From: Thioclava sp. ES.031
Lineage (GTDB): Bacteria > Pseudomonadota > Alphaproteobacteria > Rhodobacterales > Rhodobacteraceae
Reading direction: 5' to 3'
Assembly (NCBI RefSeq): GCF_002563775.1
Contig: NZ_PDJO01000001.1
Location: forward strand, 3,040,501-3,104,500
DNA length: 64,000 bases
Shown here: piece after piece, positions 1 through 64,000 of the stretch
How the letters are laid out: each line of letters opens with the position of its first letter
Numbering within the stretch: position 1 is the stretch's first letter
Translations under genes and position numbers: made by a program
Notes under the pieces: model-generated
What the model saw: the letters and a program-made list of their open reading frames with translations, nothing else
Told to the model about the DNA's origin: nothing
Databases searched by the model: none

Positions 1-89
1 CCCTGGCTACCTGTCGGAAGCTGGTCAGGAAGTTCGGAACCCAAAAATTATTTGAGCTCATTTCGCGATTTTTTTTGCGACGACTGGCG

Positions 90-148
90 GACGGGCCGAC
101 TGACGACGAGAAGGCCCTACGGGCCCCCTTGTCGTCTGTCGGCCCGTC
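90..148. repeat. Long near-perfect inverted repeat (hairpin)
   Basis: A self-complementary stretch runs from GACGGGCCGAC at 90 to GTCGGCCCGTC ending at 148. The inner part closes with GGCCC-TAC-GGGCC (113-125), so the stem is about 28 bp with a three-base loop and a few mismatches. It ends 59 bp before the HTH gene at 208. A short T-run follows at 161-165, so it could act as a weak terminator or attenuator. It could also be a DNA site for the recombinases encoded nearby. Which of these applies cannot be decided from sequence. Confidence 0.75.
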
Positions 149-188
149 TGGCGGAAAATTTTTGTTCTCGAGCGCCTGGACCCATCTC

Positions 189-202
189 CCGTTCAAAGGA
201 GA
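189..202 (+). repeat. 14-bp direct repeat, copy 1
   Basis: CCGTTCAAAGGAGA occurs here and exactly again at 5030-5043. This copy contains the Shine-Dalgarno of the HTH gene at 208. The two copies flank the whole recombinase operon and lie 4841 bp apart. Confidence 0.6.
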
Positions 203-207
203 AAACC

Positions 208-408
208 ATGTATCAGAACCCCGAAGCTCTACTGTCACAAACCCAACTTGCCGCCAGCCTCGGCGTCAGTTCCCGCACGGTCCAACGCTACGTTCGATTG
301 GGGAAAATTCCTGTTCATCGGATTGGCCCCGTGCCCGTTTTTCGTTGGTCGGAGGTATCAGCGGCCCTGGGCCTCGGAGAGGCGCCGGGACGCTCGCAGA
401 CGCCGTGA
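208..408 (+). CDS. Small helix-turn-helix (excisionase/MerR-like) protein
   Basis: This 66-residue protein is almost entirely one HTH_17-type unit. LSQTQLAASLGVSSRTVQRY (about residues 9-28) forms the helix-turn-helix, followed by a short basic stretch (RLGKIPVHRIG) and a wing ending in FRWSEVSAAL, the pattern of excisionases and small MerR-like proteins. The ATG at 208 has AAAGGAG six bases upstream. The gene converges on the recombinase operon, whose last gene ends at 446. Small proteins of this fold often act as recombination directionality factors or repressors for tyrosine recombinases, so a role in controlling the neighbouring integrases is plausible but inferred. A remote start at 52 is rejected because it would read through the hairpin. 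Confidence 0.75.
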   Translation: MYQNPEALLSQTQLAASLGVSSRTVQRYVRLGKIPVHRIGPVPVFRWSEVSAALGLGEAPGRSQTP

Positions 409-445
409 TGGGCGAGCCGGGAAACCCCGGCCCGCCCGTGAGTGC

Positions 446-865
446 TCAAAGCCGCTGGCGCTCGATTGCCATGAGATTCAAGCGAAACAGCAGCCGTTCG
501 GCGTCCATGTAGTCGAGCAGGCGCTGACGCAGCGCGCGGAACACATCGAGCCGTGCCCAGACCCTGCGCGTCGCTTCCGCCAAACTGTCGGAAAACTGAT
601 AGCCGTCCGTGTCGTAGGCGAGCGCAATCTCCCGGTATCCCGGCGCCAGTTCTTCGAGCATCTCGAGCACCAGTTCCACGAGCGCATCGAGATCCTCGGA
701 GCTCTGATCGAGGAGGATTTCACCTGCCTCGAACGACGGACGCAGTTCATGCCGCGAGAGTTTCTCGAACGGCGCCTTCTTCATGGCGTCGGCCAGTTCC
801 CGCGCGGCGCCGATCGCGGCCACCGCGACCTCTTGGGTATCCATAGTCTTTTCGAACATACGCAT
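446..865 (-). CDS. Hypothetical protein, last gene of the recombinase operon
   Basis: I do not recognise this 139-residue protein. It is acidic and predicted mostly helical, with runs such as LDALVELVLEMLEELAP in the middle and a more basic C-terminus (RLLFRLNLMAIERQRL). It has no signal peptide, membrane segment or obvious catalytic motif. The ATG at 865 follows a very strong AAGGAGGT, which supports this start over the longer frame from 994. It is the fourth and last minus-strand gene after two tyrosine recombinases and another small unknown, with a gap of 92 bp to the previous gene. An accessory role for the recombinases (architectural protein or target selection) is only a guess from position. 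Confidence 0.7.
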   Translation of the reverse strand: MRMFEKTMDTQEVAVAAIGAARELADAMKKAPFEKLSRHELRPSFEAGEILLDQSSEDLDALVELVLEMLEELAPGYREIALAYDTDGYQFSDSLAEATRRVWARLDVFRALRQRLLDYMDAERLLFRLNLMAIERQRL

Positions 866-957
866 TGAGACCTCCTTGCGTATGAGCAGACGGAACGTCT
901 GCTCCTCAAGACCGCGCCGCCATCTGCTAGCGGCAGGCAGCGGCACGGGGTTAGCAG

Positions 958-1344
958 TCAAGCAGCCAAGGGCGGCAGTGCTTGAAACGCGCAAGGGTCC
1001 GCGTCGCGAAGAGCGTCGAGATAGTCGCTGAACTGGTCAGTGAGCCAGCAGATCTCCGGAACGACCGGATCGTCGGGATCGATCAAGGCAAAATGTTCCG
1101 CTTCGGCGGTCTCGAAGTCATCGACATGCTCGAGGGTAAGCAAGTCGCGCAGCCCCTGGAGCTTGCGGGCCAGGCGCCGAGTCAGCTTTGGCTGCTCGGG
1201 AAGATCCCTGAGGATCTCCGCAACCTGCTTGATGGCTTGGCCCCCACCAAGCAGACCAGCCGCATTGAGAAGCGGCTCGGCGTGCTCGGTCAGGAACGAC
1301 GACATCGCGATCAGTTGGGGTTGAAGGGGGGTAAAATGTTTCAT
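958..1344 (-). CDS. Hypothetical protein between recombinases and terminal small gene
   Basis: This is a 128-residue soluble protein of unknown family. The N-terminal half is helical and moderately basic (LTRRLARKLQGLRDLLTLE around residues 54-72). The C-terminal half is markedly acidic (DDFETAEAEHFALIDPDDP and onward). No catalytic motif, cysteine cluster or membrane segment is visible. The ATG at 1344 has AGGGAG nine bases upstream. It lies 139 bp downstream of the 444-residue recombinase on the same strand and precedes another small unknown gene. Its conservation with the recombinase pair would be the best clue to function. Confidence 0.7.
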   Translation of the reverse strand: MKHFTPLQPQLIAMSSFLTEHAEPLLNAAGLLGGGQAIKQVAEILRDLPEQPKLTRRLARKLQGLRDLLTLEHVDDFETAEAEHFALIDPDDPVVPEICWLTDQFSDYLDALRDADPCAFQALPPLAA

Positions 1345-1483
1345 GACAGAACTCCCTGTCATGCCTCGGCGATGTTCGCCGGGCTTCAAGATCAGCGTGA
1401 TCTTTCTCCTTTCTCCCGCTGCAGGATGAGTTGAGGGTGTGACCTGGTGGTCGGCGAGCTTCATAAGGAAGGCTCGCTGACCA

Positions 1484-2818
1484 TCAGGGCGCGCCAGACC
1501 GAATCTGCTCTCGAATGTCGAGCCAGGCGCGTGCCGCGGCATCACTCTCTGCAAGTGCCCGGTATTCCTCGCCGGCCTGGCGAGACCGGTGACCGAGATG
1601 CGCCGCGATGACATTGCCCGCGCTCGCGGGGTCATGGTGACGCAGATAATCCGCCGCGAGCGTGCGAAGATCATGCGAGGGCACGCCGAGATGGCGCTTG
1701 ATGATCTCGCTGGGATATGTGCTCGGCGGCGGCACCGTCGAGAGGGTCAGCCAATTGCGGCCCAGCAACTCGCGATAGCGCAGATGCACAAACCGATCAG
1801 GCCGTCCGCCGAGAATCCACGCATCCAGAAGGTCGCAGATTTCGGGCCAGAGCGCGCCAGCTCCGGTTCCGATATCCGTTTTCTGCTGCTCCCAGCTCAA
1901 CTCCCAGACCCCGTCCGGCGCGCGCGTCAGCTCGCAGCCGATCTGCCAGGAGGCGACGTCCCCGGTGCGACCCGGCTTGTTGACGTGTATCCCGATCAGG
2001 ACAGCAGCACGCAGAGAAGCCTCATGACGTGACGAATGTCGCGGCGACTTGGCGGCCTGACCCGTGAGGTCCGCGATCTTGCGGATGATCGCTTCGAACC
2101 CGCCTCGTTCCATGAGGGCCCGCACGCGGTCCGCTTTGAGCTTTCCCTGCAGCTTCGCCCGCTGCTTACAGAGGTCGCGCATGCAACGTAGCCCGTTTAG
2201 CCCTTTCGCCGGAGCCCCACCGTGCTTCGCGAGCGCGATCAGAGCGTCGAGATACCCGGCGATGGATCGCTGCCGCACGCCATCCGCCTCGAGCGCCTCC
2301 GCCAAGCTGAACGCGAGGTAGAAACCTGGATCGGGCGGGAGCTCGCGCGCCTGCTGGATCCGCGCGAGACGGCTCAGTGACGCGCAATAGCGCCGCTTTG
2401 AGCTCTCGCTGAGTTTGGCCGTCAAAAGCCCCGGCATCATGGATTGCCAGAGCAGCGGCCAGTAACCGATGTCGGGAAGCAGGGGAGCCGCAGATTGCGA
2501 CACGTCCCCCCTGCCCTTGCCGGACCGTTCGGCATAGCGTTCAGCACGCACCTGTCGCCCGGCCGCTGTGGAGACCCGAGGCGCATAGCGTTCGAGCGTC
2601 ACCAGAAGTGTCCGCAAACTCGCCTCGGAACGCGCCGCTCGCCGGAAGGTCTCCGCAGACGGATAATCCTCCGGCTCCTTGCGCGCTTTCATCTCCGCGA
2701 AGAACCGCCCTGTCACAGCGGCTGCGCCGCGCAACAGGTTTTGCCGATCCTCGAGCATTGCGCGCCGCACCGAGGGCGGCGCGGTCGCGAGATGCTCTTC
2801 GAGCGTTAGTCGGGTCAT
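1484..2818 (-). CDS. Tyrosine recombinase / site-specific integrase (444 aa)
   Basis: This is a phage-integrase-family recombinase. The C-terminal domain carries a candidate first catalytic Arg in KPGRTGDVASW (about residue 295), the HxLR box in SHDLRTLAADYL, the following His in AAHLGHRSRQ, and the nucleophilic Tyr in GEEYRALAE about 25 residues from the end. The N-terminal 250 residues would hold the core-binding domain. The ATG at 2818 overlaps the TGA of the upstream 650-residue recombinase by 4 bp, so the two are translationally coupled and probably act together. It is only remotely like Xer or lambda integrases. Paired or triple unlike tyrosine recombinases encoded in one operon are known from RIT and GInt-type elements. 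Substrate sites are unknown. Confidence 0.85.
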   Translation of the reverse strand: MTRLTLEEHLATAPPSVRRAMLEDRQNLLRGAAAVTGRFFAEMKARKEPEDYPSAETFRRAARSEASLRTLLVTLERYAPRVSTAAGRQVRAERYAERSGKGRGDVSQSAAPLLPDIGYWPLLWQSMMPGLLTAKLSESSKRRYCASLSRLARIQQARELPPDPGFYLAFSLAEALEADGVRQRSIAGYLDALIALAKHGGAPAKGLNGLRCMRDLCKQRAKLQGKLKADRVRALMERGGFEAIIRKIADLTGQAAKSPRHSSRHEASLRAAVLIGIHVNKPGRTGDVASWQIGCELTRAPDGVWELSWEQQKTDIGTGAGALWPEICDLLDAWILGGRPDRFVHLRYRELLGRNWLTLSTVPPPSTYPSEIIKRHLGVPSHDLRTLAADYLRHHDPASAGNVIAAHLGHRSRQAGEEYRALAESDAAARAWLDIREQIRSGAP

Positions 2819-4767
2819 TGAGAAATCCTCTTCTTCAGTTGCCGGAAAACCCCCGGGTGTTTCGCGAGCAGCACTTCGCGCATTTTGACTGCAGCCTGTT
2901 CGCCGCTGTCGCGACCGTAGTGCCGGCGCACGGTTTCCTCGGTGTCGCCGAGGATCGCGGCCACGAGGGCGAAATTGCCTGGGTGAATGGCCAGCACCAG
3001 CGTCGCAACGGCGTGTCGCGCCTGGTGCGGGTTGAGATCGAGGCCGACGACCGCGGTGCCCATCCGCCAGAGATCCGCAAACGAACTCGGAGAAAGACAC
3101 CCGTCCGGAAGGGTCAGTCCCTTGCGGACGAGCCGCGGTTTGGCGGTTCCCGGGATGACATACGGCGTATCGGTGATGCCCCGCAGCCTCAGGAAACGGG
3201 CGCGATACTCTGTCATCCAGCGCCACAGGATTGCGGCATCCGCCCCCATGACATGCAGGGTAACGGTGCGATCATTTTTGACCTCGCCGACGGGATAAGA
3301 GATTTCAGCATGGGACTTCTCCTTGAGCCAAGTCAGGTGACCCGACGCGCCTTCACTGCCGCGATAGCGCAGTCGAATGAGGTTTTCTGGCCGCACCGGT
3401 CGCGAAAGCTGAATGGCCGCGAGCACGGCCGCTTCATAGCGGCGGAGCGCGGTGATTTCGCGTGCCTTGGACCCGCTCGCGCGTGCCACCGAAATTTCCG
3501 TTTCGGCATGCTCGGCGATCAGGCTCGGCGCGTTAACAAACCGCGCCGCAGCCTCGGGTGACCGCTGCAAAATTTTGCAGACACGTTCGGCCTCCGGATC
3601 CTTCTGTTTGCCCGGCTCGACGACGTGTTCCGCGTGCAGCCTCCGCACAATGTCGACCGTCGCCAGGATCGAAGGATTACGTAGCCCATGCGCCGCCAGC
3701 GTCCGCAGCGCCGTCAAGCGAGCCTTGAGTGTCTGTGAAGCCTTCGGATCACGCAGCGCATCGCTCGCTTCAGATCGTGCGATCTGCTGGCGACACGCCG
3801 CATCGAGAACCGGATACGTCATCAGCGAAGCAAGATCAGTCAGGTCGTCTCGGGAGCCCCCCTCTTCTTCCGCCGCGCGGACCAGCCAAGCGATCGCGCT
3901 CTGGTATCCGCTCTCGGCTGCCGACAGGTTGGTCGGAAGCCTGCGGCCAGACTGGCCGGTCGCCTCCTCGAGTTCCGCGAGGACTTTCACCGCGTCTTCG
4001 CCTGCGGCCATGCGGTCCCTCGCGTCAGCAACAAGATCTTCGGGCTGCGCCAGGCAGACGCGGATCGCGCTGGCGACAGAGTTCCGAAACGCCAACGGAA
4101 GGCTGTTCCAGACAATCCTCTTTGCACGTCCGGAAGGCTTCGGGTTCGCAAGCGCATTCGCAGGCAGAAGATCGCGAAGGTCAGGGTCGTCCAACATCTC
4201 GACGCGAAGCTCCGCAAGCAGCCTCAAAGCCTTGCGAAGGGATTTTCGTGTGCTCGCCGAAATCCCGCGGCTGATGCGCTCGATCTCCGCCTGGTCGAGA
4301 GCTTGCGGCGCGCAGTTCGCCCGCGCGCGTAGCACGAAGAGCGACCGGTGCTTCCGATGGGCGAACCGCGCGCCCTTCTCGACAAATCCTTCACGCGCTT
4401 CGACAAACTCGATCAGCCGGTCCCAGTCCGACCGACCCGCCCGCTCGGGACCGGAGCCTGCCTGAGCCTCCTGAAAGCGACGCAACAGGGCGCGCACCCG
4501 TGAATTTCCAGTTGCCCGACTTTTTGCGAGGTCTTTTGCCCGGCGCGCGACAGGTCCATAGGAACTCGGTGCGATGTGCCGGTCGAAATACCCGAGATCG
4601 GCGGGGATCAGACCGATGTCGTCATCAATCATCGCCAGGCGCGCAGGAATTTTTTCCAGCTCGCGGATCGCATCGTAGGGCTGCGCGCTTTCCTTCGCCC
4701 AGACGAGCACATCGGCGAGGGACGCATGTTGAGTTTCGGGGAAATCGTCATGGGAATGTTCGCTCAT
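2815..4767 (-). CDS. Large tyrosine recombinase / integrase (650 aa)
   Basis: This is the first gene of the minus-strand operon. The catalytic domain is C-terminal: Arg in SRPVRPENLIRLRY, the HxxR box in NPHQARHAVATL, and the Tyr nucleophile in VRRHYGRDSG (about residue 617), ending about 30 residues before the C-terminus. The N-terminal 400 residues are unusually long for an integrase (about 350-450 aa overall is common), helical and without a family I recognise. It could supply a second DNA-binding or oligomerisation module. It shares a 4-bp stop/start overlap with the 444-residue recombinase. No gene lies within about 550 bp upstream, so the operon promoter should be in 4768-5316. The two recombinases are not near-copies of each other. 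Confidence 0.85.
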   Translation of the reverse strand: MSEHSHDDFPETQHASLADVLVWAKESAQPYDAIRELEKIPARLAMIDDDIGLIPADLGYFDRHIAPSSYGPVARRAKDLAKSRATGNSRVRALLRRFQEAQAGSGPERAGRSDWDRLIEFVEAREGFVEKGARFAHRKHRSLFVLRARANCAPQALDQAEIERISRGISASTRKSLRKALRLLAELRVEMLDDPDLRDLLPANALANPKPSGRAKRIVWNSLPLAFRNSVASAIRVCLAQPEDLVADARDRMAAGEDAVKVLAELEEATGQSGRRLPTNLSAAESGYQSAIAWLVRAAEEEGGSRDDLTDLASLMTYPVLDAACRQQIARSEASDALRDPKASQTLKARLTALRTLAAHGLRNPSILATVDIVRRLHAEHVVEPGKQKDPEAERVCKILQRSPEAAARFVNAPSLIAEHAETEISVARASGSKAREITALRRYEAAVLAAIQLSRPVRPENLIRLRYRGSEGASGHLTWLKEKSHAEISYPVGEVKNDRTVTLHVMGADAAILWRWMTEYRARFLRLRGITDTPYVIPGTAKPRLVRKGLTLPDGCLSPSSFADLWRMGTAVVGLDLNPHQARHAVATLVLAIHPGNFALVAAILGDTEETVRRHYGRDSGEQAAVKMREVLLAKHPGVFRQLKKRISQ

Positions 4768-4936
4768 CGCTTTGCCTTTCTGTTGCGCCCCGGATCAGGG
4801 CCCTCGCGAGATGGGGCCCGGATTCCGAGGCGGTGCGGAAAGGCGCGAAATTTGTTCTGTTTGGATGCGATGGTGCGTTTCGGAGGCGTTTCAGCTTTCG
4901 GTCAGCGGACACGAATTGAGGCGAACTGGGTGGAAA

Positions 4937-4970
4937 GCTGTCGTTCGCTGCAGTGATCACCAACGACAGC
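4937..4970. promoter_or_regulatory. 9-bp inverted repeat, possible operator or recombinase site
   Basis: GCTGTCGTT (4937-4945) is perfectly repeated inverted as AACGACAGC (4962-4970), 16 bases apart and 170 bp upstream of the first recombinase start. The size and spacing suit a dimer-bound operator or a recombinase arm/core site. Confidence 0.4.
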
Positions 4971-5029
4971 AACGCGCAGGGAGGCGAAAAAATAGATACC
5001 GGAAGCTCTGTCTCAACTGGTTGGGACCA

Positions 5030-5043
5030 CCGTTCAAAGGAGA
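5030..5043 (+). repeat. 14-bp direct repeat, copy 2
   Basis: This is an exact second copy of CCGTTCAAAGGAGA (first copy 189-202). Here no start codon follows the AAAGGAG at a usable distance, so a ribosome-binding role does not explain it. It may mark the right boundary of the recombinase element. Confidence 0.5.
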
Positions 5044-5316
5044 GTTTAATATTTTTCTCGGCTGATGGCGCAGTAATGCCCGTGGGGCACACGTAACTTG
5101 ATGAGGCTTAGAGTGCGAAGTAGCGTGGCGCCACGAGAGAAGCCGAATGAAAATATTCGGCTCTTTGTGAAGGTGCTTATTGATGCAGCGGGTAAAGAAA
5201 ATGTAGATGGAGGCGCGTCGGGAAGCCACTGAAGCTTGCGTGTATCGGTGAGACGGTGCACCGGCAAAGGCTTCCTCGGCGCAGCGACGCCTCCGAAGGC
5301 AAGAAAAAGGTTAGAG

Positions 5317-6594
5317 ATGAGCGTTAGTGAAGATGAAATAAAAGAGAAGCTGGCTACCTTCCTAGAAAAAAACAGTTACTCCGAAATACTTACGGGGGAA
5401 GATGGAACGATTTTCATTGCGTCTCCCTGGGGCGACAAAACAATCGGCCTGGTTGTTCCTAAAGAAACCGAGAAGCAAGATAGCCTTTTCGACAGCCTCA
5501 ACGTCTGCACCCTGCCTGAAAAATACTCAGCAATCTATCATAGGGACACAAAGCAGCTAGAAGTCATATGGACTGCATATCGCTTGAACTCGGCAAGCGC
5601 GGAAACTGCCGAACGAGAATTTGAGTTCCTATTTGACGGAAATACGCATAAATGTTGGTTTGGAGGAGCATCGCAACGACTGATGAATATCGCTTCTTGC
5701 GCTGAGCCGGTTTCAAATTCAACTGCAACCAACTACAGGAACTTAATGTCCTTCATAATCCTTCAGCGCCTTGGGGACGATGAAGACAATCATCATGGGG
5801 GACGCGCGTTGAGCACCCCACGGTCTTTCTACATCGAGCTAGGGGAGTTAGACTGGGAAGAAATCGACAGTTTGGTTAGTCATCTAAATGCCTACATGTC
5901 CTATTATGACACAAAGACCCCTCAAGTTCTTATTCACGAACCGATTATAAAAGACTTTGCAGCAAGGGATCGGTATCTTCATGGGGATTTCCCCAGTAAA
6001 ATTTCTGGCCGCGAGATCGACATCAACGCACTGACCTACTGGAGAGAGGCGACGCTCTCAAGCAATGAAATCGTAACCTTCTTGACTTGCTATAGGATCA
6101 TTGAGTATCTCGCATTTCATTTTATTGAAGCTCAAACACGATCTCGTATTAAGAAAGTTTTATCTTCCCCACACGCGCTCTCTAAAATTGACACCACGAT
6201 GCGATCTGTAGTGGAGGCATTGTCCGCTAAGAACGCCACGGAAGACATTCCTAAGGCTCAAAACCTCGTCTCGGAAACGATTGATATGGAGCTCCTCTGG
6301 GCGGAAATTCAACGACACAAAGATTACTTCTGCAAGCCCACTAATTTTGATGGTGGCTACGCCGTGAAAAATCTAATCACTGATAAAGATACCTGTGATA
6401 CATTTTCAAATAATGGGGTCCGGAATACTTTAGATAGATTGCGCGGCATTCGGAATGCCTTGTCACACGGTCAGGATCAACAGACACGTAGCGTGATTCG
6501 GCCGACGGCGCACAATCGGCGCCTCATCAGGCCTTGGCTAAACCTTATTGAAATCATTGCAGGGGAGGCTATGTTGAACAGCGAAGTGGTGTAA
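5317..6594 (+). CDS. Orphan protein with C-terminal HEPN-type motif
   Basis: This 425-residue protein is not recognised over its full length. Near the C-terminus, LRGIRNALSHGQDQQ (about residues 374-388) contains R-N-A-L-S-H, the R-x4-6-H signature of HEPN RNases and HEPN-like ApeA-type proteins, set in helical sequence as expected for that fold. The N-terminal 250 residues are mixed alpha/beta, and no signal peptide or membrane segment is seen. The ATG at 5317 has AAAGG eight bases upstream; the longer frame from 5236 has no ribosome-binding site. Codon third positions are much richer in A/T than in all neighbours, a sign of recent transfer. Lying between a recombinase operon and a restriction-type operon, it may be a defence effector, but no antitoxin partner is visible beside it. 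Confidence 0.8.
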   Translation: MSVSEDEIKEKLATFLEKNSYSEILTGEDGTIFIASPWGDKTIGLVVPKETEKQDSLFDSLNVCTLPEKYSAIYHRDTKQLEVIWTAYRLNSASAETAEREFEFLFDGNTHKCWFGGASQRLMNIASCAEPVSNSTATNYRNLMSFIILQRLGDDEDNHHGGRALSTPRSFYIELGELDWEEIDSLVSHLNAYMSYYDTKTPQVLIHEPIIKDFAARDRYLHGDFPSKISGREIDINALTYWREATLSSNEIVTFLTCYRIIEYLAFHFIEAQTRSRIKKVLSSPHALSKIDTTMRSVVEALSAKNATEDIPKAQNLVSETIDMELLWAEIQRHKDYFCKPTNFDGGYAVKNLITDKDTCDTFSNNGVRNTLDRLRGIRNALSHGQDQQTRSVIRPTAHNRRLIRPWLNLIEIIAGEAMLNSEVV

Positions 6595-7156
6595 GCCACA
6601 TGACTTTAGGAGTAAATCCCATGAGCAACCCAGACTGAGACGCTACATTTAGTGCTGCGGTCGCTGGTCGACGCCACATATAGATGCCGTCATGCTGCAG
6701 AGCATGGCGGCATTGTTGTATGTGATTCGGCTCTCTGTAACTCTCTGAAGCACGTCTCCGACGGTTGCGCGACGTGCGATTGATTTGGCGGCGCCTCCAG
6801 CCCGCCTGCGCGCGGGCTTCCTACAACCCGCGCCGATCGACAGGATATATTACCGTCTGGCCGTCATGCCAGCTCGACGCATACTGACTAGTCCTTGACG
6901 AAGGGAGGCTTTCGGTTGCCGGCGGACCTCCACCTTGCCTGCCACGAACGGCTGTTGAGGGCCCTCAACGGTCATACGATAGCTGCATCATGATGTCTGT
7001 GGCTGTCGGGTTTTCGCACCTCCTGTCGTCATTCGACGGACTTTCGCAGATGCGCTCTCGAACATGACGCCGATACATGTTCGGGGGCGCTCCTGCGAAT
7101 GGCGGAAGATGCCGCATGCTGGCGGGAAATGGCACGTCGAAACTGTGCAATCACTT
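6595..7156. other. Intergenic region with two hairpins
   Basis: No gene is seen. Two stem-loops are visible: ATGCCGTCATGCT / AGCATGGCGGCAT around GCAG (6684-6713), 90 bp after the HEPN gene and a possible terminator without a strong T-run, and AGCCCGC / GCGGGCT at 6799-6818. The rest reads as degenerate non-coding DNA. Confidence 0.5.
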
Positions 7157-7534
7157 TCAGTTTCCAATGATAACCTTCAACGGCAGATCGAGACCAAGGC
7201 GGAGCGCAAGCCAGTCTCGAACGTCAACCGGATTCATTCGCACCGAGCCAAATACATTTCGGGTAGGAAGCCCCTCAGCAAGCCATCGTTCGACTGTCCG
7301 AATGCTAACTTCGAGACCACCCGCCAACTGAACCTTATCGATCAGGGGAAGTTGGTAGCGTTCAAGCGTGCCCCGACCGGGCATGGGCCCTCGCTCGCAG
7401 GACCACACATCCTCCCAGTTTATGCGATAATCACGATTGATTCGATTCGCGCGTAATTCGCCGACGCGGATCTTACGACGCACGGTCGCGGGTGCGAGTC
7501 TGAAGTGCCGGGCAACATTCTCGACGGTAAGCAT
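7157..7534 (-). CDS. Protein with two excisionase-like HTH units
   Basis: This 125-residue DNA-binding protein is built from two HTH_17-like units. Unit 1 is VENVARHFRLAPATVRRKIR with wing YRINWEDVWS (residues 4-48). Unit 2 is KVQLAGGLEVSIRTVERWLA with wing VRMNPVDVRDWLALR (about residues 67-115). The ATG at 7534 has GGGAGGA eight bases upstream, which rules out the longer frame from 7621. A tandem duplication of this fold in so short a protein would let one monomer contact two half-sites. No recombinase is adjacent on the same strand, so its target and partner are unknown. A role as excision factor or repressor for the island is inferred. Confidence 0.75.
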   Translation of the reverse strand: MLTVENVARHFRLAPATVRRKIRVGELRANRINRDYRINWEDVWSCERGPMPGRGTLERYQLPLIDKVQLAGGLEVSIRTVERWLAEGLPTRNVFGSVRMNPVDVRDWLALRLGLDLPLKVIIGN

Positions 7535-7948
7535 ACTGGATCCTCCCAAGTCTTCGCCGTGAGGAGTTAGGGAAGAAGCAGGCCGTCGCAACATCTTCAT
7601 CGAGAAGTTATGGCGGGGCACCGAGATACCAATGCGTCCATATGCGCGCCAGGGAGACCGGCTCGCAGGGAAAGCAGGCGTTGGCCTTCTAAAGTCACCA
7701 GCGGCCTACGCCGCGCAGGGCGGACGGCCACCCGGCATAACCACTTCTATCTGGCCGAAACTGACCAGCAGGGGCAGAGAGTCGCATAAATTATCCCGAA
7801 AGCTTTCTAAGGACCGGGGAATAGCTCGAACAGCGATTTCTCGAAGGTCACTGCAATGCCGGATTGCAAGATATTAGCAGACGTCAGATTGCCACTGATC
7901 GCCTGCTCCGCCAGAAGACTACCGTATTGACCGGAGATTTCTGAAAAA
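7535..7948. other. Intergenic region, no gene seen
   Basis: About 410 bp between divergently oriented genes. It must contain the promoters of the double-HTH gene (leftward) and the MATE-like gene (rightward). No repeat, hairpin or convincing short gene could be supported. Confidence 0.5.
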
Positions 7949-9274
7949 ATGTATTCCCTTAGGCGCATCGACTATCGGCTTTGGTTTGCCATCACACTTG
8001 CGGCCCTTGTGCCAGCTCTCTACTCGACGCTACGTGTCTATTTCCTAAATACGCTCCCCGACGCGTCGAACGTCAGCATTGCCGCGCAAGCTGCGTGGCT
8101 CAATCTTGCTTATGAGGTCTTGCAGGAGGCCCTTCTTCTCCCGCTCTACTACATCTTCGGCCAAGTAATTTTGAACCGAACGGCCCTGCGCGAGAGGGTC
8201 GGCGATGCTTTTCTAGTCACCTTTATTGCCTACGGAATCCTGACGCTTGGGGTCGCGTTCGGAGCGGATTGGTTGACCCGGGCGATGGCGCAGCAGCCAG
8301 AGCTGCAAGCGAGAACTACTGCCTATCTGAGGCTTGAAGCCCTGGGGCGATTGATCGGAACATTAAATGATATCAGCGTCATTGTCGTCGTGGCGCTCTC
8401 CTGGAGGCGCGTTCTTCTCGCATTGGTGGCATTACGCGCGATCCTTACGGTCTTCTTCGACAGCACATTTGTCGGGCAGTTCAGTTTTTCGTTGAACCTC
8501 GGGGTGCAGGGCGTCGCACTGACGAACATCGCTGTGGGCATGCTGCTCCTGATACCGTCTCTCGTGATACTGTCGCGCGCTGGCGCGCTCGGAATACCGC
8601 GTCTGGCTCGCTTCGACGGCTGGAAGAAAGATTGGCTCCGCGTGGCGCTGCGATCAGGCTTGGAATCGAGCGTGAGAAATCTGGCGTTTGCGCTCATGAT
8701 CCTGAGGCTCATGAACAAGGTGAACGAGGCAGGCCTATTCTGGATGACGAACAGCTTCATCTGGGGCTGGCTGCTTTTGCCAGTGCTGTCGCTTGGAACA
8801 CTCATCCGCCAGGATGTCGGCAATCATCGCGGCCATCTCGACGGCCGCCTCAGGGCATATTTTCTCCTGATTGGAATCATAACAGTAGTCTGGTTCGCGA
8901 CCATCCCCGGCTGGCAATGGTTCATCGCGCATGCAATGGGATCAAGCGATGCGTCGCGGATCGTTTCCCTAACCTGCCTGATGCTCGGTTTCTACATCAT
9001 CTTTGCAATCAATCACGTTCTGGACAGCTATTTCTACGGGATGGGCCGCACCGATCTGATGCTCTATCAGTCGCTCTTCGTCAGCGTGGTGTATTACGGC
9101 GCAGCCTTTCTTGCCTACCTTCGCGGCATTTTCGAACCAGATCTGCAAGCCGTTGGGCTTCTTTTCGGCGGCGGTATTCTCATCGACAGTGCTGTCACGC
9201 TCGGGCAGTTCTGGCGCGTTGGCTATTTTGAGCGTTCCCGGCATCCATTCGTGGACGTTCAAACGCTCAATTAA
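7949..9274 (+). CDS. MATE-like multidrug/metabolite efflux transporter
   Basis: A 441-residue polytopic membrane protein with roughly 12 hydrophobic segments from residue 12 to about 430. The organisation resembles the MATE/MOP flippase superfamily: two similar halves, a cytoplasmic basic loop in the middle (RLARFDGWKKDWLRVALRSG, about residues 217-236) and short N- and C-terminal tails. The conserved acidic residues that couple MATE proteins to Na+ or H+ cannot be assigned with certainty. The ATG at 7949 has GGAG about 13 bases upstream, which is rather distant. Transcription may continue toward the helicase gene, but a 144-bp gap separates them and a functional link is not shown. Confidence 0.65.
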   Translation: MYSLRRIDYRLWFAITLAALVPALYSTLRVYFLNTLPDASNVSIAAQAAWLNLAYEVLQEALLLPLYYIFGQVILNRTALRERVGDAFLVTFIAYGILTLGVAFGADWLTRAMAQQPELQARTTAYLRLEALGRLIGTLNDISVIVVVALSWRRVLLALVALRAILTVFFDSTFVGQFSFSLNLGVQGVALTNIAVGMLLLIPSLVILSRAGALGIPRLARFDGWKKDWLRVALRSGLESSVRNLAFALMILRLMNKVNEAGLFWMTNSFIWGWLLLPVLSLGTLIRQDVGNHRGHLDGRLRAYFLLIGIITVVWFATIPGWQWFIAHAMGSSDASRIVSLTCLMLGFYIIFAINHVLDSYFYGMGRTDLMLYQSLFVSVVYYGAAFLAYLRGIFEPDLQAVGLLFGGGILIDSAVTLGQFWRVGYFERSRHPFVDVQTLN

Positions 9275-9418
9275 ACAAATCCAATGATCGCGCACGGCAT
9301 GCTCGCGAATTGAGGAACGTGGCGGCTTCCTTGAAGCGTGCCCCTTACACATAGTGCGTTGACCTGCGGCATTCTTGTGTGCCCCTATCTCAGACAAGTT
9401 ACCAAGGAGCATCGAGAT

Positions 9419-12283
9419 TTGACGACCGAGCTTTCTGAATACCAAGCTAAATTTTTCGCTAACTATCTAACATCCGAAGGCATTTTCGAAAATGACACCT
9501 TGGCGCAGTCTCTTTCGGCCGCAAAGGTTGACTTGAACCCTCATCAAGTTGATGCGGCATCGTTCGCGCTCCGATCGCCGCTTTCTAAGGGCGTGCTTCT
9601 TGCCGATGAGGTTGGCCTCGGCAAGACCATCGAGGCCGCGTTGGTGATCAGCCAGCGCTGGTGGGAAAGGGAGCGGAAGATCCTGTTGGTTGTTCCTGCC
9701 GCACTACGCAAGCAATGGGCTGCGGAACTGCATGAGAAGTTCTCCCTGCCTTCGGTGATACTCGACACCAAGCGGATCAGGGATCTCGAAAAGGCAGGCA
9801 ACCCCAATCCTCTTGGGCGCGATGAAGGCATTATCATCATGTCCTACGAGTTCGCGGCGCGGGTGTCGGATACTTTGCGCCACATCGCGTGGAACCTGGT
9901 GGTATTCGACGAAGCTCATAAGCTGCGCAACGTCTACAAGGCCGCGGAAAATTCCCGGGCGTCAGTGCTGCGAAGGGCCTTGGCGGGGCGCCAGAAACTC
10001 CTCCTGACCGCGACCCCATTGCAGAACAATCTGATGGAGCTTTTCGGCCTCATCAGCCTCATCGACGAGACCTATTTCGGCTCCGAACAAGCCTTTCGCT
10101 CCGAGTTCGGTGGGCGCGAGGGTGGCGCGTCTCAGGCCCTCCTAGCGAAGCGGCTGGAACCGATCTGTAAGCGCACCTTGCGCCGCCAGGTTCAGCGGGC
10201 CGGCCTGATCAACTACACAAACCGCTTGCCCAAGACCTTCGACTTCACGCCGGATCAACTTGAATCCGACCTCTACGACAAGGTCTCGGCCTACCTCCAG
10301 GACCCAAACACCATCGCACTGGGGCAGAATGGTCGGCACCTCGTCACGCTGATGCTGCGCAAAATTCTGGGGTCGTCGTCCTTTGCCGTGACTCAGACCC
10401 TCGACAAAATGATCCGTCGCCTGGAGGCCAAACGCGTTGTGGGAGACGACACCCTCGATGACCTCGACGGATTTAGCGAACATGCCGACGAGTGGCGCGA
10501 GGCCGGTGCAGGGGCCGAGGCAGACGCCGTCGAAGATGATAGCGATGAGGATGCCGAGCGCGTCGATCCCGTGAAGTTGGAACGCGAGATCAAAAAACTT
10601 ACCGAGTATCGGGATCTCGCCCGTTCCATTTCGGACAACGCCAAGGGCAAGGCGCTCCTCGACTGCCTTCCGACAGTGTTGGATGAGATCACCAACAAAG
10701 GCGGCCAGCGCAAGGCGGTGATATTCACCGAGTCGGTGCGCACACAGACTTACCTGCGCGAGATCCTCGAGCAGAACGGCTTCGAAGGACAGACCGTCGT
10801 CCTGAACGGCTCCAACTCCGACAAGGACAGCAAGGCGCTCTACAAAGCTTGGCTCGAGAAACACCGCGGGACCGATGTAGTCTCGGGCTCAAAGACTGCC
10901 GATATGAAGGCCGCGATCGTCGAGGCCTTTCGCAATGACCGCAAGATTCTGATCGCCACCGAGTCCGGCGCTGAAGGCATCAACCTTCAGTTCTGCTCGC
11001 TCCTAATCAACTACGACCTGCCCTGGAATCCACAGCGGGTCGAGCAGCGCATAGGCCGCTGCCACCGCTACGGGCAGAAAATCGACGTCACCGTCATCAA
11101 CTTCCTGAACCGCAAGAACCATGCCGAGGCACGCATTCACCAGCTGCTCGAACAGAAGTTCAAGCTGTTCGAAGGCGTCTTCGGCTCCTCTGACGAGGTC
11201 CTGGGCGTGATCGAATCCGGCGTCGACATCGAACGCCGCATCCTCGACATCGTGCAATCCTGCCGGTCTACCGACGAGATCGACCAAGCCTTCGACCGGC
11301 TCCAGGAAGAATTCAGCGCCGAGATCGACGAGGCCAAGCGCAACGCCCGTGATAAACTTCTGGCCGAGATGGACGACAAGGTCATCGAGCGCCTGCTGGG
11401 CCGCAAGGAGGCGGTGAATTCGGCCATCGGCGACTTCAAGCGCGCGCTCCTTGGCCTTGCCCGCGCCGAACTGCCCGAGGCGCGCTTCCATGACGATCAC
11501 GCGCAGCGCTTCGACTATGACGGGATGACCTGGTCAACCGAATGGCCCGAGGCGGACGAGCGCGGTTGGCGCTTCTTCCGGCTGGGGGATGAGGGGCTCG
11601 CGGATCGACTTGTTGCGCAGGCTCGCAATCGCGAGCTGCCCCCGGCGGCGCTACGTTTCGACTATGGCGCCTATGACGGCAACATGGGCGATGTGGAACG
11701 GCTGCGCGGGCAGTCGGGCTGGATGCGCGTCGCGCGGCTGGTGCTGAACACGCCCGCACGGGTCTATGACGAACTGGTCTATGCGGCCTTTACCGAGGAC
11801 GGCACACCGCTCCATCCAGACACTGCCGAGCGGCTTTTGCATGTGCCGGCGCAGGTGACCGATGCGCACGTCTCCGATCTACCGGAGGAAGAACTGCAAC
11901 GGGTGCAGGATGCGAGGCAAACCGAGATTGTAGGGCAGGCCCAAACGATGCTGGCGACTTTTCTCAACGAGGAGGAGGATCGGCTGGACGCATGGCGAGA
12001 GGATGCCAAGGTGTCCTTCGACCAGCAGATCAAGGCGCTGACCAAGGAGGCCAACGAGAAGAAGAAGCTGGCGCGGGCCACCCTGGGTCTGGAGGAGAAG
12101 CTGGAACTGCAACGTGAAGCCAAGGCGATCCAGCGGCAGGTTGATGACCTCCAGCACCAGCTATACACCCGGTTGCGAGAGATCGATGAGGAACGGGAAC
12201 GGATGCTCGACGAGATTGCCGAGCAATTGAACCTGACCCCCGAGATGACACCCCTATTCACGATACGATGGAGCCTCGCGTAA
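9419..12283 (+). CDS. SNF2/RapA-family helicase of restriction-type operon
   Basis: A 954-residue superfamily 2 translocase. Walker A DEVGLGKT lies at about residues 63-70, the DEAH box in VVFDEAHKL near 163, the helicase C-terminal domain with SGAEGINLQF, and motif VI in NPQRVEQRIGRCHRYGQK near 540-555. An acidic insertion sits around 360-400 and a long charged coiled coil near 840-940. I take the TTG at 9419 as start: AAGGAG ends nine bases upstream, and the following TTELSEYQAKFF looks like the family's N-terminus. An ATG exists at 9338 but gives an unlikely Cys-rich leader. The TAA overlaps the ATG of the methyltransferase (TAATG), so translation is coupled. It probably moves along DNA in the same complex or pathway as the two downstream proteins. 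Confidence 0.9.
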   Translation: MTTELSEYQAKFFANYLTSEGIFENDTLAQSLSAAKVDLNPHQVDAASFALRSPLSKGVLLADEVGLGKTIEAALVISQRWWERERKILLVVPAALRKQWAAELHEKFSLPSVILDTKRIRDLEKAGNPNPLGRDEGIIIMSYEFAARVSDTLRHIAWNLVVFDEAHKLRNVYKAAENSRASVLRRALAGRQKLLLTATPLQNNLMELFGLISLIDETYFGSEQAFRSEFGGREGGASQALLAKRLEPICKRTLRRQVQRAGLINYTNRLPKTFDFTPDQLESDLYDKVSAYLQDPNTIALGQNGRHLVTLMLRKILGSSSFAVTQTLDKMIRRLEAKRVVGDDTLDDLDGFSEHADEWREAGAGAEADAVEDDSDEDAERVDPVKLEREIKKLTEYRDLARSISDNAKGKALLDCLPTVLDEITNKGGQRKAVIFTESVRTQTYLREILEQNGFEGQTVVLNGSNSDKDSKALYKAWLEKHRGTDVVSGSKTADMKAAIVEAFRNDRKILIATESGAEGINLQFCSLLINYDLPWNPQRVEQRIGRCHRYGQKIDVTVINFLNRKNHAEARIHQLLEQKFKLFEGVFGSSDEVLGVIESGVDIERRILDIVQSCRSTDEIDQAFDRLQEEFSAEIDEAKRNARDKLLAEMDDKVIERLLGRKEAVNSAIGDFKRALLGLARAELPEARFHDDHAQRFDYDGMTWSTEWPEADERGWRFFRLGDEGLADRLVAQARNRELPPAALRFDYGAYDGNMGDVERLRGQSGWMRVARLVLNTPARVYDELVYAAFTEDGTPLHPDTAERLLHVPAQVTDAHVSDLPEEELQRVQDARQTEIVGQAQTMLATFLNEEEDRLDAWREDAKVSFDQQIKALTKEANEKKKLARATLGLEEKLELQREAKAIQRQVDDLQHQLYTRLREIDEERERMLDEIAEQLNLTPEMTPLFTIRWSLA

Positions 12284-13971
12284 TGGCGCCCAAGAAAAAC
12301 AAGCTGGAACTCACCTGGATCGGCAAGGACAACCGCCCGCGGCTGGAGCCGCGCATCCTGATCGAAGAGCTGGAATTCTCGCATCACGCCAGCACGCGTC
12401 GCGAAGGCGACATCTTCGACAACATGCTGATCCATGGCGACAACCTGCTGGCGCTGAAGGCGCTGGAAACCGACCCGGCTGTGCGTGGAAAGGTAAAGTG
12501 CGTCTTCATCGACCCGCCCTACAACACCGGATCGGCGTTTGAGCATTATGACGATGGGTTGGAGCATTCGCTCTGGCTATCTATGATCCGAGATCGCTTG
12601 GAACTTCTGAAAAACCTGCTTTCAGAAGACGGATCTATTTGGATTACTATCGACGACAATGAGGCCCACTACTTAAAGGTGCTTTGCGACGAGGTATTTG
12701 GGAGAAAGTGCTTTGTCGCCGATGCAATCTGGAGAACTTCAGATAACAGCAACAACAACGCCACCAAATTCTCTCAAGATCACAATAATGTATTGGTCTA
12801 TGGGAAGAATGCCGAATGGCGTCCGAACTTCCTGAACGATCCAAGCAAAAGAAAACACTTCAAAAACCCAGACAACGATCCGAGAGGACCTTGGTTCGAC
12901 GGAAACCCTGTAAATAACCCTGCATTACGCCCAAATCTTCAATTCGACATAACCGCTCCTAATGGTCACGTGATTAAGCACCCACCCAATGGATGGCGTT
13001 GGTCATTGGATACCATCAAAGAGAAGATGAAAACGGGGGAAATCCGATTTTCAGAGGATGGTAAGCGCCTAATTCGTAGAACCTACCTCAACGACATGGA
13101 CAAAGGCCTTCCACCGTCAACTCTATGGGTAAACTTAGACGAAACCGGTCACAACCGGCAGGCCAAATACGAGCTGAAAACGCTATTTCCGGACGTCCCA
13201 GTAACTTCGTTGTTTGGCACCCCGAAACCCGAGCGCCTGATAGAGAAGGTTTTGAAACTGGCAACGGGTCCTGGGGATCTCGTGCTCGACTCGTTCGCAG
13301 GTTCCGGCACAACAGGCGCCGTAGCGCACAAGATGGGCCGCCGCTGGATCATGGTGGAGCTGGGGGAACACGCCAAGACACACGTCGTGCCACGGATGAA
13401 AAAGGTCATCGAAGGCACCGACAAGGGCGGCGTGTCCGAGGCAACCAACTGGAAGGGTGGCGGTGGCTACCGCTTCTTCCGCCTCGCCCCCTCGCTTTTG
13501 CAAAAGGATGTCTGGGGCAACTGGATCATCTCCAAGGACTACAATGCCGAGATGCTGGCCGAGGCCATGTGCAAGCATTTCAACTATGTTTACGCCCCAT
13601 CGGACGAGGCATATTGGATGCACGGCCAGGCCTCGGAGAACGCCTTCATCTATGTCACCACGGCCAGCCTGACCTTCGACCAGCTCCGCGCCATCTCGGA
13701 CGAGGTAGGCGAGGGTCGCAGCCTGCTGATCTGTTGCATGGCCTACGAGGCACAAGGCGAAAGCCTGGACAACCTGACGCTCAAGAAGATCCCCCGTGTC
13801 GTGCTCGACCGCTGCGAGTGGGGCAAGGACGACTACTCACTTCGTATCGACGCGCTGCCGATGGCCGAAGAGGTGGAGGAGATCATGGAGGAGGACGCCA
13901 GCGCGCCCGCCCCGGCGAAGACCAAGGCCAAAACGGCTGCGACGCCTGACCTGTTCCGGGAAGAGGAGTGA
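12283..13971 (+). CDS. Beta-class adenine-specific DNA methyltransferase (Mod-like)
   Basis: A 562-residue N6-adenine methyltransferase of the type III Mod kind. Catalytic motif IV DPPYNTG is at about residue 77 and the SAM-binding motif I DSFAGSGTTG near 337-346. IV before I is the beta-class order. The segment between them (about 95-320) holds the target-recognition domain and is visibly richer in A/T than both flanks. The start at 12283 overlaps the helicase stop and has GGAG ten bases upstream; the in-frame ATG at 12268 is inside the helicase gene without a better signal. The C-terminal 200 residues may bind the Res partner. It would protect host DNA at the sites recognised by the complex. 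The recognition sequence cannot be read from the gene. Confidence 0.92.
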   Translation: MAPKKNKLELTWIGKDNRPRLEPRILIEELEFSHHASTRREGDIFDNMLIHGDNLLALKALETDPAVRGKVKCVFIDPPYNTGSAFEHYDDGLEHSLWLSMIRDRLELLKNLLSEDGSIWITIDDNEAHYLKVLCDEVFGRKCFVADAIWRTSDNSNNNATKFSQDHNNVLVYGKNAEWRPNFLNDPSKRKHFKNPDNDPRGPWFDGNPVNNPALRPNLQFDITAPNGHVIKHPPNGWRWSLDTIKEKMKTGEIRFSEDGKRLIRRTYLNDMDKGLPPSTLWVNLDETGHNRQAKYELKTLFPDVPVTSLFGTPKPERLIEKVLKLATGPGDLVLDSFAGSGTTGAVAHKMGRRWIMVELGEHAKTHVVPRMKKVIEGTDKGGVSEATNWKGGGGYRFFRLAPSLLQKDVWGNWIISKDYNAEMLAEAMCKHFNYVYAPSDEAYWMHGQASENAFIYVTTASLTFDQLRAISDEVGEGRSLLICCMAYEAQGESLDNLTLKKIPRVVLDRCEWGKDDYSLRIDALPMAEEVEEIMEEDASAPAPAKTKAKTAATPDLFREEE

Positions 13972-13976
13972 GTTCC

Positions 13977-16817
13977 ATGGATACCGTCGACCCCAAACGC
14001 GCCGTTCACCAGATCAACCAGCGCCTATCCCTGCGCAAACCGCAGGCAGAGGCCCTGCGCCGCCTCGACACCATCGTGACCGACATCGACCCGAAGAAAG
14101 ACACTGATGTCGAGCTCGCCCGCGACGCGGTGCGCGCGACCTATGGCAATTTGGCCGATGCGGATTTCGGGGATTTCGAGCGCGGCTTCCCCAGTGTCTG
14201 CTTTGCCCTGGCGACCGGCGTCGGCAAGACCCGCCTGATGGGCGCATTCATCAGCTACCTCTACATGATCGGGAAAAGCCGGAACTTCTTTGTCCTGGCG
14301 CCGAACCTGACGATCTACGAGAAGCTTCTGGCCGATTTCCAGCCGTCGAGCCCGAAATACGTGTTCCGCGGCATCGAGGCCTTTGCCCACAACGCGCCCT
14401 TGATCGTCAACGCCGAGAACTACGAGGAAGGCCGCGGTGTGCGCGGGACCGACCTGTTCGGCAAGGAAGGCGCGATCATCAACGTCTTCAACGTCTCGAA
14501 GATCAACTCCGAAGCGCGCGGCGGCAAGTCACCGCGAATTAAACGGCTTCAGGAGTATATCGGGGAAAGCTACTTCTCCTACCTCTCCGAACTGGATGAC
14601 CTGGTCCTGCTGATGGACGAGGCACACCGCTATCGCGGCACCGCCGGCGCGCGGGCGATCGAGGAGCTGAAACCGATCCTGGGGCTGGAAGTCACCGCGA
14701 CGCCGAAATCCGTGGGCGCGAAATCGCAGGAGTTCCAGAACGTCGTCTATCGCTACGATCTGCCCGACGCGATGGAAGACGGCTACGTCAAGGAACCCGC
14801 CGTCGGCACCCGCGCGAATTTCGATCCGAAATCGGTCAGTCCCGACACTCTCGAGAAGATCAAGCTGGAGGATGGCGTCCATTATCATGAACACGTCAAG
14901 GTAGCCCTGGAAACTTATGCCCGCCAGAACGACGTGAAGGTTGTGCGCCCATTTATGCTGGTGGTCACTCAGGACACGACGCATGCCGGTCAGGTGAAGG
15001 ACTATGTCGAATCCAACGACTTCTTTGGCGGCCGATACAAGGGTCGGGTCGCCGAGATCCATTCCAAGCTGAAAGGTGAAGAAAGCGACGAGAACGCGCA
15101 GCGCCTGCTGAACATCGAGAAGTCCGGCGACACGGATATCGTCATCCATGTCAACAAGCTCAAAGAAGGCTGGGACGTCTCGAACCTTTTCACCATCGTC
15201 CCGCTGCGCGCCTCGGCCTCGGACATCCTGACCGAGCAGACATTGGGGCGCGGCCTGCGTCTACCCTACGGAAAGCGGACGGGTGTCGAGGTCGTCGACA
15301 CCCTTACCGTCATCGCTCATGAGCGTTTCAATGAGTTGATTGAAAAAGCGAAGGAAGAAAACGGTGTTACCCGAAAGCTGAAGCAGGTCACTATCGGCGA
15401 AGGCGGCGACGTGGCGCCGACGAAGCCAGTTTCGGTCGCCGCACCGTCTCTCGTCGATCAGATGCTATCGCAGGCCGAGGCAAAGACAAAGCCAACCGTG
15501 ACGGTCACCGAGGGCGAAAGTGACGAGAGCTGGGTGCAGCCTGCCCCTCAAGCGGGCGGCTTGGCAGAGGCTCCCAAGCCCTTCACCTTCAACACCCCTG
15601 AAGAAGTGAAGGTTGCGCGCACAGTTCTCGACCAAGTGCTCCCGCAGGTCAGCAAGCAAGTGCGTTCCATAAAGGATCTGAACGACCCCAAGATCGTCGA
15701 ACAGATCGCGGACACTGCGATGAAGGTTGCCGCTCAGGATCCCGACCTGTTTTCCAGCGTCACCAAGGAACAAGCCGTGGCGGTCACCACCGAGCTCTGC
15801 AAAAACTTTGTCGAGCGCACACTCGCCATCCCCGCGCTCACGATCACCCCGCAGCAACAGGTGTCCTTCGGCTTCCGCCGCTTCGATCTCGACATGAAAG
15901 CCTGGAACTTTCAGCCCTTGTCACGCGAACTCTTCGTGCAGGTGCTGCGGACCGAGAAGACCTCGATCATTTCGGGCGAGGAAGAAGGCGAAACCGCCAG
16001 CCGGCTTGAGGACTACATCGTCGCGCGTCTGATTGACTATCCTGAAATCGACTATGATGCCCATGCTGAGATTCTCTATGACCTTGCCGGTCAAGCGGTT
16101 GCCCAAACCCGTGCGCGCTTCCCAGGCGACGAAGATCAGTCCCTCAGCGTCGTGCGTGGCCACGCGAAGACCATGTCCGAGAGTATTTTCTCGCAGATGA
16201 AACAGAACATGTGGCGGGAACAGACGAACTATCGCGTCTCCCTTTCGTCAGCCTTCGGCGAGTTGCGCCCGCAGACCTTCGACACTGCGGGGGCCGGTTT
16301 CATCCGGGATTTTCGCACGCCGCCTGATCAGAAGCAGGACATTCGCAAATACGTGTTCACGGGTTTCGCGCGCGGCTGCTACCAGTATGCCAAGTTCGAC
16401 TCCGATCCGGAACGCAAGCTCGCGGTGGTTCTCGAAAAAGAGCCAGGTGTCCGGCTCTGGATGAAACCAGGCCCCAATCAATTCAAAATCTTCGATGCTA
16501 ACGGCGCACCTTATCAACCTGACTTCGTCGTCGAAACAAACACCGAGAAATTGATCATTGAAGTCAAGCGCCTATCCGAAATGACGGCGCCTGAGGTTCT
16601 ACGTAAGGCAGACGCGGCCAGCCTATGGTGTCATATTGCGACCAAAGCCTGCACGGCACAAGGCGAGAAACCTTGGAGCTATCTTCTGGTGCCTGAAACC
16701 GATGTGCAGGAGAACTTCACGATCTCTGGGCTCATCGCGAAGCACACGCGCATCCCTGACGCAGATCTACTTGCCCGGTATCATTTTGAGGACCTTGCTC
16801 CAGCCACAACTGAATAA
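13977..16817 (+). CDS. Type III-like restriction subunit Res (DEAD/DEAH helicase-nuclease)
   Basis: A 946-residue SF2 helicase fused to a nuclease. Walker A is ATGVGKTR near residues 78-86, Walker B DEAHRY near 214, and motif VI EQTLGRGLRLPYG about 420. The C-terminal nuclease of the PD-(D/E)xK type reads PDFVVETNTEKLIIEVKR (about residues 847-864), as in type III Res. The ATG at 13977 has AGGAG eight bases upstream and follows the methyltransferase stop by 5 bp; an in-frame GTG at 13968 is less likely. With the upstream Mod-like enzyme it makes a type III restriction-modification pair. The extra SNF2 helicase makes the set three-component. A terminator hairpin follows at 16839. Confidence 0.92.
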   Translation: MDTVDPKRAVHQINQRLSLRKPQAEALRRLDTIVTDIDPKKDTDVELARDAVRATYGNLADADFGDFERGFPSVCFALATGVGKTRLMGAFISYLYMIGKSRNFFVLAPNLTIYEKLLADFQPSSPKYVFRGIEAFAHNAPLIVNAENYEEGRGVRGTDLFGKEGAIINVFNVSKINSEARGGKSPRIKRLQEYIGESYFSYLSELDDLVLLMDEAHRYRGTAGARAIEELKPILGLEVTATPKSVGAKSQEFQNVVYRYDLPDAMEDGYVKEPAVGTRANFDPKSVSPDTLEKIKLEDGVHYHEHVKVALETYARQNDVKVVRPFMLVVTQDTTHAGQVKDYVESNDFFGGRYKGRVAEIHSKLKGEESDENAQRLLNIEKSGDTDIVIHVNKLKEGWDVSNLFTIVPLRASASDILTEQTLGRGLRLPYGKRTGVEVVDTLTVIAHERFNELIEKAKEENGVTRKLKQVTIGEGGDVAPTKPVSVAAPSLVDQMLSQAEAKTKPTVTVTEGESDESWVQPAPQAGGLAEAPKPFTFNTPEEVKVARTVLDQVLPQVSKQVRSIKDLNDPKIVEQIADTAMKVAAQDPDLFSSVTKEQAVAVTTELCKNFVERTLAIPALTITPQQQVSFGFRRFDLDMKAWNFQPLSRELFVQVLRTEKTSIISGEEEGETASRLEDYIVARLIDYPEIDYDAHAEILYDLAGQAVAQTRARFPGDEDQSLSVVRGHAKTMSESIFSQMKQNMWREQTNYRVSLSSAFGELRPQTFDTAGAGFIRDFRTPPDQKQDIRKYVFTGFARGCYQYAKFDSDPERKLAVVLEKEPGVRLWMKPGPNQFKIFDANGAPYQPDFVVETNTEKLIIEVKRLSEMTAPEVLRKADAASLWCHIATKACTAQGEKPWSYLLVPETDVQENFTISGLIAKHTRIPDADLLARYHFEDLAPATTE

Positions 16818-16838
16818 ACCAGAACGCGGAACGAGTAG

Positions 16839-16863
16839 GGCCTCGGGTGAGAGGCCTTCTTCG
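16839..16863 (+). terminator. Rho-independent terminator of the restriction operon
   Basis: GGCCTC (16839-16844) pairs with GAGGCC (16851-16856) around a six-base loop, followed by TTCTTC. It lies 22 bp after the Res stop codon and before the IS nest. Confidence 0.7.
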
Positions 16864-16992
16864 CGCCACCTTTCTGTTTAACGGTTTTTTTTCACACATG
16901 CGGCTCTGTTGCACAAATCCCGTGAAGGGATGAGCTACTCCCCGTCTCTTGGACAGTAACCATCCGGCGTGGACCGCACATGGGAGCAATTC

Positions 16993-17595
16993 TCAGGTCG
17001 TGCCCTTGGGGGCTTTGGGTTTGCGAGCCCGCGGGGCCCATTTCTTGGCAAGCCGGTTGAAGCGTTCAAGGATGCTGTCGATCCCGGCATCTTCGGCGTC
17101 GAAGTCCCCACCGGACCAGTGGAGCATGTCCTCGTGTTGCTCGTGATCGGGATCGGCGAGGGCTTCGAGGAACTCCTCGTAGCCCCAGGCACCGCCGACG
17201 TCCTCGGGTGGACAGGCACCGGTCGCCTTGAGAAGCCGTGGGTAGATCATGCCGGGGATGGCCTCGTAGACCCGCTCGATACGGATGCTGTGGTCCCAGT
17301 CATCGCCGAAGTCATAGATATACTGGATCGTCCTGGCGCCGGTGTCCTCGAGCACCTTTTCCAACGTCGTCTTCTTCGCGTCCATGGGGCCGTCGTAGAA
17401 CCCGTCCGGGTCGGGCACGCCCCAACCGGCATCACCGGCGCGGAACTCGTAGAGGTGGGTATCTGTCCAGCCCATGGCAGCCTGTATGACCGCATGCAGC
17501 CGGTCGAGCCTGATCTTCAGCGGCACCTCGATATGGCGCATCGGCTGCGGGTCGACGTCGTTCAGGATGATCCGGAGGCGGGCGATCAGGGTCAT
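16993..17595 (-). CDS. Plasmid pRiA4b ORF-3 family passenger protein of IS66
   Basis: A 200-residue soluble protein of the pRiA4b ORF-3/IS1096 TnpR-like family: the early segment MRHIEVPLKIRLDRLHAVIQ, then MGWTDTHLYEFR, the conserved YIYDFGDDWDHSI (about residues 92-104), and the acidic DVGGAWGYEEFLEAL, ending in a lysine/arginine-rich tail. Its ATG overlaps the tnpC stop by 4 bp, so it is made from the IS transcript. The family is common as cargo of IS66 and related elements, but its biochemical role is not established to my knowledge; it is dispensable in most IS66 members. Confidence 0.85.
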   Translation of the reverse strand: MTLIARLRIILNDVDPQPMRHIEVPLKIRLDRLHAVIQAAMGWTDTHLYEFRAGDAGWGVPDPDGFYDGPMDAKKTTLEKVLEDTGARTIQYIYDFGDDWDHSIRIERVYEAIPGMIYPRLLKATGACPPEDVGGAWGYEEFLEALADPDHEQHEDMLHWSGGDFDAEDAGIDSILERFNRLAKKWAPRARKPKAPKGTT

Positions 17596-19217
17596 GCGGC
17601 TATCCTTTGCTCAGCCCGGGCCCAGTTCCAGGGCAACAGATCCGGCACCCGGGAGGCGGTCGTGCCAGGCAACCGGACGAGGACATCGGCGAGCCAGGCC
17701 TGAGGGTCGACATCGTTCATCTTGGCGGTAACGATCAGGGAATACATGAAGGCGGCGCGGTCCCCGCCGCGCTCGGAGCCAGCGAAGAGCCAGGACTTGC
17801 GGCCAAGGGCGATGCCGCGCAGCGCCCGCTCCGCGGCATTGTTCGTCAGGCAGATCCTGCCGTCCTCGAGGAACCCGGTAAAGGCTGGCCAGCGCTCCGC
17901 CTTGAACATGTAGTCGATCGCCTTGGCGACCGGGTTGTGCTTCGACAGCCGGTCGCGCTCGGCACGCAGCCAGTCATGAAGCTCCTCGACCAGAGGCCGG
18001 GACAGCTGGTGCCTGGCCGCCTGCCGTTTTGCAGCCGTCAGCCCGTTGATTCCGCGCTCGATGTCGAAGATCGCGTCGATACGGGCCACGGCCTCCAGCG
18101 CGACGGGGGAGATATCATGGGCCGGCTTGCCCTTCCGGGCGTTCCCCTTGATGTCGGCGAGCTCGAAGAACTTGCGCCGGGCGTGGCTCCAGCATAGCGC
18201 AGACTCGACCGGCCCCGGGTCACGGTCGGCGCGGTAGAGGTCGTTGTAGCCCCCATAGGCATCGGCTTGCAGGATACCCTGCCATCCGGCGAGATGCCGG
18301 TTCGGGTTGGTCATTCCTCGGTCGCGGGAGAACTGGAACAGCGCGGCAGGTGGAGCCCCGCCGCCGAAGGGTCGGTCATCCCTGACATAGGTCCAGAGCC
18401 GGGCGGTTTTTGTCCCGCCCTTCGCCAACAGCGGCACTGTCGTATCGTCGCCATGCAAGCGGTCGCCATCCAGAACATGGGCACCGATCAACGCATGGAT
18501 CGGCTCCAGCGCGGCGGCGCAGGCGCCAACCTGGTCGGCGAGGGTCGACAGGCTGAGATCGACGCCTTCCCGGGCATAGCGTTCGGCCTGGCGATTGAGC
18601 GGCTGATGCTGTCCAAACTTCTCAAAGAGGATCGTCGCCAGCAGGTTCGGGCCAGCCCATCCGCGCGGCGTGGCGTGGAAGGGCGCCGGCGGTTGGCTGA
18701 TCTTCTCGCAGGTCCGGCAGGTGAACTTCTCGCGGACGGTCTGGATCACCTTCCACTGCCGCGGGATCACCTCCAACGTCTCGGTGACGTCTTCCCCCAT
18801 CTTCACGATGCGATCCGAGCCGCAGCAGGAACAGGCCGTGGGCGCCGCGATCACCACGCGCTCGCGCGGCAGATGCTCCGGGAAAGGCTTGCGCGCCGGG
18901 CGGCGACGTTTGAGCCCCGCGACGATCGTGGTCTTCGCCAGCTTCTCGGCGGCAATCTCGTCTTCGGTGGCCGCGGCTTCGAGTTCCTCGAGCTGCAATT
19001 CCATCTGGTCGATCAGTCGGGCGCGGCGTTCCGAGCTGTGGCCGTATTGCTCGCGTCGGAGCTTGGCGATCTCGAGCCGGAGATGCTTGATCATCGCCTC
19101 GGAGGTCGAGACCACCGCCCGGGTCTGCGCCAGCTCGCTCTCGGCGGCCTCGGCACGGGCCTCGGAGGCCGCGAGCGCGGCGCGCAATCTGGCAATCTCG
19201 GAAGCGTTGTTCGACAT
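17592..19217 (-). CDS. tnpC: IS66 family transposase
   Basis: The catalytic subunit of IS66 elements, 541 residues. The N-terminus is a leucine-zipper-like coiled coil (about 5-60), followed by the basic segment AGLKRRRPARKPFPEHLPR and a zinc-binding region with CSCCGSDR and CRTCEK. The DDE core includes LDGDRLHGDDTTVPLL, LQADAYGGYNDLY and the late Glu in CLTNNAAERALRGIALGRK. The ATG at 19217 is preferred; an in-frame TTG lies two codons earlier. All expected family parts are intact, so the element may still be active. The 3' end overlaps the passenger gene. Confidence 0.93.
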   Translation of the reverse strand: MSNNASEIARLRAALAASEARAEAAESELAQTRAVVSTSEAMIKHLRLEIAKLRREQYGHSSERRARLIDQMELQLEELEAAATEDEIAAEKLAKTTIVAGLKRRRPARKPFPEHLPRERVVIAAPTACSCCGSDRIVKMGEDVTETLEVIPRQWKVIQTVREKFTCRTCEKISQPPAPFHATPRGWAGPNLLATILFEKFGQHQPLNRQAERYAREGVDLSLSTLADQVGACAAALEPIHALIGAHVLDGDRLHGDDTTVPLLAKGGTKTARLWTYVRDDRPFGGGAPPAALFQFSRDRGMTNPNRHLAGWQGILQADAYGGYNDLYRADRDPGPVESALCWSHARRKFFELADIKGNARKGKPAHDISPVALEAVARIDAIFDIERGINGLTAAKRQAARHQLSRPLVEELHDWLRAERDRLSKHNPVAKAIDYMFKAERWPAFTGFLEDGRICLTNNAAERALRGIALGRKSWLFAGSERGGDRAAFMYSLIVTAKMNDVDPQAWLADVLVRLPGTTASRVPDLLPWNWARAEQRIAA

Positions 19218-19277
19218 GGCCAAGACCTACCATGCCGGCATCGGAAAGCCCATGCAAATAAGGTCGATGAGGCCAAT

Positions 19278-19628
19278 TTATCCCGCCTTTGCAGGGCGTT
19301 GGGTCCAGCGTGGATTGCGCCAGTCGATCCCCTCCAGAAGATAACCGAGCTGGGCCGCGGAGATCTGCACCGCCTCGCCGCTTCCACTGGTCGGCCAGAT
19401 GAACTTCCCCGCCTCCAGCCGCTTCGTATAGAGCGACATGCCCACCCCGTCGTGCCAGAGAAGCTTGACCAGCTCGCCCTTGCGCCCGCGAAAGCAGAAG
19501 ATCTCGCCGGCATGGGGATCGCGCCCCAGACCCTGCTGCACCGTCAACGCCAAGGTGTTCATACCGCGCCGCATGTCAGTCACTCCGCCCGCGATCCAGA
19601 CGCGCACCCCCGCCGGGAACGCGATCAT
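19278..19628 (-). CDS. tnpB: IS66 accessory protein TnpB (IS66 Orf2)
   Basis: This is the 116-residue IS66 Orf2-like protein needed for transposition of IS66 elements. Diagnostic segments are VWIAGGVTDMRRGMNTLA near the N-terminus, GEIFCFRGRKGELVKLLWHD in the middle, and RLEAGKFIWP toward the end. Its start overlaps the tnpA stop by 4 bp. Length and motifs are complete. Its molecular action in transposition is not well defined in the family. Confidence 0.92.
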   Translation of the reverse strand: MIAFPAGVRVWIAGGVTDMRRGMNTLALTVQQGLGRDPHAGEIFCFRGRKGELVKLLWHDGVGMSLYTKRLEAGKFIWPTSGSGEAVQISAAQLGYLLEGIDWRNPRWTQRPAKAG

Positions 19629-20050
19629 GACGGATCCAGGGCTTGCACGAGGCGCGCCAGCACCATCGGGTCAATCGTGGCCGCCACAGACAGGCGACGG
19701 CCATTCGCGAGGGTAATATCTGCCATCAGGACCTCGGCTGTCTCTGGCGTCGGAACCGGTGCAAACGGTCCGCCTTGATCCTCCGCTTCTTCAGGAGCGG
19801 CGATGGCCAACGGTGTGAACTGCGGTCGTGCATCGCCGCTCGTCAGCCTGCCTTCGCGGTATTGGCGACGCCAGCGCACCAGCAGGGTGCGGCCAATATC
19901 ATGACGCCGGGCTGTCTCGGCGACACGCCCTCTACCGCCAAAGCTTTCTTCAACGATGCGCACCTTCTCTTCATCCGTCCAACGCCGACGGCGCCCGGTA
20001 TCGGTGACAGAAAGGATCTCAATTTCGGGTCTGTATCTATGGTCGGACAT
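19625..20050 (-). CDS. tnpA: IS66 accessory protein TnpA (HTH)
   Basis: A 141-residue first gene of the IS66 operon. RRRWTDEEKVRIVEES and the following AETARRHDIGRTLLVRWRRQ make an HTH_Tnp_1-type DNA-binding domain (about residues 20-62); the rest is a linker and an alpha/beta tail containing ITLANGRRLSVAATID. Its start is about 40 bp inside the right terminal repeat, leaving room for a promoter in the IS end. It probably binds the IS termini. Confidence 0.92.
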   Translation of the reverse strand: MSDHRYRPEIEILSVTDTGRRRRWTDEEKVRIVEESFGGRGRVAETARRHDIGRTLLVRWRRQYREGRLTSGDARPQFTPLAIAAPEEAEDQGGPFAPVPTPETAEVLMADITLANGRRLSVAATIDPMVLARLVQALDPS

Positions 20051-20131
20051 AGCTCCGGACCTACGCCGCCAGCCTCAAGTCCGAAAGACGGTCCTCCCCG
20101 GAGCCTTACCTTGGACAGGATCTGGCGTAAT

Positions 20132-21285
20132 TTAAGCTACTCTTTGCACCTGCTGATCGGGTTGGTTGATATCATGTCTCTGCCAATAGACCAGCGCCGG
20201 TGGCTTGCCGCCGAGGGCTGAGTGAGGGCGCTGGTGGTTGTAGAAGGTCATCCATTTCCGGATCGCCGCCTTTGTCTCCGATCCTGTCTCCCAGGCATGC
20301 AGGTAGACGCATTCGTATTTCAGGGTTCGCCACAGCCGCTCGATGAAGATGTTGTCGAGGAATCGGCCTTTCCCATCCATCGAGATGCGCACGCCCGACC
20401 GGCGGAGCCGATCCGTCCAAGCGAAGGACGTGAACTGAGAACCCTGATCCGTATTCATTATCTCGGGCGGGCCGAACTTGTGGATGGCTTCGTTCAGCGC
20501 CTCGACACAGAAGTCGGCCTCCAGGGTGTTCGAGATCCGCCAAGACAGAACCTTGCGGGTGTGCCAGTCCATGATCGCCACGAGGTAGAGGAACCCGCGC
20601 CGCATGGGCAGGTAGGTGATATCCGAGCACCAGACCTGGTTCGGGCGATCCACCCGCAGACCTCGCAGCAGGTAGGGATAGGTCTTGTGCCCCTTCGCCG
20701 GCCTGCTTGTGTTGGGTTTCTGGTAAATCGGCATGAGCCCCATCAGGCGCATCAGTCGCCGTATCCGCTTCTCGTTCACCAGGTGGCCGTCGTTACGCAG
20801 GTGCCAGGTCATCTGGCGGACACCGAAGAACGGGGTCTCCAGGAACTGCTCGTCGATCTGCCGCATCAGGCCGAGGTTCTGTTCGGTTTCGCCCTTCGGC
20901 TCGTAGTAATAGGATGAGCGTGCGATCGACAGCAGCTTGCACTGCTGCCCAATCGACAGATCCGAATGGTTCGGCTCGATCATGCCACGCCTCACTTCCC
21001 GCCCCAAGGCTTCAGCTTTCGTTCCAAAAAAGAGTTGGCCACCGCCAGCTCCCCGATCTTGGCGTGGAGCTCCTTCACCTGCTCCTCGTCGATCTCGGGC
21101 TTCCTTCGGCCCCCGCGCTCGAACACGCCCGACGCGCCTTCGAGCAAGGCCCGCTTCCATTGATGGATCATCGTCGGATGCACCCCGAACCGGCTCGCCA
21201 GTTCGGCCGCTGTCTCTTCACCCTTCAGGGCTTCCAGCGCGACCTTTGCCTTGAACTCGGGCGCGTGCTGCTTGCGTTTCGACAT
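20132..21285 (-). CDS. IS3 family transposase OrfAB (programmed -1 frameshift)
   Basis: The fused transposase would begin in orfA and shift -1 at a run of six A on the plus strand (21026-21031; T6 in the mRNA sense) into the orfB frame. orfB holds the rve integrase core: Asp in VWCSDITYLPMRRG, Asp in IMNTDQGSQFTS, and Glu in NIFIERLWRTLKYE. The C-terminus is the usual NHQRPHSALGGKPPALVYW. After the shift the reading frame is open to 20132. An independent orfB start at 20983 (MIEPNHSDLS) is also possible. All catalytic residues are present, so the only damage to this element is the IS66 insertion near its terminus. Confidence 0.88.
20992..21285 (-). CDS. IS3 family OrfA (HTH/leucine zipper)
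   Basis: A 97-residue OrfA with the IS3 helix-turn-helix (EFKAKVALEALKGEETAAEL, then SRFGVHPTMIHQWKRALLEG) and a zipper-like C-terminal helix (EEQVKELHAKIGELAVANSF). Made alone it normally inhibits transposition; as OrfAB it guides the transposase to the ends. It stops 34 bases beyond the slippery T6 run, as expected for programmed frameshifting. Confidence 0.88.
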   Translation of the reverse strand: MSKRKQHAPEFKAKVALEALKGEETAAELASRFGVHPTMIHQWKRALLEGASGVFERGGRRKPEIDEEQVKELHAKIGELAVANSFLERKLKPWGGK

Positions 21286-21403
21286 CTCTGATCTCCTTCT
21301 CGTCGAAGATCAGCAGACTGCAAATCGTAGCTTATGTCAGTGTCCGAATTTCAGGGGGTAGCTCAGGATTCATGTTGTGAATCCAGCGTGGTAGCTGGCT
21401 GTC

Positions 21404-22336
21404 ATGAGCAGACCGACGCCCCCGACCTACAAGACCAGGAACTGGCCATCCTACAATGAAGCGCTCAAGCGCCGTGGCTCACTGACGATCTGGTTTGACC
21501 CCGAGATGAGCTGGGAGGCCGCGCCGACCGGCAGGCGCGGTCGCCAGCAGAGCTATAGCGACGCCGCGATTCAGACCTGCCTTTCGATGAAGGTGTTGTT
21601 CGGTATGGCTCTGCGACAGACGACCGGGTTCGTCGAGAGCCTGTTGCGCTTGGTCGGCCTTGAATGGGCGGTGCCCGACTTCAGCACGCTGTCTCGTCGC
21701 CAGAAGACCCTTGCCGTGAACATTCCGTATCGCAGCTCCAAGGGGCCGTTGCACCTTCTTGTCGACAGCACAGGGATCAAGGTCGAGGGTGAAGGCGAAT
21801 GGCACGCGCGCAAACAAGGCGGCCCAAAGCGGCGTGTCTGGCGTAAGCTCCATCTCGGGATCGACGAGCAAACATTGGAGGTTCGTGCCGTGGAGATCAC
21901 GGGAAGCAACATCGGAGATGCTCCGGTTCTGCCCGACCTGCTCGACCAGATCCCCGAGGATGAAGAGATCGGCAGCGTCACGGCAGACGGTGCCTACGAC
22001 ACCCGCAAATGCCATGACGCCATCGCCGAGCGTGGCGCTCATGCCGTCATCCCGCCTCGCCGGAATGCGAAGCCTTGGAAGACCGCCACCGCTGGCGCTA
22101 TCGCACGCAACGAAGCTCTGCGGGTATCTAAGTATCTGGGCCGCACCCTGTGGCGACGATGGAGCGGATACCACCGCCGGAGCCGCGTCGAAACCAAGAT
22201 GCACTGCGTGAAACTTCTGGGTCAGCGCCTCATGGCGCGGGACTTCGATCGCCAGATCGCGGAACTTCAGGTCCGCATCGCCATCATGAACGGCTACACC
22301 GCGCTCGGCATACCCGTCACGGAAGCTGTGGGATAA
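21404..22336 (+). CDS. IS5 family transposase (IS903-like)
   Basis: A 310-residue DDE transposase. The first Asp is in LLVDSTGIKVEGEGEWH, the second in SVTADGAYDTRKCHDAI, and the Glu in RRSRVETKMHCVKLLGQRL, with the conserved Y/R spacing of the IS4/IS5 superfamily. The N-terminus (WPSYNEALKRRGSLTIWFD) is that of DUF4372/IS903-like members. The ATG at 21404 is close to the junction where the IS3 element entered, so the nested insertion lies between the left IS end and this gene and has separated it from its native promoter. Confidence 0.93.
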   Translation: MSRPTPPTYKTRNWPSYNEALKRRGSLTIWFDPEMSWEAAPTGRRGRQQSYSDAAIQTCLSMKVLFGMALRQTTGFVESLLRLVGLEWAVPDFSTLSRRQKTLAVNIPYRSSKGPLHLLVDSTGIKVEGEGEWHARKQGGPKRRVWRKLHLGIDEQTLEVRAVEITGSNIGDAPVLPDLLDQIPEDEEIGSVTADGAYDTRKCHDAIAERGAHAVIPPRRNAKPWKTATAGAIARNEALRVSKYLGRTLWRRWSGYHRRSRVETKMHCVKLLGQRLMARDFDRQIAELQVRIAIMNGYTALGIPVTEAVG

Positions 22337-22390
22337 GTCCGTCCGGGGAAAGGGGAACCTCGGCCATCAACCGATTTGTGCAACAGAGCC

Positions 22391-22566
22391 CCTTGGTTTG
22401 CCGAAAACGTCGGCTGCCTCACGATGATCTCGGCAATATCTTGAAACCGGATAACTCTTTCCGCTCGACCAGCCCCAAGAATGCCATGAGGTTTTAGAAC
22501 GATGCGATTTGGAAAGAGGCGGACGAAAACACCCAACGTATCCAGCTCTCCAACAAGACCTTTCAT
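22391..22566 (-). pseudogene. 5' fragment of an unknown gene cut by the IS5 element
   Basis: A start at 22566 (GGAG six bases upstream) gives MKGLVGELDTLGVFVR and onward, then RIVLKPHGILGAG and VIRFQDIAEIIVRQ, which looks like genuine protein sequence with alternating beta strands. The frame runs directly into the IS terminal repeat at 22390 after 58 codons. The remainder of the gene is not found on the other side of the nest, which agrees with the missing target duplication there. Family not recognised. Confidence 0.45.
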
Positions 22567-22783
22567 AAAAATCTCCACGGCAAGGCGCAAAAGGACAGCA
22601 AGCCAGCCCTTCGGGGTTAATCAAGTTTTCAAATCACTCTGGGAGTTTTCTTGCCGCTTGCCAACTGGAACTTCTCCGAAATGCCGACGAGACATCATCC
22701 GCTCCGCAGTCTTAGCCTTCTGACCTGCCACGGGATTTCTCCTCCACCGTCGATTAGAGTCCGACCCAACTTGAGGACGGACA

Positions 22784-23248
22784 ATGAAGCGGACGAGGTT
22801 CACGGACGAGCAGATCATCGGCATCCTGGCCGAACACGAGGCAGGCGCGAAGTGCGCGGACCTGTGCCGCAAGCACGGCATGTCGGAAGGGACCTTCTAT
22901 AACTGGAAGGCGAAGTTCGGCGGCATGACGGTGCCGGAGGCAAAGCGGCTGAAGACACTCGAAGACGAGAACGCCACCCACAACCACATCTATCTCAGTT
23001 CGTTCTTCGACGCGTTCCCGCAGGACGCCATCGGCGGGTCGAGCAAGGCCCTTGCGGCAAAGCGCAATATCTTGGTGGACTGGGGAAGCCATGCGCCGAT
23101 CTCAACCGATCTGGACGGGCAGAAGAAGTTCTTCCGCGCGCGCAGCTAGGTCCGGGAATTCTTCGCGAAGAATGATGCAAAGCCCGGCGATGAGGTGCTC
23201 GTCGAAGAGGTCGCCCCCTATCGGTATCGCGTTTCAGTAAGGCGCTGA
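22784..23248 (+). pseudogene. IS3-type OrfA fragment fused to the tail of another gene
   Basis: Residues 1-65 (from MKRTRFTDEQIIGILAEHEA through EAKRLKTLEDENA) are the N-terminus of an IS407-like IS3 OrfA. From about 22979 the frame changes to unrelated sequence (HNHIYLSSFFDAFPQDAIGG and onward). It reaches a TAG at 23147-23149 and, read through, continues VREFFAKNDAKPGDEVLVEE to a TGA at 23246-23248. The tail looks like the C-terminus of a once functional protein with a Trp-to-stop change. The IS part has lost its orfB. I regard the whole as debris. Confidence 0.6.
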
Positions 23249-23335
23249 TCCGCGGCATTCGCCGATACCCAGAAACTCGAATGGGACCGGCATACTGCCG
23301 ATCCCGACCACCCCCAAGCGAGACACACAACCTCG

Positions 23336-23533
23336 ATTCAAACCGAGTTTTGCCATCACTCGATTGACACCACCTCCATATGTTATTAACATATTGAAAT
23401 GAAAGCTAAAAATCCTACCGCCCCAGCCATCTTTTCCGATAGCGCCAATGAAACAAGGGCCGGTGGCCCACGTATCACTCCTCGTGTGCTACACGCTGGA
23501 AAAACCGTAACACACGGTGTGACACACAGGCGC
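23336..23533 (+). repeat. 198-bp imperfect direct repeat, copy 1
   Basis: This aligns with 28456-28653 over its whole length with a constant offset of 5120 bp. The first 125 bp are nearly identical, the middle is diverged, and both end in GACACACAGGCGC. It contains a strong promoter-like sequence and the start region of the truncated integrase gene. Confidence 0.85.
23364..23392 (+). promoter_or_regulatory. Sigma70-like promoter in repeat copy 1
   Basis: TTGACA (23364-23369) and TAACAT (23387-23392) are spaced by 17 bp. The same sequence is conserved in the second repeat copy at 28484-28512. It would drive the truncated integrase reading frame. Confidence 0.55.
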
Positions 23534-23752
23534 GGCGGACCTCGCCTGTCCATTTCCCGAAAGCACCCGTTCTCGGCTGGCCCCTCCACGATGCGGCGCG
23601 GCCGGATCTTCTATTTCCGAAAGCGTCTGCCCCTCGCCGATGAAAATCGGGATTCAAACCATTTTTTGTGCATCTCCTTGCGCACCGATCTCCCAGCCGA
23701 TGCCGTGAAGCGCGCCGCTGCGCTGCTCGCGGTCTACGAGCAAAACAGCTCG
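23399..23752 (+). pseudogene. N-terminal fragment of a site-specific integrase
   Basis: The frame is open from ATG 23399. The part from 23591 reads MRRGRIFYFRKRLPL and later LCISLRTDLPADAVKRAA, the pattern of the N-terminal DUF6538-like/AP2-like domain that begins many proteobacterial tyrosine integrases. The frame is interrupted at 23753 by the end of an IS3-type remnant, so the core-binding and catalytic domains are missing. Together with the repeats at 23336 and 28456 this marks an old integration event. Confidence 0.6.
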
Positions 23753-23798
23753 TTCAGTGATCAGCCCCACCTAAGTTCAGTGATCAGCCCCACCTAAG
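23753..23798 (+). repeat. Perfect tandem duplication of a 23-bp IS end
   Basis: TTCAGTGATCAGCCCCACCTAAG is present twice head to tail (23753-23775, 23776-23798). The TGATCAGCCCCACC part is the left terminus of the IS3-type remnant to the right. Confidence 0.85.
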
Positions 23799-24618
23799 TG
23801 GTCCGGTTTGAGCGTTGGTGCATGACCGGCCTCGTGTCCATCGGGACAATGGTTTCCGGGGCTGGAGGGCGGCAGCCCAAGGCACTGTGTGGACGCCTCG
23901 TGTTGTAGTGTTTCCTTCATTGTTGGATCAGGATTTGTGCTTCTCGCAGGCTGTAGAAGACCTCCCCATTGAGGAACTCATCGCGGAACCTGGCATTGAA
24001 GCTCTTGCAGCATCCGTTCTCCCAGGGTGACCCAAACTCGATGTAAGCAGCCTCCGCGCCGACGACGGCAATCCAGTCCTGAACTGCCTGCGCCACGAAC
24101 TCCGGGCCGTTGTCTGACCGGATGTAGGCTGGCACCCCTCGCAGGATGAACAGGTCGCTCAGGGCGTCGATCACGTCACCTGAGTTCAGTTTTCGCTTCC
24201 CCCTGATCGCCAGGCACTCCCGACGGTGCTCGTCCAGAATGTTGAGAGTCCGGAAGACCTTTCCATCCTCCGTCCGGCAATGCACGACGTCATAGCTCCA
24301 GACATGGTTATGATACTCCGACCGCAAGCGGACGCAGGACCGGTCATTCAGCCAGAGCCGACCTTTCTTCGGTTGATTCATTGGAACCTTCAGCCCTTCT
24401 CGCTGCCACAGCCGTCGGATACGCTTGTCGTTGACCTCCCAGCCCGCATCTCTCAGCAGAGCCGCGATCCGACGATAGCCGTAGCGACCAAACTGGCGCG
24501 CCAGCTCGATCATGTCAGCGACCAGGCGCTCTTCATCAGCCCGACCCCTCGGTGGTTTGCGCTGCATCGAGCGATGCTGGTGCCGCACTCGGCAAGCCCG
24601 ACGTTCCGAGATGCCCAA
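23794..24618 (-). pseudogene. IS3-family OrfB with nonsense codon near the C-terminus
   Basis: The sequence from MGISERRACRVRHQHRSMQR through the rve core is well preserved: Asp in VWSYDVVHCRTEDG, Asp in YIRSDNGPEFVA, Glu region in RFRDEFLNGEVFY. After REAQILIQQ a TGA stands where the family has Trp; reading through gives RKHYNTRRPHSALGCRPPAP and a natural TAG at 23794. The lost tail is short, but the conserved RPHSALG box is in it. Confidence 0.75.
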
Positions 24619-24662
24619 CTCGTTGCGAACATGGTCGATACAGGCACGACGACGAGCGGGGC

Positions 24663-24797
24663 TCAGTAGTTTCGCTGACGCGGACCTTCGGTTCCCTTTG
24701 CGGCCTCCGCCAGGATCAACTTGTCCAGCGTCAGATTCGATACGGCTTTCCGCAGCTTCGTGACAATCTCTTCCGGCTTGTGTCGCTTCGTAGCCAT
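24663..24797 (-). pseudogene. IS3-family OrfA with internal deletion
   Basis: The 44-codon remnant joins the N-terminus MATKRHKPEEIVTKLR directly to the C-terminal KAVSNLTLDKLILAEAAKG. In intact relatives about 65 residues, including the second HTH helix and the zipper, lie between. The reading frame is kept, so the loss looks like a clean in-frame deletion of about 195 bp, perhaps between short CTGCG repeats. Confidence 0.7.
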
Positions 24798-24909
24798 TCT
24801 GATCCTCCGTTTTCCTAACATAACGGCGGCTCCCTTCATTGGTGGAGGATCAAAGGACGCGCATTCACGCTGTTCCAAACCGCCCTGCCCATGCGATGCT
24901 GACGCCAAG

Positions 24910-25830
24910 ATGCGGATCGCGAGCCTCAACGCCCAAAACATGCGCCTGCTGCCGAACCGGGAGCTGGGGCGGCTGCATGGGGCTTGGGACAGCGACGATC
25001 CCGAGGACCCGCGCCTCGATCCGATCGACCGGCGGCTGACGGCGGAACTGCTCGCCGGGATCGACGCCGATCTGGTCGCGCTGCAGGAGGTGTTCGACCT
25101 CGCGACGCTGGAGCACTTCCACGCGCGCTACCTGCGGCCCACCGGCACGCGGCCCTATCCCGAGCGGGTCTGCCTGCCGGGCAATGACGGGCGCGGGCTC
25201 GATTTGGCGGTGCTGTCGCGCCGCGCGCTGGGAGCGGTGCGCAGCCATGCCGAGCTGAGGCCGGGCGATCTGGGGCTGGAGTTGCCCGACGGCGTCGACC
25301 CCGAGATGCCGGTCTTCCGGCGCGATTGCCTGATGGTCGAAGTGGGCGCGCTGACGCTGTTCGTGACGCATTTCAAATCGCCCTACCCCGACGAGGCCGC
25401 CGCCTGGCGCACCCGGCATCTTGAGGCGCTGGCGACGCGGGCGCTGATCGAGCGGCACTTCGACGATCCGGCCGAAGCGCTCTGGCTGATCCTTGGCGAT
25501 CTGAACGAACCCGACGACCCCGAGCTCCCCCTGTCCCGCGCAACCGCGCCGCTTGAACACGGGTTCACCGTGGATCTGATGGCGCGGATGCCGCGCCCCG
25601 AGCGCTGGACCTATTACGATCCGCATTCGGGGCGCTACCATTGCCCCGATGTGCTGCTCGCCTCGCCCGCGCTCGCCGCGCGCTACCCTGATGCCGTGCC
25701 GCGTATCCTGCGCAAAGGGCTGGGCACCGAGGCCGCCCGCTATCAAGGCGAGCACCTGCCCGGCATCGGCCGCCACCGCCCCCATGCGAGCGATCACGCG
25801 GCCGTCGCGATCGACCTGCCGGGGCTGTGA
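24910..25830 (+). CDS. Endonuclease/exonuclease/phosphatase (EEP) family protein
   Basis: A 306-residue protein with the EEP fold. It starts MRIASLNAQNMRLL (the metal-binding Asn of the first strand), then LVALQEVFD (catalytic Glu), LFVTHFKSPY, LILGDLNEPDDPE (GDxN metal-binding site), and ends HRPHASDHAAVAIDLP, the SDH motif. No signal peptide is present, so it is probably cytoplasmic. The substrate may be DNA, RNA or a phosphoester; the motifs do not decide. The ATG at 24910 is only 57 bp from the end of a dead IS3 element, which may have replaced its native promoter. It converges with the MBL-fold nuclease gene, stops being 7 bp apart. Confidence 0.85.
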   Translation: MRIASLNAQNMRLLPNRELGRLHGAWDSDDPEDPRLDPIDRRLTAELLAGIDADLVALQEVFDLATLEHFHARYLRPTGTRPYPERVCLPGNDGRGLDLAVLSRRALGAVRSHAELRPGDLGLELPDGVDPEMPVFRRDCLMVEVGALTLFVTHFKSPYPDEAAAWRTRHLEALATRALIERHFDDPAEALWLILGDLNEPDDPELPLSRATAPLEHGFTVDLMARMPRPERWTYYDPHSGRYHCPDVLLASPALAARYPDAVPRILRKGLGTEAARYQGEHLPGIGRHRPHASDHAAVAIDLPGL

Positions 25831-25837
25831 GGCGTGG

Positions 25838-27217
25838 CTAGAGCTCGAAGCTCTGGTGCAGCTCGGGCATCACGACTTTCGCCGGATCGAGCCCTTTCGC
25901 GAAAGCCTCCATCGACTTTTTCTCGCCATGCACGAGGAAGATCTTTTCCGGGTGGCGGGTGCGGGCCAGCCAGCGTTTCAGATCGCTCTGGTCGGCATGG
26001 GCGGAGAAGCCGTTGATCGTGTGGATCTGCGCGCGCACCGGGATCTCCTCGCCGAAGAGCTTCACATGTTTCGCCCCGTCCACGATGATCCGCGCCAGCG
26101 TCCCTTCGGCGGCATAGCCCACGAAAATCACAGCACTTTCTTGCCGCGCGAGGTTGTGGCGCAGGTGATGGCGCACCCGTCCGCCCGTGCACATCCCCGA
26201 GCCCGCCATGATCACCGCGCCCGAGCGGATCTCGTTGAGCGCGATTGAATCCTGTGTCTCGCGGGTGAAATGCAGCTCGGGCAGCTGGAACGGATCGTGC
26301 CCCTTGCGAATGATCTTGGCCAGTTCCGGGCGCAGCGCCTCGTCATGGCGCGCGAAGATCCGGGTCGCGGAGATCGCCATCGGGGAATCGAGGAACACCC
26401 GCAGCGATTTCTCGATCTCGCCCGAGGCCATCCCCTCGCGCAGGAACCACAGCAGCTCCTGCGCGCGCTCCAGCGCGAAGGTCGGGATGATGACATTGCC
26501 GCCCCGCCCCGTGGTCGCGCGGATCGCGGCGAGGAATTCCGCGATTGAGGCCTCGAGCCCGCGATGATCGCGCTCGCCATAGGTGGTTTCCATCACCACG
26601 ATATCGGCATCCTCGGGCGGATCGGCATCGTTGAGAAGCGGGCGATTGTCGGGGCCCAGATCGCCCGAGAACAGAACCTTGCGGGTGCGTCCATGCTCGG
26701 TCAGGTCAAGCCGGATCGAGGCCGAGCCGAGGATATGGCCCGCGTCGAAAAAGGTCGCCTCGATCCCGTCGAACAGCGAAAGCGTCTTGCGATAGGTGGC
26801 GTTGCGCCCGAACCGATCGACCGCGTCGAGCGCATCCATCGTGTCGTAAAGCGCCTCACGCGACCCGCCGCGCCGCCCATGGCGGTGATGATGGCGCGCC
26901 TCTTCCTCTTGCAGATGGGCCGCGTCGAGCATCACCAGCCGCGCCAGATCGCGCGTGGCCGAGGTCGTGATGATCTCGCCCTTGAAGCCGCGTTTGACCA
27001 GAAGCGGCAGCCGTCCGCAGTGATCGAGATGGGCATGGGTCAGCAGCACCATGTCGATCTCGGAGGGCTCGAAGCCGAATTTCGCGGCATTGTCCTCGGT
27101 CAGTTCCGAGCGCCCCTGGAACATGCCGCAATCGATCAGGATCTTGCGCCCCGCACATTCGACGAGATGGCAGGATCCCGTCACCTCATGCGCGGCACCG
27201 TGAAATGAAATCTTCAT
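25838..27217 (-). CDS. Beta-CASP metallo-beta-lactamase RNA-processing nuclease
   Basis: A 459-residue protein of the CPSF73/YsH1-like exonuclease group. Motif 2 is LTHAHLDHCGRLP (about residues 60-72), the phosphate-proximal Asp in FSGDLGPDNR, the beta-CASP insert with ETTYGERDHRG, then SGMCTGGR, NGFSAHADQSDL and the last His in FLVHGEKKSM. Such enzymes are zinc-dependent endo/exonucleases acting on RNA. The ATG at 27217 has GGAGGAGAGG just upstream and lies 32 bp inside the 3' end of the LOG-family gene, so the two are co-transcribed and coupled. This orientation and pairing are common in Rhodobacterales as far as I know, but the joint role is unclear. Confidence 0.88.
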   Translation of the reverse strand: MKISFHGAAHEVTGSCHLVECAGRKILIDCGMFQGRSELTEDNAAKFGFEPSEIDMVLLTHAHLDHCGRLPLLVKRGFKGEIITTSATRDLARLVMLDAAHLQEEEARHHHRHGRRGGSREALYDTMDALDAVDRFGRNATYRKTLSLFDGIEATFFDAGHILGSASIRLDLTEHGRTRKVLFSGDLGPDNRPLLNDADPPEDADIVVMETTYGERDHRGLEASIAEFLAAIRATTGRGGNVIIPTFALERAQELLWFLREGMASGEIEKSLRVFLDSPMAISATRIFARHDEALRPELAKIIRKGHDPFQLPELHFTRETQDSIALNEIRSGAVIMAGSGMCTGGRVRHHLRHNLARQESAVIFVGYAAEGTLARIIVDGAKHVKLFGEEIPVRAQIHTINGFSAHADQSDLKRWLARTRHPEKIFLVHGEKKSMEAFAKGLDPAKVVMPELHQSFEL

Positions 27218-28184
27218 CCTCTCCTCCCATTGGTTCGTCGATATTGCGACCGAACTGCGCATACCAGCGCCCGATATCCTCCCAGATCTCTTCGGCAGTT
27301 TCGGCATACCAGAACAGGTCGCGGTCCTCGGGGTCGATCACCCCTTCCTCCACAAGGAATTCCGGATCGAAGACCCGGCTCCAATAGTCCCGCCCGACCA
27401 AGATCACCGGCAGCGGGCGGATCTTGCGGGTCTGGATCAGAGTGAGCGTCTCGAACAGCTCGTCGAGCGTGCCATAGCCGCCCGGAAACACCACGAGCGC
27501 CCGCGCGCGTATCAGGAAATGCAGCTTGCGCAGCGCGAAATAGCGGAAGCGGAAGCACAGGCCCGGCGTGATATAGGGGTTCGGGAATTGCTCGTGCGGG
27601 AGCGTGATATTGAGCCCCACCGTGCGCGCACCCGCATCATGGGCGCCGCGATTGGCGGCCTCCATCATCCCCGGCCCGCCCCCTGTGACGATCACCAGCC
27701 GGTTGCCATGCGTGCCCTCGCGTGCGCCGACGATCCGGCCGAAGGCGCGGGCGACGTCGTAATAGGCGCTTTTCGCGACGACACGTTTGGCGATCTCGAT
27801 GCGGCGGGTCAGATCGTCATTGCCCGGATCAGCGGCGCTGCGCGCTTCCAGCTCGGCCAGCTTTTCGCGCGCGGCCTGCGGTTCGGGGATACGGGTGCCG
27901 CCGAAGACCACGATGGAATGGGCGATACCCTGTTCGCGCAGCAGCGTCTCGGCCTTCTGGTAATCGAGCTGCAGGCGCGGGCCGCGCATGTCGTCGCGGT
28001 TAAGGAAATCGACATCCTCATCGGCCTGCAGGTAGTTCGGATGCGCCATGATTTCGCGGATCAGATCGGGGGCGCGGACATCCTCGTGGCCGGGCTTGGG
28101 CTGGCACCACGGCAGATCGACCTCGCGCGCCACGTCATCGGCGGGCTGGGGCTTGGCGCTTTCCTCTTCGATTGTCTCCGACAT
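27186..28184 (-). CDS. LOG-family (lysine decarboxylase-like) protein
   Basis: A 332-residue Rossmann-fold protein. The family signature PGGYGTLDELFE is at about residues 230-241 and the upstream nucleotide-binding loop VTGGGPGMMEAANRGAHD near 163-180. It is longer than the about 190-residue cytokinin riboside phosphoribohydrolases because of an acidic N-terminal extension and an insert around 100-140. It belongs with the larger LOG-like proteins often annotated TIGR00730 or 3'-phosphoadenosine-binding relatives. The predicted activity is hydrolysis of nucleoside 5'-monophosphates, but the substrate is inferred. The ATG at 28184 has GGAGGAG upstream. The next gene starts inside its 3' end. 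Confidence 0.85.
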   Translation of the reverse strand: MSETIEEESAKPQPADDVAREVDLPWCQPKPGHEDVRAPDLIREIMAHPNYLQADEDVDFLNRDDMRGPRLQLDYQKAETLLREQGIAHSIVVFGGTRIPEPQAAREKLAELEARSAADPGNDDLTRRIEIAKRVVAKSAYYDVARAFGRIVGAREGTHGNRLVIVTGGGPGMMEAANRGAHDAGARTVGLNITLPHEQFPNPYITPGLCFRFRYFALRKLHFLIRARALVVFPGGYGTLDELFETLTLIQTRKIRPLPVILVGRDYWSRVFDPEFLVEEGVIDPEDRDLFWYAETAEEIWEDIGRWYAQFGRNIDEPMGGEDEDFISRCRA

Positions 28185-28198
28185 CGGCTCCTCCTCGA

Positions 28199-28372
28199 TT
28201 ACCGAACCGGCAGGCTTGCGGTGGCAAGCTTGACGATCTCCTCGGCGATTTCCTCCTGCCGCAGGCTGCGCGGGGTTTGGATCAGCTCGGTCAGCGTGTC
28301 GGCATTATTGTCCTGGGCGGCGATCATCGCGCGCATCCGGGCCTTGTCAACGGCGGAGCAGTAGTCGGCCAC
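28199..28372 (-). CDS. Small protein upstream of the LOG gene
   Basis: A 57-codon frame from GTG 28372 to TAA 28199 reads MADYCSAVDKARMRAMIAAQ, then DNNADTLTELIQTPRSLRQE and EEIVKLATASLPVR. Composition and codon use match the neighbouring genes, and it ends 14 bp before the LOG start, so it is probably the first gene of that operon. No strong Shine-Dalgarno is seen, and the first Met codon inside the frame is an alternative start. It is predicted as two or three helices; function unknown. It could also be the surviving tail of a larger gene, because sequence further upstream is broken. Confidence 0.5.
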   Translation of the reverse strand: MADYCSAVDKARMRAMIAAQDNNADTLTELIQTPRSLRQEEIAEEIVKLATASLPVR

Positions 28373-28832
28373 GGTAGCGGCGCTTCAAAAAAGCTCCACC
28401 GGGATTAGGACCTTCCTACCCCTAACAAGCTTCTCGCGTGTGGCACACAGGGCCAATTCAAACCGAGCTTTGCCATCACTCGATTGACACCACCTCCATA
28501 TGTTATTAACATCTTGAAATAAAAGCCAAAAATCCTACCGCCCCAGCCACTTTTCTCAGTAACGCCAATGGAACGAGGGTTGTTTACCCTCGGATCGAGT
28601 TGCGTGCATCACAGCCTTCCAACCCTGTAATACACAGCGCGACACACAGGCGCATCGACGCGGCGGCGAATCTGATTGGCATCGTTCCGAACCCGAACCG
28701 TTCGAGATCGTCACGCCCGAGAATGTTCAGAGCGAACGCCCCACGGCTGCGCCTCACTCAGCGCGGCGTATCCCAACATATTGGCAGACACAGCGAAAAT
28801 GGCGGTCTCAGAGCGGGCTGCGCAGCGGGGTG
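28373..28832. other. Intergenic junction between accessory block and rha locus
   Basis: It contains the second copy of the 198-bp repeat (28456-28653) and no gene. The integrase start codon present in copy 1 is ATA here, so no integrase fragment can be read. The last 170 bp before the rhaK stop show no recognisable structure. Confidence 0.6.
28456..28653 (+). repeat. 198-bp imperfect direct repeat, copy 2
   Basis: Second copy of the sequence at 23336-23533, same orientation. The promoter-like TTGACA-17-TAACAT is conserved at 28484-28512. It lies at the boundary with the rhamnose locus. Confidence 0.85.
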
Positions 28833-30203
28833 TCAGGCCTCATCCGAGATCGCGTCCCGCCACCTCTCGAAATACGCCCGCAAAGCATCCGCCTCCGCGG
28901 GCTGCGGATGAGATCGGGCTTTCGGAGGCGCCTTCGACGGAAGCGCGAGCAATGCGGCCCCCACCGAGGTTCCCGTCGCCGATTGTGCGACGCGAACGCC
29001 GTCGGCACGCAACGCGGTGAGCATGTCGAGATAGGCCAGGTTCGATGCGAACGGTCCCTCGACGATCGCCGGACCGCGGGCTCCGACCAACTCAAGACAG
29101 CTTTCCGTCATCATCGCGAGATAGAAGCCGATCGCCGCCATTCGGTCGCTTGGCGTCGTGGCCTCGCCGATCCATTTGAGCGCCTGCTCGGGGAAAGGGC
29201 CTGTCCCGGGCACCGCAGAGGGCAGGATCATCGTCCCTTGCGCGAGGGTCGCGGCACAGGCCTGCGGAGTGGGCTTCGCGTCACTGCCTTCCCGCAGCAA
29301 CTCGTACTCGCGGCCGCCCATGAAGCGTGCGGAAGGCACCGGCGCATCCAACGCATTGACGTTGATCAGCGTGTCGCGCGCGGGATCCAGTGTCTTGCGG
29401 TCGGCACCTATCGCCATCGCGATCACCCACGTTCCGGTGGACACGACAGAGAAAGGCTCCTCCGATCCGAGATAGGGCAGAAGCGAGGCGTTGGAATCAT
29501 GGATGCCGACCATGACGGGCGTCTTCGGGGCGATACCAGTCCGCTCTGCGAGTTCGTCGCGCAGCGCGCCGAGCACCCTGCCCGGCTGCTGTGGCGGCGC
29601 GATCTTTTCGGCAATCCCGAGGCGCTCCGGCAGTTCGGAAAAGCGTCCCTCCCAAGGGCTCCACAGGTCCGTGTGGCAGCCCAGCGAGGTCACGTCCGTC
29701 GCGAGGTTCCCGGTCAGCAGAAGGCCCCAATATTGCGGATAGGTGACGATATGAGCCACCCGGTCGTGCAGATCGGGCCATGTCGTGAATTGCCAGTGCA
29801 GCTGCGCGCCGAGATTGAGGCCGACGGGAAGCCGCGGCGATCCGGTCCGCGCGAAATCCGGGCGCAGGCGGTCATAGTCCGCGGCGCTATCCTCCGGGCC
29901 ATCGTGTTCGTAATCCAGCATCGGCACGGCAAGCTGGCGCTCGTCATCCAGCAGCACCGCCGAGGCGCCATGGGTCGTCACCGAAATCGCGTCGACACCG
30001 TGTTCGGCATGGAAGGCGCTGAGGTGTTCGAGAAAGAACGCCCAATGCCCCTCGAGATCGAAATGCGGCCAGGGCGGGCCCGGCAGCACCCGGTTCGGGC
30101 GCGTGACGACGGCGATTTCTTCGAGGCTCTCGGCATCGACCAGCGCGAGTTTCGCATTGGTCTTGCCGACATCGATCACGGCGATATGGCGCGGCGCGGT
30201 CAT
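28833..30203 (-). CDS. rhaK: L-rhamnulose kinase (FGGY family)
   Basis: A 456-residue cytoplasmic sugar kinase of the type found in rhizobial rha loci. The phosphate-1 loop is [19 protein letters not shown] near the N-terminus, the adenosine region includes [14 protein letters not shown] (about residues 253-266), and the catalytic Asp is likely in [15 protein letters not shown]. It would phosphorylate L-rhamnulose at C1. It is the last gene of the rhaRSTPQUK operon; its ATG overlaps the rhaU stop by 4 bp. In Rhizobium leguminosarum this kinase is also needed for rhamnose transport, a family fact that may apply here. The 3' end borders the repeat-containing junction. Confidence 0.9.
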
Positions 30204-30517
30204 TTCAGATGAAACACGGTCTCGAGCGGGACGGAAACCGGGGAATTATCCGGGTTCTTCGCCATGATATCGGCCATATGGGCCCACCATTTCTGCATCA
30301 CCGGGTGATCGGGCAAATCGTCCATACCGTGATCCTCGCGCCGCCAGAGCACACCGAACAGCGCATCCGTCTCGGGATCGAGATGGATCGAGTAATCCTC
30401 GACGCCCGCCTCCTTCAGCAACTGCACCAGCTCGGGCCAGATCTCGTCATGGCGGCGGATATATTCTTCGCGGCAGCCGGGATTGAGCTGCATCCGGAAG
30501 GCGAATTTCTCCATCAT
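30200..30517 (-). CDS. rhaU: L-rhamnose mutarotase
   Basis: A 105-residue RhaM/RhaU-family protein: [20 protein letters not shown] at the N-terminus with the conserved Arg/His-containing helix, [17 protein letters not shown] in the middle, and [12 protein letters not shown] near the C-terminus. It interconverts the anomers of L-rhamnose so that the isomerase or transporter gets the right one. The start at 30517 overlaps the rhaQ stop by 4 bp. A second Met directly follows, so the true start could be one codon later. Length and motifs are complete for the family. Confidence 0.92.
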
Positions 30518-31530
30518 TTCCTCCACTTCGCGATCAGGCGCGGCAGCGCGATGACCCCGACCAGAAGCGCACCGGTGAAGATCGACATCACGATGCCCGG
30601 CACGTTCAGAAGGCCCAGCCCGAAGGTCACCAGCCCCAGCACGAAGGCCGCGATCACGACGCCCGGGATCGAGCCTGCACCGCCTAGGATCGACACGCCA
30701 CCCAGCACGACCATAGTGACCACCTCGAGCTCCATGCCCAAGGCAATGGACGGGCGGGTCGAGCCCAGCCGCGCGGTGAGGCAGATCGCGGCCACCCCAG
30801 ACATCAGCCCGGTCAGCAGGAACAGCGTCATCTTCACCCGTTGCACCCGGATACCCGAGAACAGGGCCGCCGTCGGATTGTTGCCCACGGCATAGACGGC
30901 GCGGCCGAAATTCGTCTTGTGAAGCAGGATACCGAAGATCACCGCCAGCACGGCGAAGAGCGCGAACTCGAAGGAGATCACCCAGAACACGTAGCCCTGC
31001 CCGAACCACTGGAAGGTCTCGGGGTAGCCGCGATATGCGCCGTCACCCAGCACGATATAAGAGATGCCACGAAACAGGCTCATCGTCCCGATGGTCACCA
31101 CGATCGAGGGCAACCCGAGCCGCGTGACCAGTGCGCCGTTGAACGCGCCGCACAGCAGGCCCGTCCCCAGACCGATCAACACCAGAACCGGCGTCCCTGC
31201 CCCCGCAGTGGCCGCAGCGCCCATCGCGGTCGAGGCCAGCGCGATGATCGAGGCGACCGAGAGGTCGATCTCCCCCGCGACGATCAAGAGCGCCATTGCG
31301 AAGGCGATCATCGCCTTCTCGGTGAAGTTGAAGGTCGCGTCCGACAGGCTCCATGCACTCAGGAAATAGGGCGAGGCGAAAGAGTTGAGGATGAAGATCG
31401 CGATGCCCACGATCAGCAGCAGGCTCTCCCAGCCCAGCAGGTTGCGGCGCAGCGGCGAGGTCAACCGGTCAGGGATCGACCGCGTTCCGCTCGCCTCGGT
31501 CATGTCCGCATGGGTCTCAGACAGGCTCAT
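30514..31530 (-). CDS. rhaQ: Rhamnose ABC transporter permease 2
   Basis: A 338-residue BPD_transp_2 family inner-membrane permease. After a polar N-terminus of about 30 residues come 8-10 hydrophobic segments. The family signature [15 protein letters not shown] (about residues 86-100) and the [19 protein letters not shown] segment near the C-terminus are clear. It would pair with RhaP to form the transmembrane channel energised by RhaT. It overlaps rhaP by 14 bp upstream and rhaU by 4 bp downstream. It follows the rhizobial gene order, which is why I call it rhaQ rather than rhaP. Confidence 0.9.
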
Positions 31531-32506
31531 GGCTATGCTCCGCTTTCTTGAGGATGATGCGCCCCTTGGGTCGGTTCGACCGCGCGTTCAGCGCCACCGC
31601 GATGATAATCGCAGCGCCCGAGATCGCGAGCTGCCAGAAGGGCGAGATGTTCACGACCGGCAGCGCGTTCTTGATCACGCCGAGGAACAGCGCGCCGAGG
31701 ACGACGCCCCCGACGGAGCCCGCACCGCCCGCAATCGCCACGCCCCCGATGACGCAGGCCGCGACCACGTCGAGCTCGAACCCGTTGGCGATCTCGACAT
31801 AGGCGACGGCGTAGCGCGCGACCCAGAGATAGCCGGTCATGCCCGCAAGCGCCCCCGACAGAACGAAGGCAAGGAACTGCGTCCGGCCCACATCGATGCC
31901 GGTATAGACCGCCGCGTGCGGGTTACCGCCCACCGCGTAGAAGGCGCGGCCCAGCGGCGTGCGCGTCACCAGCAGGTAGACGCCCGTCACAGCGATAACG
32001 GCAATCCAGGCCAGCAACTCGACCCCGAGGAAGGGGATGCGCGGGAACTGGGTGAAGCTGTCGCTCATCTCGTGGGCGTTGACCCAGGACCCGCCCGACA
32101 GCAGGAAGATAATCCCGCGAAACACCGTCATCGTGCCCAGCGTGACCACGATCGGCGGGATGCCCACCTTCCAGACCAGCACGCCGTTGACCGCCCCGAG
32201 GAAGGCGCCGATGACCAGCGCGAGCGCCAGCATCAGCACCATCGGAAAGCCCGGCATTGCCATGTTGAGAAGCGCGCAGATCATCCCCGTCAGGGCGAGG
32301 TTCGCCGCCACCGACAGATCGATGCAGCGAGTCAGGATCACCGCGAACTGGCCGAGCGCCAGCATGATCAGCGGCGCGGTGTCGGTCGCGACGCTGAGCA
32401 GGTTAGAAGGGCGAACGAAGTTGGGGAAGCGCGCAGCGATCACACCGCACAGCGCGACGATGACGAGACCGAGAATTGCCTCGCGCGGGATATTACGAAT
32501 GCTCAT
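31517..32506 (-). CDS. rhaP: Rhamnose ABC transporter permease 1
   Basis: A 329-residue permease of the same family as RhaQ but with a very short N-terminus (MSIRNIPREAILGLVIVALC). Signatures are RCIDLSVAANLALTG (about residues 60-74) and GGVAIAGGAGSVGGVVLGALF. About ten membrane segments are expected. Its ATG overlaps the rhaT stop by 4 bp. Two distinct permeases instead of a homodimer are characteristic of the rhamnose branch of this ABC group. Confidence 0.9.
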   Translation of the reverse strand: MSIRNIPREAILGLVIVALCGVIAARFPNFVRPSNLLSVATDTAPLIMLALGQFAVILTRCIDLSVAANLALTGMICALLNMAMPGFPMVLMLALALVIGAFLGAVNGVLVWKVGIPPIVVTLGTMTVFRGIIFLLSGGSWVNAHEMSDSFTQFPRIPFLGVELLAWIAVIAVTGVYLLVTRTPLGRAFYAVGGNPHAAVYTGIDVGRTQFLAFVLSGALAGMTGYLWVARYAVAYVEIANGFELDVVAACVIGGVAIAGGAGSVGGVVLGALFLGVIKNALPVVNISPFWQLAISGAAIIIAVALNARSNRPKGRIILKKAEHSHEPV

Positions 32507-34038
32507 TGCGCCGCCTCCATCTGCTCTTCGATCCCGGCGGCGTGGCGCACCAGCACTTCCGGCGACAACTCGTCCCCTTCCAGCTCGGCCACGATCCTGC
32601 CCTCGCGCATCACGATGACACGGTCGGACATCCCGAGGATTTCGGGGATTTCCGAGCTGACCATGATCACGGCGAGCCCTTCGGCGGCGAGTTCCGCCAT
32701 GAAATCATGCACCGCCGCCTTGGAGCCGATATCGATCCCCTTGGTCGGCTCGTCGAGGATGATCACGCGCGGCTGCGTCGCCAGCCATTTCGCGATGACG
32801 ACCTTCTGCTGGTTGCCGCCCGAGAGCGAACCAACGGTCGTATCCAGTGAGGCCGCACGCAGATCGAGCCGCTCGCAATAGGTCCGCGCCAGGGCGAATT
32901 CCTCGGCCATCCGGGTGAAGCCGTGCCGCGAGGTCTTGCCCAGCGACGGCAGCGTGACGTTCTGGAAAATCGGCAAATCGGTGATCGCGCCCTGCTTGCC
33001 GCGGTCTTCGGGCACATAGACGATGCCCTCGTCGATCGCGGCAGCGGGCGAGCGGATCACCCGCACGTGGTCGTCGATACGCACCGCGCCTTTCGACGGC
33101 TTGGTGATCCCGATCAGCGACTGCATGAACTCCGACCGGCCCGCGCCGACCAGCCCGTAGAAGCCGAGGATTTCGCCGCTGCGAAGGGTGAAATTGATGT
33201 CCTCGAACTCGGTCGGATGCGAATAGCCCGCAACCGTCAGGACCGGCGCGCCGATGGACGGCGTGCGCTTGGGGAAGACCTGATCGACCGAGCGACCGAC
33301 CATCATCTTCACCAGATCGTCGTGGGTCACATCGGCGATCTTGCCCTCGCCCACGAATTGGCCATCGCGGAACACCGTGTAGCGGTCGGCGAGGCGGAAG
33401 ATTTCGTCGAATTTGTGCGAGATGAAGAGGATCGCCTTGCCCTGGCCTTTCAGCATATCGACCAGCTCGAACAGCTCCTCGATCTCCTTATGCGAGAGCG
33501 CGGCGGTCGGCTCGTCCATGATCACGACGCGCGCATCGACCGACAGCGCACGGGCGATGGCGACGAGATGACGCGAGGCGATGCCGAGATCGGCGAGTTT
33601 CACCTCGGCGTCGATATCGGCCCCGATCGAGCGCAGGATCTCGGTGGCGCGTTTGCGCATCTCGGCCCAGTCGATCATCCCGAAACGTCCGCGCGGCGCG
33701 TGACCGATGAAGATGTTCTCGGCGACCGTCAACTCTTCGAACAGCACGGTTTCCTGGTGGATCGCGGTGACACCGGCGCGCGCGGCGGCATCGGCGTCGG
33801 GGAAACGGGTCGGCGCACCATCGAGCAGGATCTCGCCCCCGTCGGGCTGGTAGATCCCGGTCAGGATCTTCACGATCGTCGATTTGCCAGCCCCGTTCTC
33901 GCCCACCAGCGCCGTAACCTCACCGGCCCGGAGCGACAGGTTCACCCCATCGAGCGCCTTCACGCCGGGAAAGGTTTTCACGATGCCTTCAAGGTCGAGC
34001 ACGCGGGCTCCGCCCGGGCTCTGATCTGTCTGTGTCAT
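32503..34038 (-). CDS. rhaT: Rhamnose ABC transporter ATP-binding protein
   Basis: A 511-residue ATPase with two fused nucleotide-binding domains, as in RbsA/AraG. Domain 1 has Walker A GENGAGKSTIVKIL (about residues 47-60) and Walker B VVIMDEPTAAL. Domain 2 has the usual degenerate P-loop GLVGAGRSEFMQSL, an intact signature LSGGNQQKVVIAKW and Walker B VIILDEPTKGID. It sits on the cytoplasmic side of RhaPQ. An 88-bp gap containing a strong hairpin separates it from rhaS, while the downstream overlap with rhaP is 4 bp. Confidence 0.93.
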   Translation of the reverse strand: MTQTDQSPGGARVLDLEGIVKTFPGVKALDGVNLSLRAGEVTALVGENGAGKSTIVKILTGIYQPDGGEILLDGAPTRFPDADAAARAGVTAIHQETVLFEELTVAENIFIGHAPRGRFGMIDWAEMRKRATEILRSIGADIDAEVKLADLGIASRHLVAIARALSVDARVVIMDEPTAALSHKEIEELFELVDMLKGQGKAILFISHKFDEIFRLADRYTVFRDGQFVGEGKIADVTHDDLVKMMVGRSVDQVFPKRTPSIGAPVLTVAGYSHPTEFEDINFTLRSGEILGFYGLVGAGRSEFMQSLIGITKPSKGAVRIDDHVRVIRSPAAAIDEGIVYVPEDRGKQGAITDLPIFQNVTLPSLGKTSRHGFTRMAEEFALARTYCERLDLRAASLDTTVGSLSGGNQQKVVIAKWLATQPRVIILDEPTKGIDIGSKAAVHDFMAELAAEGLAVIMVSSEIPEILGMSDRVIVMREGRIVAELEGDELSPEVLVRHAAGIEEQMEAAQ

Positions 34039-34082
34039 GATCAGCCTGAATTCATAGGGCCCACGCGGGGCCGGGTGTGTCG

Positions 34083-34108
34083 GGCAGGCGCGAGGCCCCG
34101 CGCCTGCC
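34083..34108 (-). promoter_or_regulatory. Intercistronic hairpin between rhaS and rhaT
   Basis: GGCAGGCGCG (34083-34092) pairs perfectly with CGCGCCTGCC (34099-34108) around a six-base loop. It follows the rhaS stop by about 20 bases in the direction of transcription and has no T-tract. Such structures usually protect the binding-protein mRNA or partly terminate, raising RhaS over the membrane components. Confidence 0.7.
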
Positions 34109-34126
34109 GCTCGTGCGGTTCAAAGA

Positions 34127-35116
34127 TCAGAAGATGTCTTTGAACTGCTCGATGTTCGATTTGTCGTAGACGAAGGGATCGGCCATCGCGCCCTCGGTAT
34201 TGTCGTCGAGCGTCACTTCACCCAGACGACCCATCGGGATCTTCGCGCCGGGTTCCGCCTTCGCATTCCCCTTGGCGAGGTTGTAGGCGATCTCGGTCGC
34301 GGCATAGCCCAGATCGATCGGGTTCCAGATCGCGAAGCTCTTCGACGCGCCGTTCTCGACATAGGCCGCCATCTCCGAGGGCAGCCCCAGACCGGTCACG
34401 TTGATCTCACCGATCTTGCCCGCATCGGTCACGGCTTTGGCCGCCGCCACGATGCCCACCGAGGTCGGTGCGATGATCGCCTTGAGGTTCGGGTATTTCT
34501 CGATCAGGCCTTTCGCCTCGCGATAGGATTTATCGGCGAGGTCGTCACCATAGACGGTCGCGACGAGGTTGATGTTGGGATAGTTGCCCATGTCCGACTT
34601 CATCGCCGCGATCCAGTTATTCTGGTTCGTCGCGGTCGAGCTGGCCGAAAGCACCGCAACATCGCCGCCATCGGGCATGTTGTCGGCAGCCATCTTGATC
34701 AGCATCTTGCCGATCAGCTCGGTCGAGGACGGGTTAAGCTGCATCTCGCGGCCACCGGCTGCGACACCGGAATCCCACGAGATCACGGTGATCCCGCGCT
34801 GCATCGCTTTCTTCAGCGTCGGCACGAGCGCGTCGGTGTCGTTCGCGGTCACTGCGATCGCGTCGACGTTCTGCGCGATCAGTGAGTTGAGCACTTCGAT
34901 CTGGCCTTCGGCGGTGGTGTCGGTCGGACCGGTGTAGATCACCTTCACGTCGCCCAGATCCTTCGCAGCCTCTTCCGCGCCCTTGTGGGCCGCCTCGAAG
35001 AAGCCGATGCCGAGCGCCTTGACGACGAGCGCGATCCGCATCTCCTTCGCCGACGCCGTGCCCGCCATCATGGCCAGCGCCACAGCAGCAGTGGTGACAA
35101 GTTTGGTCAGTTTCAT
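34127..35116 (-). CDS. rhaS: Rhamnose-binding periplasmic protein
   Basis: A 329-residue type I periplasmic binding protein. A signal peptide (MKLTKLVTTAAVALAMMAGT, cleavage expected after ASA at about residue 23) is followed by the RbsB-like fold: RIALVVKALGIGFFEAAHKG, NSLIAQNVDAIAVTANDTDA, and the hinge region around ITVISWDSGVAAG. It is the second gene of the operon, 38 bp after rhaR, with a hairpin downstream. Resemblance to LsrB/RhaS proteins and position identify rhamnose as probable ligand. Confidence 0.92.
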   Translation of the reverse strand: MKLTKLVTTAAVALAMMAGTASAKEMRIALVVKALGIGFFEAAHKGAEEAAKDLGDVKVIYTGPTDTTAEGQIEVLNSLIAQNVDAIAVTANDTDALVPTLKKAMQRGITVISWDSGVAAGGREMQLNPSSTELIGKMLIKMAADNMPDGGDVAVLSASSTATNQNNWIAAMKSDMGNYPNINLVATVYGDDLADKSYREAKGLIEKYPNLKAIIAPTSVGIVAAAKAVTDAGKIGEINVTGLGLPSEMAAYVENGASKSFAIWNPIDLGYAATEIAYNLAKGNAKAEPGAKIPMGRLGEVTLDDNTEGAMADPFVYDKSNIEQFKDIF

Positions 35117-35154
35117 TTCAGGTCTCCTCCCTGTTTTCCGACGCGGCCGGGGCT

Positions 35155-35958
35155 TCAGGCTCCGGCTTCTTGCTGCTTCGCGGCGGTCGGATGCGCCACG
35201 ATCAGGTTGACGCCGGCAGCCTCAAGCATGGCTGCCGCACGATCGGTGATCTCGTCATCGGTGATGATGGTATGCGCCCGGTCGAGCGGGCACAGAACCA
35301 GAGACGAGCGTTTCTGGAATTTCGTCGAATCGACGAGCACGACCAGCTCATCGGCTTGTCCGATCAGCTTGTGCTCGGCCTGGATCAGCAGCGGGTCCGC
35401 CTCCATCAGCCCCAGCGGCCCGACGCCCTGCGCGCCCATGAACATCCGCTTCGCGTAGAAGTTACGCGTCACGTCATTCTCGAACGGGCTGAGGACGATA
35501 TTCTGTTCGCGGTAGATGACACCGCCCGACAGCAGGATCGCGTTCTTCGAATTCTTCAGCAGGTGCTCCGCGATCGGGAAGCTGTTGGTGAAGATTTGCA
35601 TCTGGCGCGTGGCCAGCGGGTGCACCATCTGGAAGGTGGTGGTGCCGCCATTGATGATGATCGGATCGCCATCGTCGCACAGCTCGACCGCCGCGCGGGC
35701 AATTGCTTGCTTCTGAGCGATCCTGAGCGTTTCGTTCAGCGTGAAGGGACGCCCGGCAAGCCCCGGGAACTTCGTGGGGTTAAGGGCCTCGGCCCCACCG
35801 CGCACACGACGCAGCTTCTTCGCCACGTGCAAAGACGCGATATCGCGCCGGATCGTTGCCTCCGACGCGCCGGTGAGCGCACACATGTCAGGCACCGTCA
35901 CGACGGGCCTGTCCTGAACCGCAGACAGAATGATCCTGTGGCGTTCTTTCTCGTGCAT
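35155..35958 (-). CDS. rhaR: DeoR-family regulator of rhamnose genes
   Basis: A 267-residue DeoR-type repressor. The N-terminal winged HTH covers about residues 5-57 (VPDMCALTGASEATIRRDIA is the recognition region), followed by the DeoR sensor domain with INGGTTTFQMVHPLA, the anchoring region of the sugar-phosphate site. The ATG at 35958 has AGGGAGGA seven bases upstream, better than the upstream in-frame start at 36012. It is the first gene of rhaRSTPQUK and diverges from rhaD. The inverted repeat at 36001-36076 is the obvious place for it to bind, giving autoregulation and joint control of both operons; the inducer is probably a phosphorylated or isomerised rhamnose intermediate. Confidence 0.9.
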   Translation of the reverse strand: MHEKERHRIILSAVQDRPVVTVPDMCALTGASEATIRRDIASLHVAKKLRRVRGGAEALNPTKFPGLAGRPFTLNETLRIAQKQAIARAAVELCDDGDPIIINGGTTTFQMVHPLATRQMQIFTNSFPIAEHLLKNSKNAILLSGGVIYREQNIVLSPFENDVTRNFYAKRMFMGAQGVGPLGLMEADPLLIQAEHKLIGQADELVVLVDSTKFQKRSSLVLCPLDRAHTIITDDEITDRAAAMLEAAGVNLIVAHPTAAKQQEAGA

Positions 35959-36000
35959 CGAGTCCTCCCTCGTTTCGGAAGACTGCGCAGGGTTACGGGC

Positions 36001-36076
36001 ATTGTCAATCATTTTCGATCATTAAAATCATAATGCAGCCGAAGCATGATCATTTGTGATCGTTTATGATTGACAA
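36001..36076. promoter_or_regulatory. Inverted-repeat operator between rhaR and rhaD
   Basis: Left arm ATTGTCAATCAT...CGATCA (from 36001) and right arm, read on the other strand from 36076, ATTGTCAATCAT...CGATCA are nearly the same over about 31 bases, with the centre near 36038. Each arm contains repeated ATCAT/GATCA units. The region is AT-rich in a GC-rich surrounding. It should hold both divergent promoters and the RhaR binding sites. Confidence 0.8.
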
Positions 36077-36150
36077 TCCGTCGCAGCCCTGCCAGCCTCC
36101 AGCCAGATTGATCACGTCCTTTTTCATAGGGCGATCGGGAGGAGACCACC

Positions 36151-38247
36151 ATGAACACCGCGTCCGCGCGGCTTCAGTCCAAGTGGGACGAAGCCAAGGC
36201 CAAGGACATGTCCGAAGCCGAGAAACTGCTCTATCGCTCGAACCTGCTGGGGTCCGACAAGCGGATCACCAATTACGGCGGCGGCAACACTTCCGCGAAG
36301 GTGATGGAGCGCGATCCGCTCTCGGGCGATATGGTCGAGGTGCTTTGGGTGAAAGGTTCGGGCGGCGATGTCGGCTCGATCAAGATGGACGGGTTCGCGA
36401 CGCTTTACATGCCGAAGCTCGAGGCGCTCAAAGGCCTCTATCGCGGTGTGGAGTTCGAGGACGAAATGGTCGGCTACCTGCCCCATTGCACCTTCAACCT
36501 GAACCCGCGCGCAGCTTCGATCGACACACCGCTGCATGCCTATGTGCCCAAGAAGCACGTCGATCACATGCACCCCGATGCAATCATCGCGATCGCGGCA
36601 TCGAAGAACTCCAAGGAGCTGACGCAGGAGATCTTCGGCGACGAGATCGGCTGGCTGCCGTGGAAGAAGCCCGGCTACGAGTTGGGCCTGTGGCTGGAAG
36701 ATTTCTGCAAGAAGAACCCCGACGCGAAGGGTGTCGTGCTCGAAAGCCACGGGCTGTTCACCTGGGCCGATGACGCGAAAGAGTGCTACGAGCTCACGCT
36801 CGAGATCATCAACAAGGCGATGGGCTGGTTCGAAGAACAGACCGCCGGCAAGGCTATCTTCGGCGGTGCCAAGCACGAAAGCCTCGCCCCCGACGCACGC
36901 CGCGCCGTCGCCGCCCGCCTGATGCCCGCGATCCGCGGCATGGTCTCGGGCAAACAGCACATGGTCGGGCATTTCACCGATAACGACGCGGTGCTGGAAT
37001 TCGTCAATTCGAACCGGATGGAAGAGCTGGCGGCGCTTGGCACCTCCTGCCCCGACCACTTCCTACGCACGAAAATTCGCCCGCTCGTCGTGGCGTTCGA
37101 CCCGGCCAAAGGCAATCTCGACGCGGTGCTCGAAGGGCTGCCGCAACAGGTGGCCGAGTATCGCGACGACTACGCCGCCTATTACGAGCGCTGCAAACAT
37201 GACGACAGCCCGGCTCTGCGTGACCCGAACGCGGTCGTCTATCTGATCCCGGGCGTGGGTATGCTCACCTTTGCCAAGAACAAGGCCACGGCCCGGATCT
37301 CGGGCGAGTTCTATGTCAACGCGATCAACGTGATGCGCGGTGCCTCGACGGTCAGCGAATATGTCGGCCTGCCTGAACAGGAAGCCTTCGACATCGAATA
37401 CTGGCTTCTCGAAGAGGCGAAGCTGCAGCGGATGCCGAAACCGAAATCGCTGGCTGGCCGCGTGGCGCTGGTCACCGGCGGCGCGGGCGGGATTGGCGCG
37501 GCCACGGCGCAGCGCTACCTGACCGAGGGCGCCTGCGTGATGCTCGCCGATATCGATACCGATGCGCTGGCGAAGACCCGCGACCAGCTCGCTGGCGCGT
37601 TCGGCGCCGACATGGTGCGCACGGTCGAGATGAACGTGACCTCCGAGGACGCCGTTACCGCCGCCTATGCGGATATCGCGGTAGAATTCGGCGGCGTGGA
37701 CATTCTGGTCTCGAACGCCGGGATCGCCTCCTCCGCCCCGGTCGAGGACACCACTCTCGATCTGTGGAACAAGAACATGTCGATCCTGTCGACGGGCTAT
37801 TTCCTCGTCTCGCGCGAAGCCTTCAAGGTGATGCGCGCGCAGGATATCGGCGGCTCGATCATCTTCGTGGCCTCGAAGAACGGCCTCGCCGCCTCGCCCA
37901 ACGCGTCGGCCTATTGCACCGCGAAAGCCTCCGAGATTCATCTCGCCCGCTGCCTCGCGCTCGAAGGGGCGGAAGCGGGTATCCGCGTCAACGTGGTGAA
38001 CCCGGATGCAGTGCTGCGTGGCTCGAAGATCTGGTCGGGCGAATGGCTCGATCAGCGCGCTTCGACCTACGGCACCGACAAGGAGGGGCTGGAGGAGATG
38101 TATCGCCAGCGCTCGATGCTCAAGCGCAACGTGCTGCCCGAGGATATCGCCGAGGCCGCCTATTTCTTCGCCTCCGAGCAATCGGCAAAATCGACCGGCA
38201 ACATCATCAATGTCGACGCCGGCAACGTGCAGGCCTTCACGCGCTGA
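36151..38247 (+). CDS. rhaD: Bifunctional rhamnulose-1-phosphate aldolase / lactaldehyde dehydrogenase
   Basis: A 698-residue fusion. The N-terminal class II aldolase domain (about 20-370) has ITNYGGGNTSAKVM, the metal-binding His cluster in KKHVDHMHPDAIIAIA and a later His in LESHGLFTW. The C-terminal SDR domain (about 430-698) has the cofactor loop VTGGAGGIGAATAQ, the NAG box SNAGIASSAP and the catalytic YCTAKASEIH. The predicted reactions are rhamnulose-1-phosphate to DHAP plus L-lactaldehyde, then oxidation of lactaldehyde to lactate. The ATG at 36151 follows GGGAGGAG. It is the first gene of rhaDI. The same fusion is the standard RhaD of rhizobia. Confidence 0.93.
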   Translation: MNTASARLQSKWDEAKAKDMSEAEKLLYRSNLLGSDKRITNYGGGNTSAKVMERDPLSGDMVEVLWVKGSGGDVGSIKMDGFATLYMPKLEALKGLYRGVEFEDEMVGYLPHCTFNLNPRAASIDTPLHAYVPKKHVDHMHPDAIIAIAASKNSKELTQEIFGDEIGWLPWKKPGYELGLWLEDFCKKNPDAKGVVLESHGLFTWADDAKECYELTLEIINKAMGWFEEQTAGKAIFGGAKHESLAPDARRAVAARLMPAIRGMVSGKQHMVGHFTDNDAVLEFVNSNRMEELAALGTSCPDHFLRTKIRPLVVAFDPAKGNLDAVLEGLPQQVAEYRDDYAAYYERCKHDDSPALRDPNAVVYLIPGVGMLTFAKNKATARISGEFYVNAINVMRGASTVSEYVGLPEQEAFDIEYWLLEEAKLQRMPKPKSLAGRVALVTGGAGGIGAATAQRYLTEGACVMLADIDTDALAKTRDQLAGAFGADMVRTVEMNVTSEDAVTAAYADIAVEFGGVDILVSNAGIASSAPVEDTTLDLWNKNMSILSTGYFLVSREAFKVMRAQDIGGSIIFVASKNGLAASPNASAYCTAKASEIHLARCLALEGAEAGIRVNVVNPDAVLRGSKIWSGEWLDQRASTYGTDKEGLEEMYRQRSMLKRNVLPEDIAEAAYFFASEQSAKSTGNIINVDAGNVQAFTR

Positions 38248-38290
38248 GCGTGAAGGCCCCAGCCACGATAAGAAGACGGGAGGACTGACT

Positions 38291-39529
38291 ATGAGCAGAT
38301 ATGAGGACGCGCGCGCCCAATTCGCCGACTGGGAGATCGACACCGAGGCTGCGCTGAACACGCTGGCCGAGATTCCGATCTCGCTGCATTGCTGGCAGGG
38401 CGACGATGTCGTGGGGTTCGAGAACCGAACAGGTGCCTCGGGCGGCGGCATTCAGGCGACCGGCAACCACCCCGGCCGCGCCCGCACCCCCGCGGAGCTG
38501 CGCGCCGATCTGGACTTCGCCTACGGGCAGATCCCCGGCACGCACCGGCTGAACCTGCACGCCTTCTACCTCGACACGGATGAAAGCCCGGATCGTGACG
38601 CGATCGAGCTGAAGCATTTCCAGAGCTGGATCGATTGGGCCAAGGAGAAAAACCACGGGATCGATTTCAACCCGACCTTCTTCGCCCACTCCAAGGCCGA
38701 CGACAATCTGACGCTCAGCCACCCGGATAAAGGTATCCGCGACTTCTGGATCGAGCACGGCAAGCGCTCGCGCGAGATCGCGGCAGGGATCGGCAAGGCG
38801 CTCGGGTCGGCCTCGGTCAACAATATCTGGGTGCCCGACGGCTCGAAGGACACGCCGGTCGACCGGATGGCGGCGCGGCAGCGGCTGGAGGCCTCGCTCG
38901 ATGCGATGATGGCGACTGGTTTCGACCGGGCGCAATTGCTCGATGCGGTGGAATCCAAGCTCTTCGGGATCGGCGTCGAGTCGATGACCGTCGGCAGCCA
39001 TGAATTCTACCTCGGCTATGCGATCCGTCGCGAGATTGCGCTGTGCCTCGACATGGGCCATTTCCACCCGACCGAGAACGTCGCCGACAAGCTCAGCTCG
39101 GTCTCGCTGTCGGTGCCGGAACTCCTGCTGCATGTGTCGCGCCCCGTGCGCTGGGACAGCGACCACGTGATCCTGCTCGACGATTCCATTCTTCAAATGG
39201 CGCAGGAACTGGTCTTCGCCGATCTGCTGAAGCGCACCCATATCGGGCTCGATTTCTTCGACGCCACGATCTCGCGGACCGCCGCTTGGGTGATCGGCAC
39301 GCGCAACATGCAAAAGGCACTCCTGCGCGCGCTGCTGCTGCCCCAAAAGCGGCTGAAAGCGGCGGAAGAGGCGCTGGACTTCAGCGCGCGACTGATGGTC
39401 ACCGAAGAGGTGAAGGACCTTCCTGTCGGCGCGGTCTGGCAGGAGTTCTGCGCGCGTCACGACGTGCCCGATGGGCTGTCGCTCATCTCGGAACTCGAGA
39501 GCTATCAGGCAAAGGTCGCCGCGAGATAA
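38291..39529 (+). CDS. rhaI: L-rhamnose isomerase
   Basis: A 412-residue TIM-barrel isomerase of RhaA/RhaI type (E. coli RhaA has 419). Recognisable parts are ISLHCWQGDDVVGFE near residue 30, GIDFNPTFFAHSKADDN, IWVPDGSKDTPVDR (about residues 180-193), the metal-binding Glu/Asp region in VGSHEFYLGYA and LCLDMGHFHPTENVADK, and DHVILLDDSI. It converts L-rhamnose to L-rhamnulose using Mn2+. The ATG at 38291 follows GGGAGGAC, 43 bp after rhaD. A hairpin follows the stop codon. Confidence 0.93.
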   Translation: MSRYEDARAQFADWEIDTEAALNTLAEIPISLHCWQGDDVVGFENRTGASGGGIQATGNHPGRARTPAELRADLDFAYGQIPGTHRLNLHAFYLDTDESPDRDAIELKHFQSWIDWAKEKNHGIDFNPTFFAHSKADDNLTLSHPDKGIRDFWIEHGKRSREIAAGIGKALGSASVNNIWVPDGSKDTPVDRMAARQRLEASLDAMMATGFDRAQLLDAVESKLFGIGVESMTVGSHEFYLGYAIRREIALCLDMGHFHPTENVADKLSSVSLSVPELLLHVSRPVRWDSDHVILLDDSILQMAQELVFADLLKRTHIGLDFFDATISRTAAWVIGTRNMQKALLRALLLPQKRLKAAEEALDFSARLMVTEEVKDLPVGAVWQEFCARHDVPDGLSLISELESYQAKVAAR

Positions 39530-39535
39530 CGCCTA

Positions 39536-39567
39536 GAGGCTCGCCGCGTTCTTCAGCGCGGGGCCTC
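39536..39567. terminator. Possible bidirectional terminator after rhaI
   Basis: GAGGC and CCGCG (39536-39547) pair with CGCGG and GCCTC near 39557-39567, forming a GC-rich interrupted stem between convergent operons. It overlaps the last codons of the minus-strand dehydrogenase gene; there is no long T-run. Confidence 0.4.
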
Positions 39568-40638
39568 CGTGTCGAGCGCGCGGCAGAGCCTTTCCGTCAC
39601 CTGCTCGGTGCTGGCTGCGCCACCAAGGTCGCGCGGCCGGCTCTCGGGATCGGCGGTCACGACTTCGATCGCGCGCATCAAGCGGGCCTCGGCCTCGGTC
39701 TCTCCCAGATGCCCCAGCATCATTGCAGCGCTCCAGAAGGTGCCAATGGGATTGGCGACGCCCTTGCCGGTGATATCGAAGGCCGAGCCATGGATCGGCT
39801 CGAACATCGACGGGGCGGCGCGCTCGGGGTTGAGGTTGGCCGTGGGGGCGATGCCGATCGACCCAGCGAGCGCCGCCGCCAGATCCGAGAGGATGTCGGC
39901 GTGAAGGTTCGTGGCGACGATCGTGTCGAGCGAACGCGGATCGAGCGTCATGCGCACGGTCATCGCGTCGACCAGCATCCGATCCCATGTCACGTCGGGA
40001 AACTCGCGCGCGACCTCGGCGGCGATCTCATCCCACAGCACCAGCCCATAGCGTTGCGCGTTGGATTTGGTCACCACCGTCAGACGCTTACGCGGGCGCG
40101 CCTGAGCCTGCGAGAAGGCCACGCGCATGATGCGCTCCACACCCGTGCGGGTGAAGATGGCGGTCTCGGTGGCGACCTCGTGCGGCTGGCCGCGATGGCT
40201 GCGGCCGCCCTGCCCCGCATATTCGCCCTCGGAATTCTCGCGCACGATCAGCCAGTCCAGATCGTCCGGACCGACACCCGCAAGCGGGCTCGACAGGCCC
40301 GGCAGGATCCGGGTGGGCCGCAGGTTCGCATATTGATCAAGCCCCTGACAGATCGCGAGGCGCAGGCCCCAGAGCGTCAGGTGATCGGGCACGTCCGGGG
40401 CGCCGACCGCGCCGAAAAGGATCGAGTCATAGGCTCGCAGCGCATCGACCCCGTCTGCGGGCATGAAAGTGCCCTCGCGCTGAAAGCGTTTCGAGCCCCA
40501 GTCGAAGCGGTCGACCTCCAGCCGGAACGCGTTGGTCTGGCGGCTCAGGTGGTCAAGCGCCGTCAGTGCGGCGTCGACCACCTCCGGCCCGATCCCGTCG
40601 CCGGGGATGGCCGCGATACGATGCACACGGGTCGTCAT
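39553..40638 (-). CDS. Tartrate/D-malate dehydrogenase-type decarboxylating dehydrogenase
   Basis: A 361-residue member of the isocitrate/isopropylmalate dehydrogenase family. IPGDGIGPEVVDAALTALD is at the N-terminus, GAVGAPDVPDHLTLWGLRL (about residues 76-94) and ENSEGEYAGQGGR resemble TtuC/DmlA rather than LeuB, and EPIHGSAFDITGKGVANPIG carries the NAD-binding loop. It probably oxidises and decarboxylates a C4 2-hydroxyacid such as tartrate or D-malate. It is the last gene of a seven-gene operon with an ABC importer and two SDR-type dehydrogenases, starting 7 bp after the SDR gene. The exact substrate is open. Confidence 0.82.
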   Translation of the reverse strand: MTTRVHRIAAIPGDGIGPEVVDAALTALDHLSRQTNAFRLEVDRFDWGSKRFQREGTFMPADGVDALRAYDSILFGAVGAPDVPDHLTLWGLRLAICQGLDQYANLRPTRILPGLSSPLAGVGPDDLDWLIVRENSEGEYAGQGGRSHRGQPHEVATETAIFTRTGVERIMRVAFSQAQARPRKRLTVVTKSNAQRYGLVLWDEIAAEVAREFPDVTWDRMLVDAMTVRMTLDPRSLDTIVATNLHADILSDLAAALAGSIGIAPTANLNPERAAPSMFEPIHGSAFDITGKGVANPIGTFWSAAMMLGHLGETEAEARLMRAIEVVTADPESRPRDLGGAASTEQVTERLCRALDTEAPR

Positions 40639-40645
40639 AGCCGCA

Positions 40646-41488
40646 TCACTTCTTCAGCCACGCTTTGAAGGCGTCACCGTAATCGGGATGCCAGCGCGAC
40701 AAGGGCGGGCGGTTCTCGGTGATGTCGCCCGCCGCCCAGAGGATGCGCTTCACGTCGGTTGCGCGATCCACGTCGTTGTCGGGGCACAGAATGTAGAAAT
40801 CGCCGCGCTCGATCGAGTCGAAGAGGAACTCCACGACCTGCTCGGGCGTCCATGCATCGGCGGGTTTCTCGGTGCGCCCGCCTGCGGTGAGCGGCGTGTA
40901 GACGAAGCCCGGGATGAACAGCCGCGCCTCGACCTTGCAGTCCTCGCGGTTGCGCAGCTCGTGCTGCAGCGCTTCGGTAAAGGCCTTCACGCCGGCTTTC
41001 GACACGTTATAGGCCGGATCGCCCGGGGGCGTCGTAATCCCCTGCTTGGAGCCGGTATTGACGATCAGCCCCGGCGCGCCCGAGGCGATCATGCGCGGCG
41101 CGAAAATCTGGCTGCCGCGGATGATGCCACCCATATTCACGTCGAGGATGCGGTCCCAGTTGCCTTCCGCATCGAAAATCGAGCTGCCGGGCTGCATGCC
41201 CGCATTGTTCATCAGCAGGTTGACCGGCCCGAAATGCGCCCAGACCTCATCGGCGAGCGCCGTGAGCTGCGCGCGGTCCGAGACATCGGTGGCCTGCGTC
41301 ATTACGTCAGCCGCCGCCGCGCCCGCAGCGATCAGGGCGTCGTAGGCGGCTTCGAGGGCCGCCCCCGGCAGATCGGCGATGCAGACACGCATCCCCAACC
41401 CGGCGAGGTGGCGGGCGGCGGCGAGGCCGATACCCGAGGCCCCTCCGGTGACGACTGCGACATTGCCTTTGGCGAGAGCGGGATGCAT
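40646..41488 (-). CDS. Short-chain dehydrogenase/reductase
   Basis: A 280-residue classical SDR. The cofactor loop is VVTGGASGIGLAAARHLAGL near residues 11-30, followed by the NNAG box in LLMNNAGMQPGSS, the catalytic Ser in IVNTGSKQGITTPPG and Tyr/Lys in AYNVSKAGVKAF. An acidic residue after beta2 (VCIADLPG) suggests NAD. The ATG at 41488 has AAGGAG eight bases upstream, ruling out the long frame from 41980. It sits between the LacI regulator and the decarboxylating dehydrogenase, so a polyol or sugar-acid oxidation step is likely. Confidence 0.85.
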   Translation of the reverse strand: MHPALAKGNVAVVTGGASGIGLAAARHLAGLGMRVCIADLPGAALEAAYDALIAAGAAAADVMTQATDVSDRAQLTALADEVWAHFGPVNLLMNNAGMQPGSSIFDAEGNWDRILDVNMGGIIRGSQIFAPRMIASGAPGLIVNTGSKQGITTPPGDPAYNVSKAGVKAFTEALQHELRNREDCKVEARLFIPGFVYTPLTAGGRTEKPADAWTPEQVVEFLFDSIERGDFYILCPDNDVDRATDVKRILWAAGDITENRPPLSRWHPDYGDAFKAWLKK

Positions 41489-41531
41489 GGGATTTCTCCT
41501 TTTTTCGTTCGGTGTCCGAGATCCGCACGCC

Positions 41532-42557
41532 TCAGGCGGTTGCGCCGGCGAAGACCTCGAAATCAGTATCGATGATGGTGGGTGTAGAGGGGCGCTCGGG
41601 CGAGGCCAGAACCTCCTCGATCGCCTTCTTGCCGATGAGATAGCGGTTCGAGCGGACGGTCGAGAGCGGCTGGGGCAGCTCCTTGCCGATATCAAGACCG
41701 TTGAAGCCGAATATGGCGAATTGGTCGGGCAGGCTGATGCCTTCGGCAAGGCAGTGGAAGACGCCGCCCACGGCCATGTCGTCGTTGGAATAGACCGCGA
41801 CGTCGATCTGCGGGGTCGACGCACGCAGGCGCGCGGTCTGCTCCCGGCCCGTCCCGACCGAGCTGGGTCCGTCGTCGATCGCATGCGCCTCGACCGACAG
41901 ACCGGATTCCGCGAGCGCCTCGCACAGCCCGTCATAGCGCAGCCGCGCCCGGCGGTCGGCGTTCCAGTCATGGCCGACATAGCCGAAATGGCGGTAACCG
42001 CGCGAGATCAGGTGGCGACCGATCGCGTGGCCCGCGCGGCGATGCGAGGTGCCCACCGCGATGTCGATCGGCGTGCTGTCGATATCCATCATCTCGACGA
42101 CGCGGATGTCGCTTTGCTCGAGCATCTTGCGGGTGGCGTCGGTGTGGTCGAACCCGGCCAGCAGGATCGCGGCGGGTTTCCAGCTGAGAATGCCGCGCAC
42201 GACGGCCTCTTCGCGGTCGACATTGTAGTCCGTGGTCGAGATCACCGGCTGCAGATCGCTTCCGTCGAGCCCGGCATGGACGCCCTGCAGGACCTCCGGA
42301 AACACGATGTTGGAGAGCGACGGGATGACGACGCCCACGAGGAAGGAGTCAAGCGAGGCCAGAGAGCCCGCGATGCGGTTGGGGACGTAGCCCATCGCGC
42401 GGACCGTCTCCATGACCTTCTCGCGGGTGGACTCGGCAACGAGCCCCTTGTTGCGCATGATCCGCGATACCGTCGACTCGCTGACATTGGCACGGCGCGC
42501 GACCTCGCGCACCGTGATCTTGCTTTTGCGGTCAGGCAATCGCTGCTTGGTCCCCAT
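41532..42557 (-). CDS. LacI-family transcriptional regulator
   Basis: A 341-residue regulator. The HTH is ITVREVARRANVSESTVSRI (about residues 14-33), followed by the hinge helix in MGYVPNRIAGSLASLDSFLV and a periplasmic-binding-protein-like effector domain (VVIPSLSNIVFPEVLQGVHA onward) of the GntR/GalR type. The ATG at 42557 follows GGAGGAA. It lies inside the importer operon. LacI proteins bind even palindromes with a central CG, and TGACAGCGCTGTCA sites occur at three promoters of this locus, so this is the probable regulator of the locus. A weaker site (42618) lies about 60 bp upstream of its own gene. Confidence 0.88.
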   Translation of the reverse strand: MGTKQRLPDRKSKITVREVARRANVSESTVSRIMRNKGLVAESTREKVMETVRAMGYVPNRIAGSLASLDSFLVGVVIPSLSNIVFPEVLQGVHAGLDGSDLQPVISTTDYNVDREEAVVRGILSWKPAAILLAGFDHTDATRKMLEQSDIRVVEMMDIDSTPIDIAVGTSHRRAGHAIGRHLISRGYRHFGYVGHDWNADRRARLRYDGLCEALAESGLSVEAHAIDDGPSSVGTGREQTARLRASTPQIDVAVYSNDDMAVGGVFHCLAEGISLPDQFAIFGFNGLDIGKELPQPLSTVRSNRYLIGKKAIEEVLASPERPSTPTIIDTDFEVFAGATA

Positions 42558-42617
42558 GACGCTTTCCTCCAATTCCTTTCGGGCGAGCCCGAGTCAATGA
42601 CCCAGCAATGCACCGTG

Positions 42618-42633
42618 CGGCAGCGTTTTCATA
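42618..42633. promoter_or_regulatory. Weak LacI-type operator upstream of the regulator gene
   Basis: CGGCAGCGTTTTCATA matches the consensus TGACAGCGCTGTCATA at 12 of 16 positions and lies about 60 bp before the regulator start, which could allow internal autoregulation. Confidence 0.35.
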
Positions 42634-42678
42634 GGCCATCGATGCATGAGTGCGAAAACATCGCGGGGACCGTGGCGA

Positions 42679-43572
42679 TCATACCTCCACGTATTTGCGC
42701 CACGGATGCGCTTCCTTGAAGCCCAGAACCTCGCGCGCCTTGCGGTTCGAGATCGGCGCCTCGTCGGGGCCCATCTCGCGGGTGATCGGCGTGTTCGGGC
42801 AGTATTTCTTCAAGAACTCGGTGGTCGGCATATCGGCGGTGATCGTGTCGTTGACCGCGTTGAACACCTGATAGCCCAGCCCGTCCTTCTCGATGCACAG
42901 ATGCACGATCTCACCCAGATCGCGGGCGTCGATATAGCTCCAGGCGTTGCGCTTGCGGCTCATCGGGTCCTCGAGGAAGCCCTTGAACATGCCGTATTCA
43001 TCCGGCTCGATCACGTTGCCGATGCGCAGCGCGTAGATATCCGCGCCGTAACGGGCGGCGAAGGCGCGGGCGGTCTTTTCGTTGCAGACCTTGGAGAGCC
43101 CGTAGCTGTCCATCGGATCGCTGTCGTAATCTTCCTCGAGCGGGAAGGAATGGAAGTCCTTGTCACCCTCGGCGAAACAGACGCCATAGGTCGTCTCGGA
43201 CGAAGCGATGATCACCTTGCGCACGCCGAGCTTCATCGCCGCCTCGATCACGTTGTAGGTGCTCATGACGTTGGCTTGGTAGGTCACGTTGTCGGGCTCG
43301 ATCAGCACGCGCGGGATCGCGGCGAAATGCACGATCGCATCGGGCGGCGACGGCGGCGCGCCTTTCTCGAACCCGCCGAAATCGTGGTGGGTGGTGAGCG
43401 CGTTGAACACGGCGCCGCTGTCGGTCACGTCGGTGATCAGCGTGTTGACGCCCGGCACGTCGAGCGGCTTGAGGTCGACGTTGAGCACATCGTAGCCCTT
43501 GCTCAGCAGATGCGGCACCGCATGACGCCCAGCCTTGCCGGTTCCGCCTGTAAATACTACGCGCTTGGTCAT
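42679..43572 (-). CDS. NAD-dependent epimerase/dehydratase-type sugar dehydrogenase
   Basis: A 297-residue extended SDR. The NAD loop is VFTGGTGKAGRHAVPHL near residues 5-21 (GxxGxxG), followed by the Asp after beta2 in VLNVDLKPLD, ASSETTYGV, and the catalytic YxxxK in DSYGLSKVCNE (about residues 147-157). The short C-terminus resembles sugar or uronate dehydrogenases more than UDP-sugar epimerases. The start at 43572 is chosen over 43593 because of CGGAGA upstream. It lies 46 bp after the ABC ATPase gene. Substrate probably the imported sugar or its lactone precursor; not proven. Confidence 0.78.
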   Translation of the reverse strand: MTKRVVFTGGTGKAGRHAVPHLLSKGYDVLNVDLKPLDVPGVNTLITDVTDSGAVFNALTTHHDFGGFEKGAPPSPPDAIVHFAAIPRVLIEPDNVTYQANVMSTYNVIEAAMKLGVRKVIIASSETTYGVCFAEGDKDFHSFPLEEDYDSDPMDSYGLSKVCNEKTARAFAARYGADIYALRIGNVIEPDEYGMFKGFLEDPMSRKRNAWSYIDARDLGEIVHLCIEKDGLGYQVFNAVNDTITADMPTTEFLKKYCPNTPITREMGPDEAPISNRKAREVLGFKEAHPWRKYVEV

Positions 43573-43618
43573 TTCAGTCTCCGTTTCGTTCATTCACATT
43601 TGGTTCGACGGGACGGCC

Positions 43619-45121
43619 TCAGCCGGTCGCCGCCAGCATCACGCTTTCCTGCGTGGCGTTCTCTCGGGTCAGTTCGCCGCTGATCTTCCCCTCCTTCAGC
43701 ACGATCACACGGTCGCTGATCGCGAGGATCTCCGGCAGATCCGAAGAGACGACAATGATCGACATTCCCTCCTCGGCCATCTTGCCCAGCAACGTGTGGA
43801 CCTCTGCCTTGGCGCCGATATCGATCCCGCGCGTCGGTTCGTCGACGATCAAGATCTGCGGGCGGCGCGCGGCCCATTTCGCCAACACGACCTTCTGCTG
43901 GTTGCCGCCCGACAGGTTGAGCACCTTCTGCTCGGGCGACGGCGTCTTGATGCCCAGCGCGCGGATGTAATCCGCACAGGCCGCGGTTTCCTTGCGACGG
44001 TTCACGAAGTCGAGGCTGCAATAGTCACTCAGATGCGTCAGCGAGAAATTCTCGCGCACCGACATGCCGAGGACAAGCCCGCGCGACTGTCGATCCTCGG
44101 TCACAAATCCGAGCCCATGTTCGATCGCGTCTGAGGGCGAGGAAATCCGCGCCGGTTTGCCATTGATCGAAATCTCGCCGCTATGGGGGCGGCTGCCGAA
44201 GATCATCTCCATCACTTCGGTCCGCCCGGCGCCGACCAGACCGAAGAAGCCCAGCACCTCGCCGCGACGCAGGTCGAAATCGACGTCGCGCACGAAGACG
44301 CCTTCGTCCTTCACGCGTTTCTCGGTGAGATTGCGCACCGACATCAGAACCTCGTCGGTCGCGTGGGAGATGTGATGGCCGAACAGCTGGTCGAGTTCGC
44401 GATCCACCATCAGGCGCACCAGAAGGTCGCTCGTCATTTCGGACACCGGACGAGTATCCACGGTGCGCCCGTCGCGCAGCACGGTGACGCGGTCGGCGAT
44501 CTCGAAGATCTCTTCGAGCTTGTGCGAGATGAAGACGATGCCGACACCCTGCGCGGCCAGCTTGCGCGACATGCGCAACAGCGTCGATGCTTCGTGGTGG
44601 CTGAGCGACGCGGTCGGCTCGTCCATGATGATGAGTTTGGAATTGTAGGAGATGGCGCGGGCGATCTCGATCAGCTGTCTCTGGCCGATCGAAAGCGTGC
44701 CAACCATCGCTTCTGGGTCGATTTCCACGCCAAGCTCGTGCAGCACCGCGCGGGTGTCCGCATTCATCTTGGTGCGGTCGATCAGGCCCGTGGGCAACAG
44801 CGGCTCGCGCGCGAGAAAGACGTTCTCGGCGACGGTGAGGTTATTCACCACCGCGAGTTCCTGGTAGATGATCGAGATGCCGAGCGACCGGGCATGGACC
44901 GGGTTCTTGATGACGACGGGTTCGCCCTCGACCCGGATCTCGCCGCCCGGATCGGCGCGCAGCACGCCGGTCATGATCTTCATCAGGGTGCTCTTGCCGG
45001 CGCCATTCTCACCCGCCAGCACATGCACCTCTCCGGAATTGAGATGCAGGTCGACGTGGTCTAGCGCCTTCACCCCGGGAAAGGTCTTGGAAATGCTGAT
45101 CATTTCGAGAAACGGTTTCAT
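43619..45121 (-). CDS. Sugar ABC transporter ATP-binding protein (RbsA/XylG type)
   Basis: A 500-residue double ATPase. Domain 1 has GENGAGKSTLMKIM (Walker A), TLSIGQRQLIEIARAI (signature) and LIIMDEPTASLS. Domain 2 has the degenerate P-loop GLVGAGRTEVMEMIF, LSGGNQQKVVLAKW and ILIVDEPTRGID. ATG 45121 is preferred with GAGG five bases upstream; a GTG one codon earlier is possible. It works with the permease at 46287 and the binding protein at 45187. A strong hairpin lies between it and the binding-protein gene. Confidence 0.9.
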   Translation of the reverse strand: MKPFLEMISISKTFPGVKALDHVDLHLNSGEVHVLAGENGAGKSTLMKIMTGVLRADPGGEIRVEGEPVVIKNPVHARSLGISIIYQELAVVNNLTVAENVFLAREPLLPTGLIDRTKMNADTRAVLHELGVEIDPEAMVGTLSIGQRQLIEIARAISYNSKLIIMDEPTASLSHHEASTLLRMSRKLAAQGVGIVFISHKLEEIFEIADRVTVLRDGRTVDTRPVSEMTSDLLVRLMVDRELDQLFGHHISHATDEVLMSVRNLTEKRVKDEGVFVRDVDFDLRRGEVLGFFGLVGAGRTEVMEMIFGSRPHSGEISINGKPARISSPSDAIEHGLGFVTEDRQSRGLVLGMSVRENFSLTHLSDYCSLDFVNRRKETAACADYIRALGIKTPSPEQKVLNLSGGNQQKVVLAKWAARRPQILIVDEPTRGIDIGAKAEVHTLLGKMAEEGMSIIVVSSDLPEILAISDRVIVLKEGKISGELTRENATQESVMLAATG

Positions 45122-45145
45122 CACGGCCTCAGGCTGAAGAATGTC

Positions 45146-45171
45146 GGGCGGGGCCGCGTTTGGCCCCGCCC
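45146..45171 (-). promoter_or_regulatory. Intercistronic hairpin after the second sugar-binding-protein gene
   Basis: GGGCGGGGCC (45146-45155) pairs perfectly with GGCCCCGCCC (45162-45171) over a six-base loop, just downstream of the binding-protein stop. It has the same placement as the hairpin between rhaS and rhaT. Confidence 0.7.
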
Positions 45172-45186
45172 AGGTCTTGTCGGAGA

Positions 45187-46119
45187 TTACTTGGTGTAGC
45201 TGTCGAGGTTGTCGGCAGTCACAACGGTCACACCGGTGTCGATGTTCTGCGGGTCGGTCTCTTCACCCTTGATCTGGGCCACGAGATGCTCGACCGCCAG
45301 CTTGCCCATCGTGATCGGGCGCTGCACCATGATGCCGTCGATGAAGCCTTCCTTCACGCCTTTGATCGTGTCGGGCAGATCGTCGAAGGCAAAGACCTTC
45401 AGCTGGCCTTTCTTATCCGCGAATTCCTGCTGCGCGAGAACCTTCGCCACGGCCGGGCCACCGACCTGGCTGATGCCGAAGATACCCGAGAGGTTCGGGT
45501 TGGCGCGCAGGAGCGCCTCGGTCACCGACACGGCGCGCGCGAGGTCATCCTCGGTGCCTTCGGTCGCAACCAACTTGATGTCGGGATATTCGGCCAGCGC
45601 TTCCTTCACGCCGTCGATCCGCTCGTTCAGGTTCGACGCGCCGAGCTGACCGGTGACGATCGCCACTTCACCCTTGCCGCCGAGCGCTTCCGCCATGGAT
45701 TTGCCCATGGTCACGCCAGCCTGCTTGTTGATCGTGCCGATATACATGCTGCGCGAGCTGTTGGCGCTGTCACTGTCGAAGGTGACGACCTTGATGCCCG
45801 CATCGGTGGCCTGCTTGATGATGCCTTCGACCGATTTCGGCTCGTTGACCGAGATCCCGATCCCGTCGACATGGCGTGCCATCAGGTCCTCGATGATCTT
45901 GACCTGCGTCGAACCTTGCGTGTTCGCGGGCACAACCCACTGATACTTCACGCCCAGTTCATTGGCCGCTTCCGCGCCACCGGTGTTGCAGTCGTCGAAG
46001 AACGGAACGGCCACTTTCGGCACGAGCGCCACGGTGATGTCCTGAGCATAGGACGCTGCCGTCCCCATACCGGTTGCCAGGGCCAGAACCGCAGCGGCGG
46101 CTTTCATTGCAATACGCAT
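45187..46119 (-). CDS. Periplasmic sugar-binding protein (RbsB type)
   Basis: A 310-residue secreted binding protein. The signal peptide is MRIAMKAAAAVLALATGMGT with cleavage likely after SYA at about residue 24. The mature part begins DITVALVPKVAVPFFDDCN, with RHVDGIGISVNEPKS and VVTFDSDSANSSRSMYIG in the ligand cleft, typical of ribose/xylose/polyol binders. The ATG at 46119 has GGAGGAG upstream. Unlike the usual order the permease gene comes first in this operon. Ligand unknown; a C4-C6 sugar, polyol or lactone fits the neighbours. Confidence 0.88.
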   Translation of the reverse strand: MRIAMKAAAAVLALATGMGTAASYAQDITVALVPKVAVPFFDDCNTGGAEAANELGVKYQWVVPANTQGSTQVKIIEDLMARHVDGIGISVNEPKSVEGIIKQATDAGIKVVTFDSDSANSSRSMYIGTINKQAGVTMGKSMAEALGGKGEVAIVTGQLGASNLNERIDGVKEALAEYPDIKLVATEGTEDDLARAVSVTEALLRANPNLSGIFGISQVGGPAVAKVLAQQEFADKKGQLKVFAFDDLPDTIKGVKEGFIDGIMVQRPITMGKLAVEHLVAQIKGEETDPQNIDTGVTVVTADNLDSYTK

Positions 46120-46286
46120 CTTGTCTCCTCCTCCGGACCCAACCAACCGCGGCGGGCCCCTGTTGTTGATGCAGTTTCGGTTTCACGCCCCGCACCGGGG
46201 CATTCTTCGTCCGGATCTCGCGCCGCTCTCTCCTCTTCGAGACGCGGTCCGGCTTCTTGATCTTGTTCCTTCCCGGACGGCGCGGC

Positions 46287-47249
46287 TCAGCCGCGCCCGC
46301 CCATCCGATTGCGCAGCACGTCCAGGCTAACCGCGATCAGGATCACGCCGCCGGTAATGGCCTGCTGGGCATAGGTGTTGATGTTGAGCAGGACGACGCC
46401 GTTGGCGATCTCGCCAATCAGGGCAGCCCCGATGACCGCGCCGAGTACCGAGCCGATACCGCCCGCGAGGCTCGCCCCGCCGATTGCAGCCGCGGCGATC
46501 ACTTCAAGTTCCGAACCGAAGCCGGAAGCCGGCTCTGCCGAGAGATAGCGCGAGAAGGCGATGACGCCGGCCAGCGCGGAAATCGTCGAGGACAGAACAT
46601 AGACCGCGAGCTTGACGCGCTGGACCTTCACCCCGCTCAGACGCGCCGCGTTCTCGTTGCCGCCCGTGGCATAGACGTGCCGACCGAAGCGGGTCCGGGT
46701 CATGATGACCGTGAAGATGAGCGTCAGCACGAGCAGAATGACCACCGGCACCGGCACCGGGCCGACATAGCCCTGCCCCAGAAAGCTGAAGCTCTCGGGC
46801 GTCTCCGGGGTCAGCGGCACGCCGTGGGTGATCATGTACATAAGGCCGCGCCCGATGCTCAGCGTGCCGAGCGTGGCGATGAACGGCGGCAGACCGATCG
46901 CGGTGATCAGCAGCCCGTTGGTCAGCCCGAAGGCAAGCCCGACACCGAGCCCCGCAGCCACCGCCGCATATTGCGAATAGCCCGCGTCGAAACAGAGCGC
47001 CGTGATCAGACCGGCAAGCCCCATCGCGGAGCCAACCGACAGGTCGATCCCGCCGGTGATGATGACCATCACCATGCCGATGCTCATGATGGCCGTCAGC
47101 GAGAATGCCCGCGACACGCCCATCAGGTTCGACACGGTCAGGAAATACGGTGTGAACAGGCTGATCAGCAGCCCCATCAGGATCAACGCGATCAGAACGT
47201 TGAATTCACGCATGTGACGCAGTTGAAGCAATTGATGCAGGACTCGCAT
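46287..47249 (-). CDS. Sugar ABC transporter permease (RbsC type)
   Basis: A 320-residue BPD_transp_2 permease with about ten hydrophobic segments. The signature GGIDLSVGSAMGLAG is at about residues 61-75 and GGASLAGGIGSVLGAVIGAA toward the C-terminus. The ATG at 47249 follows GAAAGGAAA. It is the first gene of the operon, and the only permease, so it probably forms a homodimer. A 167-bp gap with a small hairpin (GCCCC/GGGGC near 46187-46201) separates it from the binding protein. Transcription should begin near the palindromes at 47396 and 47419. Confidence 0.9.
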   Translation of the reverse strand: MRVLHQLLQLRHMREFNVLIALILMGLLISLFTPYFLTVSNLMGVSRAFSLTAIMSIGMVMVIITGGIDLSVGSAMGLAGLITALCFDAGYSQYAAVAAGLGVGLAFGLTNGLLITAIGLPPFIATLGTLSIGRGLMYMITHGVPLTPETPESFSFLGQGYVGPVPVPVVILLVLTLIFTVIMTRTRFGRHVYATGGNENAARLSGVKVQRVKLAVYVLSSTISALAGVIAFSRYLSAEPASGFGSELEVIAAAAIGGASLAGGIGSVLGAVIGAALIGEIANGVVLLNINTYAQQAITGGVILIAVSLDVLRNRMGGRG

Positions 47250-47395
47250 GGATTTCCTTTCCGATGGCGTGACCGAATTTTCTGACAGTGCCAAAACGCC
47301 CCTCCCTTCTCCGCATCCCCGACGTTCCACACGCTCATCCCGGAACCGATCTCGTCGGTGAGGGGCTGGCGGGTCGGACGGGGATACGCCCGAAA

Positions 47396-47409
47396 TGCTA
47401 GCGCTGCCA
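47396..47409. promoter_or_regulatory. Degenerate LacI-type operator
   Basis: TGCTAGCGCTGCCA matches the consensus palindrome at 11 of 14 positions and lies 23 bp, about two helical turns, from the perfect site at 47419. Confidence 0.45.
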
Positions 47410-47418
47410 TTCCTCCTG

Positions 47419-47432
47419 TGACAGCGCTGTCA
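47419..47432. promoter_or_regulatory. LacI-type operator O1
   Basis: TGACAGCGCTGTCA is a perfect 14-bp palindrome with central CG, 170 bp upstream of the permease start. An identical copy lies exactly 200 bp away. Confidence 0.8.
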
Positions 47433-47618
47433 TATTGCGAACGGCAAAGACGACTTGTCAATCAGCAAATAACAAAAACTTGTCCTTGGCCACGCGTCGG
47501 AACGACGCCCCCTCACCTGCGGAACGTAGTTCCGAGCCCCGCCAAAGCGTTTCAAACAAGGGCCTTGAGACATTCCGGCTTGTCATCGAGCCGGGTCCGT
47601 GGTGATACTCGCAAAATA

Positions 47619-47632
47619 TGACAGCGCTGTCA
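47619..47632. promoter_or_regulatory. LacI-type operator O2
   Basis: A second perfect TGACAGCGCTGTCA, 48 bp upstream of the racemase-family start codon and inside the probable promoter of the rightward operon. With O1 it could support a repression loop. Confidence 0.8.
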
Positions 47633-47679
47633 TAGACAACGGGGCGACAGCGCCCCGACCGCAACAAAGGAGCCCGCCG

Positions 47680-48363
47680 ATGACCGATGGAAGACACGAA
47701 TCACCCCGCCCTCTGGCGATGATCCACACCGTCGCCGGGCTGATCCCGGAACTCGAAGGTCTGGCGCAGGAGCACCTGCCCGACTGGAAAGTTTTCAACA
47801 TGCTCGACGAGAGCCTTTTGCGCCTGACGATCCGCGAGGGGTCGGTCAGCCCGATGACGGCGCGACGCCTGACGGGCATGATCTGGTCGGCGGTCGATGC
47901 GGGGGCCGAAGCCGTGCTCGTGACCTGCTCCAGCCTCGGCGGCGCGGTCGAACGTATCGCACCGCTCTGCCCCTTCCCGCTGATCCGTATCGACGAGGGG
48001 ATGGCACAGGAGGCGGTCGCGAAAGGCCGCCGCATCGGCGTGCTCGCGACCCTGCAATCGACCCTGACACCCACCGTCGAACTGGTCGAACGCGTCAGCC
48101 GCGAGGCTGGGGCGGACAGCACCATCACAAGCGAGGTCGTCGAAGGCGCCTTCGAGACACTGCAATCGGGCGACCGGGAGGGACATGACGCTCGGGTGGC
48201 CGAAGGCATCGCCCGGCTCTCCCGCGAAAACGACGTGGTGGTTCTGGCGCAGGCCTCGATGGCGCGCGCGCTCGAACAGCTCGAACCGAGCGCGGATGAC
48301 CCGCCGGTTCTGACCAGCCCGACGCTGGGCATCGCCCATGCAGCAAGACATCTGGCGCGCTGA
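47680..48363 (+). CDS. Asp/Glu/hydantoin racemase-family protein
   Basis: A 227-residue protein with the racemase fold. VLVTCSSLGGAVERI has one candidate catalytic Cys (about residue 82) in the expected position; the second half contains VVLAQASMARALEQL where the second Cys of true racemases would be Ala/Ser. It may therefore not be a two-Cys racemase and may act as an isomerase, decarboxylase or lyase of the AroM/arylmalonate-decarboxylase kind. The ATG at 47680 follows AAAGGAG. It is the first gene of a rightward pair with the aldo-keto reductase, under operator O2. Likely part of the sugar-acid pathway; reaction unknown. Confidence 0.78.
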   Translation: MTDGRHESPRPLAMIHTVAGLIPELEGLAQEHLPDWKVFNMLDESLLRLTIREGSVSPMTARRLTGMIWSAVDAGAEAVLVTCSSLGGAVERIAPLCPFPLIRIDEGMAQEAVAKGRRIGVLATLQSTLTPTVELVERVSREAGADSTITSEVVEGAFETLQSGDREGHDARVAEGIARLSRENDVVVLAQASMARALEQLEPSADDPPVLTSPTLGIAHAARHLAR

Positions 48364-48403
48364 TCGCGCCTGAGGAAACGATACTCAAGAGGAGGAGATA
48401 TCC

Positions 48404-49459
48404 ATGAAATACAGAACCCTAGGACGATCAGGGCTCAAGGTCTCGGTGCTCACGATGGGCACGTTCACCTTCGGCGGCGCAGGCGCCTTCAAGGCCGTCG
48501 GCGCGCAAGGCGTCAGCGAAGCGCGCAAGCTGGTCGACACCTGCATCGACGCCGGCATCAACCTCTATGACACCGCGAACATGTACTCGACCGGCCTGTC
48601 GGAAGAGATCCTTGGCGAAGTGCTCGACGGCCGGCGCGATGACGTGCTGATCTCCTCCAAGGCGCGGATGCGGATCGCCGACGGCCCCAACGACGAGGGG
48701 TTCTCGCGCTATCACCTGATCCGCGAATGCGAACGCTCACTCAAGCGGCTGCGCACCGACCATATCGACATCTACCACATGCATGAATGGGACGGCGTGA
48801 CCCCGATGGAGGAGATGGTCTCGGCGCTCGACACGCTCGTGCAACAGGGCAAGGTCCGCTACATCGCCTGCTCGAACTTCTCGGGCTGGCACATCATGAA
48901 AGCGCTCGGCGTCAGCGACCGGAGCCTCCGCGAGCGCTTCGTGGCGCAGCAGATCCACTACACGCTCGAGGCCCGCGAGGCGGAATACGAATTGCTCCCG
49001 ATCTCGGTCGATCAGGGGCTGGGCGTGCTGGTCTGGAGCCCGCTCGCCGCTGGCCTCCTGTCGGGCAAGCATCGCCGCGGCAAGGACACGCCGGAAGGCT
49101 CGCGTCAGTTCGCAGGCTGGACCGAGCCGCCGATCCGCGACGAGGAGAAGCTGTGGAACATCGTCGACACGTTGGTCGAGATCGGCGACGCGCATGGGGT
49201 CTCGGCCGCGCAGGTCGCGCTGGCATGGCTGCTGACGCGTCCTGCAGTCAGCTCGCTCGTCATCGGCGGACGTAACGAGCAGCAGTTCCGCGACAATTTC
49301 CGCGCCGTGGATCTGGAGTTGAGCGAGGACGAGCTGAAGCGCCTGCACGAGGTCAGCAAGCTGCCCGTGATCTACCCCTACTGGCACCAGCAGCAATTCG
49401 CCTCGGACCGGTTCAGCCCGGGCGACTGGGCGCTGCATCGCGATTACATCGAAAGCTGA
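48404..49459 (+). CDS. Aldo-keto reductase
   Basis: A 351-residue TIM-barrel oxidoreductase. The catalytic tetrad is visible: Asp and Tyr in LYDTANMYSTGLSEE (about residues 51-65), Lys in LISSKARMRIAD, and His in DIYHMHEWDG. The cofactor region has WSPLAAGLLSGKHRRG and SLVIGGRNEQQFRDN, as in AKR families that include YajO and the YghZ/Kv-beta-like enzymes. The ATG at 48404 has AGGAGGAG upstream. It would reduce or oxidise a sugar or small aldehyde. Co-transcribed with the racemase-family gene (40-bp gap) and convergent with otnI. Confidence 0.88.
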   Translation: MKYRTLGRSGLKVSVLTMGTFTFGGAGAFKAVGAQGVSEARKLVDTCIDAGINLYDTANMYSTGLSEEILGEVLDGRRDDVLISSKARMRIADGPNDEGFSRYHLIRECERSLKRLRTDHIDIYHMHEWDGVTPMEEMVSALDTLVQQGKVRYIACSNFSGWHIMKALGVSDRSLRERFVAQQIHYTLEAREAEYELLPISVDQGLGVLVWSPLAAGLLSGKHRRGKDTPEGSRQFAGWTEPPIRDEEKLWNIVDTLVEIGDAHGVSAAQVALAWLLTRPAVSSLVIGGRNEQQFRDNFRAVDLELSEDELKRLHEVSKLPVIYPYWHQQQFASDRFSPGDWALHRDYIES

Positions 49460-49478
49460 TCAGGGGCGCGCCTTCGTC

Positions 49479-50249
49479 TCAGGCGAAGGCGCGCATCCAC
49501 CCGAGGCCGTCCTCTGTCCGGCCCGCCGGGCGATATTCGCAGCCCACGAACCCGTCATAGCCCAGCGCGTCCAGCTCATTCAGGATGCGCGTATCGTCGA
49601 GCTCACCGGTGCCGGGCTCATGCCGATCCGGCACCGCAGCGATCTGCACATGCCCGATGATCGGCGCCATCTCCCGCAGCCCCATCAGCACGTCACCGTG
49701 CAGGATCTGGCGGTGATAGATGTCGAATTGCAGCTTGAGATTGGGCAGCCCCAACGCCGCGATCAGATCGGCGGCGAAGCTGAAATCATCCAGAAAATAC
49801 CCCGGCATGTCGCGCGTGTTGATCGGCTCGATCACCACGTCGCGCCCCTGGGCCCCGGCCGCATCACAGACCCGCCGCAGCGAGTCGCGATAGGCTTGCC
49901 GCGCTGCCGTATCTTGGCGTGAGGCCAGCCCGCTCATCACATGGACCCGCCCGACCCCGGTCGCCTCTGCGTAGCGCAGAGCGGTGTCGATCGAGGCCCG
50001 AAATTCCTCTCCGCGTTCCGGCAGAGCCGCCAGCCCGCGATCACCCGCCGCCCAATTGCCGGGCGGCAGATTGAAGAGCGCCTGAGTCAGCCCGTTCTCA
50101 TGCAGCCGCTCCGCGATCGCCTCGGGCGGGTGGTCATAGGGAAAGAGATATTCGACCGCATCGAAGCCCGCCTTTTTCGCCGCGGCGAAGCGGTCGAGAA
50201 AATCGTGCTCGGTGAACATCATCGTCAGGTTGGCGGCAAATCTGGGCAT
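49479..50249 (-). CDS. otnI: 2-oxo-tetronate isomerase (hydroxypyruvate isomerase family)
   Basis: A 256-residue xylose-isomerase-like TIM barrel. It starts RFAANLTMMFTEHDFLDRF, as typical for Hyi/OtnI, with DAVEYLFPYDHPPEAI, the metal ligands in VVIEPINTRDMPGYFL and LQFDIYHRQILHGD, and GFVGCEYRPAG at the end. In the L-threonate pathway OtnI converts 2-oxo- to 3-oxo-tetronate. It lies 3 bp after ltnD, and otnK/otnC are close by, which supports this assignment over plain hydroxypyruvate isomerase. Confidence 0.9.
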   Translation of the reverse strand: MPRFAANLTMMFTEHDFLDRFAAAKKAGFDAVEYLFPYDHPPEAIAERLHENGLTQALFNLPPGNWAAGDRGLAALPERGEEFRASIDTALRYAEATGVGRVHVMSGLASRQDTAARQAYRDSLRRVCDAAGAQGRDVVIEPINTRDMPGYFLDDFSFAADLIAALGLPNLKLQFDIYHRQILHGDVLMGLREMAPIIGHVQIAAVPDRHEPGTGELDDTRILNELDALGYDGFVGCEYRPAGRTEDGLGWMRAFA

Positions 50250-50252
50250 CGT

Positions 50253-51179
50253 TCAGCCCTCACTTGCAGGGGTGGCGGTGGGCAGTTCGAGCCCTGCGAT
50301 ATCTGCCAGCATCCGCGCCACCGAGGCATCGTCATCGCGCCCCATGCCTGCCGCCGCCGTCATGACGAACATCTGCATCGCTGTGCTTGCAATCGGGGTC
50401 GGAAATTTCATGTCCCGCCCGATATCCGCCACGATCCCGAGGTCCTTGGTGAAGATATCCACCGCACTGCGCGGGCTGTAATCACCCTCGAGCACATGCG
50501 GCACCCGGTTCTCGAACATCCAGGAATTGCCCGCCGAGGCAGTGATCACCTCGTAGACCTTCTCCAGATCCAGATCCATCGCCTTTGCGAAGGTGATCGC
50601 CTCGCAGGCCGCCGCGATATGCACCCCGGCCAGAAGCTGATTGACCACCTTGAAAGCCGCGCCCGTGCCCGCCTCCTCGCCCAGCTCGTAGACCTTGGCC
50701 GCGACGCTATCGAGCGCCGGGCGGATGCGCGCAAAAGTCGCAGACGGGCCGGAGCCCATGATCGTCAATTCACCGCTGGCGGCACGCACCGCACCGCCGC
50801 TGATCGGCGTGTCGAGATACTCCACGCCCACCTCGGCGCAGCGCTTGGCGAAGACGCGCGCCAGATCGGGCGCCATCGTGGCGCAGGACATCACGACGCC
50901 GCCTTTGGACATGGTCGCGACGGCGCCGCCCGGTCCGAAAAGCACCTGCTCTGTCTGGTCGGCATTGACGACCACGGCGATCACCAGATCCGCATCTTGC
51001 GCACCCGTCGCAGGCTCGGCCGCAACCGCGCCGCCAAGCGCCGCGAAGCGCTCCATCGCATCGGCATTCACATCGACGCCCGTCACCGCGAACCCGTCTC
51101 GCAGCAAGCTCTCGGCCATGCCGAAGCCCATCGATCCCAGACCGATGACACAGACCTTCGTCTCTTGGGGTGACTTCAT
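50253..51179 (-). CDS. ltnD: L-threonate dehydrogenase
   Basis: A 308-residue beta-hydroxyacid dehydrogenase. The NAD loop is VCVIGLGSMGFGMAESLL (about residues 9-26), followed by DTPISGGAVRAASGELTIM (substrate loop) and the catalytic Lys in AAFKVVNQLLAGVHIA. The N-terminus MKSPQETKVCVIG has ATG 51179. LtnD oxidises L-threonate to 2-oxo-tetronate. The gene is directly upstream of otnI and diverges from otnK across a 198-bp region with a LacI-type operator. Another member of the same family is at 53326, so the exact C4 substrate of each is uncertain. Confidence 0.88.
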   Translation of the reverse strand: MKSPQETKVCVIGLGSMGFGMAESLLRDGFAVTGVDVNADAMERFAALGGAVAAEPATGAQDADLVIAVVVNADQTEQVLFGPGGAVATMSKGGVVMSCATMAPDLARVFAKRCAEVGVEYLDTPISGGAVRAASGELTIMGSGPSATFARIRPALDSVAAKVYELGEEAGTGAAFKVVNQLLAGVHIAAACEAITFAKAMDLDLEKVYEVITASAGNSWMFENRVPHVLEGDYSPRSAVDIFTKDLGIVADIGRDMKFPTPIASTAMQMFVMTAAAGMGRDDDASVARMLADIAGLELPTATPASEG

Positions 51180-51258
51180 GCGGAATACCTCTCAATCGCC
51201 GATTTCTAGTCTCACTCCGCCCCCTCCCAGCGTCCATCTTGCGCTTGCATTGCTGGAA

Positions 51259-51272
51259 TGATAGCGTTGTCA
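51259..51272. promoter_or_regulatory. LacI-type operator between ltnD and otnK
   Basis: TGATAGCGTTGTCA matches TGACAGCGCTGTCA at 12 of 14 positions. It lies between the divergent ltnD (start 51179) and otnK (start 51378) and links these genes to the importer operon. Confidence 0.7.
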
Positions 51273-51377
51273 TTACATCGTTAGCCCGAGCCGCAACGGC
51301 TTGGCAAGGGCTATGTGAAATCGCCGCCCCGAGCCGTCGGGGCGATCGGCGATCTGTGGACCGAGGGAGGAATTTCC

Positions 51378-52655
51378 ATGCTGATCGGAGCGGTCGCCGA
51401 CGATATTACCGGCGCCACTGACCTGTGCCTGATGCTGTCACGCAGCGGGTTGAAGACGCGGCAGGTCATCGGCCTGCCGGGGCCGCAAATGGACCTGTCG
51501 GGGGCAGATGCGGTGGTGGTCGCGCTGAAGTCGCGCACCATTCCGGCAGCCGACGCGGTCGAGATGTCGCTGCAGGCCGCGAAGGCCCTGCGCGCAGCCG
51601 GGGCGCAGCGCCTGATGTTCAAGTATTGCTCGACCTTCGACTCCACCGACGAAGGCAATATCGGGCCCGTCACCGAGGCCCTGATGGAGTTCACCGGCGC
51701 GTCGCTGACCATCGCCTGCCCCGCCTTCCCGGCGACCGGGCGTACGGTCTACAAGGGCCACCTTTTCGTGGGCGATCGCCTGCTGTCGGAAAGCCCGCTC
51801 AAGGACCACCCGCTCACCCCGATGCGCGACCCCGATCTGGTGCGGGTTCTGGGGCGGCAGACGGCGCTGAAAGTGGGCTCCATCGACATCAACACGATCC
51901 GGCAGGGAGAGGCCGCGCTGCGCAAGGCGCTTGAGGCCGCACGTGCCGCTGGCACCCGCATCGTCGTCACCGACACGATCGACGAATCGGACCTGATGAC
52001 GCTTGGCGCAGCCTGCGCGGAAATGCCGCTGATCACGGGCGGCTCGGGTATCGGTCTGGGTCTGGCCGCAGCACTTCGCGACCAGAGCGACGCGCACAGC
52101 GCCCCGGATCGGATGCCAGCCCCGGAGGGCCGCTGCGCGATCCTCGCGGGCTCCTGCTCGGTCGCGACCCGTGGCCAGATCGCGGCGGCGCAAGCGGCGG
52201 GCCTGCCGAGCCGCGCGCTCGACGTGGACGCGCTGACCGAAGGCAGACAGAGCGCGGATGAGATCGCCGACTGGGCCATCGCACAACCCGCCGACAGCAC
52301 GCCCCTGATCTATTCCAGCGCCGATCCCGCGCAGCTCAGCAAAATCCAGTCCCGTCTGGGCCGTGACGCCTCCGGCGCGCTGGTCGAAGACACGCTGGCT
52401 GCGGTCGCCGAACGCCTGCGCGACGCCGGGTTCACCCGGATGCTGATCGCGGGCGGCGAGACGTCGGGTGCGGTGACGACGGCGCTCGGTGTGCGCCTGC
52501 TCGACATCGGTCCCGAGATCGACCCCGGCGTGCCGTGGACGATGAGCCTGTCCGGCCCTCGCCTCGCGCTCGCGCTCAAATCGGGCAATTTCGGCGCCGA
52601 GGATTTCTTCCTCAAAGCGTGGGACCTGCTGGAGCCGGAGGCCGAACATGTCTGA
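51378..52655 (+). CDS. otnK: 3-oxo-tetronate kinase (DUF1537 family)
   Basis: A 425-residue four-carbon acid sugar kinase. The N-terminal substrate domain begins IGAVADDITGATDLCLMLSR, the DUF1537 signature, with FKYCSTFDSTDEGNIG in the middle. The C-terminal nucleotide domain has ILAGSCSVATRGQIAAAQ and ILIAGGETSGAVTTAL (here MLIAGGETSG, about residue 356). It phosphorylates 3-oxo-tetronate at O4. The ATG at 51378 follows GAGGGAGGA; the earlier in-frame ATG at 51315 has none. It overlaps otnC by 8 bp. Confidence 0.92.
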   Translation: MLIGAVADDITGATDLCLMLSRSGLKTRQVIGLPGPQMDLSGADAVVVALKSRTIPAADAVEMSLQAAKALRAAGAQRLMFKYCSTFDSTDEGNIGPVTEALMEFTGASLTIACPAFPATGRTVYKGHLFVGDRLLSESPLKDHPLTPMRDPDLVRVLGRQTALKVGSIDINTIRQGEAALRKALEAARAAGTRIVVTDTIDESDLMTLGAACAEMPLITGGSGIGLGLAAALRDQSDAHSAPDRMPAPEGRCAILAGSCSVATRGQIAAAQAAGLPSRALDVDALTEGRQSADEIADWAIAQPADSTPLIYSSADPAQLSKIQSRLGRDASGALVEDTLAAVAERLRDAGFTRMLIAGGETSGAVTTALGVRLLDIGPEIDPGVPWTMSLSGPRLALALKSGNFGAEDFFLKAWDLLEPEAEHV

Positions 52656-53286
52656 CGAAACGCGTCTGCGCGACCAGATCTGCACCATCGGGCGCTCGCT
52701 CTTCGATCGCGGCCTGACCGCCGGGTCTTCGGGCAATATCTCGGCGCGGCTGCCCGATGGCGGCTGGTTGATGACGCCCACCAATGCCTCGCTCGGCACG
52801 CTCGACCCGGCCCGGATCTCGCTCTTCGACCGGGATGGAAATTTCGTCTCGGGCGACAAGCCGACCAAGGAATCCTTCCTGCATTTCGCGATGTATGACG
52901 AGCGTCAGGAGGCAGGCGCGGTGATCCACCTGCACTCGACGCATTCGACGGCCGTCTCGATCCTGCGCGACATCGACCCCGAGGACGTGCTGCCGCCGCT
53001 GACCGCCTATCACGTGATGCGCGTGGGCAAGCTGCCGCTGGTCCCCTACTACGCGCCGGGCGATCCCGAACTGGCCGAGGCCGTGCGCTCGCTGGCCAGC
53101 GCGCATCACTCGGTGCTGCTCGCCAATCACGGCCCCGTCGTCGCTGGCACCAGCCTGTCGAACGCGCAATACGCCGCCGAAGAGCTGGAGGAGACCTCCA
53201 AGCTGTTCCTCGCGCTGCAAGGCCACGCGATCCGCCCGCTCACCCAGTCGCAGGTCGCGGACCTGCGCAAGCGTTTCAATCTCTGA
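52648..53286 (+). CDS. otnC: 3-oxo-tetronate 4-phosphate decarboxylase (class II aldolase family)
   Basis: A 212-residue member of the aldolase II/AraD superfamily. The N-terminal LTAGSSGNISARLPDG carries the phosphate-binding Gly-Asn, AVIHLHSTHSTAVSIL has two of the metal-binding His residues (about 93-97), and LLANHGPVVAGTSL the third. OtnC decarboxylates 3-oxo-tetronate 4-phosphate to dihydroxyacetone phosphate, connecting the pathway to glycolysis. The start lies within the last codons of otnK, so synthesis is coupled. Confidence 0.92.
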   Translation: MSDETRLRDQICTIGRSLFDRGLTAGSSGNISARLPDGGWLMTPTNASLGTLDPARISLFDRDGNFVSGDKPTKESFLHFAMYDERQEAGAVIHLHSTHSTAVSILRDIDPEDVLPPLTAYHVMRVGKLPLVPYYAPGDPELAEAVRSLASAHHSVLLANHGPVVAGTSLSNAQYAAEELEETSKLFLALQGHAIRPLTQSQVADLRKRFNL

Positions 53287-53325
53287 CCCGAATTTCACGA
53301 CCTACCGACCCAAGCGGAGTACCCA

Positions 53326-54219
53326 ATGACTAAGACCCAGGAAACCATCGGCTTCATCGGCACCGGCCTGATGGGCCACGGCATGGCCAAGAACATCGTC
53401 GAGAAAGGCTATCCGCTGACCGTGATCGCCCACCGCAACCGCAAGCCGATCGAGGACCTGGTCTCGCGCGGGGCGACCGAGGCATCGTCCTATGAAGACC
53501 TCGCCGCCCGTTCGTCGATCATCTTCCTGTGCCTCACCGGCGCGCCCGAGGCCGCCGAGGCAGTCGCGAAACTGACGCCGGGCCTGAAAGAGGGCAGCGT
53601 GATCGTGGATTGCTCCACCGGCGAGCCGACCGTGACGATGAAGCTCGCACAGGACATGGAGGCGATCGGCGTCGCCTATGCCGATGCGCCCCTCAGCCGC
53701 ACCCCGAAAGAGGCCTGGGAAGGCACGCTCGATTGCATGGTCGGTGCCGATGAAGAGCTGTTCGCGCGCATCGAACCGGTCATCGACACCTGGGCGGGCA
53801 AGATCGTGCGCGTGGGCAGCCTGGGCGACGGCCACCGCATGAAGCTTCTCAACAACTTCATCTCGCTGGGCTATGCCGCGCTTTATTCCGAAGCCCTCGC
53901 GCTTTCGCGCAAGGTGGGCATTCCGATCGAGCAGTTCGACAAGGTGATCCGGGGCGGCCGGATGGATTGCGGCTTCTACCAGACCTTCATGGGCTACGCG
54001 CTCGAAGGCAACCGCGAGGCGCACAAGTTCACGCTCGCCAATGCCTACAAGGACCTGCGCTACGTCGAGACGATGGCCAATGCCGCCACCGTCGCGACCC
54101 CGCTCGCCAGCACCGCCAAGAACGCCTTCGCGATGGCGATGGCGACCGGCGGCGACGGCTCTGAAGATTACGTGCCCCATCTCGCGGATTTCGTAGCACG
54201 CGCGAACGGGCTCGACTGA
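53326..54219 (+). CDS. NAD(P)-dependent beta-hydroxyacid dehydrogenase (3-HIBADH family)
   Basis: A 297-residue second member of the LtnD/GarR/3-hydroxyisobutyrate dehydrogenase family. The cofactor loop is IGFIGTGLMGHGMAKNIV (about residues 8-25); ADAPLSRTPKEAWEGTL replaces the usual Gly-Gly substrate loop, and the catalytic Lys is in HRMKLLNNFISLGY. The altered DAPLSRTP loop (family consensus is close to DAPVSGG) suggests a different substrate from LtnD. It is the third gene of the otnK-otnC operon, 39 bp after otnC. A terminator-like hairpin follows. Product may feed the same 3-oxo acids into OtnK. Confidence 0.87.
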   Translation: MTKTQETIGFIGTGLMGHGMAKNIVEKGYPLTVIAHRNRKPIEDLVSRGATEASSYEDLAARSSIIFLCLTGAPEAAEAVAKLTPGLKEGSVIVDCSTGEPTVTMKLAQDMEAIGVAYADAPLSRTPKEAWEGTLDCMVGADEELFARIEPVIDTWAGKIVRVGSLGDGHRMKLLNNFISLGYAALYSEALALSRKVGIPIEQFDKVIRGGRMDCGFYQTFMGYALEGNREAHKFTLANAYKDLRYVETMANAATVATPLASTAKNAFAMAMATGGDGSEDYVPHLADFVARANGLD

Positions 54220-54247
54220 GCCCACGCACCTCCCGGAAGCGACGACT

Positions 54248-54273
54248 CAGCCCGGCCAGCAATGGTCGGGCTG
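54248..54273. terminator. Terminator hairpin between convergent genes
   Basis: CAGCCCGGCCA pairs with TGGTCGGGCTG around GCAA, followed by TATAATT. It lies between the otn operon and the GST-like gene and could stop transcription from both sides. Confidence 0.6.
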
Positions 54274-54298
54274 TATAATTCAAACCAGACGGGTGCGG

Positions 54299-55099
54299 TC
54301 ACGCAACGAGGCCAAGCGCCTCGTCGCTCGCGGTGCCCGCATACTTGTCGCGGGGCGGCCACGGCCTGTCTTTCCAATGCGGCGTAAAGACGAAGCTGGA
54401 AACCGACCGCCCCTCGACGAGCGCACCGTTCCCTGCGCCAAGCGCGTAGTCATAGTAAAGTTTGACGATCTCTTCCCGGCTCACCTGCTCCGTCGCCTCG
54501 TGGGACATGCAGGCTTCCCGCCAGGCACTGACCCGGTCATAGTCGGGGCCCTCGGGCAGCTGGAAATCCTCGTAATAGTCGAGGAACCAGAATCGTTTGA
54601 ACATCGGCGTGAATACCGCCTCGGCGAGCCCGAACTCATCGAACAGGTAGGGGCCCTCGGGGCTATGTTCGAGCAGGAACCCGTTGATGTCGCGATAAAG
54701 GGACAGAAGCTTCTCGGCCCATTCGCCGCGCCGGTCCCGATCCTGATTCAGGACGAACTGATACCCGGTCATCGTGAACGGCCCCTCACGCGCAACCAGC
54801 ATCGATTCGATCGCATGCTCAATCGGGTCCTTCCTGCGAAGCGAAGGGCCGTCGACCACCTCGTCGAGGTAGCGCAGAATGACGAGGCTCTCCTTGATGA
54901 TCTGACCATCCGGCGTCTCGAGCACGGGAAGCGCGGTGGTGCCTCGGGTCTTGGCGAGCAGCTCCGGGTCGCGCGGTTTGGTGATGTCGACGACCCGGAA
55001 CTCGACCTCATCTCGGCGGCCGCGAAGGGCCAGCAGAATCTCGAGCCGCTGCGAAAACGGACAGACGGGAATATGATAAACGATATGGCGTGCTGTCAT
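54299..55099 (-). CDS. Glutathione S-transferase-like protein
   Basis: A 266-residue cytosolic GST-fold protein. The N-terminal thioredoxin-like domain (about 1-85) has VYHIPVCPFSQRLEILLALR with CPFS at the active-site position, TALPVLETPDG with the cis-Pro and IIKESLVILRYLDE with the glutathione Glu-Ser. The C-terminal helical domain is about 95-240. A Cys at the catalytic place points to omega- or beta-like, thiol-transferring enzymes rather than Ser/Tyr GSTs. It converges on the otn operon and is not obviously part of it. Substrate unknown. Confidence 0.85.
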   Translation of the reverse strand: MTARHIVYHIPVCPFSQRLEILLALRGRRDEVEFRVVDITKPRDPELLAKTRGTTALPVLETPDGQIIKESLVILRYLDEVVDGPSLRRKDPIEHAIESMLVAREGPFTMTGYQFVLNQDRDRRGEWAEKLLSLYRDINGFLLEHSPEGPYLFDEFGLAEAVFTPMFKRFWFLDYYEDFQLPEGPDYDRVSAWREACMSHEATEQVSREEIVKLYYDYALGAGNGALVEGRSVSSFVFTPHWKDRPWPPRDKYAGTASDEALGLVA

Positions 55100-55680
55100 G
55101 GGCCAACTCCAACGGTGACGGGAAAAGCGATGGCGCGGCGATGGGCGCAGGCTTTGATGCCACTCCGATAATATGGGCTATCACGACAAGCCCGGGCAAG
55201 CCGCCGTTGTTCCATGAAGCAAAGTCGGACTTCATTCTTTGCGATTGCTTTGACGATCAGGAGCAGCCCCACCGCCCCGGCAAGGGCCTTGCGATTAAGC
55301 GATCATCACGGGCGGTTTCACCGATCCGATCAACGGCCTGGCCGATACGCTGTCGATCTCGGGCGAGCACATGACCGCCGTCTATCTCCATCGCAACGCG
55401 GCCCGCGCAGCGATCGGATCACCTCAACGCGTCTTCGCGCATGAAAACGGCGCCGTTTGGCGGCACATGTCGGTCATCTAAGGGGAGGAGGAGGCGGTGA
55501 CCTCAGGGAGGAGGAGAGAGGCCACCGCCAATTTCCAAGGCTCAGGGAGGAGGAGAGAGCCTCAGGAACTGTTGCAACGATGTGTTCGCTGCGTTGAAAT
55601 ATTTTTCGCACAAATGCTGCGCCGCAGAAACAGCTTATTCGACATAGCCGCGCTGCGCCTTCCGCATAGCTGCCGGTGGG
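55100..55680. other. Intergenic region with gene remnant and a purine-rich repeat
   Basis: Apart from a 61-codon open remnant (55299-55481) and a 19-bp repeat CTCAGGGAGGAGGAGAGAG at 55502-55520 and 55541-55559, nothing is seen. The promoter of the GST-like gene should lie in the first 100 bp. Confidence 0.5.
55299..55481 (+). pseudogene. Possible 3' remnant of an unknown gene
   Basis: The frame between TAA 55296-55298 and TAA 55479-55481 contains ITGGFTDPINGLADTLSISG and MTAVYLHRNAARAAIG, ending WRHMSVI. It reads like protein but has no start signal at its beginning; a shifted frame just upstream also looks coding, so a frameshifted, truncated gene is possible. Confidence 0.3.
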
Positions 55681-56721
55681 TCACGATCCCTGCTGCGGGG
55701 CGCTGACCTCGGCAGACAGGCCCGGAGCAAGCCGTTTGGCCTGCGGCTGATCGGGGTCGATCGCGATCCGTACCGGCACGCGCTGTGCGATCTTGGTGAA
55801 ATTGCCCGTCGCATTCGACCCCGACAGCAGGCTGAACTGCCCTGCCGTCGCGGGCGAGAATCGCTCGATATGGCCTTTGAATTGCGTCTTGCCCAGCGCG
55901 TCGACGGTGAAGGTCACCGGCTCGCCCATCCGCAGACCCGCAAGCTGGGTCTCCTTGTAATTCGCGATCAGCCAGAGATCGGAGGGCACGAGCGAGACGA
56001 GCGTGCTCCCGGCGCTGACGAATTTTCCGACTCGCGCCGAGACTTGGCCCAGCCGCCCATCCTCGGGCGCACGGATCACCGCATGGTCGAGCGCCACCTG
56101 TGCCGCATCCAGCGCGGCTTGGGCTGCATCGGTTTTCGCGGCGAGCGAGCGTTTGTTCAATTCCGCCGTCTGCACCGCTTGCTCGGCCACGTCGATCGCG
56201 CTTTGCGCCTCCTGCACGCCCGCCTTCGCCTGATCGAGCGCAAGCTGCGCCTGATCGGCATCCGATTGCGAGACATAGCTTTTCTTCGTCAGCTTCGACG
56301 CCCGGTCGCGCGCGGTCTGCGCCGTGGCCTGCGCCGCTTTCGCCGAGGCCAGCGCCGCCTGTTTCGCCTCCAACGTGGCCTTCGCCGAATTCACCGCCTG
56401 CGCCCCGTTCGACTGCGCTGCCTTCGCCGTCTCCAGCGCGGCCTGCGCCTGCTCCACCGCCGCTTTCAGCGCGCGATCGTCGAGACGCACAAGCACATCG
56501 CCTTTCTTGACCTCCTCAAAATCGCTGACCGGGACCGCCGTGACCTCGGCCGCGACCTGCGCGGAGATCGGCGTGACCTTGCCCTGCAGATAGGCATTGT
56601 CGGTCCAGGCCACGTCAGAGCGGAACGGCGGCAGGCGCCATGCGTAGAGCACGGTCGCGACACCGGCGAGCGCGATGAGAAGGATCAGGGCAGAAGCGAT
56701 ATAGCGACGGGTCTGGGACAT
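55681..56721 (-). CDS. HlyD/EmrA-type membrane fusion protein
   Basis: A 346-residue periplasmic adaptor. One N-terminal membrane anchor lies at about residues 7-27, then the biotinyl-lipoyl half VTPISAQVAAEVTAVPVSDF. A long alanine-rich coiled-coil hairpin (about 80-205) follows, then the second lipoyl half DHAVIRAPEDGRLGQVSARVG and a beta-barrel C-terminus. The ATG at 56721 follows the MFS stop by 4 bp. It would connect the MFS pump to an outer-membrane channel, for which no gene is present here. Confidence 0.9.
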   Translation of the reverse strand: MSQTRRYIASALILLIALAGVATVLYAWRLPPFRSDVAWTDNAYLQGKVTPISAQVAAEVTAVPVSDFEEVKKGDVLVRLDDRALKAAVEQAQAALETAKAAQSNGAQAVNSAKATLEAKQAALASAKAAQATAQTARDRASKLTKKSYVSQSDADQAQLALDQAKAGVQEAQSAIDVAEQAVQTAELNKRSLAAKTDAAQAALDAAQVALDHAVIRAPEDGRLGQVSARVGKFVSAGSTLVSLVPSDLWLIANYKETQLAGLRMGEPVTFTVDALGKTQFKGHIERFSPATAGQFSLLSGSNATGNFTKIAQRVPVRIAIDPDQPQAKRLAPGLSAEVSAPQQGS

Positions 56722-56725
56722 CGGA

Positions 56726-58501
56726 TCAACTCGTGGAAACAGGGGTGGAGGGCGTGAGGCGCAGGTGCGGGAGGGGCCAGCTTTGGCGCAGGGCGACATG
56801 GGCGATCAGCCCGGCGAGCGCCGCCAGCGCGAGCCAGAACACCGCGCGGAACGCGTCGTCATAGGCGAGGATGGCCGCCTGCTGCCGCACCGTGGCGGCA
56901 ACCGAGGACAGCGCGGCCCCGGCCCTTGCGCCCGCATCTGCGGTCTGGCTGCCAAGCGATGCGGCGCTTCGCGCGAGGGTCTGGCTCAAAATGGGGTTGT
57001 CGGGCGAGATCTGCGGCGAAAGCTGCGCCATATGATAGGCGGTGCGGTCGACCACCAACGAGCGGAACAGCCCCGACCCGATGACCCCACCAATGGATTG
57101 CGTGGCCAGAAACAGCACGACGAAGCTCAGCAGGTAATGCGGGCCCTTCGCGAAGGCGGCTCCCAACCCTTTCGCCATCGCAGGCGGCAGGAACAGGATC
57201 CCCGCGAAGCCGATCATCGCCTGGCTGAGATACATCTGCTCGGGCCGGGTGAGCGCGGTCGATTGCGAATCCATCCACGCCCCGGCCGCGATCAGAACCA
57301 GCGCGATGCCGTGGAACAGCGGCGCACGCGCCCCGCTATTGGTCAGCATCAGCACGCCCGTCGCGGCCAGCATCGACAGCGCGATGATCCCGAACAGCAG
57401 CTGCTCTTGCCCGGGCTGCAGCCCCATCGTGCGCAGGAAACCGACCGCGCCCGCGTTCTGCTCGGCCAGCAAGATGCGGAAGACCAGCAGCGTGCCGGCC
57501 AGATGCAGGATCTGCGGGCTCAGCAGCCAGTGAAAATCGATCAGCGGATTGGGCCGCTGCATCTCGATCAGCACCGCGCCCGCGACCATCACGATCGCCG
57601 CCGCAAGCGCCACGCCAAGCCACTCGGCCTGCGTCCAGTAATCGAGCGCGCCGAACATGAAGACGCTGGTGAACGCGCCAAAACCAACCGCGAGCAGCGT
57701 GAAAGAGACAGAATCGAGCGGCTTGAGCACCTTTTGCAGAGGGCGCGGCGTCAGCGGCAGCGCAAAAATGAGCGCAAGGGCCACCAGCGCCATGCCCATC
57801 TGGAACAGGCTCACCGCGTGCCAGCTGGCATTCGCGGTGAGGTCGGGCAGCAGCACTCGCGCCAAGGGACGACCCACCATGATCATCGTCAAAACACCGG
57901 GAATCGCGATCTTCATGCGCTGCGCGACCGGCACCGCCTCCAGCATGTAGAGAAAGCCCAAGCTCGACAGCGGAGCCGCGGCGCACCCGCTCAGGAAGGC
58001 CACGATGACCGCGGAATGCAGATCGTCGACCCAGAGGTTCAGCACCATCGCCAGCACGAAGCAGACGATCCCGACCTCGGCGAAGCGGCGCAGGCCGAAC
58101 TGGTCGCGGATGCGGATCAGCATCAGTGGCATCGACGCGCGCGGCGCCATGAAAGCCGCCATCACCCAATAGGTGTGGTTCGTGGTGGCGTGAAGATCCC
58201 CCGCAAGCTGCGGCAGGTTGGCCGAGACAAAGCCGGTGGCCAGCGATTGCGACAGTGCCACGAAGACGGCGGCGCTGGCATAGACGAGCCGCTTGGGCGT
58301 GGAATGGTCAGGCTCCGCAGGCGCGGCGGGCTGGGGCGTGACCTCTGTCTCGGGAGGCTCTGCCTCTGTGACCTCGTTTTGCGTGACCTCGGCCACTTTG
58401 ACCGGAGCCGCCTCGGGCCGCACGCGCTCGCGCGGCGATACCGGTTCGGCGGCCGTCGGACGCGCATCCGGGCCGTTGATGTCGCGAATCTGGAAATTCA
58501 T
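56726..58501 (-). CDS. EmrB-like MFS (DHA2) drug efflux transporter
   Basis: A 591-residue MFS protein with about 14 membrane segments. A polar, proline- and glutamate-rich N-terminal extension of about 70 residues precedes TM1, which is unusual for EmrB (about 510 aa). TM1 to motif A cover SLATGFVSANLPQLAGDL and the RIRDQFGLRRFAEVG loop. The C-terminus carries a soluble insert around 490-540 containing ARSAASLGSQTADAGARAG. Its ATG overlaps the marR stop by 4 bp. Operon order marR-emrB-emrA indicates MarR-controlled efflux of an organic compound. Confidence 0.88.
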   Translation of the reverse strand: MNFQIRDINGPDARPTAAEPVSPRERVRPEAAPVKVAEVTQNEVTEAEPPETEVTPQPAAPAEPDHSTPKRLVYASAAVFVALSQSLATGFVSANLPQLAGDLHATTNHTYWVMAAFMAPRASMPLMLIRIRDQFGLRRFAEVGIVCFVLAMVLNLWVDDLHSAVIVAFLSGCAAAPLSSLGFLYMLEAVPVAQRMKIAIPGVLTMIMVGRPLARVLLPDLTANASWHAVSLFQMGMALVALALIFALPLTPRPLQKVLKPLDSVSFTLLAVGFGAFTSVFMFGALDYWTQAEWLGVALAAAIVMVAGAVLIEMQRPNPLIDFHWLLSPQILHLAGTLLVFRILLAEQNAGAVGFLRTMGLQPGQEQLLFGIIALSMLAATGVLMLTNSGARAPLFHGIALVLIAAGAWMDSQSTALTRPEQMYLSQAMIGFAGILFLPPAMAKGLGAAFAKGPHYLLSFVVLFLATQSIGGVIGSGLFRSLVVDRTAYHMAQLSPQISPDNPILSQTLARSAASLGSQTADAGARAGAALSSVAATVRQQAAILAYDDAFRAVFWLALAALAGLIAHVALRQSWPLPHLRLTPSTPVSTS

Positions 58502-58977
58502 TGGCCGCGCATCCTCTCGAGATTGGCCTGCATCCGCTCCATCGCCTTGCGGGCGCGGGCGACCTCGTCAGCGTCGATACCGTCGTAGAGTTTCGCGCGC
58601 AGCGCCTCGACGAAGGTCTCGATCTCGGAGGCATTTGCGCGGGCATGTTCGGTGAGGAAAATCTGGCGGACGCGTTTGTCGTCGGGATCGGCGCGACGCT
58701 CCACGAAACCGAGCTTCTCCAGCCCGTCGAGAGTCCGGTTCAGCGTCGGCGTCTCGATCGCCAATGTCTCGGCCAGTTGAGTCTGCTTCAGTCCCTCGTC
58801 GCGCGAGATCGCCAGTATCGCCTGCGCACGCGCAAAGGTCAGGCCCATATCGCGTGCCTGCGCGTCGAACATCGCGCGCACAGACCGCGCCGTCAGCATC
58901 ATCGTGCGGGTCAACTCGGCACGGTCGCGGCGGGCGGCTTCGGTGGGAGCGGATTTAACGGCGGCACGGTCGGACAT
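58498..58977 (-). CDS. MarR-family transcriptional regulator
   Basis: A 159-residue winged-HTH regulator. The HTH is QTQLAETLAIETPTLNRTLD (about residues 75-94), with the wing containing ERRADPDDKRVRQIFLTE, diagnostic of MarR. The first 20 residues are a charged tail. It is the first gene of the efflux operon, and the palindrome at 58996-59009 just upstream is its probable operator. Ligand-released autorepression is the standard logic of EmrR/MarR systems. Confidence 0.92.
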   Translation of the reverse strand: MSDRAAVKSAPTEAARRDRAELTRTMMLTARSVRAMFDAQARDMGLTFARAQAILAISRDEGLKQTQLAETLAIETPTLNRTLDGLEKLGFVERRADPDDKRVRQIFLTEHARANASEIETFVEALRAKLYDGIDADEVARARKAMERMQANLERMRGQ

Positions 58978-58995
58978 GGGGGCCTCGGGAATAAA

Positions 58996-59009
58996 GTTAG
59001 CCTGCTAAC
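58996..59009. promoter_or_regulatory. Palindromic MarR-type operator
   Basis: GTTAGC-CT-GCTAAC is a palindrome with six-base arms starting 19 bp upstream of the marR start, where it would overlap the promoter or ribosome landing region. Confidence 0.65.
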
Positions 59010-59127
59010 GTTTTCGTCCCATCCCACATATCCTCTGGGTCGCGAGGATCAACACAGGCAGCCCGCACAGGGGGCCGTGCGAAATTGCGAAAGGCCCCGG
59101 ATCGCGCCGCGCATTCAGCGTTGACGC

Positions 59128-60192
59128 TCAGGCGGCGAGCAAGGTCACAAGACCGAGACCTGCGCCCACCAGCATGACCAGCGACAGCGTCACCGTCGCG
59201 ATCACACGCGGCCCGGCGGCCGCCACCGCCCGCGCATCGACGCCAAGCCCCAGCGCCGCCATCGCGATCACCGTCAGGATGGACGCCCCCTGCCCCATCG
59301 GCGCAAGCGCAGCCTCCGGCAGCGCCCCGGCAGAGCGCAGCACGATCATCCCGAGGAACCCGAGAATGAAGAGCGGCGGCATCAGCCCGCGCCGCAACCG
59401 CCCTTCCGGCCCGGCAGAGCGCCCATCGGTCGGCAGATGCGGCGCGAGAAGCGACAGAACCACCGTGATCGGCCCCAGCATCAAGACGCGCACCAGCTTC
59501 ACAAGCGTGCCAAGCTGGATCGCCGCGCCCCCCATCGGCGCTGCGGCGGCCAGAACCTGCGGCACCGCGTAGACCGTGATCCCCGACAGGATGCCATAGC
59601 CATGCACGCTCATCCCCGCCACGTGGCCGACCACCGGCAGCAGCAGAACCACCGCGACGCCCAACACGGCGGTAAAGGCGATTGCGGCGCTGACATCGTC
59701 GCTATCGGCGTCGATCACCGGCGCGACGGCGGCGATGGCGGAATTGCCGCAGATGCCGTTGCCGCAAGCGATCAGAAGCGCCATGCGGGCTGGCAGGCGC
59801 AGGGCCCGCCCCAGCAGGTAGGCCGCGGGCACCATCAGCGCGACCACCGCGACGATGCCGCCCAGAAGGCCCGGCCCGACCGACAGAAGCGTCTGGGCGC
59901 TCACCGAGGCGCCAAGCAAGACGATCGCGATCTCCAGCACCGTCTTGGCGGAAAATCGGATACCGGCATCGAAGCGCGCAGGCGGTGTCCAGAGGGAGCG
60001 CACCACCGCACCGATGAGGATCGCCAGCACCAGCGGCTCCAGCCATTCCGCCCCGAACAGCGCGCGCTCCGCCGCGCCCCCCAAGGCCGCGAGCGCGGCG
60101 ACAGCGGCGCTTAGCGCAAGCCCCGGCGCGAAGGCGCGAAGCGCAAGCCGCGGGCGGGAAAGGCTGCAGGCAAGGGTCGAATGGTGCGGCAC
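59128..60192 (-). CDS. YeiH-family (UPF0324) putative sulfate/sulfite exporter
   Basis: A 354-residue membrane protein with about ten segments. Family landmarks are VLAILIGAVVRSLW, KTVLEIAIVLLGASVS, LIACGNGICGNSAIAAVAPV (about residues 141-160) and VHGYGILSGITVYAVPQVLA. Members are found beside LysR regulators and have been linked to sulfite or sulfate export in sulfonate metabolism; this is family inference. It is divergent from a LysR gene across 116 bp containing an AT-rich direct repeat. ATG at 60192; no better downstream start. Confidence 0.87.
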   Translation of the reverse strand: MPHHSTLACSLSRPRLALRAFAPGLALSAAVAALAALGGAAERALFGAEWLEPLVLAILIGAVVRSLWTPPARFDAGIRFSAKTVLEIAIVLLGASVSAQTLLSVGPGLLGGIVAVVALMVPAAYLLGRALRLPARMALLIACGNGICGNSAIAAVAPVIDADSDDVSAAIAFTAVLGVAVVLLLPVVGHVAGMSVHGYGILSGITVYAVPQVLAAAAPMGGAAIQLGTLVKLVRVLMLGPITVVLSLLAPHLPTDGRSAGPEGRLRRGLMPPLFILGFLGMIVLRSAGALPEAALAPMGQGASILTVIAMAALGLGVDARAVAAAGPRVIATVTLSLVMLVGAGLGLVTLLAA

Positions 60193-60258
60193 GGTGGCCT
60201 CCTCTCGGTCTGGTCTTGTCCTGTAATTGCCCGCGCCAATTCATTCTTCAAACGAAAT

Positions 60259-60288
60259 GTTTTTGTCGATATGATCGTTTTTGTCGAT
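60259..60288. promoter_or_regulatory. 18-bp-spaced direct repeat in the yeiH-lysR intergenic region
   Basis: GTTTTTGTCGAT occurs at 60259-60270 and 60277-60288, same orientation, about 20-50 bp before the LysR start. A LysR binding region or promoter is likely. Confidence 0.5.
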
Positions 60289-60308
60289 CAATTGAGCCGG
60301 AGACACGC

Positions 60309-61205
60309 ATGACCCCCGAACAACTCCGCGTTTTCATCGCGGTGGCGGAAGAGCAGCACATGACCCGCGCCGCGGCCCGGCTGAACATGACGCAATCGAC
60401 GGCCTCCGCCGCCATCGCGGCGCTCGAGGCGCGGCATGAGATCGCGCTGTTCGACCGGATCGGGCGGGGGATTTCGCTGACCGAGGAAGGCCGCGCCTTT
60501 CTGCCAGAGGCGCGCGCGGTGCTGGCACGGTTTGCCGAGGCGGAGGCGATGCTTGCCGAGACCCGCGGACTCGAACGCGGGCATATCCGCCTGATCGCCA
60601 GCCAGACCATCGCGGGCTACTGGCTGCCGCCCTACCTCGCCGCTTTCCGGCAAACCCGCCCGGGGATCGAGGTGACGCTGGAAATCGGCAACACGCAGGA
60701 GGCGGCAGAGCGTCTGCGCGCCGGCCTGCACGATCTTGCGCTGGTCGAGGGCGATGTCGAGGATGCGAAACTGGAGCGGGTCCAGATCGGGGCGGATCGG
60801 CTCATGCTGGTCAGCGCCGCGCCGCCCCCCGGCAAGCTGGATGCGCGCGCACTGAGCGCGGCGAGCTGGGTGCTGCGCGAGCCGGGCTCTGGCACGCGCT
60901 CTACCGCGGAAGCGGCCCTTGCCGATCTTGGCGTTGCGCCGCACGCGCTCTCAAAGGCGCTGGTCCTGCCCTCGAACGAGGCGGTGCTGAGCGCGGTCGA
61001 GGCAGGGGCCGGGATCACCATTCTCTCGGCCCATGTCGTCGCGCGGTCACTGAGCCTTGGAACGGTTCAGGACTGGGATTTGCACCTCGCGCCGCGGCCC
61101 TTCTATGCGCTGCGTCACCGCGACCACCATGTCAGCCACGCCACGCGCGACCTGCTGGCACGGATCGATCAGTCCCAGCTGGACGACCTCACTCAGACGG
61201 AATGA
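60309..61205 (+). CDS. LysR-family transcriptional regulator
   Basis: A 298-residue LTTR. The N-terminal HTH is MTRAAARLNMTQSTASAAIA (about residues 21-40), followed by the linker helix FLPEARAVLARFAEAEAML and a two-lobed effector domain from about residue 95. It resembles the CysB/YeiE type regulators that sit beside yeiH genes and probably activates the divergent exporter gene. The start is MTPEQLRVFIAVAEE at 60309. Its 3' end overlaps the convergent response-regulator gene by 17 bp. Confidence 0.92.
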   Translation: MTPEQLRVFIAVAEEQHMTRAAARLNMTQSTASAAIAALEARHEIALFDRIGRGISLTEEGRAFLPEARAVLARFAEAEAMLAETRGLERGHIRLIASQTIAGYWLPPYLAAFRQTRPGIEVTLEIGNTQEAAERLRAGLHDLALVEGDVEDAKLERVQIGADRLMLVSAAPPPGKLDARALSAASWVLREPGSGTRSTAEAALADLGVAPHALSKALVLPSNEAVLSAVEAGAGITILSAHVVARSLSLGTVQDWDLHLAPRPFYALRHRDHHVSHATRDLLARIDQSQLDDLTQTE

Positions 61206-61578
61206 ACCAATTCGCGAGCTTCGACTCGATCTCCGAGGGAAGCGCGGGCTTCGGGCAGACCGCCGCGCCGGGATACCGCTCGCGCAGCTGCGAAGCCTCG
61301 GCATGGCCGGAATGGAACAGGAGCGGCACGCCCGCCTCATGGAGCCGATCGGCCAGTTCGTAGACCTCGCCATCGGCCAGCATCACGTCGAGGATCGCAG
61401 CGCCCGGCAGACGCTCGCGGACCAGATCCAGACCCGCGCGCACGGTGGCGCAGGGGCCCCAGACCTCCATCCCGAGATCCTCAAGCATGAACTGTAGATC
61501 AAGCGCGACGACGGCTTCATCTTCCACAAGGAGCACCTCGCTCGGTGCTTTCTTAGTCAGCGTCGCCATCGATTTCAT
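61189..61578 (-). CDS. Single-domain response regulator
   Basis: A 129-residue receiver domain without output domain. VLLVEDEAVVALDLQFML holds the acidic pocket, AAILDVMLADG the phosphorylated Asp (about residue 65), LLFHSGHAE the Ser/Thr switch position and VCPKPALPSE the conserved Lys. Start 61578 is chosen; an in-frame ATG at 61569 is nearly as good. It overlaps the 3' end of the histidine kinase gene by 26 bp, so it is its likely partner, as for many HWE kinases. Confidence 0.88.
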   Translation of the reverse strand: MKSMATLTKKAPSEVLLVEDEAVVALDLQFMLEDLGMEVWGPCATVRAGLDLVRERLPGAAILDVMLADGEVYELADRLHEAGVPLLFHSGHAEASQLRERYPGAAVCPKPALPSEIESKLANWFIPSE

Positions 61579-64000
61579 GCGCGAAGATAATCCTGTTGCA
61601 ACGGCTTTCCGGTGTCTGACGCGTGTCGACCCGCGCCGAGATCTGGCTGGCGGAAATATCGACCAACGTCGAGCCGAAGCCCTGTTTGTTCGTGTCGAGC
61701 TGTAACGCTTCACGGTACCGCTCGTTCCACGATAGTATCACGGTGTCGTCAGTTTCCTTCGACCATGTGATCTCAAGATCACCCTCCCGTTGCCCCAAAA
61801 CCCCATATTTCGCGGCATTCGTGCTCCATTCGTGGAAAATCAGCGCCAGCGCGGTCAGGTGATGCGTCGGAACATCGACCTCCGGCCCGTCGATCAGGAA
61901 TTTCGACGGGTCGTCATAAGGGGCCAAGGTCGTCTCGATCACCTCGCGCAGCGGGATCGCCGCGCCAGAGGTTCGGGTGCGGGCCAGATCGTGCGAGCGC
62001 GCAAGCGCGTTGATCCGCTGACCGACATCCTCGACCAGCTCGCGCGGGCTGGCCGCCGTACGTCCTGCGATCCGCAGCATGCCCGAGACGATGGAGAACA
62101 GGTTCTTCACCCGGTGGTTCATCTCGCGCAGCATCAGCTCGCGCATCTGCGCCGCCTCTTCGTCGGCGGTGATGTCGACGCTGAGCCCCAGCAGGCGGTG
62201 CCCCTTGCCTTCCCCCATCATCCGACCGGTCGCGCGCAGATGGCGCTTCGTGCCGGAGGGGAGGTTGAGCTCGTAGTCGACTTCCAGTTCGGACCCAGCC
62301 TCGCGGGCCTCACGCACCGCCTGTTCGACGCGGGCACGGTCATGCTCTGCGACACGTTCGAAGAAACGCGCGATCGGATAGGTGCCGGCCGCTTCGAGTT
62401 CGAAGAACGCCGCCACGGCCTCGTCGACCTCGACCTCTCCGTTCGGTTCGATGATCGACCAGATTCCGATCTGCGCGATTTCCAGTGCGAGTTGCAACCG
62501 CTCGCCCTTCAGCGTCAGTTCCGTCTCGAGGCGCAGCGCCTCGGTAATGTCGGTGAAGACGAGCGTCGCGCCTTCCACGTCGCCGCGCGAATTCAGATAC
62601 GGCGTCGCGGAGAGCGACCAGACCTTGCCGAGTTCGGTGGACTTGACCCGGCGCGGTCGCGGCAACTCGCCCTCGAGGACCACATTGATCAATTCGATCA
62701 TCACCTCGGGCGTGTCGAGCAGGTTCTGAATGTCATCGAGCGGGCGTCCACGATCACTGCCGCGCAGCCGGATCATCTCGCTCGCACCATCGGTGAAGTT
62801 GCGCAGGCGCAGTTTGCGATCGACCGTCACCAGCGCATGCAGCTTGGAATCGAAGATGTTGCGCAGATCGGCATTCGCAGTCGAAAGCTCTTCGACCTTG
62901 GTCTTGAGTTCGTCATTGACCGTCGCGAGCTCTTCGTTCGTCGATTGCAACTCCTCGTTCATCGACATCATTTCCTCATTCGAGGATTTCAGCTCTTCGT
63001 TGGCGGTCTCCAGCTCTTCGACCGTCGTGCGCAGGCGGTTGCGGGTTGCGCGCAACTCGGCTTCCAGAACCTGCACATGGCTTTCCGACGGCGCGATCTC
63101 GTCGAAATCATATTCGTCCAGCGCTTCGAACGGGCCCCGGTCGCGGAAGATGATCAGCAGCGTATCGTCGGAGAGCGGATCGGCCAGCACATCGACATGC
63201 TGCCGCCCGGTTTCCGAGATCACCTCGACATCGCGCACGATTTTGCGCGTACCAAGCTCCGCCGACTCGCGGATCACCGCGGAGAGCGCCTCGCGCAGGC
63301 CCGCGCGCGCGAGCGATTGCGCATAGCCCTGCCCGGTCTCGGACGGGTCGATCTCAAGATACTTGCCCAAGCGCCCCGTCGCGGCGAGGATCGCCCCATC
63401 GCGATCGACGTTCAGCGTCGCGGGCGCATAAAGATCGAGGATTCGATTACTGGCCAAGGTCGTGTTCCAGTCTTTGGTTCTTCTATCGGTCGTCTTAGGT
63501 CGGATTGGCGCAAGTCGCGCATGAGGGTCAGAGCGCATCGGCAGTTCGGTCGGATAAGGAGACCGGGGTCCTATGCTGCGGAAGATGCGCATCGCGCCGT
63601 CTATGGGATCGAAAAGTTCCTCATGCCGCCCGATCGTCTCGGATGGGCCGAGGAAAAGCACCCCGCCCGGATTGAGCGCATAGTGGAAGATCGGCAGCGC
63701 CCGTGCCTGCAACTTCTCTCCGAAATAGATCAGCAGGTTGCGGCAGGACACCAGGTCGAGCCGCGAAAACGGCGGGTCCTTGATCAGCGAGTGCGGCGAG
63801 AAGCGCACCCGGTCACGCAGCGCGGCGGTGATCTGGAAATTGCCCTCGCGCCCGATCGTATAGAAATCGCGATACACCTCTGGCAGATCGAGCAGGACCG
63901 AGACCGGATAGCGCCCCTCGCGCGCGATCGCGAGCATCCGCTCGTCGATATCGGTGGCGAAGATCTGGAAATCGATCTCCTTGCCGCTCGCATGGATCGC
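61553..64000 (-). CDS. CheR-PAS-HWE hybrid sensor histidine kinase (5' end outside window)
   Basis: The gene is open through the right edge: codons from 64000 to 63937 read FQIFATDIDERMLAIA and are clearly part of the CheR methyltransferase domain, so the ATG at 63937 is internal. Order in the visible 815 residues: CheR C-terminal half (CRNLLIYFGEKLQ, GGVLFLGPSETIG), a PAS-like segment, a long coiled coil (NRLRTTVEELETANEELKSS region), a PAS domain around MIRLRGSDRGRP, another PAS, then the HWE/HisKA_2 kinase with the His in LREMNHRVKNLFSIV and the ATPase HEWSTNAAKYGVLG, ending LSWNER. A CheB domain may lie upstream. No membrane segment is visible. Confidence 0.9.
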   Translation of the reverse strand, partial: AIHASGKEIDFQIFATDIDERMLAIAREGRYPVSVLLDLPEVYRDFYTIGREGNFQITAALRDRVRFSPHSLIKDPPFSRLDLVSCRNLLIYFGEKLQARALPIFHYALNPGGVLFLGPSETIGRHEELFDPIDGAMRIFRSIGPRSPYPTELPMRSDPHARLAPIRPKTTDRRTKDWNTTLASNRILDLYAPATLNVDRDGAILAATGRLGKYLEIDPSETGQGYAQSLARAGLREALSAVIRESAELGTRKIVRDVEVISETGRQHVDVLADPLSDDTLLIIFRDRGPFEALDEYDFDEIAPSESHVQVLEAELRATRNRLRTTVEELETANEELKSSNEEMMSMNEELQSTNEELATVNDELKTKVEELSTANADLRNIFDSKLHALVTVDRKLRLRNFTDGASEMIRLRGSDRGRPLDDIQNLLDTPEVMIELINVVLEGELPRPRRVKSTELGKVWSLSATPYLNSRGDVEGATLVFTDITEALRLETELTLKGERLQLALEIAQIGIWSIIEPNGEVEVDEAVAAFFELEAAGTYPIARFFERVAEHDRARVEQAVREAREAGSELEVDYELNLPSGTKRHLRATGRMMGEGKGHRLLGLSVDITADEEAAQMRELMLREMNHRVKNLFSIVSGMLRIAGRTAASPRELVEDVGQRINALARSHDLARTRTSGAAIPLREVIETTLAPYDDPSKFLIDGPEVDVPTHHLTALALIFHEWSTNAAKYGVLGQREGDLEITWSKETDDTVILSWNERYREALQLDTNKQGFGSTLVDISASQISARVDTRQTPESRCNRIIFAHEIDGDAD

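Follow-up and report, generated by a model that had tools for sequence, protein, structure and literature searches.

Type III restriction, a textbook defence, is typically carried out by two proteins, Mod and Res (PMC8259958), yet hundreds of loci carry a third motor gene. What such a motor contributes is the question raised by a three-gene operon in the window, a stretch of 64,000 nucleotides from Thioclava sp. ES.031 in which an SNF2 ATPase gene precedes a Mod and a Res gene. Our main reading, to which we give a probability of about 0.75, is that this trio is a type III restriction-modification (R-M) system in which the SNF2 ATPase supports restriction inside the cell, most plausibly by moving proteins on DNA.

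The operon and its three proteins

The three genes follow one another closely on the forward strand (Table 1), and no further gene lies between their ORFs in the window. The helicase stop and the Mod start overlap in TAATG, and Mod has a second in-frame ATG at 12268. The Mod/Res junction is a GTGA overlap if Res starts at the alternative GTG 13968 (949 aa) and a 5-nt gap if it starts at ATG 13977, which has GAAGAGGAG ahead of it. No promoter-like site was found 5' of 9419 in the stretch scanned from 9200. The earlier note had claimed one terminator; a 6-bp GC stem is the sole terminator-like element seen 3' of 16817, but it is weak, has a poor T tail and is absent from the scan listing.

Table 1. 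Features of the operon, in window positions
Feature	Position	Strand	Details or basis
AAGGAG, ribosome-binding-like, 5' of helicase start	9404..9409	+	sequence reading
SNF2/RapA-like ATPase (helicase) gene	9419..12283	+	TTG start, TAA stop, 954 aa
Helicase Walker A	9614-9628		GLGKT
Helicase DEAH	9908-9919		
Helicase motif VI	11045-11059		QRIGR
Type III Mod DNA methyltransferase	12283..13971	+	ATG start, TGA stop, 562 aa
Mod DPPY	12511-12522		residue 77
Mod target-recognition region, exchanged relative to closest systems	12702..13269	+	DNA break, protein identity, conservation
Mod FAGSG	13294-13308		residue 338
Type III Res (SF2 helicase motor and PD-(D/E)XK nuclease)	13977..16817	+	ATG 13977, TAA stop, 946 aa
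Res Walker A	14217-14231		GVGKT
Res DEAH	14616-14627		
Res PD	16518-16523		
Res EVK	16560-16568		
Possible weak terminator stem-loop	16839..16856	+	GGCCTC, 6-base loop, GAGGCC, poor T tail; by eye

In the PADLOC profile search that the earlier note had proposed, all three proteins gave matches far above what chance allows: MTase_III for Mod (2.6e-203), REase_III for Res (3.1e-229) and a DrmD-type SNF2 model for the helicase (7.6e-191). Pfam assigned SNF2-rel_dom (5.4e-35) and no nuclease family to the helicase, N6_N4_Mtase (1.4e-45) to Mod, and ResIII (4.8e-20) to Res, together with RE_endonuc at 7.9e-5, slightly below the curated cut-off. Mod matched the PDB entries 6k0w, deposited as Mod (7.7e-49), and EcoP15I Mod 4zcf (1.3e-38), and the best Foldseek match of Res is EcoP15I Res (4zcf_C, E 6.1e-16). 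The helicase has a RapA-like fold across residues 5–954. As in EcoP15I, DPPY is followed in Mod by a variable recognition region and then FxGxG, the type III order, and Res joins an SF2 motor to a C-terminal PD-(D/E)XK nuclease, as a type III Res does; unlike the window, EcoP15I is without an SNF2 gene. The helicase residues GLGKT, DEAH and QRIGR are invariant in 40 aligned sequences, IDPP and SF-GSG of Mod in 37, and G-GKT, DE-H, PD and E-K of Res in 35. Judged by sequence, the active sites of all three proteins appear to be in use. ORFs, TAATG junction and family matches bear out the description of a type III-like Mod/Res pair behind a coupled RapA/SNF2-type ATPase, and the tight spacing and intact catalytic motifs reported with it were confirmed, with catalytic residues invariant across the aligned relatives.

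Relation to known systems

The same gene order has been characterised before. Murray et al. 2021 describe Eco86II, BspHIV and more than 500 genomes in which a gene for a helicase-like ATPase lies 5' of mod (PMC8259958), and the suggestion of a less-described defence system largely gives way to this match. Eco86II, from E. coli NCTC86, shares with the window the order of helicase-like ATPase, mod and res, as does BspHIV, from Acinetobacter sp. H, by the description in PMC8259958. The helicase of Eco86II (L102:11984-14875) is homologous to the window's along its full length, with 39% identity across 983 alignment columns. Since Eco86II combines the same order with a full-length homologous helicase, the architecture is already known, and the window copy adds a member with Mod and Res of lineage A (the lineages are described below). 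The Mod (1040 aa) and Res (1126 aa) of Eco86II belong instead to lineage C; the Mods match at 27% over 397 aa, and the Res proteins over 66 aa with an E of 0.011. The window therefore has the feature that defines the Eco86II/BspHIV group, a homologous helicase-like ATPase gene 5' of mod and without a nuclease motif, and lacks Mod and Res of the Eco86II lineage, which the group description in PMC8259958 does not set as a criterion, calling Mod and Res diverse. According to the same source, Eco86II makes m4C in GAGCC, its Mod methylated alone and the ATPase was dispensable for methylation, and Mod and Res, but no peptide from the ATPase, were found in a partially purified preparation with DNA-cutting activity in vitro (PMC8259958).

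A likeness to the SNF2 protein of DISARM had also been proposed. DISARM class 1 places DrmD beside an adenine methylase, and drmA, drmB and drmC are genes of the DISARM neighbourhood. The likeness stands at the level of the helicase family: an SNF2 helicase of the same broad family lies beside a methylase gene, and the best helicase matches in PADLOC and NCBIfam are DrmD models. It goes no further, as the helicase scores of 635.4 and 283.2 fall below the NCBI cut-offs of 950 and 610, neither drmA, drmB and drmC nor any PADLOC family at 1e-5 was found in the 8 flanking ORFs scanned, and the operon has a Res. A DISARM identity was rejected on these grounds.

Other defence systems were compared as well. 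None of the three window proteins matched a MADS model in NCBIfam at 1e-3, a set that holds at least MAD1 and MAD3. The HMA/BREX-related systems combine a DUF499 ATPase, a DUF1156 methylase and an SNF2 protein, and some of the loci also encode further nucleases (PMC12839542). The window has the SNF2 helicase and a methylase in common with them, but no DUF499-type ATPase was found between its three ORFs or in the flanking ORFs scanned; HMA/BREX-related helicases carry an N-terminal TUDOR domain (PMC12839542), whereas the alignment of the window's helicase begins only at RapA residue ~121–123. MORC-containing R-M operons encode SNF2 or type III helicases, accessory ATPases and AIPR genes, with the SNF2 operons grouped apart from the type III operons in the classification of PMC2292703; the window's operon has no accessory gene.

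Conservation of the trio and exchange of its parts

A scan of genome contigs with the helicase profile was ordered by closeness, and the top 80 of its 560 relatives yielded 79 loci. In 48 of these the contig extends 9 kb or more past the helicase; Mod and Res lie downstream on the same strand in 40 of the 48, Mod alone in 1 and neither in 7. In two loci, Lonepinella L064 and Schaalia L069, the helicase is immediately preceded by Mod and Res (order Mod-Res-helicase), so the set survives a change in gene order; with both sides considered, Mod and Res stand beside the helicase in 42 of the 48 and neither does in 5. The earlier note had named a helicase rarely adjacent to such pairs as a ground for refutation, and this count speaks instead for a conserved trio. 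Helicases without Mod and Res are those of L041, L080 (a 510-aa helicase), L082, L088, next to a pair of metallophosphatase and SbcC-like genes, and L094, next to an SMC-like gene and a transposase. The 31 loci with less than 9 kb of room, viewed downstream only, have both genes in 7 cases, Mod alone in 8 and neither in 16. On plasmids the trio is present in 13 of the 14 helicase loci examined (of 50 records), the exception being the fusion of L101 described at the end. In E. coli, it is present in all 4 loci examined, drawn from 248 records; that number of genomes, out of 5426, has a DNA match to a Salmonella plasmid helicase. Trio counts take in cut or split copies, for instance of Mod in L011, of Res in L029 and L089, of the helicase in L086 and L090, and of Res in L051, where an 88-aa piece lies at a contig end; loci from the window's own genome, weak matches and loci taken for Res (L001–L004, L017, L097–L099) were excluded.

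An even sample of 398 Pseudomonadota genomes gave 21 helicase matches in 20 genomes, the window's own included. Sixteen have enough contig, and all 16 lie near Res or Mod and Res. A lineage A Res is nearby on the same contig and strand in 11 of them, own window included, a count made on Res with Mod located for the window only; in the remaining 5, Mod and Res belong to lineage B or C. The Res matches of G394 and G335 contain one in-frame TGA each, and in G341, of the lineage B/C group, helicase and Mod are each divided over two ORFs. Of the five other helicase matches, four are cut off by a contig end, and the fifth is a fragment of 229 aa. Viewed from the opposite side, lineage A Res occurs in 22 of the 398 genomes. 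Where a helicase was found or at least 8 kb was available upstream (13 Res), the helicase is present in 11 and absent in G218 and G137, which makes it a usual, not an obligatory, partner; the other 9 Res are fragments or close to contig ends.

Within the window's genus, the helicase occurs in 2 of 16 genomes, its own included. The operon has a G+C content of 0.53–0.63, against mostly 0.61–0.70 beyond 24 kb, and the flanking ORFs match MATE-like, HTH, PRiA4_ORF3, IS66 and other transposase families in Pfam, or nothing. The sparse occurrence, the lower G+C and the IS66 neighbour fit a horizontal acquisition of the operon.

The 65 trios of the survey carry three paired Mod/Res lineages, A (37, with the window), C (20, with Eco86II) and B (8), whose perfect Mod-Res pairing (65/65) arises partly by construction, the lineage models having been seeded with already grouped pairs. 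On a helicase tree built by a quick method from 63 of the 65 helicases, two shorter than 850 aa being excluded, the lineage label changes 7 times; the least possible is 2, the shuffled mean is 23.1, and 0 of 200 label shuffles came as low as 7. The association of helicase and Mod/Res is mainly inherited, with several replacements. The clearest replacement separates Marinobacterium L052 (lineage B) from Marinobacter L093 (lineage C), where the helicases are 83% identical and DNA similarity is confined to the helicase gene; the Mods are 26% identical over 378 aa and the Res match is insignificant (E 0.084). The helicase is not bound to any single Mod/Res lineage, and similar helicases can precede unrelated pairs.

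A finer exchange is visible within Mod. The closest systems, on a Paracoccus plasmid (L005) and a Ketogulonicigenium plasmid (L100), have helicases 83–84% and Res 81% identical to the window's. Numbered from ATG 12268, Mod is 72–97% identical to theirs in residues 1–120 and 321–520, 40–65% in residues 121–160 and 55–57% at the C-terminus; residues 161–320 reach 35–50% with L100 and 10–32% with L005. At the DNA level, window positions 5000–18000 resemble L100 from 9429 to 16771, inside Res, with one gap (Table 1), and the comparison with L005 gives a similar pattern. From these bounds, only the trio is common to the compared stretches and the flanks are not, and the gap is the recognition region. 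Over 37 relatives, this region is the least conserved part of Mod, the C-terminal tail excepted, and residues 156–315 (here from ATG 12283) have a mean conservation of 0.30–0.44. Because helicase and Res are so similar while the middle of Mod has been exchanged, sequence specificity is placed in Mod.

Possible roles of the SNF2 ATPase

We infer the accessory role of the SNF2 ATPase, the anti-phage function of the window copy and the site-communication step in what follows. Mod would bind and methylate an asymmetric host site through its exchangeable target-recognition region. Cutting would fall to Res, whose own motor and PD-(D/E)XK nuclease would act on DNA with unmethylated sites once the sites had communicated, as they do in EcoP15I. 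The SNF2 protein would be an active, specificity-neutral ATPase that helps restriction in the cell and takes no part in the chemistry. It would most likely remodel or strip RNA polymerase, phage proteins or nucleoid proteins, so that Mod-Res could reach its sites or slide. Work on protein-covered DNA is the simplest role for a motor that keeps its active site, is neutral to specificity, is retained through Mod/Res replacement and has a RapA-like fold; it also agrees with the sister system Eco86II, in which the ATPase was unneeded for methylation and unseen in the cutting preparation (PMC8259958). As a specific role, the clearing of such roadblocks comes first in our ranking and is proposed tentatively.

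A different role is suggested by the genes found inside many of the operons. Extra same-strand ORFs of at least 100 aa, here called cargo, occur in 38 of the 65 trios, in 36 with some between helicase and Mod, and the remaining 27, window included, are cargo-free; the count follows a mechanical ORF rule, by which short ORFs are possibly spurious and a DUF262 gene of L009 was missed. We scanned 69 cargo ORFs, including a transposase of L008 and four added by hand (L009, L106, L107 and L111, the L106 one being a tRNA synthetase). Their families are AIPR (8), DUF4276 (4), Abi_2 (4), GmrSD (3) and SIR2 (2), with a kinase and further families occurring singly; against PADLOC they matched mad3 (10), HEC-01A (5) and AbiD (4). 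The trio of E. coli O104:H4 contains an IetA/IetS-like ATPase-subtilase pair, scoring below NCBI's cut-offs. The notion of defence genes sitting inside other defence loci is established: PMC12988326, with reference to Payne et al. 2024, presents ‘guilt-by-embedding’ and Hma-embedded candidates, and accessory GHKL ATPases and AIPR genes occur in R-M operons (Iyer et al. 2008, PMC2292703).

The main rival to roadblock clearing builds on this cargo. It casts the SNF2 protein as the fixed element, a hub or sensor, in a modular defence platform, coupled to the resident Mod/Res and to embedded effectors that fire upon failed or blocked restriction, with the window as the cargo-free form. The frequency of insertions between helicase and Mod, the many defence families among them and the switching of Mod/Res modules beneath the helicase (the 7 tree changes) speak for such a hub. 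We nevertheless find it doubtful, as the cargo-free trios include the window, the Abi_2 gene of L064 separates Mod from Res, at a distance from the helicase, and other R-M and HMA loci also contain accessory genes (PMC2292703; Payne et al. 2024, as cited in PMC12988326), so that insertion need not imply coupling to the helicase. A shade more doubtful still is the broader proposition that the SNF2 ATPase, and not Mod/Res, is the conserved core of the platform: a single RapA-like motor family would accept three Mod/Res lineages and exchangeable effector cargos, as a shared organiser of licensing or sensing of which the window would be the minimal form.

The idea put forward in the earlier note, that the SNF2 ATPase belongs to the restriction complex as an integral motor and alters the cleavage rules, for example towards single-site cutting, is in our judgement unlikely. 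The TAATG coupling and the invariant ATPase motifs are compatible with it, and CglI offers a precedent with a separate helicase-like subunit, its R2H2 complexes communicating along DNA (PMC5737866). Against it, Res already carries its own motor, the gap between helicase and Mod exceeds 500 nt in 35 of the 65 trios, and the helicase is the last gene in 2 further loci. Altered cleavage rules are also unsupported in Eco86II, the one system tested, given the methylation result and the cutting preparation free of detectable ATPase peptides (PMC8259958). Very improbable is a DISARM-like or BREX-related mode that relies on a DrmD-type helicase plus the methylase, with no cleavage by Res: DrmD models are indeed the best helicase matches, but their cut-offs are missed, the flanking ORFs scanned offer no partner, and a Res with an intact nuclease motif adjoins Mod.

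The locus family provides several handles on the role of the third motor: similar helicases that precede unrelated Mod/Res pairs, cargo-bearing and cargo-free trios, the two loci in which the helicase comes last, and a natural plasmid protein that joins the SNF2 ATPase to the nuclease end of Res, Mod having been lost. If the SNF2 protein licenses restriction or cargo effectors, type III R-M would be linked to the SNF2-based defences of DISARM and BREX-related systems.

The fusion lies on the Thioclava plasmid p5 (L101), where a single protein of 1233 aa combines SNF2 and Res parts. About 825 helicase residues, 98.7% identical to L100, are followed in frame by about 410 C-terminal Res residues (93%). 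PDFV and EVK are kept, and Mod and the Res motor are missing. A genome in the window's own genus (L126) has an identical stretch of 5478 bases. This single case is either a relic or a working SNF2-nuclease.

Gene order and module exchange

The trio of SNF2-like helicase, type III Mod methyltransferase and type III Res helicase-nuclease varies between loci in gene order and in Mod/Res lineage. The helicases of loci L052 and L093 share 83% identity, and the DNA likeness between the two loci is confined to this gene, beyond which the Mod and Res genes belong to different lineages. The junction at the end of the helicase gene marks a module replacement. Two loci, L064 and L069, carry the permuted order Mod-Res-helicase, with Res abutting the helicase gene in both; the set in L069 is of lineage B, whose Mod and Res differ from the lineage C pair of L064, where an Abi_2 gene also separates Mod from Res.

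On plasmid p5 of Thioclava sp. GXIMD4216 (L101), the SNF2 ATPase (about residues 1-825) is joined in frame to a C-terminal Res part that retains its nuclease motif, forming a natural fusion in which both the Res motor and Mod have been lost. An identical stretch is carried by L126. Lineage A Mod/Res pairs, the window's own group, also occur with no SNF2 gene nearby, in L106 (genome G218) and L107 (G137), the latter with a Bro-N domain gene 5' of Mod.

Genes before and after the helicase

Interchangeable cargo genes separate the helicase from Mod in L103-L105, L007, L014, L087 and others, and comprise Abi, AIPR, AAA with DUF4276, SIR2 and an IetA/IetS-like pair. L103 also has a small HTH gene bearing the NCBI name MAD1, but is nonetheless a SNF2-Mod-Res trio locus; NCBI may apply this label loosely to small HTH proteins of a common kind.

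Flanks of the window operon

The operon lies between an exporter gene and a transposase cluster. Further upstream, the 452-aa ORF sits in low-G+C DNA (0.48-0.51) and has no match in Pfam, NCBIfam or PADLOC. The three minus-strand ORFs gave none in Pfam or PADLOC, and the 650-aa one is weakly similar to plasmid locus L101 (26% over 175 aa).

Coordinates of flanking, fused and permuted features
Feature	Location	Strand	Details
Three long ORFs	window 958-4767	minus	238, 580 and 650 aa
ORF	window 5236-6594		452 aa, TTG start
MATE-family exporter gene	window 7949-9274	same as operon	directly upstream; NF045539, 534.7 bits, cut-off 350
PRiA4_ORF3-like gene and IS66, rve-type and DDE transposase genes	window 16993-24618		adjoins operon
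HTH gene	L103:13814-14014		66 aa, before helicase; 83.5 bits, cut-off 80
SNF2-Res fusion	L101:7992-11693
Permuted set	L064:2409-12880
Permuted set	L069:5127-12853
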